Positions 1-34,502 of a stretch of 34,502 nucleotides of DNA are shown here, piece by piece. A program made the position numbers and the translations under genes. The notes under the pieces are model-generated. The model worked only from the letters and a program-made list of their open reading frames with translations, did not search any database and was not told the DNA's origin. The stretch comes from Komagataeibacter melaceti (GTDB lineage Bacteria > Pseudomonadota > Alphaproteobacteria > Acetobacterales > Acetobacteraceae): positions 1 through 34,502 of the forward strand of contig NZ_QUWV01000104.1 of NCBI RefSeq assembly GCF_003403295.1, read 5' to 3'. The first letter of the stretch is position 1, and every line of letters begins with the position of its first letter.

Positions 1-275
1 GCATTTCGCTGGAGCGAAAATACGCAGAAGAAAGATACGACAATGCAATCAATGTGACCTCTTGCATCGTAAAGGCCGTCCACATAAGCGGGACATGGAC
101 AAACCATCCGTGCGGGCCGGACAGGCAGGTCAGCCCAAAGGAACCACCTGACCTTGCATATCTCTCAAGGTGTCCACGGTCCGACAGGGGAAGGTGACCG
201 GTGCTCAGGTCGAGGAATTTCCGGATCTGGAAAGGCGCTAACATCGGGTTTCTCCCTGCTTAAGGATGAGGCGGG
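1..275. other. left edge, no supported gene
   Basis: No start codon with a ribosome binding site and no recognisable protein was found here. One plus-strand frame is open from the window edge to about position 212, so the tail of a gene entering from the left cannot be excluded, but its translation matches nothing I recognise. The stretch also lies downstream of the stop of the minus-strand gene ending at 276 and could hold its terminator; I see no convincing hairpin. Confidence 0.4.
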
Positions 276-1301
276 TCAGACCGGCCCGGCGCTCTCGCCG
301 AATGCGCCAGCGGGCAGGACCCATTGTTCGGGGGATGTGAGGACACGGCCACGCCAGCGGTGGCAGAGCGCGCGGCGCACCAGACCCGGGTGCTGGCGCA
401 CGGGGCCGTAGACCGTGCCGCCCCTGGCTAGCGTGCCGAGGTCCCGGTCGCGTCGAATGGTGCAACCAAATGCGCGTTCCCACTCACACAGCCGGGCGAA
501 CCGATCCGGGTCCATGTGACGCAGCGTCGCAGCCTGATCGGCAGACATGAATACACATGTCAGGCAGGACAGGCGGCCAAACCCGAGCTGATAGGGAAGC
601 GGCGGAATCACGCCATGCCGACGCAGGATCTGCCAGACAGCCGCTTCACTCCAGGCATGTACCGGCCGCCAGTGATCGATATGCCGTCGGATCCGACCAT
701 CACGACAGTCTGCCCGGTGCCGCTCAAAGACAGCGTAACGGGCACGGTTCGCGGACTCCGCCGCGCGTTCTCCGGTTACAAACAGGGTCCGGGCATGACT
801 GAAGCGCGCCTGGTTCCGCAGGGCGCCATCCGCAACCATGATCTTGGCGTATGGGGAACACCAGCGGACCGACAGGTTCGCCGAAACCTGCGGGAAGCGG
901 CGTCGCGTATTGGGCGGTCCCTTGCCACCGACAGTGACCCGCCCTGTCGGGGTATCGAACCAGACCGGTGCGGTCGGCGCATTCTCGCGCAGCATTTCCC
1001 GCACGATCCCACCCTGGCGCGCGGAGAAATACAGCCTGACGCCAAGGGCCGCAGCCAGATGCCGCCCGTAATCGGGCACATGCGGCCAGTCAAAAACGTC
1101 CCCGTCATCGTCCACACGATGGTGCCACCACTCGATGCGCTGCGGCGCCACGCCCTTTTCGAGCAGGTGCAGCGTACTGGCGAGGGAATCCTTGCCAAAG
1201 GAACAGGCGACGATGACGTGATCATAACGCGCCAGATCAGGTATCTCTCCGGGCTCCGGCGCGACAGTTCCTTGGTGGGATGACAGGCTTGCGGTCGCCA
1301 T
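276..1301 (-). CDS. PP-loop / PAPS-reductase-like protein
   Basis: A 341-residue protein of the adenine nucleotide alpha-hydrolase (PP-loop) superfamily, close in motif layout to phosphoadenosine phosphosulfate reductases. The PP-loop SFGKDS is at residues 34-39. An RWCSPYAKI segment at 146-154 resembles the RxC..K phosphate-contact region of the family, and a GERAAES motif lies near 177-183. A CLTC pair at 246-249, with C272 and C280, could hold an Fe-S cluster as in DndC-like proteins. That cluster is an inference. ATG 1301 is chosen over ATG 1307 because AAGGAG lies about 7 bases upstream of it. It is the last gene of a minus-strand block with a ParB-domain protein and a methylase-helicase, so a role in nucleic-acid modification is more likely than sulfate assimilation; no cysteine biosynthesis gene is nearby. 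The exact substrate is unknown. Confidence 0.8.
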   Translation of the reverse strand: MATASLSSHQGTVAPEPGEIPDLARYDHVIVACSFGKDSLASTLHLLEKGVAPQRIEWWHHRVDDDGDVFDWPHVPDYGRHLAAALGVRLYFSARQGGIVREMLRENAPTAPVWFDTPTGRVTVGGKGPPNTRRRFPQVSANLSVRWCSPYAKIMVADGALRNQARFSHARTLFVTGERAAESANRARYAVFERHRADCRDGRIRRHIDHWRPVHAWSEAAVWQILRRHGVIPPLPYQLGFGRLSCLTCVFMSADQAATLRHMDPDRFARLCEWERAFGCTIRRDRDLGTLARGGTVYGPVRQHPGLVRRALCHRWRGRVLTSPEQWVLPAGAFGESAGPV

Positions 1302-1463
1302 GGACATTCTCCTTGTCTGAATGTCTTCTGGCGGTCCGACGGGGTATCGCGGGTCAAACGCGGCGCGCGCGCCGGCATCGCAGGCCCGCGGAGCGGGACA
1401 AGAGCCACCGTTTGAGGCGCGATGGCCCTTCGGGCATATTTTTCCTGTGTCTTCCTGCTCTTC

Positions 1464-1877
1464 CTATGCGTCCGCGTTCAGGTATTCGTGCAGATACCGG
1501 CGCAGCACCACGCAGGCTGCATGGGTGTCCCGCTCACCGTCATCCGCAAGGACACGATCCATCACTCTGGCGAGAACGGCGGCGGCCTCTCGGCCCGGGC
1601 TGAAAACAAGGGAAAACCCAAACTGTCCCTGCAGCACGCCGGTTCCCGCATCGTGGACCATGGCCACGATCTCGCCATGGACGACTTCCTCGACCTCAAG
1701 GTCCACTTCCTGACCGTCAGGCAGAATGGTGGTCCGGATCCCGTCAGAGTCCACACTGTCGGGGACGGCATCGAGGACGATCCGCGCAGCAGCCTCAGCG
1801 TCCGTCGCCGTGACCCTGAAATCGCCGGCATCCGCTTCAAACAGGCGCTCAACCAGCGTGACACGAAAATCAGGCAT
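1464..1877 (-). CDS. hypothetical protein, 137 aa
   Basis: I do not recognise the family. The product is acidic (many Asp and Glu, especially residues 15-70) and soluble, with no membrane segment or signal peptide. An N-terminal stretch of the form FRVTATDAEAAARIVLDA resembles the small beta-alpha folds in which one helix follows a strand. The start ATG at 1877 has a GGGAGG about 6 bases upstream. The start overlaps the end of the upstream gene by 8 bases, so the two are probably translationally coupled. Their position between the ParB-domain gene and the PAPS-like gene suggests an accessory role in that block. Confidence 0.7.
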   Translation of the reverse strand: MPDFRVTLVERLFEADAGDFRVTATDAEAAARIVLDAVPDSVDSDGIRTTILPDGQEVDLEVEEVVHGEIVAMVHDAGTGVLQGQFGFSLVFSPGREAAAVLARVMDRVLADDGERDTHAACVVLRRYLHEYLNADA

Positions 1878-2208
1878 TGCCGTCCTCCCTTACCAGGACA
1901 AATTCGCTCAGTGTCGTGGCTTCGCGCCATGGGCAGTGCCACACCATCACGTCCTTTCCGCAGATTTCGGCGACAGAGCCACGCTCTCTCAGCCGGGCCA
2001 GCTCGGCCGACGTGACTCTGGGAACCGCCGTGAAAGCGGAAAATTCGACTACTGCCGCCTCCACGCTCTCATAGGGTCCCCGCCATCGGCGGGCCGTAGG
2101 CGGATAGATTTCAGGCGTCCGGATCAAAACCCCACCATCCGGGCGGAAACCCAGTTCAACCACATACCTGCCGATCAGACGCTTTTCCGTCATGTATTCA
2201 TCGGTCAT
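1870..2208 (-). CDS. hypothetical protein, 112 aa
   Basis: The family is not recognised. The protein begins MTDEYMTEKRLIGRYVVELG and appears to be a small soluble alpha/beta protein with several Trp and Arg residues around positions 35-45 (RRWRGPYESVEAAVVEF). ATG 2208 is preferred over the GTG three bases upstream because AGGAGAA precedes it at normal spacing. Its 3' end overlaps the next minus-strand gene by 8 bases. About 180 bases separate it from the stop of the upstream ParB-domain gene, so it may share that transcript or have its own promoter. Confidence 0.65.
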   Translation of the reverse strand: MTDEYMTEKRLIGRYVVELGFRPDGGVLIRTPEIYPPTARRWRGPYESVEAAVVEFSAFTAVPRVTSAELARLRERGSVAEICGKDVMVWHCPWREATTLSEFVLVREDGNA

Positions 2209-2391
2209 CACGGTTCTCCTTCGCCGACGCAGGTGAACGCGTAACCTGACGTTCTGGATAAGCCCGGTGGGGGCGCATCGCAGAATTTCCCGGTCGACGT
2301 CCTGCCAGAGGCCGTTGCTGGCTCACCGCCCGACGTCACCACTGAGGGCGACGGGCCGTGAGCCAGAGCCGTACGACGGCAACAGCCTCGC

Positions 2392-4269
2392 TCAGCTGAA
2401 ACCTACAAACTCAACATGCGTCCTGAGGAATTCTTCAGGTGTCTGCGATGGCGGAGCCGGACTTTCCGCCCTGCCATGCGGCACATCATCCTCCTGATCT
2501 GTCGCAGCAGGATCATCGGTTCCCGGGCCATCCGCCGGCGCAACAGCATCCGCGTCGTCTTCCAACTCCGTCTCGTCGTCATGCGCCAGTTCCCCATCAT
2601 CGTCATCCGCTTCGGATGGCGGGGCGAGCGCTTCCGCGAAGGTGGCGTTCAGCGCTGCGACATCGACCTGGAAACGCGCAGCAGGATGCACCCAGCTCCC
2701 CTGCCCGACATGGTCCATCAGGGCGCGGCGCATTTCCTTGCCGGTATTGCGCGGCAGGATACCTTCCGCCTTTATGGCCTTCGTGATGCCGGACTTACTA
2801 AGCGTTTTCAGGAAGTCTTCATCCGCCATGGCGGGCAGATGGTCGTCCGCTTTCACGATATGGCCGACCAGGACACCCCAGTCGCCGCTATTCGTCGCGT
2901 TCTTCTCGCAGGACAGCACGGCTTTGAGCACGTCGACAGCAGCGCCACGCAGGAGCGCCTCGTCCAGCGCCATCTCGCCATCCTGGAACAGTCCGGCGGC
3001 GGCCACGAGCCGACGTGACGGACGGCGCTGCGGGTAGTGTGCGTTGGAATCCCCGTCCACCCGGACATTCTGCGCGTTGAGGGCCGCGATCATCAGCCCG
3101 ACCAGGACCCATGGATCGGCAGAGCCCCGGATGCCGTCCAATGCGGCATGCAGCGCCTGGGTGCGGAAACTGCCAATCATGTCAAAACCACGCCCCGAGA
3201 TATCGGGCCGTTCCCGTGGCCCTTCGGGCAGGGCTTCAATGACGGCGGACGGCGTCACGCGACCTGCCGCCTCGCTGCCCGGCAGGACGCACCAGCCCTC
3301 GCGAACCTTGAGGCGATGATCGAGCCAGAAGAATTTCGTGGCGCCCTCGCGCTGCCAGTAGATCCGGACCATGCCGGGTTCGAAGACCGGCTCGCCGTTC
3401 TCGTCGCTCTGGAGGATCAGTGCGTCTTCAGGCGTGTTCTGACCCAGCCACTGGCGCTGCGCCTTCTCGTAGGCGAAGCCGTCATCGGTATAACGGCCGT
3501 CCTTCCCGGCTTCACCGAACAGATCCTCCTGCCAGGCGATCCGGCAGCTTTTTGCAATGGCGTCATCAAACGAGGCCTCAATTGCATAAAAACGATCCTG
3601 CCGCAGGGCTGACGCAATCCGGTCCCAATCGGGGATGGCAGCACCGGGTTCCCAGTTTCCGTCGGGCAGTTGCGCGCCCTCATCTTCGCAGGCTTCGACG
3701 TCCTCGGGCGGCGCCGCGCCAACCGGAAACCCGAAATGGCCCCAGACCTGTTCCTGCAGCGCGGTTGACGCAAGGGCGATACTCGCCAGTTCACGATTGC
3801 CGGGACCTTTTCCCGCCTCGATCCACGCCAGAATCTCGGGCAGGATGGCAGACAGGCGACCGATCTGCTTCAACTGCACCGGTGTGAGCATCAGCGCCTT
3901 GCAGATCGCGGTATCATTCCACTTTTTTTCCTCCCGAAGCCTGGCGACAACCCGCCACTGTTCAACCTGGGTCATGGGCTGACGGATCATGTTCTCCGAT
4001 GCGGCACGCATCCGGTCCAGTTCCGCATCATCGCCTGCCACCGTCACCTGAATGGTTTTCAGGCCGGCCTTGACTGCGGCACGCCGGCGGCGATGCCCTG
4101 CAACGATCATCAGGCCGTCAGGAGTTTCGCGGACCAGAGGCGGGTGGATGATCCCGACGGCCTTGACGTTCAGCGCCAGCTGGCGCTCTTCCGCCTCATT
4201 GGGCGCGGATTTCCGCGGGTTTTCGGGGTTGTCGAGCAGGGTTTTCGGATCAACTTCGCGCAGTTCCAT
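2392..4269 (-). CDS. ParB N-terminal domain protein, 625 aa
   Basis: The N-terminal 100 residues form a ParB/Spo0J nucleotide-binding domain: LLDNPENPRK near residues 11-20 and GHRRRRAA near 58-65, the latter matching the arginine-rich ParB box. A ParB-type helix-turn-helix follows at about 125-155 (AICKALMLTPVQLKQIGRL). The long middle part is unassigned. The tail, roughly 555-615, is strongly acidic and rich in Asp, Glu, Ala and Pro. At 625 residues it is nearly twice the length of a partition ParB, and the true partition ParB of this replicon lies at 13800. This copy is therefore probably a DNA-binding or nuclease-like accessory protein of the methylase-helicase block. CGGAG lies upstream of ATG 4269. 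It sits about 180 bases downstream of the methylase-helicase gene. Confidence 0.8.
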   Translation of the reverse strand: MELREVDPKTLLDNPENPRKSAPNEAEERQLALNVKAVGIIHPPLVRETPDGLMIVAGHRRRRAAVKAGLKTIQVTVAGDDAELDRMRAASENMIRQPMTQVEQWRVVARLREEKKWNDTAICKALMLTPVQLKQIGRLSAILPEILAWIEAGKGPGNRELASIALASTALQEQVWGHFGFPVGAAPPEDVEACEDEGAQLPDGNWEPGAAIPDWDRIASALRQDRFYAIEASFDDAIAKSCRIAWQEDLFGEAGKDGRYTDDGFAYEKAQRQWLGQNTPEDALILQSDENGEPVFEPGMVRIYWQREGATKFFWLDHRLKVREGWCVLPGSEAAGRVTPSAVIEALPEGPRERPDISGRGFDMIGSFRTQALHAALDGIRGSADPWVLVGLMIAALNAQNVRVDGDSNAHYPQRRPSRRLVAAAGLFQDGEMALDEALLRGAAVDVLKAVLSCEKNATNSGDWGVLVGHIVKADDHLPAMADEDFLKTLSKSGITKAIKAEGILPRNTGKEMRRALMDHVGQGSWVHPAARFQVDVAALNATFAEALAPPSEADDDDGELAHDDETELEDDADAVAPADGPGTDDPAATDQEDDVPHGRAESPAPPSQTPEEFLRTHVEFVGFS

Positions 4270-4332
4270 GGTTTTTACTCCGTGTTCTCAGGACGCCTTT
4301 CCTGATGCACTCCGGCGGCCAGCACCGGGCTG

Positions 4333-4422
4333 GCGGGGCAAGGGCGCCGCGCAGCGGCGGCACCGGACCCGCGCGCAGGCGGCGCAGACGCCGAGCACGG
4401 GGAGGCGCCACCCCTTGCGGCG
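4333..4422. repeat. 90-bp GC-rich repeat, copy 1
   Basis: This intergenic segment between the methylase-helicase gene and the ParB-domain gene matches 9695-9784 at about 84 of 90 positions in the same orientation. It starts near GGGGCAAGGG and ends near ACCCCTTGCGG, so its ends are partly complementary, and it contains smaller GC-rich palindromes such as GCCGCGCAGCGGC. It may form an RNA or DNA hairpin in the untranslated leader of the downstream gene. Its function is unknown. Confidence 0.85.
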
Positions 4423-4446
4423 CCTGGCCGGAGATGGCAGCCCTTC

Positions 4447-7400
4447 TCAGGCTGCCGCCTCTTCTTCCTTCTCCCTGTCCTCGGTGTCGTCATGCGCCGG
4501 GTCTTCATCGGTCGCGGTCGCCGCCAGATCGTCTTCCAGCGCTTTCAGCTCCGCGCGCTTTTCATCAAGCATCGCCTGTTCCGCGAACGGCAGGCCCAGA
4601 CGGGCCCGGTAGGATGGCAGGCGACGCTGCGCTTCCTCCCGCATCCGGATTGCGTCACGGAGCGCGTCATCGATCCGAAGCAGCGCATGCTCGACACGCG
4701 ACGTCAGCCCAAGGCCCTTCGTGTCGTCCTCGACGGCGATCTCAATGCGACCCGAGCGCGCTTCCACAAACAGCGTCACGTCGACCGCGCGCTTTTCGTA
4801 GTACACGCGACGGCCAGGCCCAGCTTCGCACATGACGGCGAACCCACCGATGCGTCCGAGGTTCCAGACCCCTGCCTCGCCGTTCTTCGCCGCCAGGCGG
4901 ACCTGTAACAGGAGCCATGACCCGGCCTTCTCACGTTCGCTGACATCCCCCTTGTCCCGACGCAGTACGAACGCATCCCCCTTCGTGGGCTGACGGCTGG
5001 CAATATCCGCCTCGATAAGCGGGATCTGGCGCTCCGCGCCCGCAATCTCACGCTCGGCCCGGTCGATGGCACGTTTTACGGCGAACTGGTCGTCATAATG
5101 GGCGGCCGCGAGTCTCTCCAGCCGCGCAAGATCGGCCTCCAGCCCGGCTTTGTGCATCAGCCGGGCATCGCCTGAGGCGAGCGCCTTGGCCATGGCGAAC
5201 TGGTTTCCCCCTTCCCCGCCAATGTCCTCAATCCGGCGGATGGAACGGTCACCTGACATCGCAAGGCCAATAAAGCGCTGCTTGCGTTCGAGGAGCTGCC
5301 AGTTGGTCGCGTCAACGGAACCCTGCTGGGCATAGGCGTAGAGTTCGATTTCCGCGTGCTGGTTGCCCTGCCGCTCGATGCGACCCTCGCGCTGGATGAT
5401 GTCGGAGACCAGCCACGGCACGTCGAGATGGTGCAGGGCCTTGAGGCGCTGCTGGGCGTTGACGCCGGTGCCCATGGTCGCCGTCGAGCCGATCAGGATC
5501 CGCTTGCGGCCGGCATTGAGATCACCGAACAGCTTCTGCTTCGCCGCACTCTTCCTGTAGTGCTGCATGAACGCGATTTCCGCGCGCGGCACGCCCAGGC
5601 GGATCAGTTCATCGCGGATCCACGTGTAGGCGGAAAAACCGCGTGTCTCCATCGCGCTCTCGGTGCCCAGATCCGAAAAGATCATCTGCACCGCCCCCGG
5701 CAGGTCGTACGGCCGACCGGTTTCAGGATCGCTGTAACGGCTTTCCGATGTCTCCTGCCAGATCCGGAACACGTTCCCGATCATCAGGTTCAGCTTCGAT
5801 GTGTCGTCATTCGCGGCAAGAGGGGCGACGAAGCGCAGGTCGATCGCGGCATGACGGGCATCCGTGATGACGGACAGGAGGATGTCATCGCCCTTCTGGG
5901 GACGCCCCTGGCGTGCTTCGATGGCGTTGATGCGGGCCGCCAGCGTCTTCTGGTAGGCCCTGAAGTTATCGTTTGTCGGCGCGACAATAATCTCGCGACG
6001 CCCGCCCCGGATTGCTGGCAGAGTCACGTACTGGCGCAGGTCATCGTGCTGCACGACATCCGCGAAGTCGCGATACATCGCCATGAGGTCGGCGACGTTG
6101 ACGAACTCGGTGAAGCGCGTGACCGGCTTGTAAAGCCCGCTTGGCTGCAGTTCCAGTTCGGTACGGGTCTCGCCAAAATTGGCTGCCCAGGCATCGAATT
6201 CATGCAGGTAGCGCTTCTGCAGCGCCTCAAGATCCATATAGCGGCTGACCGTCCACATCTCGGCCAGCGTATTGGTGATCGGGGAGCCGGACGCCATGAT
6301 CAGCGGGCGTTCCGGATTTTTTGCCGCCAGGTAGCGCGTCTTCACGAAGAGATCCCAGGCCCGCTGCGAGCCGTTCGGATCGACCCCCTTGAGGTCGGAC
6401 TGGTTGGTTGCAAAACTCAGCTTCCGGAACTGCTGCGCCTCGTCGACGAGGATCTGGTCGATGCCGATCTCTCCCAGATGCACGAGATCGTCCTTTCGAG
6501 CGGCAAGGCCTTCCAGCTTCGCCTGCATCTTCTCCTTCATGCTCTCGACCCGCTTGCGCGACAGGCGGTCGGCCGCGTCGACGCTTTCCAGCACTTCCTC
6601 GTAAGACGCGATCTGCGCCTCGATCATCTGGCGTTCGAAATCCCCCTCCACCGGGATGAACCTGAATGCATCATGCGTGATGATGATCGCATCCCAGTTT
6701 CCGGTCGCGGCCCGGGCAAGGAACCGCTGGCGCTTTGCCTTCACGAAGTTCGTCTCGTCGGCGACGAGGATCCGCGCGGTCGGGTAGAGCATGAGGAATT
6801 CGCGGGCCATCTGGGCGAGGCAGTGACCGGGGACGGCGATCATCGCCTTGCTGATCAGGCCAAGCCGCTTCTGCTCCATGACGGCCGCAACCATCGAGAA
6901 GGTCTTTCCGGAGCCGACCGCGTGCGCGATATACGTACCGCCCGCGGCGATGATCCGCCAGATCACCCGTTTCTGGTGGGGCCGCAGGCTGATCGTGGTG
7001 CTTGCGCCGGGCAGGCGCAGATGGGAGCCATCAAACGCGCGTGCCACGAGGTTGTTGTAGGTATCGTTATACAGCCTGACCAGCCTCTCGGCCCGATCGC
7101 CATCCTGCCAGACCCATGTCTCGAACGCACGCTTGATCGCCGCCAGTTTTTCCTTTGCGGCTTCCGTCTCCTGTGTGTTCAGTTCGCGGTGCTCATTGCC
7201 ATCGCCATCACGCCAGACATCCCATATTTTTGGCGATGCCTGCGTCAGGGCATCTTCCAGCAGTTCGCCGGCATGTCGCCGTTCCGTCCCCCAGACTGAC
7301 GTAGCCTCGGCCATGCCCATGAACGCCCGTTTCTCCACGGTCCAGCAGGCAACCGCGGGCGCGTGATAGATGACCGTTTCGACCCCGAGCACCTCGGCGG

Positions 7401-9537
7401 TAAAGGCGATGATGTCGCTGACCGGCAACCAGGGAGCGCCAAGGCGCGCGGTGATCTCCGACGGACGCAGATCTGCTGGCTGGACGGCTTCCAGCGCCGT
7501 GATGTTCCGGGCGTAGCGCCCATCGATCCGGGCTGCATCGCGTGCTTCTTCCAGCTTGGTCCGCACGGCGCCGGAGAGCATTTCATCAGCCGTAACCCAG
7601 ACATCGCGACCATCCACGCTTCGTACCGGATCGAGATAAACCGCATCCCCCAGTGCGGCCGCGACCTCAGCTTCGGACTGTCCCATGAGTTCCGCGATCC
7701 GGGGCATTTCCACACCGCCTGTTTCATGCAGGCAGACGGCCAGGGCGTCGTGGGCGGAATGGATCTCGGGTTCGACAGGCGCATGAATGACCCGTTCAGA
7801 GAAAATTGGTCCCATCCGACCTTTCTGTGTCGCCTCGTCGTATTCCTCGATGGACGAGACCAGCCAGACGTCGGGATCATCGTAAAATGGCGTCAGGTTC
7901 GGTCGCCGCTGGGTTTCGTTTTCAACCCCGGTTTCCGGATCGATCCGGACCGTCACATTCATCAGGTTGATCGGGCCGAACTGTCGGACAAAGCTGAAAT
8001 AGGCACGCTTCAGATCACCCTGCAGGCGTCCATAGGGCAGGTTCTCCATCTGCGCTCGCAGCACCGCGCGTGCCGCATCCCGGACGGGTATCAGCGCGGT
8101 AATGATCCGGGCACGCTTCTGGAAGAGGCCATCCTTCTGATCTCCCTTCCTGATGGCGACCGTGGTGGGCTGTCCGTCGCAGATCTGCTGCAGGACGCCT
8201 TTCGTGACGAAGTAGGAGCCCTCTTTCAATTGGGCGCCATCGGCAGCCGTGCCGACCAGCACACCGGCTCCCGCCGGCCGGACAATGCGCTGGTTCAGGG
8301 GTTCCGGAAAGCGCACGTCCTGCCCGATCCGGTCCAGGGCCTCGGGCAACATCACATCGAGCCTGCCGTCGGCACGCGCGTCGCATGTATAATCGGGACC
8401 GAACTGGGTGGTGGTCCAGCCGTGACGGCCAAGCACCTGCTCCGGGTGGTCGAGGAAGTAGCGATTGACGAGGAGCGGACCGTTACCATGGTCGCTATTC
8501 GCAAGGGCGCCGGTTTCCAGCCAGGTCTCGTCATCGACCATGTCGCCGATCATGCGCTTGCGGAACACCAGTACGTCCACCACCACGTCCGTGCCGGCGT
8601 CATCGCGCATTGCTCCGGCCGGGAGCCGGACTGCCCCCACGAGGTCAGCCATGTCGGCAATGGTCCGGCGCGCGGTGCTGTCCGTCTTGTCCAGCGTATG
8701 GCGGGACGTCACGAAAATTGCGATGCCGCCCGGGCGAAGTGCTTCGATGGATCGGGCAATGAAAAAATCATGCAGGCTCAGGCCAAGCCGTCCCAGACCT
8801 TCCGGGCCACGCACGGTGCGATTGGAAAAGGGTGGATTACCGATCGCAAGGTCATACCCGTTTGCGAGCTTCACTGTCGTGAAATCCTCGCTGCGGATCC
8901 ACTGGTTTGGATAGAGCCTGCGTGCGATCCTTGCCGTAATCAGATCATTCTCAATCCCGGTAAAGGCGATGCATCCTTCGAGCCTTTCTGGTCGGGCCGC
9001 GATGAAAAGACCGGTCCCACAGCCGGGTTCAAGCACGGAACCGCCTCTGAAGCCCATCTGCAGCACCTTGTTCCAGAGTGCGTGCACGATCAGTTCAGGG
9101 GTAAAATGCGCATATTGTGTTGCGCGCTTCAGTCCTGCCCTTTCAACATCTGTTGTGGAGGCATGGATCGCCTCGCCAACCTCTTCCCAGCCTGGGCGGG
9201 CGCTATCGCTCCCGGATGGAAACAGGTTGTTCGCCAGTTCTCCAGCTCCAAAGCCGATGAAGCGTGACAGGACGATCTGTTCGGGGGACGAAGCGTTTCG
9301 GTCTGCTTCTTCGATCTCCTTGAGCAGCGCGATTGCCAGCGCGTTGTCACGCGCCCGCTGTTTCCAGGTGTCAGCGAGGCCTCGGTCGGTCATCATATGA
9401 AAGTCGATCTTGGGAAGGGCCATCGCGGCCGGCAAGACAGGGGGCGAGCCATCTTCGCCTTCAAGTTCGCCCCAGAAAAGGTCGTTCTGGGTATCTGCGA
9501 GAGCGGTTGTGCCGAAGAGGTTGAGCTGGAACGACAT
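4447..9537 (-). CDS. DNA methylase-helicase fusion (COG4646, DarB-like)
   Basis: A 1696-residue protein joining an N6-adenine-type methyltransferase to a superfamily 2 helicase. SAM motif I is VLEPGCGTG at about 168-176 and the catalytic motif is NPPF at 234-237. The helicase part has Walker A HAVGSGKT near 870, a DEAQ box near 1028, a SGSPITNT motif III about 80 residues later, and QREGRIERQG motif VI near 1385. A long charged, probably coiled-coil stretch lies around 1460-1530, and the C-terminus is acidic. This layout matches COG4646 and the phage P1 DarB anti-restriction protein, which is packaged to shield DNA from type I restriction. ATG 9537 has GGAG 8 bases upstream and is preferred over ATG 9564. 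The inference is DNA protection or remodelling for a mobile replicon; methylation has not been shown. All key motifs are present, so it appears intact. Confidence 0.88.
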   Translation of the reverse strand: MSFQLNLFGTTALADTQNDLFWGELEGEDGSPPVLPAAMALPKIDFHMMTDRGLADTWKQRARDNALAIALLKEIEEADRNASSPEQIVLSRFIGFGAGELANNLFPSGSDSARPGWEEVGEAIHASTTDVERAGLKRATQYAHFTPELIVHALWNKVLQMGFRGGSVLEPGCGTGLFIAARPERLEGCIAFTGIENDLITARIARRLYPNQWIRSEDFTTVKLANGYDLAIGNPPFSNRTVRGPEGLGRLGLSLHDFFIARSIEALRPGGIAIFVTSRHTLDKTDSTARRTIADMADLVGAVRLPAGAMRDDAGTDVVVDVLVFRKRMIGDMVDDETWLETGALANSDHGNGPLLVNRYFLDHPEQVLGRHGWTTTQFGPDYTCDARADGRLDVMLPEALDRIGQDVRFPEPLNQRIVRPAGAGVLVGTAADGAQLKEGSYFVTKGVLQQICDGQPTTVAIRKGDQKDGLFQKRARIITALIPVRDAARAVLRAQMENLPYGRLQGDLKRAYFSFVRQFGPINLMNVTVRIDPETGVENETQRRPNLTPFYDDPDVWLVSSIEEYDEATQKGRMGPIFSERVIHAPVEPEIHSAHDALAVCLHETGGVEMPRIAELMGQSEAEVAAALGDAVYLDPVRSVDGRDVWVTADEMLSGAVRTKLEEARDAARIDGRYARNITALEAVQPADLRPSEITARLGAPWLPVSDIIAFTAEVLGVETVIYHAPAVACWTVEKRAFMGMAEATSVWGTERRHAGELLEDALTQASPKIWDVWRDGDGNEHRELNTQETEAAKEKLAAIKRAFETWVWQDGDRAERLVRLYNDTYNNLVARAFDGSHLRLPGASTTISLRPHQKRVIWRIIAAGGTYIAHAVGSGKTFSMVAAVMEQKRLGLISKAMIAVPGHCLAQMAREFLMLYPTARILVADETNFVKAKRQRFLARAATGNWDAIIITHDAFRFIPVEGDFERQMIEAQIASYEEVLESVDAADRLSRKRVESMKEKMQAKLEGLAARKDDLVHLGEIGIDQILVDEAQQFRKLSFATNQSDLKGVDPNGSQRAWDLFVKTRYLAAKNPERPLIMASGSPITNTLAEMWTVSRYMDLEALQKRYLHEFDAWAANFGETRTELELQPSGLYKPVTRFTEFVNVADLMAMYRDFADVVQHDDLRQYVTLPAIRGGRREIIVAPTNDNFRAYQKTLAARINAIEARQGRPQKGDDILLSVITDARHAAIDLRFVAPLAANDDTSKLNLMIGNVFRIWQETSESRYSDPETGRPYDLPGAVQMIFSDLGTESAMETRGFSAYTWIRDELIRLGVPRAEIAFMQHYRKSAAKQKLFGDLNAGRKRILIGSTATMGTGVNAQQRLKALHHLDVPWLVSDIIQREGRIERQGNQHAEIELYAYAQQGSVDATNWQLLERKQRFIGLAMSGDRSIRRIEDIGGEGGNQFAMAKALASGDARLMHKAGLEADLARLERLAAAHYDDQFAVKRAIDRAEREIAGAERQIPLIEADIASRQPTKGDAFVLRRDKGDVSEREKAGSWLLLQVRLAAKNGEAGVWNLGRIGGFAVMCEAGPGRRVYYEKRAVDVTLFVEARSGRIEIAVEDDTKGLGLTSRVEHALLRIDDALRDAIRMREEAQRRLPSYRARLGLPFAEQAMLDEKRAELKALEDDLAATATDEDPAHDDTEDREKEEEAAA

Positions 9538-9631
9538 GGCCGTGCTCCGTACAAACGCCGGCACCCGGCGCTGCTTCTGCAGGCCGGGATGTTTCCGGGT
9601 CAGGTTTTCGGGATGTCAGGAACGGGTGTGC

Positions 9632-9655
9632 TAATCAGGTTGTGTCGCCTGATTA
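9632..9655. promoter_or_regulatory. inverted-repeat operator candidate
   Basis: TAATCAGG and CCTGATTA form a perfect 8-bp inverted repeat separated by 8 bases (9640-9647), a half-site spacing typical of dimeric regulators. It lies about 95 bases upstream of the methylase-helicase start codon, between that gene and the 90-bp repeat. The cognate protein is not identified; no small regulator is encoded next to it. Confidence 0.55.
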
Positions 9656-9694
9656 CTCTTTCCTTCAGCTCTTATTGCGACCGGGTCGGGCAGT

Positions 9695-9784
9695 GCGGGG
9701 CAAGGGTGCCGCGTAGCGGCAGCACCGGACCCGCGCGCAGGCGACGCAGACGCCGAGCACGGGGAGGAGCTACCCCTTGCGGCG
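9695..9784. repeat. 90-bp GC-rich repeat, copy 2
   Basis: This is the second copy of the segment at 4333-4422, differing at about six positions. It lies upstream of the methylase-helicase gene on the same strand orientation as copy 1, so each of the two large genes has one copy ahead of it. It is much more GC-rich than the rep-side sequence that begins right after it, so it also marks the edge of the replication backbone. Confidence 0.85.
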
Positions 9785-9978
9785 TGCTGGTCGATCTGGT
9801 GCCACTCCCTAAATGACTTTGCGGACTAATCTCTTAATCTTATTCTTCTTCTGGAAGCAAACTTACCACCCGTTCAGCTTGAATGTTACGAAAAAGCGGG
9901 TAGTCACACATCCGATCGCTATGTCGCAGTCGTTTAAACTTTTACAGTCGACCGATAGTCAAAATGGATTGTCGCTGG

Positions 9979-10000
9979 AAAATTGCAACGTTGCAATTTT
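9979..10000. promoter_or_regulatory. parS-like palindrome 1
   Basis: A perfect 22-bp palindrome with core ATTGCAACGTTGCAAT. The same core recurs at 11735 and 13687, and with one change at 11910. It lies just past the stop of rep. Dispersed identical palindromes around a ParA/ParB locus are typical of centromere sites bound by ParB; assignment to the ParB at 13800 is inferred from proximity. Confidence 0.65.
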
Positions 10001-10090
10001 TGAGAAACCTCTAAATCGACATAGAGACGACCTGCGTTGTCGCGCCCGATTTCGCATTTTTAGCGTCATAGAAGCGTTCTCGGCTCACGT

Positions 10091-11188
10091 TTACGGATTA
10101 CCTCGACGGTTGTGATAACTTTCGCAAAAGCCTTTCCATGCCGCTTTAAGCTTGGAACCATGCAGCTTGCCAAGTCGCTCACCGAGATGGTCTCGGAATG
10201 CATCGGCAATCAGGTCGATATCCCAGCCCCCGCCAGAGGAACGCGCTATTCTAGCGAATATCTCTTGGTCGGCTCCAAACTGGAGAGAACCGGCTGGGAA
10301 CATTACCTGCCCATCGCTTTTCGCAGCCGCGGGTCGTACTACTTGATTGCGTTGTGTTTCTAATTCGCGGGTAGTCGTTTGATGATCTATGACCTTTGGG
10401 GTTTCCTTAGGTCGGAAAACAATCTCGAGTTCTCTTACTGCTCTTCCTTGTCTTATTTCCGTCCACTCGACCGTAAAATGCGCCAGTTCGTCGATTTCAT
10501 TCTTACAAACGGTCAATACTTTTCGCCGCAACTGAGCAAAGTCTTTATAGACGTTAGGTGAGATCCCTAAAGCAGCACGAAATGCGATGACGTCACCTTT
10601 CCATACGGTTTGACGTCTCTTCACGCGCAAGGCCCCAATTTCGTAAAGTTTAAGCGCATAAGCCGAACGAAAACCCAATACAGCGGTGCGGTTCATGACC
10701 GCATAGGTCTCAGACTCTTGGATTAGTCTTCGGGCATCGGGAGTAAATTCCCACTCAATCCAACCGACTTCTTTTCCAGGCTCTGTGTCTTCAACCTCTT
10801 CCCTTGAAGAGGCAATCAGAGAAAATCGTCGCGTCGCTTTTTTACCTCGCCAGGAAATGTCGTCTTCGGCAAATAGAGTACCATGCAGTTCTTCAAGCAT
10901 GTCACTTATGCGTTCGTTACCTTTGTGACCTCGCCTGATGTCTGCTTTGCGCATGCGGTGGACCACTGGCTTCCAAGCATCGCCACCGGCTACAAGGATC
11001 ATCAACGCGAGTAGACGTGATGCAGTCAGGCTTAGCGATTGGCCTCTGACGAAACGTATCTCTACAAGGTGGCCAGGTTTGGCAAATTCGTCGGCACCCT
11101 TATGCTGTAGAGCGCGAGCAACACGCATGGCGCGTTTTGGTGCTTCATCACTTTCGGATGCGTATTGCATGGGCGGGTTATCCAGCAC
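10091..11188 (-). CDS. Rep_3-family plasmid replication initiator
   Basis: A protein of up to 365 residues resembling Rep_3 (PF01051) initiators, which use two winged-helix domains to bind iterons and open the origin. The N-terminal winged helix spans roughly 40-150. The conserved central segment is YAVMNRTAVLGFRSAYALKL near 190-210. The second winged helix includes FRAALGISPNVYKDFAQLRR and an EIDELAHFTVEW strand. The start is uncertain: GTG 11188, or ATG 11170 giving about 359 residues; neither has a strong ribosome binding site. A perfect inverted repeat sharing the iteron core lies just upstream (11212-11240), so the gene is probably autorepressed by Rep dimers. Iterons follow on the upstream side. 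It appears intact. Confidence 0.85.
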   Translation of the reverse strand: MLDNPPMQYASESDEAPKRAMRVARALQHKGADEFAKPGHLVEIRFVRGQSLSLTASRLLALMILVAGGDAWKPVVHRMRKADIRRGHKGNERISDMLEELHGTLFAEDDISWRGKKATRRFSLIASSREEVEDTEPGKEVGWIEWEFTPDARRLIQESETYAVMNRTAVLGFRSAYALKLYEIGALRVKRRQTVWKGDVIAFRAALGISPNVYKDFAQLRRKVLTVCKNEIDELAHFTVEWTEIRQGRAVRELEIVFRPKETPKVIDHQTTTRELETQRNQVVRPAAAKSDGQVMFPAGSLQFGADQEIFARIARSSGGGWDIDLIADAFRDHLGERLGKLHGSKLKAAWKGFCESYHNRRGNP

Positions 11189-11211
11189 CTAACGGGACGA
11201 ACGATTCGTAT

Positions 11212-11240
11212 CCTGACCTTAGAATGAGAATAAGGTCAGG
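11212..11240. promoter_or_regulatory. rep operator (inverted repeat of iteron core)
   Basis: CCTGACCTTA (11212-11221) and TAAGGTCAGG (11231-11240) form a perfect 10-bp inverted repeat with a 9-base spacer. The half-site CCTGACCT is the first eight bases of the iterons. This is the usual arrangement in iteron plasmids, where Rep dimers bind an inverted repeat at the rep promoter and Rep monomers bind the direct repeats. Confidence 0.8.
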
Positions 11241-11422
11241 TGAAGGGGAAATTGGGCATCTCAGCATCTTCTCGCGGCCGTACATGGTGCTGAGAAGTAA
11301 GGTTTCTTATGAAGATTTTTATCAACACGACCGCAGCGTGCTGCGGGGGATTCTGATTCTATTCAAGTGATTCTGATTCAAGACAAAAAGTACTAGGAAA
11401 ACCAACGACTTTTAGAGCATTT

Positions 11423-11506
11423 CCTGACCTCGTGGGGGACCTAGCCTGACCTCTTGGGGGATAGTAACCTGACCTCGTGGGGGATCTAACCTGACCTCGT
11501 GGGGGG
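11423..11506 (+). repeat. iteron cluster A, four direct repeats
   Basis: Four copies of a 17-bp unit CCTGACCTCGTGGGGGA begin at 11423, 11445, 11468 and 11490, so the period is 22-23 bp, two helical turns. The second copy has CTCTT in place of CTCGT and the fourth ends in G. Regular helical phasing is what Rep monomers need to load side by side at an origin. Confidence 0.9.
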
Positions 11507-11734
11507 CGGTCAGTTAAGATAGCTAGTTTTGGGGAAGTGCCCACACGTTATTTTAAGAACTTTCATGTTGACGGTCGCAAACCGGTATCTATGGGACTTG
11601 CGCGTGTTTTTTAATGAAATCTATGAGTGCGATTCGCAGTTTAACGGGCTTTCGTCTCTTTTTTAGATCTCGTTCATAGCTGCCGCAGCTGCCATGACGA
11701 TGTTCCACGCCAGATGATTGCCCAGTGTGGGTGG

Positions 11735-11750
11735 ATTGCAACGTTGCAAT
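11735..11750. promoter_or_regulatory. parS-like palindrome 2
   Basis: ATTGCAACGTTGCAAT, a perfect 16-bp palindrome identical to the core of the sites at 9979 and 13687. It lies between iteron cluster A and the DnaA-box-like site. Confidence 0.65.
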
Positions 11751-11800
11751 TATTTGAAGGTATATGGATTCCCTTGCGAAAAACGCGAGGTTACTAGCCT

Positions 11801-11809
11801 TTTTCCACA
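11801..11809 (+). promoter_or_regulatory. DnaA-box-like site
   Basis: TTTTCCACA fits the relaxed DnaA box consensus TTWTNCACA. A 9-bp match alone is weak evidence; the position between the iterons makes it plausible. It may help the host DnaA and Rep melt the AT-rich stretch just beyond 11926. Confidence 0.4.
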
Positions 11810-11909
11810 AGTAACTGACCTACCCGGTCGGCAGTAAGCGACGGTATGGGTAACCCAGCTCGCAGCACTATGCCGATGTCCCTGAGGCAACTGAACGCAT
11901 TTGTCCCAA

Positions 11910-11925
11910 ATTGCAATGTTGCAAT
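11910..11925. promoter_or_regulatory. parS-like palindrome 3 (one mismatch)
   Basis: ATTGCAATGTTGCAAT differs by a single base from the perfect palindrome at 11735, 175 bases away. It lies immediately before the A-rich stretch of the origin. Confidence 0.55.
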
Positions 11926-12118
11926 CTCTAATATGTGGCAAAGAAAATTTCGAAAAAAAAAGCTCACTAAAGATTAAAGCGAAAGTGACTGGGTAACTGA
12001 AGGCCTGATGTGGTTGCTTATTTTGGCAGCGCCACCGAGATGCTCGACTGGAAGCTACTGCATTCGGCTAGGGGGGGAATTCAGTGTTCCGCTGTTCTTA
12101 TTGATGCAGGGACAAATA

Positions 12119-12253
12119 TCCCCCACGAGGTCAGGGTAAGCATTTGTAGCTTGCCCCCCCAAGAAGTCAGGATAGCGACGTGCGCCGATTGGGATCCCCC
12201 ATAAGGTCAGGATACCTCGTACATCTTATCATATGCTCCCCCAAGAGGTCAGG
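12119..12253 (-). repeat. iteron cluster B, four inverted-orientation repeats
   Basis: Four further copies of the iteron are on the opposite strand, at 12119-12135, 12155-12171, 12195-12211 and 12237-12253. The first is an exact reverse complement of the cluster A unit; the others carry one to four changes. Spacing is 36, 40 and 42 bp, about twice cluster A. The cluster sits upstream of parA and faces cluster A; it could serve handcuffing or copy control, or regulate parA. Those roles are inferred. Confidence 0.85.
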
Positions 12254-12431
12254 ACACTCATCTTTTCGGTTTTTATGTTCGCTGCCTAATACGGCACATG
12301 ATCGTCGCGCTTTGCCGGCATTAAAAAAAGGGAATGGCTATCGAGTTAAGTCTCGACTTTCGAAAAGATAGATATTATCCATCAGAAATCGAAAGTTAGT
12401 GTGCGCCGGACGTTTATCGAAAGAAAGATTT

Positions 12432-13634
12432 ATGACAGCTGATCTCGAGCAAGCCGGATATACGAGTCTCCAAATGGTTGAAGGGCTGGCGGATAAAGCC
12501 GCGGCAGTTCTGGAGAATTTGAGGGAAAGCGCTGTTGCCGCGCGAGCCGGCGAGCGACGAGAACCGACATTTCAGATTGGCCAGGCTGCAGAACTCGTAG
12601 GCCGGACGCCTGCAGCCATACGCGACGCAGAAAAGGATGGTCGTCTGCCCAAACCTGAACGGGGAGCCAATAACAGGCGTGTGGGATATACGCTTGAACA
12701 GGTCAACGACATGCGCGGGATCTTTGGCACGCGTCCGTGGCGTGATCCAGGCGACCCGCCGGCAATCATAGCTGTTCAAAACTTTAAAGGCGGTGTCGGG
12801 AAATCAACGGTTGCTGTTCACCTTGCGCAATATCTCGCGATCCAAGGCTATCGCGTGGCGCTGATCGATTGTGACAGCCAAGCGTCAGCAACAACGCTCT
12901 TTGGTTACGTGCCAGATTTAGACCTTACTGAGGATGAGACGCTTTATCCGTTTTTGCGGCACGATGAACGTTCGTCACTGAGCTACGCGCTCAAACCTAC
13001 GCATTTCGATGGTCTATATCTGATACCGTCTAATCTTCGGCTGTTTCAATCTGAGTATGAAATCGCCGCGCGGATGGCTCAGGGCGAGCCTGGGCTTGTG
13101 GATCGGTTGTCGGTAGGGCTGGCATCTATAGCGCCAAATTTTGACGTTATAATTATGGATCCTCCTCCTGCCTTGGGAGCAATCTCGCTTTCTGTGCTGA
13201 GGGCAGCAAATGCATTGGTCGTTCCGGTGCCCCCGACAATTATGGACTTTTCGTCAACGACGGCCTTCCTGTCGATGCTGGAGGAGACATTGCGGACGCT
13301 AGCGCAGTTTGACAGGGCTCCTTCTCTAGAGTTTCTCAAATTCGTGGCTTCTCGGGTTGAAGAGAACAAATCGATTCACAAGGAACTTATCAAGCTGATG
13401 CAGGCTATTTTCGGCCATCATCTAGTTAGAGCCCCTCTGAAAAATTCTGCTGAAATCGACAATGCCACAGCTCGACTCATGACTGTGTACGAACAGCAAG
13501 GAGCGATCACAAGCAAGTCGGTTCGTGATCGCTGCCTTACCTATCTGAACGCAGTTTGTAAGGAGCTTGAAACGGATATTCGGGGAATGTGGCCTAGTCA
13601 TCAGGAGCGGCTTCGCAGGGAAGGACTGGTGTAA
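12432..13634 (+). CDS. ParA-type partition ATPase
   Basis: A 400-residue ATPase of the type Ia ParA group, which positions plasmid copies on the nucleoid together with ParB. An N-terminal helix-turn-helix lies around 50-105 (IGQAAELVGRTPAAIRDAEK, then NNRRVGYT), typical of ParA proteins that also repress their own operon. The deviant Walker A KGGVGKST is near residues 117-124, and LIDCDSQASAT (motif A') and VIIMDPPP (Walker B) follow. An in-frame GTG at 12399 would add 11 residues; ATG 12432 is preferred, although its AAGAAAG ribosome site is modest. parB follows after 165 bases that contain a parS-like palindrome. Iteron cluster B lies just upstream and may overlap its regulation. Confidence 0.92.
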   Translation: MTADLEQAGYTSLQMVEGLADKAAAVLENLRESAVAARAGERREPTFQIGQAAELVGRTPAAIRDAEKDGRLPKPERGANNRRVGYTLEQVNDMRGIFGTRPWRDPGDPPAIIAVQNFKGGVGKSTVAVHLAQYLAIQGYRVALIDCDSQASATTLFGYVPDLDLTEDETLYPFLRHDERSSLSYALKPTHFDGLYLIPSNLRLFQSEYEIAARMAQGEPGLVDRLSVGLASIAPNFDVIIMDPPPALGAISLSVLRAANALVVPVPPTIMDFSSTTAFLSMLEETLRTLAQFDRAPSLEFLKFVASRVEENKSIHKELIKLMQAIFGHHLVRAPLKNSAEIDNATARLMTVYEQQGAITSKSVRDRCLTYLNAVCKELETDIRGMWPSHQERLRREGLV

Positions 13635-13686
13635 TTTTTTCGTGGAGGTGGCGGTTCATTGAACTCTCGCAAATCGTCAATTTCTG

Positions 13687-13708
13687 AAAATTGCAACGTT
13701 GCAATTTT
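13687..13708. promoter_or_regulatory. parS-like palindrome 4
   Basis: A perfect 22-bp palindrome, the same core ATTGCAACGTTGCAAT with flanking A and T, identical over 22 bases to the copy at 9979. It lies between parA and parB, about 90 bases upstream of parB. Confidence 0.7.
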
Positions 13709-13799
13709 GGACTGGTGGCGGAGCGAGAAGCGAAGCACGCATTTTCAAAGCATTATTCGAACTTTTTGCAGGTCGAGTAATGTGAAAAAGGAGGGATAA

Positions 13800-14834
13800 A
13801 TGTCGGGGAAAAACAGGGCTTTTGCGGACGGGTTAACAGCTGCAATTTCAGGCGTAACCGGTAGACAAGGCCAGTCTCGTCCAAATCGGTCAATCATTAA
13901 TGATCGTACTAACCGATTAGCAGAAGTTGCTAGCGGTAAAGTTGTTACTCGTACTCACGAGTTTATTGACCCTGCACGATGCAAAATGTGGGAGGGTCAT
14001 AATCGTGATTACGCCGCGTTGTCTTATGAAAACTGTCGCGAACTTATCGAAAGCATTCGTGCGCAGGGACGCCAAGAGGTTCCGGCCATCGTTCGGCGAT
14101 TGACCAACAACCCAGATTTTGATTTTGAAGTGATCTGTGGTGCACGCCGGCATTGGTCTGTTTCGTGGCTTAACGCCAATAATTATCGTGACATTAAGTT
14201 CCTTGTTGAGCCTCGTGAAATGGAGGACGAGGAAGCCTTCCGTATTGCGGACCTAGAAAATAGGGCGCGTGAGGATCTTACCGATTACGAGCGTGCAAAG
14301 GATTACTTGTTGGGTCTTGATCGGTACTATCATGGTCGCCAAAAAACGATGGCAGATCGGTTGAACGTCTCTGAAGCATGGTTAAGCCGGTACCTCGACC
14401 TTGCTAGATTGCCTGAAGCAGTCACTCGGGCATTTGTTAGCCCGCATGATATTCGGCTTAAGCATGTGATGCAGATAAAGCCCCTTATTAAAGAAAGTGC
14501 ATCACGCGAAGTGGTCTACGAGGCTGCTGAACGTATTGCTGCGTTGCGAAGCAAAGATCAGAACTACCTTGTGGAACCTGCCGCGGTGGCTCGCGAACTC
14601 GAGAATGCGGTAGCAACGGAACTGGGACATCTACGTCGCGGCAGCGTGCGCTCGCCTAAACGTGGCGCCGTTGCTATCACTCGCGATACGGATGGCAAAG
14701 AGATTGTAAAAATAGATGCGAAGTCGCCTAAGCGTTTGCAGGTCACTTTCATGCTGGCGGAGCTACGTTCTCGCGAAGAGATGGAGGAGGCAGTTAAACT
14801 GCTGACGGATCGCTACTGGCCCGTTCAAGAATGA
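13800..14834 (+). CDS. ParB/RepB-type partition protein
   Basis: A 344-residue centromere-binding protein. The ParB N-terminal domain runs roughly 55-150, with the arginine motif GARRHWS near 117-123 in place of the common GERRxRA; this is the CTP-binding region in ParB proteins. The helix-turn-helix is at about 180-205 (KTMADRLNVSEAWLSRYLDL). The C-terminal part, from 270 on, is basic then mixed, and probably dimerises. AAAAAGGAGGG lies directly upstream of ATG 13800. It follows parA on the same strand and is the likely binder of the four palindromes. It appears complete and marks the right end of the AT-richer backbone. Confidence 0.9.
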   Translation: MSGKNRAFADGLTAAISGVTGRQGQSRPNRSIINDRTNRLAEVASGKVVTRTHEFIDPARCKMWEGHNRDYAALSYENCRELIESIRAQGRQEVPAIVRRLTNNPDFDFEVICGARRHWSVSWLNANNYRDIKFLVEPREMEDEEAFRIADLENRAREDLTDYERAKDYLLGLDRYYHGRQKTMADRLNVSEAWLSRYLDLARLPEAVTRAFVSPHDIRLKHVMQIKPLIKESASREVVYEAAERIAALRSKDQNYLVEPAAVARELENAVATELGHLRRGSVRSPKRGAVAITRDTDGKEIVKIDAKSPKRLQVTFMLAELRSREEMEEAVKLLTDRYWPVQE

Positions 14835-15385
14835 ACTTTTGCTTAGGATGCGTAACCTGCAGCAGTCAGCGTATCAGATTTGTTTCTGCGTGAATTATCG
14901 GTGCTGGGTCTGAGTGGTAATGCTGGGTCACCATTGCACGAGTGTATGTGCCTTGTGTCCGAAATACGTGCTGGGGCGCGTTTGAGAGGACTAAGCGATT
15001 TCAAAACAAGCAGGCTGGGCATGTAGCTCATGGGGGCACTGCGTGTCGATAGGACGGTCTTGCTTGTGTACCTGATGACTGTAAACGTGATGTCATCGCC
15101 ATACCAACGGTTCTGCAATCATTGCTGGTTAGAGTATTTTTTGCTGACCGTCCTTTTTGTTTTTGGTAGGCCGACTACTCATTGGACTGATTAGTAGTTA
15201 ATGGGCACAGTGGCCCATGACGATATCAGCCGCGTTCTCGAGGCATAGCCTGAGGTGCCTGCGGCTTCGAAAGTCATTGCGTCGTCTGCGGATCGGTCAT
15301 CAACAGGTCTTCATCAGGGGAAACACTGGTTTCCTGATATTCTGCTTTTTTGCTGTGTGTCCACTGGACGAATGCAGGTGAAAGC
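14835..15385. other. intergenic region, backbone/cargo boundary
   Basis: No supported gene lies in these 550 bases. There is an imperfect hairpin with ACTACT at 15174-15179 and AGTAGT at 15193-15198, and a perfect one with ATGGGC at 15201-15206 and GCCCAT at 15213-15218. Either could be a terminator-like structure or an IS end remnant. A minus-strand frame at 15274-15468 runs into the antisense of the next gene and is not convincing. Confidence 0.5.
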
Positions 15386-16279
15386 ATGATCGCAATCAGG
15401 AAATTCCCCGGTTTATTGCCGGGCTTTAGCTGGCGGGATATCGAGGTGAATGGCGTGCGGATCCGCACTGCTACCGGCGGAAACGGACCGCCGCTGCTCC
15501 TGCTGCATGGTCATCCGCAGATGCATCTGACCTGGCACAAGGCGGCACCCGCACTGGCGAAACGTTTTACCATAGTGGCCCCAGATCTGCGGGGTTATGG
15601 TGATAGCGCCAAGCCTGAAGGTGGAATGGATCACGCCAACTATTCCAAGCGGGCCATGGCGGATGATCAGGTTGGCGTCATGCACCAGCTTGGATTTGAA
15701 CGGTTCATGGTTGTCGGGCATGACCGGGGCGGACGGGTGGCGCACCGCATGGCGCTGGATGCACCGCAGTCGGTGGAAAAACTGGTGCTGGTCGATATCG
15801 TACCGACAGCAACGATGTATGCCCGGACCAATATGGAATTCGCCCGACGCTATTTCTGGTGGTTTTTTCTGATCCAGCCCGCCCCCCTGCCTGAAAGGCT
15901 GATCAGTGGAGATCCGGACTTTTTTCTCGAAAGCCACATTGCAGGACAGATCAAGATACCAGGATCGGTCGATCCGCGTGTCATGGTCGAATATCGTCGA
16001 TGCTACGCCGACCCGGCAATGCGTCATGCAGCATGCGAAGACTACCGCGCTGCGGCAGGCATCGATCTAGTCCATGATGCGACTGATGCAGACAAGCGGA
16101 TTGAGGTCCCATTACTGGCTCTGTGGGGCGCACGCGGCACCGTGGGCGCGCTATATGATGTTGTCGAGACATGGCGCGAAAAAGCAGTGGACGTGCGGGG
16201 ATACGCGATCGACTGTGGTCATAGTCCGCAGGAAGAAGCACCGGCAGAACTGCTGCATCGGCTTGATGCGTTTCTCTGA
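15386..16279 (+). CDS. alpha/beta hydrolase, haloacetate dehalogenase-like
   Basis: A 297-residue alpha/beta-hydrolase. It shows HGHPQ (oxyanion region, 41-45), PDLRGYGDS (66-74) and the nucleophile elbow GHDRGGR with Asp113. Asp137 follows in LVDIVP, and His279 in DCGHSPQEE is the probable general base. Asp nucleophile and DRGGR are hallmarks of the fluoroacetate/haloacetate dehalogenase and epoxide-hydrolase group. The FWWFFLIQP segment at 158-166 aligns with the halide-pocket HW pair of fluoroacetate dehalogenase, but the His position is Trp here, so defluorination is doubtful. ATG 15386 has AGGTG 6 bases upstream; an upstream start at 15350 lacks support. The gene is isolated, convergent with a TetR gene, and cytoplasmic. 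Confidence 0.82.
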   Translation: MIAIRKFPGLLPGFSWRDIEVNGVRIRTATGGNGPPLLLLHGHPQMHLTWHKAAPALAKRFTIVAPDLRGYGDSAKPEGGMDHANYSKRAMADDQVGVMHQLGFERFMVVGHDRGGRVAHRMALDAPQSVEKLVLVDIVPTATMYARTNMEFARRYFWWFFLIQPAPLPERLISGDPDFFLESHIAGQIKIPGSVDPRVMVEYRRCYADPAMRHAACEDYRAAAGIDLVHDATDADKRIEVPLLALWGARGTVGALYDVVETWREKAVDVRGYAIDCGHSPQEEAPAELLHRLDAFL

Positions 16280-16407
16280 CCTTCGCGAAACAGTTGGAGA
16301 GTCAAAGCTCGATTTTCACCGCATTATAGTCAGTTATGCTTTGAAAAGCAGACCCGTTCAATCCAGATGACGCGATTGCTGAAGATATCGATCGGCTGTG
16401 TGCGGAT

Positions 16408-16432
16408 TCAGAGGTTACGGAGCGACCTCTGA
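16408..16432. terminator. hairpin between convergent genes
   Basis: TCAGAGGT (16408-16415) and ACCTCTGA (16425-16432) form a perfect 8-bp stem with a 9-base loop between the ends of the hydrolase and TetR genes. No T-tract follows on either side, so it is at best a weak intrinsic terminator; it could act in both directions. Confidence 0.45.
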
Positions 16433-16438
16433 CCCGGA

Positions 16439-17044
16439 TCAGGGGGAGGCGACCGCATGTTCCAGATAGAGCCGCAGCACCGTAACGGCTTCCTTGTCCT
16501 GTGCCGGGCGGGGGACCGAATGATCCTGTGGCAGGGCAAAGATTGCCTTGACCAGATGCAGCAGCATCACGGCCCGTTCGTCATGTAGACCCGGAGAACC
16601 ACCCAGCCGTGCCAACAACTGGCTCATGCGCCCGATCAGTGCCTTGCGGAGCGTTCCTGTCCCATCTGGCAGGGTAACCCCGCTGTCGAGCAGGGAAAGG
16701 ACGACTGAGCGTTCCGTCCGCAGACGCTGGATGATATCCAGCAGTCCTTGCGCCGCGTCACGTGGCGACAGCGGCGGATCGCGGTCGACCAACTCATCCA
16801 GGGCATGCAGGAGCCGCGCGCCGTAGCGTTCGAGCACTGCGGCGGCCAGCACGTCCTTGGTCGGAAAAAAACGGTAGAGCGAACCGATTGCTGTGCTGGC
16901 GCGGGCAGCGATCTCGGTCATGGTCGCCGCCTCGTATGACTTCTCGCCAAAGACCGTTGTTGCGGCTGCGAGGATCGCTTCAACGCGGTCGCGTCCGCGC
17001 TGCCGCTTGGGCGCGAGTGGTGATGAACGGGGCGGGCTTGACAT
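16439..17044 (-). CDS. TetR-family transcriptional regulator
   Basis: A 201-residue regulator. The N-terminal DNA-binding domain covers about residues 15-65, with RVEAILAAATTVFGEKSYEA and the recognition-helix region TMTEIAARASTAIGSLYRFF, ending in FPTKDVLAAAV. The C-terminal ligand domain has no recognised subfamily. It is transcribed divergently from the isochorismatase-like/AbrB pair. The 116-bp gap holds a perfect 9-bp inverted repeat (17071-17094) and a 12-bp palindrome, most simply its operator controlling both directions. The inducer is unknown. Confidence 0.88.
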   Translation of the reverse strand: MSSPPRSSPLAPKRQRGRDRVEAILAAATTVFGEKSYEAATMTEIAARASTAIGSLYRFFPTKDVLAAAVLERYGARLLHALDELVDRDPPLSPRDAAQGLLDIIQRLRTERSVVLSLLDSGVTLPDGTGTLRKALIGRMSQLLARLGGSPGLHDERAVMLLHLVKAIFALPQDHSVPRPAQDKEAVTVLRLYLEHAVASP

Positions 17045-17070
17045 AATGCGAGGGTACCCTCAACTTTCTT

Positions 17071-17094
17071 TTATGCGAGACAGTCCTCGCATAA
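17071..17094. promoter_or_regulatory. TetR operator candidate
   Basis: TTATGCGAG (17071-17079) and CTCGCATAA (17086-17094) are a perfect 9-bp inverted repeat around a 6-base spacer. A further half-site ATGCGAG is at 17046-17052 and merges into the palindrome GAGGGTACCCTC at 17050-17061, next to the TetR start codon. This is a strong operator layout for the divergent TetR gene. Confidence 0.7.
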
Positions 17095-17160
17095 CCGATT
17101 TTCCATTGCCGGTCGATGTTTGACCCGACCATGTATCCAGATCCCGGAAGGCGCCGATCC

Positions 17161-17730
17161 GTGAACAGATTTGACCCGCGAACCACCGCCCTTGTCCTCA
17201 TTGACCTGCAGAATGGCATACTTGCCCTGCCAACCGCCCCGCGGCCATCGTCGCAGGTGCTGGAGAGCGGTAAATCGCTTGCTGCCCGCTTCCGGGATGA
17301 AGGTGCTACGGTCGTCCTGGTTCGGGTTGCGTTTGCGCCCGACTTTGCCGACGCGCCGCCCGGTCCCGCCGACCAGCCCTTAAGCCCGCCGGAAGGCGGC
17401 CTGCCAGCGGATTGGGCGCACCTGGCGGATGGGCTGGCAGCACCCGGCGATATCGTCATCACCAAACATCAGTGGGGGGCATTTACAGGCACGGAACTGG
17501 ACCTTCAGCTTCGCAGGCGGGGCATCCGGACGGTCGTGCTGGGCGGTATTGCTACGAATTTCGGGGTTGAATCCACCGCACGGCACGGCTGGGAACTTGG
17601 CTACCATATTGTCATCGCTGAGGATCTCTGCACCAGCCTGTCAGCAGACCTTCATGATGTCTCCATCCGCTCGATCCTCCCTCGGATTGCACGTGTGCTG
17701 CCTTCCGATACAATCGTGTTTGGCGGTTAA
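17161..17730 (+). CDS. isochorismatase-fold hydrolase, YecD-like
   Basis: About 189 residues from GTG 17161 (GGAAGG lies 9 bases upstream); ATG 17116 in the same frame would give 204. The fold is the isochorismatase/cysteine hydrolase family: VLIDLQNG with the catalytic-type Asp near residue 15, ITKHQWGAFTGT with the Lys near 101, and GIATNFGVESTARHGWELGY where the catalytic Cys would be. That site has Gly (TNFGVES), as I recall in the E. coli YecD-type proteins, so Cys-dependent hydrolysis is not expected. It lies 3 bases ahead of an AbrB-type membrane protein gene and is probably co-transcribed with it under the divergent TetR. The substrate is unknown. Confidence 0.82.
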   Translation: MNRFDPRTTALVLIDLQNGILALPTAPRPSSQVLESGKSLAARFRDEGATVVLVRVAFAPDFADAPPGPADQPLSPPEGGLPADWAHLADGLAAPGDIVITKHQWGAFTGTELDLQLRRRGIRTVVLGGIATNFGVESTARHGWELGYHIVIAEDLCTSLSADLHDVSIRSILPRIARVLPSDTIVFGG

Positions 17731-17733
17731 GCG

Positions 17734-18822
17734 GTGAGGGTAGGGCCATCAGCGTGGCTGCTGACCGGGCGATGGGGCGTAATGGCGCTGCTTTCGCTGG
17801 TTTTTGGTATGCTTCTGACCGTCTTACGCCTGCCGGCCGCGCCGCTGCTGGGACCACTGGGGGCGGCGGTCGTACTGGCCACACGGGGCGACGCGGTCTG
17901 TATTCCCCGCTGGGCCTTTCTCGGCGCACAGGGCGTGGTCGGGGTCATGATCGCCAGCTATCTTTCAGCCTCGATCTTTCACGAAATGGCAGCCAGCTGG
18001 CCGGTCTTTGTCGCCGGTACGTTTTCTACCCTGTCTGCGGCTGCCCTTCTCGGCTGGCTGCTGACACGTTCGCGCCTGCTACCCGGCAATACTGCGATCT
18101 GGGGTTCGTCACCCGGTGCGGCCACGGTCATGACCCTGATGGCGGAATCATACGGGGCGGATATGCGGCTCGTCGCCTTCATGCAATATCTGCGCGTGGC
18201 CTGCTGCGCCGTCATTGCGGCTGTTATTGCGCGCGTGGCCGGAACGCCGTCCGCCCCGCTGGTCGTGGCACAGACCCTCTCATGGCAGGGGATTTTACTG
18301 GCGCTTGTGACCGCACTGGCAGGCAGCGCCCTGGGTACCCGTCTGCGCGTGCCGGCCGGTGGACTGCTGGTGCCCATGGGGATCGGGATGACTGCAAGGC
18401 TTGGCGCCCATCTGCCGATCGAACAGCCGCATCTTCTGTTGGTCGCGGCCTATGCCTTAGTCGGGTGGGGCATCGGCATGCGGTTTACGCCAGATGTGCT
18501 GGCTTATGCCGGACGTGTCTTTCCACGTGTGCTGGGTTCCATCCTCGCGCTGATTGCGGTGTGTGGCGGCTTTGCATTGATACTTGCCCGGCTGGCGCAT
18601 GTGGATCTGCTGACGGCTTATCTTGCAACCAGTCCTGGCGGGGCTGATTCCGTCTCCATTATCGCCTCGACTACGAAAGTGGACATGCCTTTCGTCATCG
18701 CCATGCAGGTCGCCCGGTTTTTCTGCGTTCTGGTCACTGGGCCAGCTCTGGCGCGTTTTCTGTCCCGCAGATCATCGGGAAAAGGGCAGCGCGATGTGTC
18801 GCAAGAAATACACGGGAAATAG
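17734..18822 (+). CDS. AbrB-family (ammonia monooxygenase-like) membrane protein
   Basis: A 362-residue, very hydrophobic protein with about ten predicted membrane segments, matching the AbrB family (PF05145), often annotated as putative ammonia monooxygenase although it is not an oxygenase. The duplicated core shows in PLLGPLGAAV near 30-40 and again in AGGLLVPMGIGMTARLG near 208-225, and a GGADSVSIIA segment lies near 300. GTG 17734 starts 3 bases after the preceding stop, so translation is probably coupled. A transporter role paired with the isochorismatase-like enzyme is inferred from context; the cargo is unknown. Confidence 0.8.
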   Translation: MRVGPSAWLLTGRWGVMALLSLVFGMLLTVLRLPAAPLLGPLGAAVVLATRGDAVCIPRWAFLGAQGVVGVMIASYLSASIFHEMAASWPVFVAGTFSTLSAAALLGWLLTRSRLLPGNTAIWGSSPGAATVMTLMAESYGADMRLVAFMQYLRVACCAVIAAVIARVAGTPSAPLVVAQTLSWQGILLALVTALAGSALGTRLRVPAGGLLVPMGIGMTARLGAHLPIEQPHLLLVAAYALVGWGIGMRFTPDVLAYAGRVFPRVLGSILALIAVCGGFALILARLAHVDLLTAYLATSPGGADSVSIIASTTKVDMPFVIAMQVARFFCVLVTGPALARFLSRRSSGKGQRDVSQEIHGK

Positions 18823-19028
18823 GCGAAAAGGAGGAGGGGCTTGCTGAAGGCCGATGCAACAGATTCCGCCCTTACAAACCCGCTGGCGCTGAGGCTTGAC
18901 GACAATTTTGGTCGATGGCGGGAGCAGCGATCTGGCCATCAGGGTGCAGTCATTTACCCCGCGTGTCTGGCGCGCGGCGTATTCTTTCGCCGTATCCCCG
19001 TTTGACGGCCATATCCGTTCTGATGATG

Positions 19029-19933
19029 TCATAGCTTCCTGTAATCGCGTGGGCTGATGCCGGTTTCCCTGCGAAACATCTGTGCAAAATGGCTCGCACT
19101 CTCGTAGCCACTGGTCAGGGCGATCTCGATGATGGACCTGTTGGTCTGTGACAGAAGCTCCTTCGCATGGTCCACACGCCGCCGGATAAACCAGCGTGAC
19201 GGGCTTTGCCCCATGGTGTTGTGGAATGACCGGCTGAAATGAAACCGGCTCATCCCGCACAACCCGGCCAGAAAATCGAGGTCGAACGGTTCGGCGAGAT
19301 GGGCCTCCATATGATCCAGCGCCTTACGTAGCTTCCACGCTGGCAGTTGTGCGGGTCTGGACGTGGGCGAAGGCTGTGTATGGGCATAATGACGCAGAAG
19401 ATGGACGGTCAGACTTTCCAGAAGTCCATTCACAAATAGAGAACTGGCCGAATGAGTCGTCTGGATCTCGGCCGTCAGGCCTGTTAGAACGCCAGAGATG
19501 AATGCGTCCTGACCACCGGAAATGTCGCGCATGGAAAGCCGTGATGGATTAAGCCCTAACGATCGGGCACCAGAGTAAGGCCCAGATAAAGATGCAGGAC
19601 TTCAAACGGACGGTCCGGACCAGCCTGCCAGCGCATGAGGTAAGGTGCATTGGTCTGTGTCAGGAAGAATGATCCGGATCCGACCTCACTTTTCGTCCAT
19701 TCACCTGTCAGTTCGCGTTCCTCGATCTGAGCTTTTCCCGAGATGATCCAGACCAACAAAGGTTCGGCCACGGCCGGGACCAGTAATTCATGTTCGTATT
19801 GCGGTCGACGGAATATCTGCGCCTCGGCCTCTTTCCATGCCTCTCCCCGGCTTTGCCCGATCTTCCGGCCCGGAATACGGTCCTCGAGGGCGTAACTGGC
19901 GGCATGCAGCGAAGAACGATGCGGGTGCGGCAT
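19029..19933 (-). pseudogene. AraC-family regulator, frameshifted
   Basis: Two frames together encode one AraC-type regulator. The first (19933 down to 19556) carries a cupin-like ligand domain ending in LHLYLGLTLVPDR and a TAG stop. The second (open from about 19566 down to 19029) continues as SLGLNPSRLSMRDISGGQ and then the double helix-turn-helix domain with DLDFLAGLCGMSRFHFSRSF and the typical GYESASHFAQMFRRETG. The proteins join without loss if one base is missing near 19558-19570. The gene is divergent from the SDR at 20087, which it presumably regulated. A separately translated DNA-binding half from the internal ATG 19532 remains possible. A sequencing error cannot be excluded. Confidence 0.8.
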
Positions 19934-20086
19934 CCGGTTTCCCTTTCAGGCGTGCCGTGAATTGTCCAGTCCAACTCACAAAAACGCAAAATCACAATGG
20001 TTTTAGCAAGAGGACGACAGAAACCATCTGCCTGGGTCTTTACCTGTTTTCTCGTTCTTTTTTAAACGGAATAGGTAAAGATTATC

Positions 20087-20833
20087 ATGAGTACCAAAGG
20101 TAAAGTTGCCCTTGTTACCGGAGCCTCCAGCGGGATAGGCGCGGCAACAGCACGCAAACTTGCGATAGAAGGCGTTATTGTCGGTCTGGCAGCACGGCGC
20201 AAGGACCGTCTGGACGCACTGGTGACGGAAATCACCGGGGTAGGCGGCAAAGCCGTTGCCCTTCCAACCGATGTTACGGATCTGACGTCATGCAAGGCTG
20301 CGGCAGATGCCCTCATTGCCCAATTCGGCAGGATTGATGTGCTGGTCAACAATGCGGGCCTGATGCCCCTGTCCAACATTGACAGCCTGAAAGTGGACGA
20401 ATGGCAGCGAATGGTGGACGTAAATGTTTCGGGTGTCCTCAACGCGACGGCGGCGGTTCTTGCGCAGATGATCGCACAGCATTCGGGTCATATCTTCAAC
20501 ATGTCCTCGATTGCGGGCCGGAAAGTCTTTCCCGGCCTGGCCGTCTATTGCGCCACAAAGGCTGCTGTCGCGGCGTTTTCCGACGGACTCAGGATGGAGA
20601 TCGGGCCAAAGCACAATATCCGCGTCACCTGCATCCAGCCGGGTGCGGTGAAGTCGGAACTGTACGAGCAGATTACCGACCCCACCTACCGCAAGCAGAT
20701 GGACGATCTGGCGGCCTCCATGACCTATCTGGAAGGCGAGGACATTGCCGATACGATCCTGTTTGCACTGAAATCACCATCCCGGATGGATGTCGCGGAA
20801 CTGTTCGTTCTGCCCACCGAACAGGGATGGTGA
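20087..20833 (+). CDS. SDR-family NAD(P)-dependent oxidoreductase
   Basis: A 248-residue classical short-chain dehydrogenase. The cofactor loop TGASSGIG is at 11-18, NNAG near 88-91, the catalytic Ser in NMSSIAG near 139, and YCATK with the catalytic Tyr near 154. The Arg-rich AARRKD after the second strand suggests NADP preference. The C-terminal part resembles the YdfG/clavulanate-dehydrogenase-like group. AGGTAAAG lies upstream of ATG 20087. It is divergent from the frameshifted AraC gene across a 150-bp gap with no obvious repeat. The substrate is not predictable. Confidence 0.88.
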
Positions 20834-20873
20834 GTATAAAATCCTGCTCTGGAACGCGCTGTCTTTTACGACG

Positions 20874-21338
20874 CTAAAGCGCAAGATTGGAAAGCCCCGG
20901 ATGATCGTCCGGGCGTCGTCCCTGCGGCCAGTGAAACAGTCGGTCTGCGGCCTCTATCGGCAGGTCATTGATTGATGCGAACCGGCGGCGCATAAGCCCG
21001 GCAGTATCGAATTCCCACAATTCATTGCCATAGGACCGGAACCACCGACCCGCATCATCATGCCATTCATAGGCAAAGCGGACAGCCATGCGGTTATTGC
21101 GGAAACCCCAGAGTTCCTTGATCAGGCGGTATTCGTGCTCCCCGTTCCATTTGCGTGTCAGGAAGGCCACGATCTCATCGCGCCCATGGATGAATTCCAC
21201 CCGGTTGCGCCACTGGCTATCCACTGTATAGGCCTGCGCCACTTGTTCAGGGTTCCGGGAATTCCAGGCATCTTCGGCAAGCCGGACCTTGCGTGTCGCA
21301 CTTTCAATATCAAAAGGTGGGAATGGCGGTCGTGACAT
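20874..21338 (-). CDS. DUF1348 / NTF2-like protein
   Basis: A 154-residue protein of the nuclear-transport-factor-2-like superfamily, DUF1348 group. Markers are the helix [46 protein letters not shown], and the strands [20 protein letters not shown] and GNELWEFD. Family members are small cytoplasmic proteins of unknown or lyase/isomerase-like function. ATG 21338 has CGGAG about 8 bases upstream; 19 further upstream codons are open but unsupported. It converges on the SDR gene, 40 bases apart. Confidence 0.82.
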
Positions 21339-21609
21339 GAATAAACTCCGTGTGGTGTAGAAGTCATGGTTGTCGCAGCATTGTGTTTCCTTCACGACAC
21401 TGACGAAATGACAGTCATCCCTCGTTTCAGGGCATGACCAGATCCATTACTTTTGTCCTTTATCCGGATTTCCAGATGCCTGATGGGGCGCGGGTTCCGC
21501 CACAGCCTTCAGAATTGCAGGACGCGTGGTTGAGCAGGGTTAAAAGCGATGGTGAAAGCGATAGCCCTACACAGGGTAGAAGGACGCCTTTGACGCCCCC
21601 ATTGCATCC

Positions 21610-22818
21610 TTAGCTCCCATGCCCGAGCCGGTGGCCGGGTCGAAACCCATGGGACCGGGCCTGCCATGCAATCAGGAAGCCGGCAGCGACAAGCCCCATC
21701 ACCGCCCAGGGAAATGATGCCGCCCCCCATGTGTTGAGCAGCACGCCGCCCAGAAGGCCGCCACCGGCTATGGCACTGTTCCACGCCACCACATTCATCG
21801 ACAGCGCGACATCCGCGCCATCTCCGGCTGCATCGGCCAGTGCCGTCTGGAGCAACGTCGCGGCGCCCCCAAATGTCAGCCCCCATATCGTCACCCCAAT
21901 CATGATGACTGCAGGCGATGCTGATCCGATGGCAAAAGCCGCGGCCACGACCGCGAATATGGCGAGGCTGAGCAGGACGGACAGGCGCAGGGCGTGATCA
22001 ACCGTGCGGCTAGTCAGCCAGATGCCGACAAAGGCAGAGACCCCGAACAGCAGCAGGATGCGATCTGCCTGTCCCGCCAGCCCGGCCGGCGTTATGAACG
22101 GCACGATGTAGGTGTAGAGCACATTGTGCGCGAGCATCCATGCCATCACCACGCCCAGAACCGACCGCACGCCGGGCGTGTATAAAACATGACGGAACGG
22201 CAGACGCTCATCATGCGCGGCACCCGGAAAGTCAGGAACCTTCGCCAGCACCCATGCGATCAGCAGCACGGTCAGGCCCGACATGATCCAGAAAGCCAGG
22301 CGCCAACCGACGGCAGCGCCCAGCCATGTCCCGGCGGGAACCCCCAGCGAGAGCGCGATCGGCGTGCCCACCATGGCAATCGCCAGGGCACGGCCCTGCT
22401 GGGCGCGCGTCACCATCCGGCGCGCATAGCCGGCCAGCAACGCCCAGGCGAGGCCCGCCGCCGCACCTGCTCCATACCGAGCGACAAGGATCATGCCGTA
22501 ATGCGTCGAAAACGCGGTGATGGAATTGAACACCACGAAACCTATGATCGCCAGCAGCAGGACCTTCCGGCGCCGCCATCGCTGCGTGGCGAGTGTGAGC
22601 GGGATCGCCGCACTCAGCGAGCCTATGGCATAGGCCGTCACCATCTGCCCGGCGAGCGCCGGGGAAATATGCAGGCCCGCACCGATCTGAGGCAGCAGAC
22701 CCGCCGGAAGGGTTTCGGTCATGATGCAGATGAAACCGGTCATGGCCAGCGCGAGCAGGCCGGCAATCGGAAGGTGTGCATCGGTTTTTTGCGTGGGCAC
22801 TGTGATGGTCGGGTTCAT
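21610..22818 (-). CDS. MFS transporter (sugar/drug efflux type)
   Basis: A 402-residue 12-segment major facilitator. It opens with a short cytoplasmic arm and the segment LALAMTGFICIMTETLPAGL, typical of the arabinose-efflux/DHA1 group (ETLPAGLLP). The motif-A loop is reduced to a basic RWRRRK between helices 2 and 3. ATG 22818 is chosen over the upstream open codons because the family starts at this distance from helix 1. It is divergent from the TetR gene at 22924, with two similar imperfect palindromes between them, so export is probably induced by a TetR ligand. The substrate is unknown. Confidence 0.88.
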   Translation of the reverse strand: MNPTITVPTQKTDAHLPIAGLLALAMTGFICIMTETLPAGLLPQIGAGLHISPALAGQMVTAYAIGSLSAAIPLTLATQRWRRRKVLLLAIIGFVVFNSITAFSTHYGMILVARYGAGAAAGLAWALLAGYARRMVTRAQQGRALAIAMVGTPIALSLGVPAGTWLGAAVGWRLAFWIMSGLTVLLIAWVLAKVPDFPGAAHDERLPFRHVLYTPGVRSVLGVVMAWMLAHNVLYTYIVPFITPAGLAGQADRILLLFGVSAFVGIWLTSRTVDHALRLSVLLSLAIFAVVAAAFAIGSASPAVIMIGVTIWGLTFGGAATLLQTALADAAGDGADVALSMNVVAWNSAIAGGGLLGGVLLNTWGAASFPWAVMGLVAAGFLIAWQARSHGFRPGHRLGHGS

Positions 22819-22830
22819 GGGGCGCTCATA

Positions 22831-22848
22831 TATGGATCGTTTGATACA
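22831..22848. promoter_or_regulatory. operator candidate 1 (TATGGATC motif)
   Basis: TATGGATCGTTTGATACA lies 13 bases upstream of the MFS start codon. It shares the TATGGATC-N5-ATA pattern with 22881 and 23648, an imperfect dyad with TAT..A.C half-sites. Binding by the adjacent TetR protein is inferred. Confidence 0.5.
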
Positions 22849-22880
22849 CATATAGGGCAGCCGCAGCCTTGGCAATCACT

Positions 22881-22899
22881 TATGGATCACTTAATATGG
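22881..22899. promoter_or_regulatory. operator candidate 2 (TATGGATC motif)
   Basis: TATGGATCACTTAATATGG lies about 25 bases upstream of the TetR start codon and about 50 bases from candidate 1 in the divergent MFS/TetR promoter region. It shares TATGGATC and the ATATGG tail with the site at 23648. Confidence 0.5.
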
Positions 22900-22923
22900 A
22901 AGTCTTTCGGAAGGAACGATGAC

Positions 22924-23571
22924 ATGGCGCGGACCGGGCGTCCCCGTGAGTTTGACCGCGACAGGGCGATTGACGCCGCCACGGCGCTTTTCTGGGCGCA
23001 GGGGTATGAGCCGACCTCCCTGACGCAGCTCAAGTCCTGCATGGGCAATATCTCGCCTGCGAGTTTCTATGCCGCGTTCGGCTCGAAGGAGGCCCTGTTT
23101 CGCGAAGTCGTGCAGCGTTATCTGGCCACATACGGGCAGGTGATGGCACCGTTATGGGATGAAAGCCTGTCGCCGCGCGAGGCCATCGAACGGACGCTGC
23201 GCAGCTCAGCGCATATGCAGGCGGCCCGCACTCATCCGGCCGGGTGCCTGGTCGTGTGCGGTGCCAGTAACTGCTCACCTGAAAACGAACCCGTTCAGGC
23301 GCTTCTTGCGGCGGAACGACAGCGCACGCGCACCGGCATCAGGGCCTGTGTGGAGCGCGCCATCGCCAATGGTGAATTGAACGCATCCCCGGCGACCGAT
23401 GCCCTGCCCGATATTCTCACGACTTTTTTCCACGGCATGACATGCGAAGCCCGGGACGGGATGCGTCCGGACACTCTGGATGCGGCCGTTACGTCGCTGC
23501 TGACGTTGTGGGATATCAACGCGGTGAAACGGGGAACAGCAAAGCGGCCTGAGAAAAAGTCGACGGACTGA
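22924..23571 (+). CDS. TetR-family transcriptional regulator
   Basis: A 215-residue regulator. The helix-turn-helix domain covers about 8-58, with FDRDRAIDAATALFWAQGYE, then SLTQLKSCMGNISPASFYAAFGSKEALF. The C-terminal half has a Cys-rich CLVVCGASNCSPEN stretch around residues 104-117, which might sense oxidants or electrophiles; that is inference. AAGGAAC precedes ATG 22924; a long in-frame extension upstream only reads through the antisense of the MFS gene. It lies between the divergent exporter and the downstream SDR/SRPBCC/SDR/AKR genes, and probably represses both. Confidence 0.88.
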   Translation: MARTGRPREFDRDRAIDAATALFWAQGYEPTSLTQLKSCMGNISPASFYAAFGSKEALFREVVQRYLATYGQVMAPLWDESLSPREAIERTLRSSAHMQAARTHPAGCLVVCGASNCSPENEPVQALLAAERQRTRTGIRACVERAIANGELNASPATDALPDILTTFFHGMTCEARDGMRPDTLDAAVTSLLTLWDINAVKRGTAKRPEKKSTD

Positions 23572-23647
23572 CAGCGGCGAGACGATCCGGATCGAACATT
23601 CTATATCGGTCGGTCCACAAATCCTTGACGCTACTTTGTGTCTCTAT

Positions 23648-23666
23648 TATGGATCGGTCGATATGG
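23648..23666. promoter_or_regulatory. operator candidate 3 (TATGGATC motif)
   Basis: TATGGATCGGTCGATATGG lies 50 bases upstream of the SDR start at 23716 and shows the best symmetry of the three sites (TATGGATC against TATCGACC). A TTGACG at 23625-23630 is a possible -35 element, placing the site over the -10 region where a repressor would block transcription. Confidence 0.55.
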
Positions 23667-23715
23667 AAATGGTGTCTGCGGAACCCGACGCCATGCCTCT
23701 TCAGGGAATCCGATC

Positions 23716-24477
23716 ATGAGCACATCAAAAATAGCCCTCGTCACGGGTGCCAATCGCGGCATCGGATACAGTATTTCCAGGCATCTGACGGCCGCGGGTA
23801 TCAACGTGATCGGCACGTATCACGCCAATGCAGATGAGGCGAAGGCTGCTGAAACTGCCCTCAGCCACAAGGACGCAAAGCTGCGCATGCTGCAGTTGGA
23901 CATCGCGAACCATGCGTCGTTCACGGACTTTGCAGTTCAGGTCAAAGCTCTTCTCGCAAACGAGTTCGGGCAGCAGGAACTGAATTATGTTGTCCAGAAC
24001 GCCGGCAACATCATCCACACCCGCTTTGATGCCGCAACATCCGAACAGCTCGACAATCAGTACAACATCCACTTCAAGGGCCCGTACCTGCTGACGGTAG
24101 CCCTTCTGCCCCTGATCCGTGATGGCGGGCGCATTCTCAACATCACCTCTGCCGCGACGCGCTTCTACCTGCCGGATCATGCTCCTTACGCGGCCATGAA
24201 GGGCGCAACCGAAGTCATCTCGCTCTATATGGCAAAGGAACTGGGCGCACGGGGCATTACGGTCAATGCCATCGCCCCTGGCGCGGTCGCATCGGACTTT
24301 GGTGGCGGTCTGGTCCGTGACGATGCCGCGGTCAACAAAAGCCTCGCAGAAATCACGCCGTTGGGGCGTGTCGGCCAGCCCGACGACATCGGGGCCGCGG
24401 TCCGTGCCCTCCTGTCTGACGACATGCACTGGGTAAATGGCCAGCGCATTGAGGTGACGGGCGGCCAGTCGCTTTGA
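23716..24477 (+). CDS. SDR-family oxidoreductase
   Basis: A 253-residue classical SDR. TGANRGIG is at 10-17, QNAGN replaces the usual NNAG, the catalytic Ser is in NITSAATRF, and YAAMK gives the catalytic Tyr near residue 158. The C-terminal IEVTGGQSL is typical of 3-oxoacyl-ACP-reductase-like SDRs. ATG 23716 begins the conserved MSTSKIALVTG; an upstream frame from 23638 would read through the promoter. First gene of the cluster that continues with SRPBCC and a second SDR. Confidence 0.88.
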   Translation: MSTSKIALVTGANRGIGYSISRHLTAAGINVIGTYHANADEAKAAETALSHKDAKLRMLQLDIANHASFTDFAVQVKALLANEFGQQELNYVVQNAGNIIHTRFDAATSEQLDNQYNIHFKGPYLLTVALLPLIRDGGRILNITSAATRFYLPDHAPYAAMKGATEVISLYMAKELGARGITVNAIAPGAVASDFGGGLVRDDAAVNKSLAEITPLGRVGQPDDIGAAVRALLSDDMHWVNGQRIEVTGGQSL

Positions 24478-24508
24478 TCCCATACAGAAAAGGGCAGGGG
24501 GAGTCCGC

Positions 24509-24961
24509 ATGATTAACGTTATGGCCAGCAGCGTCATCAATGCACCCGTTTCGTCCGTTTGGGGGCTGATCCGTGATTTCGGTGCCCTTGGAAACTGGTT
24601 GCCGGGCGTGAAAAGCTGCGTAATCGAAGGCGATGATCCCGATGATCGTGTCGGCGCGATCCGCTGTGTTGAAATGGGCGATGTCGGTATGATCCGTGAA
24701 CAGCTTCTGGCGCTGTCGGACGTGGATCATGCGGTAACGTTCTCGATCATTGAATCGGCTCTGCCGATCCGGAACTACCGCTCGACCATCACGCTTCTGG
24801 CCATAACGGATGGCGATCGCACGTTTATCCGGTGGCGCGGTCAGTTTGAAGCGGCTGCCGAACACGCAGCCAGCATGGAGGCCCGGATGCCGACACACAT
24901 CTACCAGCCAGCATTCGACAGACTGGCGGAAATTCTGGCGTTGAGGAAAACGCGGTCATGA
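24509..24961 (+). CDS. SRPBCC (polyketide cyclase/Bet v1-like) protein
   Basis: A 150-residue protein of the START/SRPBCC superfamily, with a hydrophobic ligand pocket. Markers are the opening strand ASSVINAPVSSVWGLIRDFG, LGNWLPGVKSC, and the central TFSIIESALPIRNYRSTITL. GGGGGAG precedes ATG 24509. Its stop overlaps the next start in ATGA, so it is translationally coupled to the second SDR. Such proteins are often cyclases, or bind hydrophobic or aromatic compounds; the ligand here is unknown. The pairing with two SDRs suggests a small detoxification or biotransformation pathway. Confidence 0.85.
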   Translation: MINVMASSVINAPVSSVWGLIRDFGALGNWLPGVKSCVIEGDDPDDRVGAIRCVEMGDVGMIREQLLALSDVDHAVTFSIIESALPIRNYRSTITLLAITDGDRTFIRWRGQFEAAAEHAASMEARMPTHIYQPAFDRLAEILALRKTRS

Positions 24962-25671
24962 CCAGCTTTCATGGTAAATCCGTTCTCGTGCTGGGCGGCA
25001 GTCGTGGGATTGGCGCCGCCATCGTGCGTCGCTTCGCAACGGATGGTGCGAAAGTCATTTTCACGTATCTGTCCTCCCCTGACGACGCTCACGCCCTGGC
25101 GGCCGAGACCGGAGGCAAAGTCCTGCGCGCCGACAGCGGCGACCGGGATGCCCTCATCGCGCTGATCGCCTCGCTCGGCCCCTTGGACGTGCTGGTCGTC
25201 AATTCCGGAATTCTCGGCGCGGGTGACCCGCTGGACATGCCGCCGGATGCCATCGACCGGCTTTTCCGCATCAATATGCACGCGCCTTATCACGCGGCGG
25301 TTGCTGCCGCACGGACCATGCCCGACGGCGGCCGCATCATCTTCATCGGCTCAGCCAATGCAGATCGTATGCCGATGAGTGGGCTTGCAGCCTACAGCGC
25401 CAGCAAGGCGGCACTGAAAGGCATGGTCAAGGGACTGGCGCGCGATTTCGGCGCGCGCAATATTACCGTCAACGTTGTCCAGCCTGGCCCCACCGATACC
25501 GACATGAACCCCGCTGATGGGCCGCTGAAGGACGTGATGCACGACTTCATGGCGATCAAGCGCCATGCCACGGGCGCGGAGATCGCGGGGCTGGTCGCGT
25601 ATCTTGCCGGGCCAGAGGCCGGCATCATCACGGGGGCTGCATACAATATCGATGGTGGCTTCGCAGCCTGA
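24958..25671 (+). CDS. SDR-family oxidoreductase
   Basis: A 237-residue SDR. The cofactor loop is GGSRGIG at 13-19, NSG replaces NAG near residues 80-82, the catalytic Ser is in FIGSANAD near 131, and YSASK puts the Tyr at 146. It ends NIDGGFAA, as in FabG-like enzymes, although the short TYLSSPDDAHAL loop suggests NAD(P) specificity different from the first SDR. The start overlaps the SRPBCC stop by four bases. It is followed 48 bases later by a truncated aldo/keto reductase. Confidence 0.88.
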   Translation: MTSFHGKSVLVLGGSRGIGAAIVRRFATDGAKVIFTYLSSPDDAHALAAETGGKVLRADSGDRDALIALIASLGPLDVLVVNSGILGAGDPLDMPPDAIDRLFRINMHAPYHAAVAAARTMPDGGRIIFIGSANADRMPMSGLAAYSASKAALKGMVKGLARDFGARNITVNVVQPGPTDTDMNPADGPLKDVMHDFMAIKRHATGAEIAGLVAYLAGPEAGIITGAAYNIDGGFAA

Positions 25672-25719
25672 CGGAATGACTGATCTCCACCCATTCGCTG
25701 GAAAAAAGGAATGAGGACC

Positions 25720-26011
25720 ATGACCCATTCATCCGCTCATGCCGCCAATGCGGGCACTTTCACGATCGGCGGCGATCTCGCCGTTCATCGGCTTGGCTTC
25801 GGTGCGATGCGCATCACAGGCCCGGGCATATGGGGGCCGCCCACCGATCATGATGAGGCCATTCGCACGTTGCGGCGGCTTCCCGAACTCGGCGTCAACT
25901 TCATCGATACGGCGGATTCCTACGGTCCCGATGTCTCGGAATGGCTGATCAGGGAAGCGCTGCACCCGTACCGCAAGGGCCTCGTGATCGCGACCAAGGG
26001 TGGTCTGAACC
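25720..26011 (+). pseudogene. aldo/keto reductase, 3'-truncated
   Basis: The first roughly 97 codons encode the N-terminal third of an aldo/keto reductase: [16 protein letters not shown], then FIDTADSYG with the conserved Asp and Tyr, and [12 protein letters not shown] with the catalytic-type Lys. Family members are about 280-330 residues. After GGLNR the similarity ends and the frame runs on through IS-derived sequence to a stop at 26131-26133. The catalytic His and the remaining barrel are gone, so the enzyme must be inactive. ATG 25720 has GAGG just upstream. It was the last gene of the SDR/SRPBCC cluster. Confidence 0.85.
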
Positions 26012-26028
26012 GCCGCACCGCCATGTCA

Positions 26029-26787
26029 TCAAGCAGGCGCTGGCGAAGGGGACTGATTGCAGCAATGCACAGGGACTCTGTCATCATCCGGCTCCGTCTG
26101 GTGGGAAGAAGATCTGTCCTTTCTGTTTTTTGACGCGGCAGTGCTGGCGCGGAACCTGTAGCTGTTATTTCCTGTCTCGCTGATATGACAGTGATGGGTT
26201 AGCCGATCGAGGAGCGCCGTCGTCATTTTTGGGTCACCAAAGACGTCTTCCCATTCACTGAAGCCCAGATTGGTTGTGATGATGACACTGGTGCGCTCGT
26301 AGAGGCGGCTGAGCAGATCGAACAGCAGGGCGCCGCCAGACGCGCTGATGGGGAGATAACCGAGTTCATCACGGATCACGAGATCCAGGCGGAGTAGCCT
26401 GTCGGCAATCTGCCTGGCCCGGTTGGCGGTCTTTTCCTGTTCGAGCGCATTGACCAAGTCGACCGTTGACCAGAAGCGCGCCTTCTTGCGGTGATGGGTG
26501 ATCGCCTGGATGGGCAGCGCGGTCGCCAGGTGGGTTTTCCCGGTTCCCGGACCGCCGATCAGCACGACATTCTCAGCACGCTCGATGAAGTCCCCGCTAT
26601 GGAGCTGGCGGACCATGGGCTCGTTGACCTGCGTATTGGCAAAGGAGAACCCGGACAGGTCCTTATAGGCAGGGAACCGGGCGGTCTTTGTCTGGTAGGC
26701 GATGGAGCGCACTTCGCGTTCGGCCAGTAACGCGATATTTTCTTCTTCTCGGCCATAAGGTTTATGCTCCGGTAAACCCAGGGTAGT
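26029..26787 (-). pseudogene. istB, IS21-family transposition helper (remnant)
   Basis: The frame encodes an IstB AAA+ ATPase: [14 protein letters not shown] (Walker A), [11 protein letters not shown] (Walker B), [13 protein letters not shown] and [20 protein letters not shown], all close to IS21-family IstB proteins. A GTG at 26712 would start at residue RSIAYQ. Family homology continues upstream in frame ([12 protein letters not shown]) until a TGA at 26788-26790, so the true N-terminus of perhaps 50 or more residues is missing. No istA is present, and upstream lies the end of the LysR gene. Its C-terminal end abuts the broken aldo/keto reductase. A non-autonomous remnant that records an insertion followed by deletion. 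Confidence 0.82.
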
Positions 26788-26856
26788 TCAGTTTCTGGAA
26801 GAAGCCGAGCTGGACTATTCCATCAGTCCTGGACAGGTTCTTGTCGGACATTCTGG

Positions 26857-27783
26857 TCAGATACTCATGCGGCTGAGGTTGACAAGCCAGTCACAGAACA
26901 GCTCAGCCTGACTGCTACGCGGTGTGTGGGCCGTTAGCACATAGCCCCGGCGGCTTCTGAGTGGTTTCTGCCAGACTTTGACCAGCACGCCGCTTTCCAG
27001 ACAGGTATCAACCAGCGGCCGCCACCCCAGCGCGATGCCTTCCCCTTGCATGGCAGACTGCAGCAGCAGGGGATAGTTGCCAAAAGCCCGGAAACGTGCC
27101 GTCTGCTGGCTGCCCCGCACTGACGGGTCCGGGTCCATCCGGGCAAACCAGTCCGTCCATGTAAACCACAGGTTCTCATGTCCATTCAGGTGTAGAAGAT
27201 GTGCACGTCCCAGATCAGCCAGTGTCGTAAAGGGACCATGGGTGCGCGCGTACGCGGGACTGCATACAGGATAGACTTCCTCCTCAAACAGCGTAATGCG
27301 GTTTTCGCCTGATTTACGGACGGCAGCCTCAAACAGGATGGAGACATCCGCCGTTATCCCTAAGGGGGGCTGGGCCTGTAGCGCTTGGGTTGTCAGGATC
27401 TGGATTTTTATGCCCGGACAGATTTTTTCAAAATCCGGCAGGCGGGAAATCAGCCAGTTGGCGGCAAAACCATAATCTGTCAGCACATTCAGGACTCTAT
27501 CCCGGCTAACGGCCGTAGCCTGTTCTAGCGCAGTCCTGATGGTGGCCCGTGCTTCCGACGCCGCGGCAACCAGCGTGCGGCCAACCTCATTCAGCGCAAC
27601 CCCGCGATGCCTGCGCATGAACAGCGGCATACCAACGACACGTTCGATATGGCCAATCTGCTGGCTGACGGCGGGCTGGGTCATGCCCAGTTCGGCCGCA
27701 GCAGCGCTGAAACTGCCTAGACGGCCCGCCGCTTCGAGCACCCGCGCATTACCCATTAGATAATCAACTATGTATCCTGTCAT
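26857..27783 (-). CDS. LysR-family regulator (choline-sulfatase locus)
   Basis: A 308-residue LysR regulator. The N-terminal winged helix is around 15-70 (LEAAGRLGSFSAAAAELGMT, then QPAVSQQIGHIERVVG, PLFMRRHRGVAL). The co-inducer domain starts near 95 (RVLNVLTDYGFAANWLISRL). ATG 27783 or ATG 27756 could be the start; neither has a strong ribosome site. It is divergent from a choline-sulfatase gene across 121 AT-rich bases, the usual arrangement for the choline-sulfate utilisation LysR. A role as activator responding to choline-O-sulfate or choline is inferred. Confidence 0.88.
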   Translation of the reverse strand: MTGYIVDYLMGNARVLEAAGRLGSFSAAAAELGMTQPAVSQQIGHIERVVGMPLFMRRHRGVALNEVGRTLVAAASEARATIRTALEQATAVSRDRVLNVLTDYGFAANWLISRLPDFEKICPGIKIQILTTQALQAQPPLGITADVSILFEAAVRKSGENRITLFEEEVYPVCSPAYARTHGPFTTLADLGRAHLLHLNGHENLWFTWTDWFARMDPDPSVRGSQQTARFRAFGNYPLLLQSAMQGEGIALGWRPLVDTCLESGVLVKVWQKPLRSRRGYVLTAHTPRSSQAELFCDWLVNLSRMSI

Positions 27784-27904
27784 AATTATTAATTATACCA
27801 CCCATAAGAACAAAATGACATCACAAACCACATTAAATGATGCATATTAATTTCATCCACAATCCACTATCGTAATACGTTGTATATTCGTGAGATAGAG
27901 ACTC
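27782..27904. promoter_or_regulatory. divergent LysR / sulfatase promoter region
   Basis: A strongly AT-rich 120-base gap. ATAATTATTAATTAT at 27782-27796 is nearly palindromic and contains a T-N11-A pattern typical of LysR sites, but it abuts the lysR start. Further AT-rich dyads lie around 27841-27855. Promoter elements cannot be fixed by eye. Confidence 0.4.
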
Positions 27905-29437
27905 ATGCTCGAGCAGCAGTCCAACCGTCCCAATTTCCTTGTGGTGCTGGCAGATCAGCTGACGGCAGCGCTGCTTCCCGCAGTTCTGGGCGGTCGCGAT
28001 CCATCGCCCGTCATCGTCCCCAACCTGACGGATTTGGCAGGGCAGGGCGTGGTGTTTGGTAACGCTTATACCAACAGCCCGTTATGTGGTCCGTCGCGGG
28101 CGGCGTTCATGAGCGGCCTCCTGCCCACCATAAGCGGCGTGTATGACAATGCCTGTGAATGGCACGCCGATACTCCGACATTCGGCCACCGGCTACGACT
28201 TGCAGGGTACCGGACGATCCTTTCGGGCAAGATGCATTTTGTCGGGCCGGACCAGTTGCACGGGTTTGAGGAACGCCTGACAACCGATATCTACCCTGCC
28301 GATTTCAGCTGGGTGCCTGACTGGCTGCACCCGGAAATCCGGCCGGACTGGTACCATTCCATGGATTCAGTTCATCAGGCCGGTCCGGTCGTACGCAGCA
28401 ACCAGATCGATTATGACGAGGAAGTCGCCTTCGCCACCCGCCGTAAGCTGTATGATTTGGCTCGCACGCGCGATGGGCGTCCGTTCTGTATGCTGGTCTC
28501 CTTCACCCATCCACATGACCCATTCAATATCGGGCAGGAATGGTGGGACCGGTATGCTGGTGTCCCCATTCCGTCGCCCCAGGTAGATCTGGCACAGGAT
28601 CCTCATCCCGCCGTTATCCGCATACGTGAGGCGTGCGGCATTACGGCCGACCCCGCGACGCCACAGGCAGCCCTGCGTGCGCGGCGGGCCTATTTCGGCG
28701 CAATTTCGTATATCGATCATCAGGTAGGACGGCTGCGCGCGGTGCTGCAGGAAACGGGGCTGGACCGCGACACGGTGATTGTATTCACCAGTGATCATGG
28801 TGAAATGCTGGGCGAGCACGGTCTGTGGTACAAGATGTCCTTTCATGAAGGGGCGTCGCGCGTGCCGCTGATATTCAGTGGCTTGGATTTTTTTCGTCCT
28901 CGCATTGTACGCGATGCAGTCTCGCTGGTGGATGTGGGGGAGACGCTGTGCACACTGGCGGGAGTGCCACCTGCACCCCGCACCGATGGCCGCAGCCTTG
29001 TTCCCCATCTGAATGGATTAGGCGGCCATGATGGCGTGTTTGGCGAATATTGCGGGGAAGGCACGACAGCGCCCGTGAGCATGATTCGCCGCGCGCAATG
29101 GAAGTTCATCCATACCCCCGGCGAACCCGACCAGCTTTTCGACCTGAACGATGATCCGGATGAAACCCGCAATTTGAATGGCAGCACTGCTGCGGCAGCC
29201 ATACTGGCGGCCTTCAGGGAAGAAACGCATAAGAAATGGGATTATGCCCGCATTACCCGCGATGTCATTGCCAGCCAGCAACGGCGGCAACTGGTCAGCC
29301 GCTCGCTGGCGATGGGGACCTGTACCCACTGGGACTACCAGCCCCCGCCCAATGCCCACAACGCATACATCCGCAATCACAAGCCTCTGGAAACGCTTGA
29401 GGCTGAAGCGCGGCTTTATCCTCCCAGTGTCCGGTGA
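27905..29437 (+). CDS. betC: choline-sulfatase
   Basis: A 510-residue type I sulfatase that would hydrolyse choline-O-sulfate to choline and sulfate. Asp17 (VLADQ) is a metal ligand, CGPSR at 61-65 holds the Cys that is converted to formylglycine, and SGKMHF near 110-115 and TSDHGEMLGEHG near 295-306 (Asp297, His298) complete the active site. The stretch FVGPDQLHGFEERLTTDIYP is characteristic of BetC. No signal peptide is seen, so it should be cytoplasmic and needs its substrate imported. ATG 27905 has a purine-rich GAGATAGAG upstream. It leads an operon with a TonB receptor 10 bases on and an MFS transporter. No betA or betB gene is in the window. Confidence 0.9.
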   Translation: MLEQQSNRPNFLVVLADQLTAALLPAVLGGRDPSPVIVPNLTDLAGQGVVFGNAYTNSPLCGPSRAAFMSGLLPTISGVYDNACEWHADTPTFGHRLRLAGYRTILSGKMHFVGPDQLHGFEERLTTDIYPADFSWVPDWLHPEIRPDWYHSMDSVHQAGPVVRSNQIDYDEEVAFATRRKLYDLARTRDGRPFCMLVSFTHPHDPFNIGQEWWDRYAGVPIPSPQVDLAQDPHPAVIRIREACGITADPATPQAALRARRAYFGAISYIDHQVGRLRAVLQETGLDRDTVIVFTSDHGEMLGEHGLWYKMSFHEGASRVPLIFSGLDFFRPRIVRDAVSLVDVGETLCTLAGVPPAPRTDGRSLVPHLNGLGGHDGVFGEYCGEGTTAPVSMIRRAQWKFIHTPGEPDQLFDLNDDPDETRNLNGSTAAAAILAAFREETHKKWDYARITRDVIASQQRRQLVSRSLAMGTCTHWDYQPPPNAHNAYIRNHKPLETLEAEARLYPPSVR

Positions 29438-29447
29438 GACATTCGCC

Positions 29448-31850
29448 ATGAACCGTATTCCCACCCTGTCGTACGTGACAACATTCGTCTTCGTCCTTTC
29501 GGCTGGCACGCTACCCTGCGTCTGTGCATCCTTTGCGGCAGACCTGACCGATACCCAACCCGCCTCAAAACGGGCAAAATCGTCGCGCCATGCTCCCGGA
29601 ACGATGATGGCCAGCGGCAGACCTGCAAGGAAAGACGCAGGTGGCGTGGAGGAAATAACCGTCCGTTCCACGCGGCGGACCCAGCGATCAAGCACCATTC
29701 CTGCCTCCATCGTCGCCCTGTCTGGCAACACGTTGCAGACTACGGGCGTGCGGGATGCCCTGACCCTGGCCCATGACGTACCGGGGCTTATGGCCGAAAC
29801 CACATCGGGCTCCGCCAATCCGCGCTACCGTCTGCGCGGTATCGGCACGAATGACTTCTCGGCCAACATGACCACGGCGGTCGGCGTGTCGGAAGATGAC
29901 GTGTTTTTGGACAGTGGGGCCTCGCAGGGGGTACCGATCTATGATCTGGACCATGTCGAGGTATTCCGTGGACCGCAGGGCACATTGCAGGGCAAGAATA
30001 CCACAGCGGGCACCGTCAATTACTATACTAAACGACCCACCAATCATCTGGACGGCTACGTGCGGGGCACGGCTGGCAATTATGGGCGGCTGGGGGAGGA
30101 AGGGGCGATTGGCGGCCCTATTGTCAAGGATCGCCTGATGGCGCGCTTTGCCATCACCAACCAGGATTTTTCCGGCCAATACCATGATAGTTACCGGAAG
30201 GAAGATGCCAACGGTTACCAGTATTACGACATGCGTGGCGAGATACTGGCCAAGCCCACAGATAATCTGAGCATACTCGTCAAAGGTCATATCGGGCGCA
30301 ACAAGACCGATGTGGAACTGGACCATGTGGGCCTGCTGGCCGGGGGAAAGGATGATCAGGGCTATGCCCAGACATCGGCCCGCAACCTGCAGAACAATGG
30401 CCGGAGTGACGCGACAACGCGCCGGTCGGGTCTGTCGGTCAATGCGCAGTACGCCTTTGCCCATGGCTGGACACTGACGGATATTTTCGGGCTGGAATGG
30501 AATCACTTTAATGTCTTTTCCGACGATGATGCTAGTCCTGCCCCGATCGACTATCAGGAAAACATCGGCGGCGTCGCGCGTGTGCTGAGCAATGAAATCC
30601 GCGTCGCATCGCCCCAGAGCAAAAAGATACGCTACATCGGCGGTGTCTATTACATGCGCAACCTGACCCAGTCCTACAGCCAGCAGCCACTCTACAGCCC
30701 GGTTGATTTTGGCGCGGGCGGCAACGCGTCCAGTTTCAATATCAACACACAGGATGCAGCCGTATTTTCCGCTATTTCGGTTGACCTGATGCCCCGGCTG
30801 ACGCTGGATGTCGGCGCGCGTTTCACATCGGAAACCCGTCAGGCCAATGGCGAGGCGTGGGCCTATGCGACGCAGGCTGGCAGCCCCTATAATACATCCG
30901 ACCGGGTGCTGACCTACATCAACACCAACACGAACACCTATATCGATCCCGCGACAGGCAGCGCCATCAGCGGTCCGACGCTGAAAAAGACGTTCAACAG
31001 GGACAGCGAGGACGCCAGCCTTAAATACCGCTTCAACAGCAACATCATGGGCTATCTCCGCTATGCGCGGGGGTTCCGTACTGGCAATTACAATACCTAT
31101 GTTGCCACGGCGTCTGATTTTAGCCTGTATAACCCGGAAACGCTGACAGATTACGAAGGTGGAGTCAAAGCCCGGCTGTGGAAAGGACGCGCCCAGATCA
31201 ACCTGAGCGGCTTCCATTACGACTACGACAACATGCAGGTCACGATCTTGCAGAATACCGGTACGCACACCACCAATGCCGCCAGCGCCGTATCCAACGG
31301 CTTCGAGTTCGAGGGGCAGGTGCGACCGCTAGATAATTTTCTCGCGACATTTGGTGTAACCTATCAGGACGCCCATTACACCAGCTTTACCAATGCCAGC
31401 GCGCCCACGCCGTTCAATGGCGGCAATCCGGTCAATCTGTCCGGACAACCGCTGGAGCGCGCGCCGCGTGTCACCGCCAACCTGCTGCTTAGTTACACAT
31501 TGCCCGTCTCATTCGGTGACTTCGCCTTCCAGACAGACTGGCGTTACACCAGCCGTTACCGTTTTCAGGCATGGTCGGACGCCACGCCCACCACACCGGG
31601 TGCGCTGCTTTCATCCGCGCAGGCGCAGGCTCTTGTCCGCAACGCTTTTTCACAGAAACCGGTCCTTATGGGCAATGTGCGCGTAGCCTGGCATTCGCTG
31701 GACAAGAAGACGGAAGTGGCTTTCTGGATGCATAATATTACCAATCAGTTGACTTATACCAATGCATTTGGGGAATTTTTCAACGGCAATATCAGCCGCT
31801 ATCCCGGTGAACTGCGCAGCTTTGGCTTTGAGGTCTTCCGTTCCCTATGA
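29448..31850 (+). CDS. TonB-dependent outer membrane receptor
   Basis: An 800-residue receptor. A probable signal peptide covers residues 1-31 (hydrophobic SYVTTFVFVLSAGTLPCVC). The region 32-70 is polar, then the plug begins near 66 (VEEITVRSTRR) and runs through LRGIGTNDF and HVEVFRGPQGTLQGKNTTAG near 168-188. The remainder is a 22-strand barrel with alternating aromatic strands, ending FGFEVFRSL with an aromatic third from the end. Plug and barrel features resemble the FecA-like/sphingomonad substrate receptors rather than well-known siderophore receptors. It begins 10 bases after betC and its stop overlaps the MFS start, so uptake of the sulfatase substrate across the outer membrane is inferred. 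Confidence 0.9.
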   Translation: MNRIPTLSYVTTFVFVLSAGTLPCVCASFAADLTDTQPASKRAKSSRHAPGTMMASGRPARKDAGGVEEITVRSTRRTQRSSTIPASIVALSGNTLQTTGVRDALTLAHDVPGLMAETTSGSANPRYRLRGIGTNDFSANMTTAVGVSEDDVFLDSGASQGVPIYDLDHVEVFRGPQGTLQGKNTTAGTVNYYTKRPTNHLDGYVRGTAGNYGRLGEEGAIGGPIVKDRLMARFAITNQDFSGQYHDSYRKEDANGYQYYDMRGEILAKPTDNLSILVKGHIGRNKTDVELDHVGLLAGGKDDQGYAQTSARNLQNNGRSDATTRRSGLSVNAQYAFAHGWTLTDIFGLEWNHFNVFSDDDASPAPIDYQENIGGVARVLSNEIRVASPQSKKIRYIGGVYYMRNLTQSYSQQPLYSPVDFGAGGNASSFNINTQDAAVFSAISVDLMPRLTLDVGARFTSETRQANGEAWAYATQAGSPYNTSDRVLTYINTNTNTYIDPATGSAISGPTLKKTFNRDSEDASLKYRFNSNIMGYLRYARGFRTGNYNTYVATASDFSLYNPETLTDYEGGVKARLWKGRAQINLSGFHYDYDNMQVTILQNTGTHTTNAASAVSNGFEFEGQVRPLDNFLATFGVTYQDAHYTSFTNASAPTPFNGGNPVNLSGQPLERAPRVTANLLLSYTLPVSFGDFAFQTDWRYTSRYRFQAWSDATPTTPGALLSSAQAQALVRNAFSQKPVLMGNVRVAWHSLDKKTEVAFWMHNITNQLTYTNAFGEFFNGNISRYPGELRSFGFEVFRSL

Positions 31851-33010
31851 CCAGTACCAACGAACTCCACGCACCAGCGGGGACTGCCGGACGATGGGAA
31901 TGGGTGGGTATCAGCGCTGCTGACTGCGCGGCCCATAGCATGAACTCGCTTGGACCGTTCGCGGTCAGTGCGCTCATGACCGACCTGCACCTCAACACTT
32001 TTCAGGCAGGAATTTGGAGCACGGTCGAAATGCTGGCCTATGCCGGGGCCATGTTCGGTATCTCGCCATGGGCTGCGGGTCTACACCTGCGCCGGGTGGC
32101 GCTGGTGGCAGGTATCATGGTCGTCGTGGCTCAAGGTGCTTCTGCCATTGTGGCCAGCTATGGTATACTACTGGCACTGCGCCTACTGGCCGGGATGGGA
32201 CTGGGTATGCTGAATGCTGTGGTCAATATCGGCTCAGCCCGGTCTCATGCGCCCGCACGCAGGTTGTCGCTGGTCATGATCGTGCAGACCGTGGTGTTCA
32301 CCATCGCCAGCCTGCTTCTGCCGCAGGCGGCGGCACTCGGGGGCAGGGCAGGGGTATTCGGCTTTCTGGCGCTGCTGGTCGTCTTCCTCCTACCCCTTAT
32401 GGGGTTTACGACCTCTCGATCGAGCATACCCCGGTCTCATCGTGTGTCCATAACCCGGTCAGGCGAACGGTCTTGTGTTCATCCCCGGTTCATTATTGCC
32501 GCCGTTGTTTTCTATACCAGTGGCAGTCTGGCTATATGGCCATTTTCCGCCCATGTGGGGCATCTGGCTGGATTGACGAATACGGCGTTTGGCTGGCTTG
32601 CAGCGGTTGCTAATATAGGTGGTCTTGCAATGTGTATCGCAGGCTCGCTGTTGGGGGATGGTAGGGCAGCCTTCCGTTTGCTGGCACCCGCCGTCCTCCT
32701 AACCGCGCTGGCTTGTGTCGCGCAGGCCGTTCCGTGGAGCATTCCCGCCTTCTGCACGGCGTTCCTGCTTAATTATGCACTGTGGTTTTTCATCTATCCC
32801 AATCTGATCGGCATCGCTTGCCGCATGGACCCGACCGGCAGGCTGGCGACCCTGTGCAGTGGGGCGTGGATGATATCACAGGCCAGTGTGACCCCGCTTT
32901 CCGGGTTGCTTGGACGCAATGGGCATTTCCTTGGCGTTGGGCTGCTGGGCATGGGCAACTGTCTGGTCAGCACCCTGCTGGTTGTCGGTCTTTATTTTAG
33001 GGCCTGTTAG
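31847..33010 (+). CDS. MFS transporter of the sulfatase operon, 3' end altered by IS
   Basis: A 387-residue major facilitator with about 11-12 membrane segments. It starts in ATGA overlap with the TonB receptor stop, so it is co-translated. Markers include SLGPFAVSALMTDLHLNTFQ and LRLLAGMGLGMLNAVVNIGS. It probably carries the sulfate ester, or its product, across the inner membrane. The last four codons (FRAC, stop at 33008-33010) cross into the left end of the IS at 33000, so the native C-terminus was cut a few residues early. The last helix appears nearly complete, so activity may survive. Confidence 0.85.
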   Translation: MTSTNELHAPAGTAGRWEWVGISAADCAAHSMNSLGPFAVSALMTDLHLNTFQAGIWSTVEMLAYAGAMFGISPWAAGLHLRRVALVAGIMVVVAQGASAIVASYGILLALRLLAGMGLGMLNAVVNIGSARSHAPARRLSLVMIVQTVVFTIASLLLPQAAALGGRAGVFGFLALLVVFLLPLMGFTTSRSSIPRSHRVSITRSGERSCVHPRFIIAAVVFYTSGSLAIWPFSAHVGHLAGLTNTAFGWLAAVANIGGLAMCIAGSLLGDGRAAFRLLAPAVLLTALACVAQAVPWSIPAFCTAFLLNYALWFFIYPNLIGIACRMDPTGRLATLCSGAWMISQASVTPLSGLLGRNGHFLGVGLLGMGNCLVSTLLVVGLYFRAC

Positions 33011-33044
33011 GTCTTGAATAACAGAACGGACTGCATAGCTGTTT

Positions 33045-33835
33045 ATGATGAGCATGATGCAGTCTGTCTTTTCTGATGCCGCCTGGTCCGTCTGGGAGCC
33101 TTTGATCGAGGAAGTCCGTCCGAAGGGCAAGACCCCACCGAAAAACCTTCGACGGACGATCTCCGCGATTTTCTGGCGCCATCAGAATGGCGCGAAATGG
33201 CGCGCCCTTCCGCCTGAGTTTGGTCCCTGGTGGATTGCCGCACAGTTGTTTATTCGCTGGTCGAAGCTTGGTGTGTGGCAGCGCCTCTTTGAAAAGGTCA
33301 GAGGCTCGGAGCCGGCATTGGGCATGGTCTTTCTCGATGGCACGACGATCCGTGCCCATCACAAGGCGGCCGGGGCCGCCAAAAAAGGGGATACAGTGAA
33401 CGCTGCAGAGACCGTGAGGCGCTTGGCCGCTCACGTGGAGGCTTTGGCACCAAGGTCTGTGTAGCTGCGGATGGACATGGCAAGGCATTGTCCTTCACAC
33501 TGTCGCCCGGACAGGCACATGAACTGCCATCCGCTTATGCCCTGCTCGACGACCTGCCACACCCACCGGCCTATGTTGTTTGTGATCGCGGATATGCCTC
33601 GCATAAATTCCGTGAATATCTCTGGGACCGGGGATCTCGTCCTGTTATCCCGCCAAGGAAGAATGATCCAGAAGTCGCCTGTCCCAAATGGGCTTACAGA
33701 CACAGGCATCTGGTCGAAAATCTTTGGGCAAGGCTCAAGGAGTGGCGGGCTGTCGCGACCCGATACGAAAAAACAGCCGCATCTTTCCTCTCTGTCATCC
33801 TCATCGCGGCTACAGCAGACTATATCAAGGCCTAA
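33045..33835 (+). CDS. IS5-family transposase, two frames joined by -1 frameshift
   Basis: Frame A (33045-33464) encodes the DUF4096-like N-terminal part, WSVWEPLIEEVRPKGKTPPK and FWRHQNGAKWRALPPEFGPW, then LDGTTIRAHHKAAGAA with the first catalytic Asp. Frame B, lying at -1, carries GRSRGGFGTKVCVAADG, CDRGYASHKFREYL with the second Asp, and the HLVENLWARLKEWRAVATRY signature with the Glu. The -1 frame is open without a stop from the A6 run at 33381 through to 33835, so one ribosomal slip there gives a complete DDE transposase. The start could be ATG 33045 or ATG 33057. Confidence 0.82.
33381..33387 (+). promoter_or_regulatory. candidate -1 ribosomal frameshift site
   Basis: AAAAAAG lies in the transposase, where frame A reads AAA AAA GGG. 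A slip back by one base enters the open frame that encodes the C-terminal half. A-rich heptamers are the usual slippery sites in two-frame IS5 (IS427-like) elements. A simple single-base deletion is the alternative. Confidence 0.5.
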
Positions 33836-33862
33836 CAGGCCCTAGCCCGCCGCGGGCAAGGA

Positions 33863-34204
33863 GTGTTTAAGGCCAATGTGCGACTGAACGAAAGACAGTG
33901 TCGTATAACTGGTGTATCAGATCCACGTTTTCTGATTGCCAGTCATATTAAACCCTGGCGTGACTGCACTGATCAGGAAAAACTGGATGGCTGCAATGGC
34001 CTGCTGTTGTCGCCACATGTTGATCGATTGTTTGACCGTGGTCTGATTAGCTTTGCCAATGATGGAACGTTACTGAAATCAGCCATGCTACCGCCTGAAG
34101 TTTGGTCGGCTTGGGGCTTGGATAACATTATTAACGTCGGCGCATTTACGAATGCACAGGCGACTTACCTAGCGCTGCACAGAGAGGCAATTTTTAAAGG
34201 CTAA
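33863..34204 (+). pseudogene. HNH endonuclease, C-terminal fragment
   Basis: The 113 residues match the C-terminal part of an HNH-type nuclease: RQCRITGVSDPRFLIASHIK with the first His, WRDCTDQEKLDGCNGLLLSP with the Asn, and HVDRLFDRGLISF with the final His. The N-terminal domain, usually about 150 or more residues, is absent because the IS5 element ends at 33842, 20 bases upstream. A GTG at 33863 with AAGGAG next to it is a poorly spaced start, so translation is doubtful. It looks like debris of a restriction-type or homing-type nuclease. Confidence 0.75.
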
Positions 34205-34224
34205 TGAGGAGGGCTCGACTACTA

Positions 34225-34357
34225 GGACTTGTTAGGCCTTGATGTCGTCTGCTGTAGCAGCGATGAGGATGACGGAAAGAAAGGACGCGGCTGTCTTTTC
34301 ATATCGGGGCGCGACAGCCCCCACTCCTTGAGCCTTGCCCACAGGTTTTCGACCAGG
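34225..34357 (-). mobile_element. fragment of a second, related IS5-family element
   Basis: The end GGACTTGTTAGGCCTTGA (34225-34242) resembles the 33000 element's terminal repeat. Read on the minus strand, the fragment encodes LVENLWARLKEWGLSRPDMK and SFLSVILIAATADDIKA, a diverged copy of the transposase C-terminus. Similarity stops at about 34357, where a different IS begins. Only the 3' end of the transposase remains, so it is not functional. Confidence 0.85.
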
Positions 34358-34362
34358 AGAGG

Positions 34363-34502
34363 TGGTCCCCATTTTTCGGACAGGGCAATAAGCTATAATC
34401 CGACCTGAGAGAGAACGGGTTTTATGGGCAAGGTTACGCGGAAGAGGTATGCGGCAGAGTTCAAGTCACGGGTTGCGCTGGAGGCGATCCGTGGGGAACT
34501 GA
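34363..34502 (+). mobile_element. IS3-family element, left end, cut by window edge
   Basis: From about 34363, TGGTCCCCATTTTTCGGACA looks like the left terminal repeat of an IS3-family element. It precedes a transposase OrfA start at 34424. It is inserted in the related IS5 fragment described at 34225-34357. The element continues past the window. Confidence 0.75.
34424..34502 (+). CDS. IS3-family transposase OrfA, partial
   Basis: The first 26 residues, MGKVTRKRYAAEFKSRVALE and onward AIRGEL, match the N-terminus of IS3/IS150-type OrfA, which binds the element ends through a helix-turn-helix that starts about here. The stop lies beyond the window. The short GAGAGAACGG upstream of ATG 34424 is a weak ribosome site. 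Confidence 0.8.
   Translation, partial: MGKVTRKRYAAEFKSRVALEAIRGEL

Follow-up and report, generated by a model that had tools for sequence, protein, structure and literature searches.

What links a PP-loop protein, a ParB-like protein, a methylase-helicase and two small proteins whose genes fill the minus strand from 276 to 9564 of a Komagataeibacter-type plasmid contig? The initial annotation of the window (the whole 34,502-nt stretch of DNA analysed) proposed a fixed cassette for DNA protection or anti-restriction. As it had stated, all five open reading frames lie on one strand, and its three family assignments were recovered independently (PF01507 for the PP-loop protein, PF02195/TIGR00180 for the ParB-like protein and PHROG 10089 for the DarB-type protein). 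The genes of this block and the next gene of the same island are as follows:

2..244, minus strand: open reading frame d81, which continues the island past the block and is truncated where the window ends; relatives lie beside the block in several plasmids
276..1307, minus strand: PP-loop (PAPS-reductase-like) protein, 343 aa; PF01507 E 6e-9; PHROG 424
1464..1877, minus strand: small protein s137, 137 aa, its start overlapping the end of s113; relatives in 17 of 200 genomes of the order
1870..2211, minus strand: small protein s113, 113 aa; relatives in 21 of 200 genomes of the order
2392..4269, minus strand: ParB-like protein, 625 aa, with a ParB N-domain and HTH (about residues 1-175) and a conserved C-terminal region
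4447..9564, minus strand: DarB-like methylase-helicase, 1705 aa from GTG, or 1696 aa from the annotated start, ATG 9537

The two small proteins had been described as lacking a recognised family, and s113 indeed gave no match in Pfam, NCBIfam, PHROG or PADLOC at the thresholds applied, nor s137 a significant one. DNA 96-98% identical to the locus, covering at least 80% of a 12-kb query, was found on 8 plasmid records of Komagataeibacter and Novacetimonas. All five genes occurred together in 9 near-identical places, and this is as far as the fixed cassette holds, since at other loci the linkage of these families follows different gene orders; the linkage itself, which the initial annotation had proposed to check, is conserved beyond this replicon. 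Across 200 genomes of the order, 28 of the 29 carriers of the PAPS-like gene also carried the methylase-helicase, and 25 of 33 PAPS places (38 search rows, with split matches merged and two fragment rows dropped) lay near it and on its strand. The same association held for 40 of the 41 genomes with the ParB-like gene (Fisher 2e-34, relatedness ignored). Among PAPS loci, taken as the best 80 of 218 for the PAPS profile with flanks of up to 10 kb often ended by contig ends, the methylase-helicase was present in 43 (Acetobacteraceae, Methylosinus and two betaproteobacteria) and ArdC in 17, seven of these with a 4-nt ArdC/PAPS overlap; one tested member of this ArdC family (F14) combined ArdcN with MPTase-PolyVal.

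The methylase-helicase matched PHROG 10089 ('DarB-like antirestriction') at 1519 bits and carries the LPD36 GXG(G/A/S), TP, NPP(Y/F) and SNF2 motifs by which DarB-like membership was judged: an LPD36-type N-terminus (GFGA 104), adenine-methylase motifs (HFTP 153, LEPGCGTGLF, NPPF 243) and SWI2/SNF2-type helicase motifs (GSGKT 884, DEAQ 1041, QREGRIERQG 1391), largely conserved in an alignment of 55 homologues. Motif order and all diagnostic motifs agree with the LPD36-MTase-SWI2/SNF2 dyad of polyvalent proteins, as far as the available part of PMC5512222 describes it, but the protein here stands alone and a ParB-like gene adjoins its own. It is similar along its full length to other phage DarB-like proteins, including the 'DarB-like antirestriction' protein of BcepIL02 (38% identity over residues 64-1669), and not to P1 DarB, for which tblastn matched only residues 153-403 at 24.6%. 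Several records annotate the methylase-helicase as 'lactate dehydrogenase'. The biochemistry of DarB is itself unproven, because EcoKI is alleviated by plasmids that carry fragments of darB and lack DarB protein (PMC11109961). The intact DarB-type motifs and the linkage with ArdC, SSB and other methylases nevertheless point to plasmid DNA protection or anti-restriction, as first suggested, as the best reading of the sequence.

The predicted model of the PAPS-like protein (pLDDT 91.9) has a CysH-like fold. It shares the PP-loop fold of CysH-family PAPS/APS reductases (6vpu, TM 0.56-0.58 by target) but only 15-16% identity, and in a 49-sequence alignment its invariant positions were the PP-loop residues and three cysteines (150, 248 and 251). 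The C-terminal catalytic cysteine motif of the CysH family, ECGLH, has no conserved counterpart: Cys 274, 282 and 315 are not invariant. A role in housekeeping sulfate assimilation was rejected on the basis of two much stronger PF01507 matches on another contig of the genome. The PDB sequence match was to PptA (21fy_C), at E 7e-4.

The initial annotation had likened the PP-loop and ParB-like genes to Dnd-type systems and to IbrA/IbrB, pairs in which a PP-loop and a ParB/Srx protein would act jointly in DNA sulfur chemistry. The three invariant cysteines are compatible with such chemistry, as is a similarity to DndC over residues 144-229, yet the latter reached 24.1 bits against a family cut-off of 290.4, and DndD was absent (TIGR03185, no match at E 0.001 in the genome). 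IbrA is a DUF3440-domain protein partnered by a ParB without HTH; no DUF3440 match was listed here at E up to 1, and the ParB-like protein, with its canonical N-domain and HTH, is not of the ParB/Srx nuclease kind. The two genes are also separable: of the 80 best-scoring PAPS loci out of 218, only 32 have a neighbouring member of the ParB-like family. We therefore rejected the analogy, which we regard as very improbable.

The ParB-like protein instead resembles canonical ParB CTPases: it matches PF02195, exceeds the TIGR00180 cut-off (69 versus 58.45 bits) and has the box II and III motifs GHRRRRA and ENMIR, with H where GERR has E. Its predicted model matches ParB/KorB/Noc, with 7bnr, 7bnk and 7bm8 the top PDB matches by E-value at TM of only 0.45-0.48 by target; model quality is moderate (pLDDT 71.7, pTM 0.36). 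The N-domain with HTH and the GxRR..A and EN..R motifs are those of KorB/Noc/ParB CTPases as covered by the available part of PMC12704722, from which the protein differs in being 625 aa long, in its additional conserved C-terminal region and in having no ParA partner in the block.

This likeness raises the question of whether the block serves plasmid maintenance, with the ParB-like protein as a second partition protein or KorB-like global regulator and the other genes linked by backbone history only. Besides the fold, rep and par genes adjoin the block in the window and in pGXY010, and PRK13832, which matches the protein at E 3e-148 (494.8 bits, under its 640 cut-off), bears the name 'plasmid partitioning protein'. 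The plasmid, however, already has its own ParA/ParB at 12399-14834, apart from the block, and the block itself encodes no ParA. Nor does the ParB-like protein have the published ParA-binding motif, a weak argument because the window's own ParB lacks it too. Maintenance leaves the linkage with ArdC, SSB and methylases unexplained, and we consider it unlikely.

A further line of evidence comes from outside the coding sequences. Three of the five block genes are preceded by a structured element of about 100-165 nt, termed R1:

9673..9807, minus strand: R1 copy upstream of the methylase-helicase, 109 nt to GTG 9564 and 136 nt to ATG 9537; 127.5 bits, E 2e-31; used in building the model
4311..4445, minus strand: R1 copy 42 nt before the ParB-like start; 105.5 bits; used in building the model
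1327..1442, minus strand: shortened, divergent R1 copy 20 nt before the PAPS-like start; 52.6 bits, E 1e-11; outside model building

A candidate copy before s113 was rejected (best 12.1 bits, E 0.2 with filters off). R1 was also rejected as a known Rfam family: Rfam 15 gave one unrelated match and none for R1 in positions 1-12400 of the window at E up to 5, and no match in five loci at gathering scores. R1 was detected in 55 of 200 genomes of the order (E 1e-3, 16 candidates scored per genome) and, under different settings (E 1e-4, 8 candidates), in 2 of 376 genomes of the class. Among the 150 matches listed, it was present in at least 44 of 46 methylase-helicase genomes, and 106 of the 107 matches within 30 kb of a methylase-helicase gene lay on its strand. 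All 102 matches in 78 of the 80 PAPS loci (L129 and L130, 3.3 kb each, were left out) were on the gene strand; a simple ORF caller (minimum 60 aa), used to define the downstream genes, left 6 of the 102 unassigned and 2 without a gene. Sequences used for building the model are included in these distribution and strand counts, and likewise in those for covariation and spacing. The distance to the start codon was 20 nt in 11 of 12 cases for PAPS and 42 nt in 10 of 11 for the ParB-like gene, a constancy partly due to near-identical copies, and SD-like strings were seen for 71 of 100 downstream genes.

R1 also precedes genes for ArdC, SSB, a C5 methylase, DUF6876, DUF6878 and LPD30/29 proteins; on three Komagataeibacter plasmids R1 and ArdC are separated by a small annotated ORF (<60 aa). 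Because R1 copies stand directly before them, three of the block genes and the ArdC, SSB and methylase genes of related plasmids probably form one regulon. R1 is not needed for block genes as such, since the searched stretches of pTiC58, IncC and Acinetobacter plasmids contained relatives of single block genes and no R1.

The fold of R1 is supported by covariation. Two-sided changes occurred in 27 of 33 pairs, distributed over four covarying helices, and the covariation score was 0.422, against 0.119 for shuffled and at most 0.064 for slid alignments. The number of pair types did not exceed that of shuffles (33 versus 34.0 and 57 versus 59.6), 26 of 500 shuffles reached the 17 double-change pairs of the 29-sequence alignment, and pairing in helix 1 held for just 81% of cells. 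Alignment A5 had been fitted to the model. MAFFT built A4 with no structural information, although the structure was then chosen on it. With up to 14 copies per genome, R1 could be imagined as a mobile palindromic repeat (REP/MITE-like) merely accumulating on these plasmids. Such a repeat fits poorly with the strand count of 102/102, the start-codon spacing and the two-sided changes, and the 33-83 kb and 206-256 kb parts of pGXY010 held no R1 match below E 0.7; we rejected it as highly improbable.

The setting of the block on complete plasmids resembles a leading region. On pGXY010, pKNA07 and pKOB1 the block, ArdC-like, SSB and TOPRIM genes share a strand and are directed at MobF, as are the block, TOPRIM and helicase genes of pGOX1, where no SSB was annotated in the stretches examined. 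Clustering of anti-restriction, methylase and SSB genes on one strand is shared with the leading-region anti-defence islands described in the available part of PMC11541004, where 'PAPS' is not mentioned and 'ParB' appears in the reference list only; unlike in those islands, 32-53 kb separate the block from the relaxase gene, more than in classic leading regions, and pGOX1 has plus-strand genes between block and MobF. Three of these four plasmids carry an inverted repeat with 45-50-nt arms before ssb, comparable to that before ssb in F/ColIb (PMC8406263).

Since the genes are directed at MobF, the T-strand would serve as their template should this side enter first, and R1 might then act as single-stranded DNA on the incoming T-strand, giving each gene its own folded promoter or its own site for loading primase or recruiting protein (Frpo/ssi type). 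Agreeing with this, the plus strand folds as DNA at 9565-9865 (z -3.45, versus 0.22 for 9800-10095). The excess of G.T over A.C on the coding strand is due to two near-invariant wobbles, without which A.C outnumbers G.T by 14 to 4. These two positions, mostly U.G/G.U (53 of 73 and 54 of 56), would however be A.C mismatches in the T-strand, no AT-rich promoter-like stem was seen by eye, a spacing of 20-42 nt before several starts suits a leader, and a different inverted repeat stands at ssb in three plasmids. We regard action as single-stranded DNA as rather unlikely and a 5' leader RNA as the most likely form of R1.

Taken together, we propose that the block probably forms part of the establishment (leading-region) island carried by a large conjugative plasmid, with R1 leading its regulon. 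The methylase-helicase would mark or shield incoming plasmid DNA from recipient restriction, as proposed for DarB; the ParB-like protein would bind DNA in the manner of a CTP clamp, whether as a KorB-like regulator or to coat the incoming plasmid; and the PP-loop protein may be an auxiliary enzyme, possibly of sulfur or nucleotidyl chemistry with its three-cysteine cluster. The leader RNA would hold the genes down in the established host and release them on arrival. A comparable element is EGeRS1 of Bacillus pLS20 plasmids, which in the available part of PMC8708921 spans 400-600 bp with an RNAalifold consensus of five copies. Compared by description only, both are GC-rich, strongly folding and repeated upstream of establishment operons including ardC, but R1 is shorter, at ~100-165 nt, has four covarying helices and is found in acetic acid bacteria and few relatives.

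There is an even chance, in our estimation, that R1 represents a new class of structured element which, folded as RNA or as T-strand DNA ahead of anti-restriction, SSB, ParB-like and PP-loop genes, marks out an establishment regulon on the conjugative plasmids of acetic acid bacteria and drives a burst of expression on arrival in the recipient. How anti-defence genes are confined to the minutes after arrival is explained for few systems (ssDNA promoters and zygotic repression). The PP-loop/ParB pair of these plasmids is set apart from Dnd and IbrAB. If the proposal is true, association with R1 would mark PAPS-like, s113, s137, DUF6876, DUF6878 and LPD30/29 proteins as establishment factors, and R1 would provide a compact, covariation-supported sequence tag for finding new anti-defence genes.

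The initial annotation had described five same-strand genes as a fixed plasmid cassette, and all five were confirmed on the minus strand at 276-9564, with gaps of 181, 184, -4 and 160 nt between matched stretches. The closest DNA in a nucleotide search came from large plasmids of Komagataeibacter and Novacetimonas, and replication and partition genes lie upstream of the methylase-helicase gene. These upstream features, followed by the five genes in transcription order, are:

12399-14834, ParA/ParB
10091-11188, Rep3-type initiator, with iteron-like repeats near the rep/par genes
4447-9564, minus strand, methylase-helicase
2392-4269, minus strand, ParB-like gene
1870-2211, minus strand, s113
1464-1877, minus strand, s137
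276-1307, minus strand, PAPS-like gene

Between rep and parA lie two short-repeat arrays of the CCTGACCTCNTGGGGG type (11401-11505 and 12116-12254), oriented oppositely to each other, which are probably replication iterons or partition sites. A choline-sulfatase-like gene and a TonB receptor (27905-31850, ORF calls overlapping in different frames) are cargo with no relation to the block. Elsewhere in this genome there is another PAPS-like gene, which is interrupted and accompanied by a copy of R1, a structured element of ~100-165 nt (G000:C211:1-1466). A different contig holds an additional methylase-helicase/ParB-like pair (G000:C92:2-5655), and together these suggest a second related plasmid.

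When each protein was searched against 200 genomes of the same order, matches were found in 29 (PAPS-like), 17 (s137), 21 (s113), 41 (ParB-like) and 46 (methylase-helicase) genomes. Fisher's test, which takes no account of relatedness, put the co-occurrence of every pair of families far above chance; methylase-helicase accompanied PAPS-like in 28 genomes and ParB-like in 40. Clustering matches no more than 15 kb apart, the PAPS-like gene shared cluster and strand with methylase-helicase in 25 of its 33 places, ordered as in the window in 9, with PAPS-like first in 14 and between the other two in 2. Among the remaining places, one had the genes on opposite strands and seven, some of them on short contigs, lacked a methylase-helicase in their cluster; a further 15 clusters held methylase-helicase and ParB-like alone. 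By these counts the genes stay linked while their order varies, and the complete block of five in this order belongs to one close lineage, so that the proposed cassette holds as linkage beyond this replicon and fails as a fixed order.

Beyond the order, a PAPS-profile scan recovered 218 relatives in alpha-, beta- and gammaproteobacteria, cyanobacteria, Bacteroidota and others. Within the locus DNA examined for the best 80 of the 218, methylase-helicase was present in 43, ParB-like in 32 and ArdC in 17, the loci with methylase-helicase coming from Acetobacteraceae, Methylosinus and two betaproteobacteria (L182, L198). DNA methylases, SSB or RadC-like genes, read by eye from the sequences, lie near PAPS-like in other loci. 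A 33.5-kb stretch of pTiC58 has methylase-helicase adjoining ParB-like without PAPS-like, and the IncC and Acinetobacter plasmid stretches examined have PAPS-like without either partner. In several genera the end of ArdC overlaps the start of PAPS-like by 4 nt (L100 2484-4465, L002 14958-16993, L107 3827-5808), which suggests translational coupling.

The methylase-helicase (1705 aa) matches PHROG 10089, 'DarB-like antirestriction', over residues 64-1700 (1519 bits), and carries the motifs given for the methylase-helicase dyad in PMC5512222, largely kept across 55 homologues. Its label as 'lactate dehydrogenase' in several plasmid records is an evident misannotation. The ParB-like protein scores over the cut-off of TIGR00180, the family by which PMC12704722 defines a canonical ParB organisation. 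The structural model of this protein aligned with C. crescentus ParB (6t1f), where two of the four chains gave TM 0.72-0.74 by target and the others 0.41-0.42, with KorB (8qa9) at 0.63 and Noc (7nfu) at 0.66; the top matches by E-value were M. xanthus and C. crescentus ParB (TM 0.45-0.48). The PAPS-like protein has a predicted CysH-like fold, and an intact PP-loop and three invariant cysteines run across 49 sequences. Three-Cys clusters are found in the sulfur-inserting PP-loop enzymes TtcA and TtuA, and C150 with C248xxC251 resembles these, which offers a lead.

Related plasmids place the block in a longer array, which in pGXY010 reads as follows:

3973-13290, block, then DUF3085 and DUF6878 on the same strand
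17675, ArdC-like zincin, block's strand
20771, SSB, block's strand
21822, DUF3991-TOPRIM, block's strand
23483, helicase, block's strand
45583-48801, MobF relaxase, block's strand

A few small genes lie on the other strand. pKNA07 and pKOB1 likewise hold block, ArdC-like, SSB, TOPRIM and MobF on one strand, and the minus strand of pGOX1 carries PAPS-like, methylase-helicase, ParB-like, DUF3085, TOPRIM, helicase and MobF; in this plasmid plus-strand genes separate the helicase from MobF. In F and R388 the first DNA to enter is that on the far side from the tra genes, and the T-strand serves as template for genes that point at oriT; by analogy, the same polarity may apply to the block plasmids. 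According to PMC11541004, genes for anti-restriction proteins, methylases and SSB abound in leading regions. Against such a setting stands the block-to-MobF distance of 32-53 kb, with insertion sequences and other cargo. Just 5' of ssb in three Komagataeibacter plasmids lies an inverted repeat with 45-50-nt arms (L096 20539-20737, L204 6044-6242, L203 43311-43509), Frpo/ssi-like in position.

A repeat search revealed a 90-nt pair, 93% identical, before methylase-helicase and before ParB-like; pGXY010 has one more copy (77%), located upstream of ArdC. Iterated nhmmer searches from this repeat gave 72 matches (35 distinct sequences), and flanking sequence revealed the longer fold of R1. The covariance model places R1 at three sites in the window, each ahead of a different one of the five block genes:

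9673-9807, R1 copy, 127.5 bits
4311-4445, R1 copy, 105.5 bits
1327-1442, R1 copy, 52.6 bits (E 1e-11), absent from the sequences used to build the model

An unfiltered search of 1-12400 gave no further match above 12.1 bits. That best score fell in the gap before s113 (2212-2391, minus strand), which folds strongly without an R1 match and may be another kind of leader or an R1 copy that has decayed. Across 29 aligned copies, two-sided changes occurred in 17 of 33 pairs (shuffles 14.7; 26 of 500 shuffles reach 17), 92.7% of cells pair versus 76.8% in shuffles, and the covariation score was 0.391 against 0.121 for shuffles and at most 0.078 for slides, with no excess of pair types over shuffles (33 vs 34.0). 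Among 91 distinct matches from 78 PAPS loci, two-sided changes rose to 27 of 33 pairs (shuffles 18.9; 0 of 500 reach 27) and the covariation score was 0.422 (0.119 shuffled), again without an excess of pair types (57 vs 59.6). The stretches searched gave no match to Rfam 15 families.

R1 was detected in 55 of the 200 order genomes (E 1e-3; a single genome had as many as 14 of the matches listed), including 44 of the 46 with methylase-helicase and 39 of the 41 with ParB-like, and in 2 of 376 genomes of a class-wide sample (E 1e-4), among them the genome from which the window comes. Among 150 matches listed, 107 lay within 30 kb of a methylase-helicase gene, 106 of these on its strand. A Methylosinus plasmid scored 51.7 and 24.0 bits, and in a genome of another family (L231) a partial match (model 30-106) precedes DUF2958 and then a ParB-like gene. 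In other islands R1 stands before ArdC, SSB, C5 methylase family, DUF6876, DUF6878 and LPD30/29 genes. The pTiC58, IncC, Acinetobacter and Hydrogenophaga plasmid stretches examined gave no match at E up to 1, and further parts of pGXY010 and pGOX1 gave one weak match (E 0.75).

All 102 matches in 78 PAPS loci lie on the gene strand. The distance to the next start is 20 nt for PAPS-like (11/12), 42 for ParB-like (10/11), 25-36 for the F4 family (17/19), 109-168 for methylase-helicase (19/20) and 259-262 for ArdC (7/8), counts that are non-independent since many copies are close relatives. In pGXY010, pKNA07 and pKOB1 a small annotated ORF starts ~34 nt after R1 and is followed by ArdC, and in L220 R1 lies ~50 nt before ArdC itself. 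This start-codon spacing, together with co-orientation, argues for R1 as a 5' leader. Selection on its pairing could act either on RNA or on the T-strand. A coding-strand RNA is favoured by two positions with mostly U.G/G.U pairs, but once these wobbles are excluded A.C exceeds G.T (14 vs 4), and our preference for RNA is therefore only a lean. Among published elements the closest parallel is EGeRS1 of the pLS20 plasmids: folded regions that precede establishment operons, the one with ardC among them, and whose mechanism PMC8708921 gives as unknown. Searches of openly licensed papers on structured RNA in leading regions, Gluconobacter/Komagataeibacter RNA motifs and EGeRS1, with passages of PMC6528568, turned up no such element for these bacteria.

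Regarding function, PMC11109961 shows that darB carried on a plasmid can relieve EcoKI restriction by way of the DNA and not the protein, so a control for DNA effects is called for with DarB-like genes. Action of ArdC in the recipient is supported by PMC7213743, and PMC8406263 shows an F-type system carrying ParB2 and SSB into recipients, where loss of parB2 did not raise the SOS response. The initial reading of the block as a DNA-protection or anti-restriction module was partly right. As far as our searches reach, the putative structured R1 regulon is undescribed; the block proteins, judged from their sequences, appear to represent a known kind of module, for plasmid establishment and anti-restriction, in a variant arrangement.
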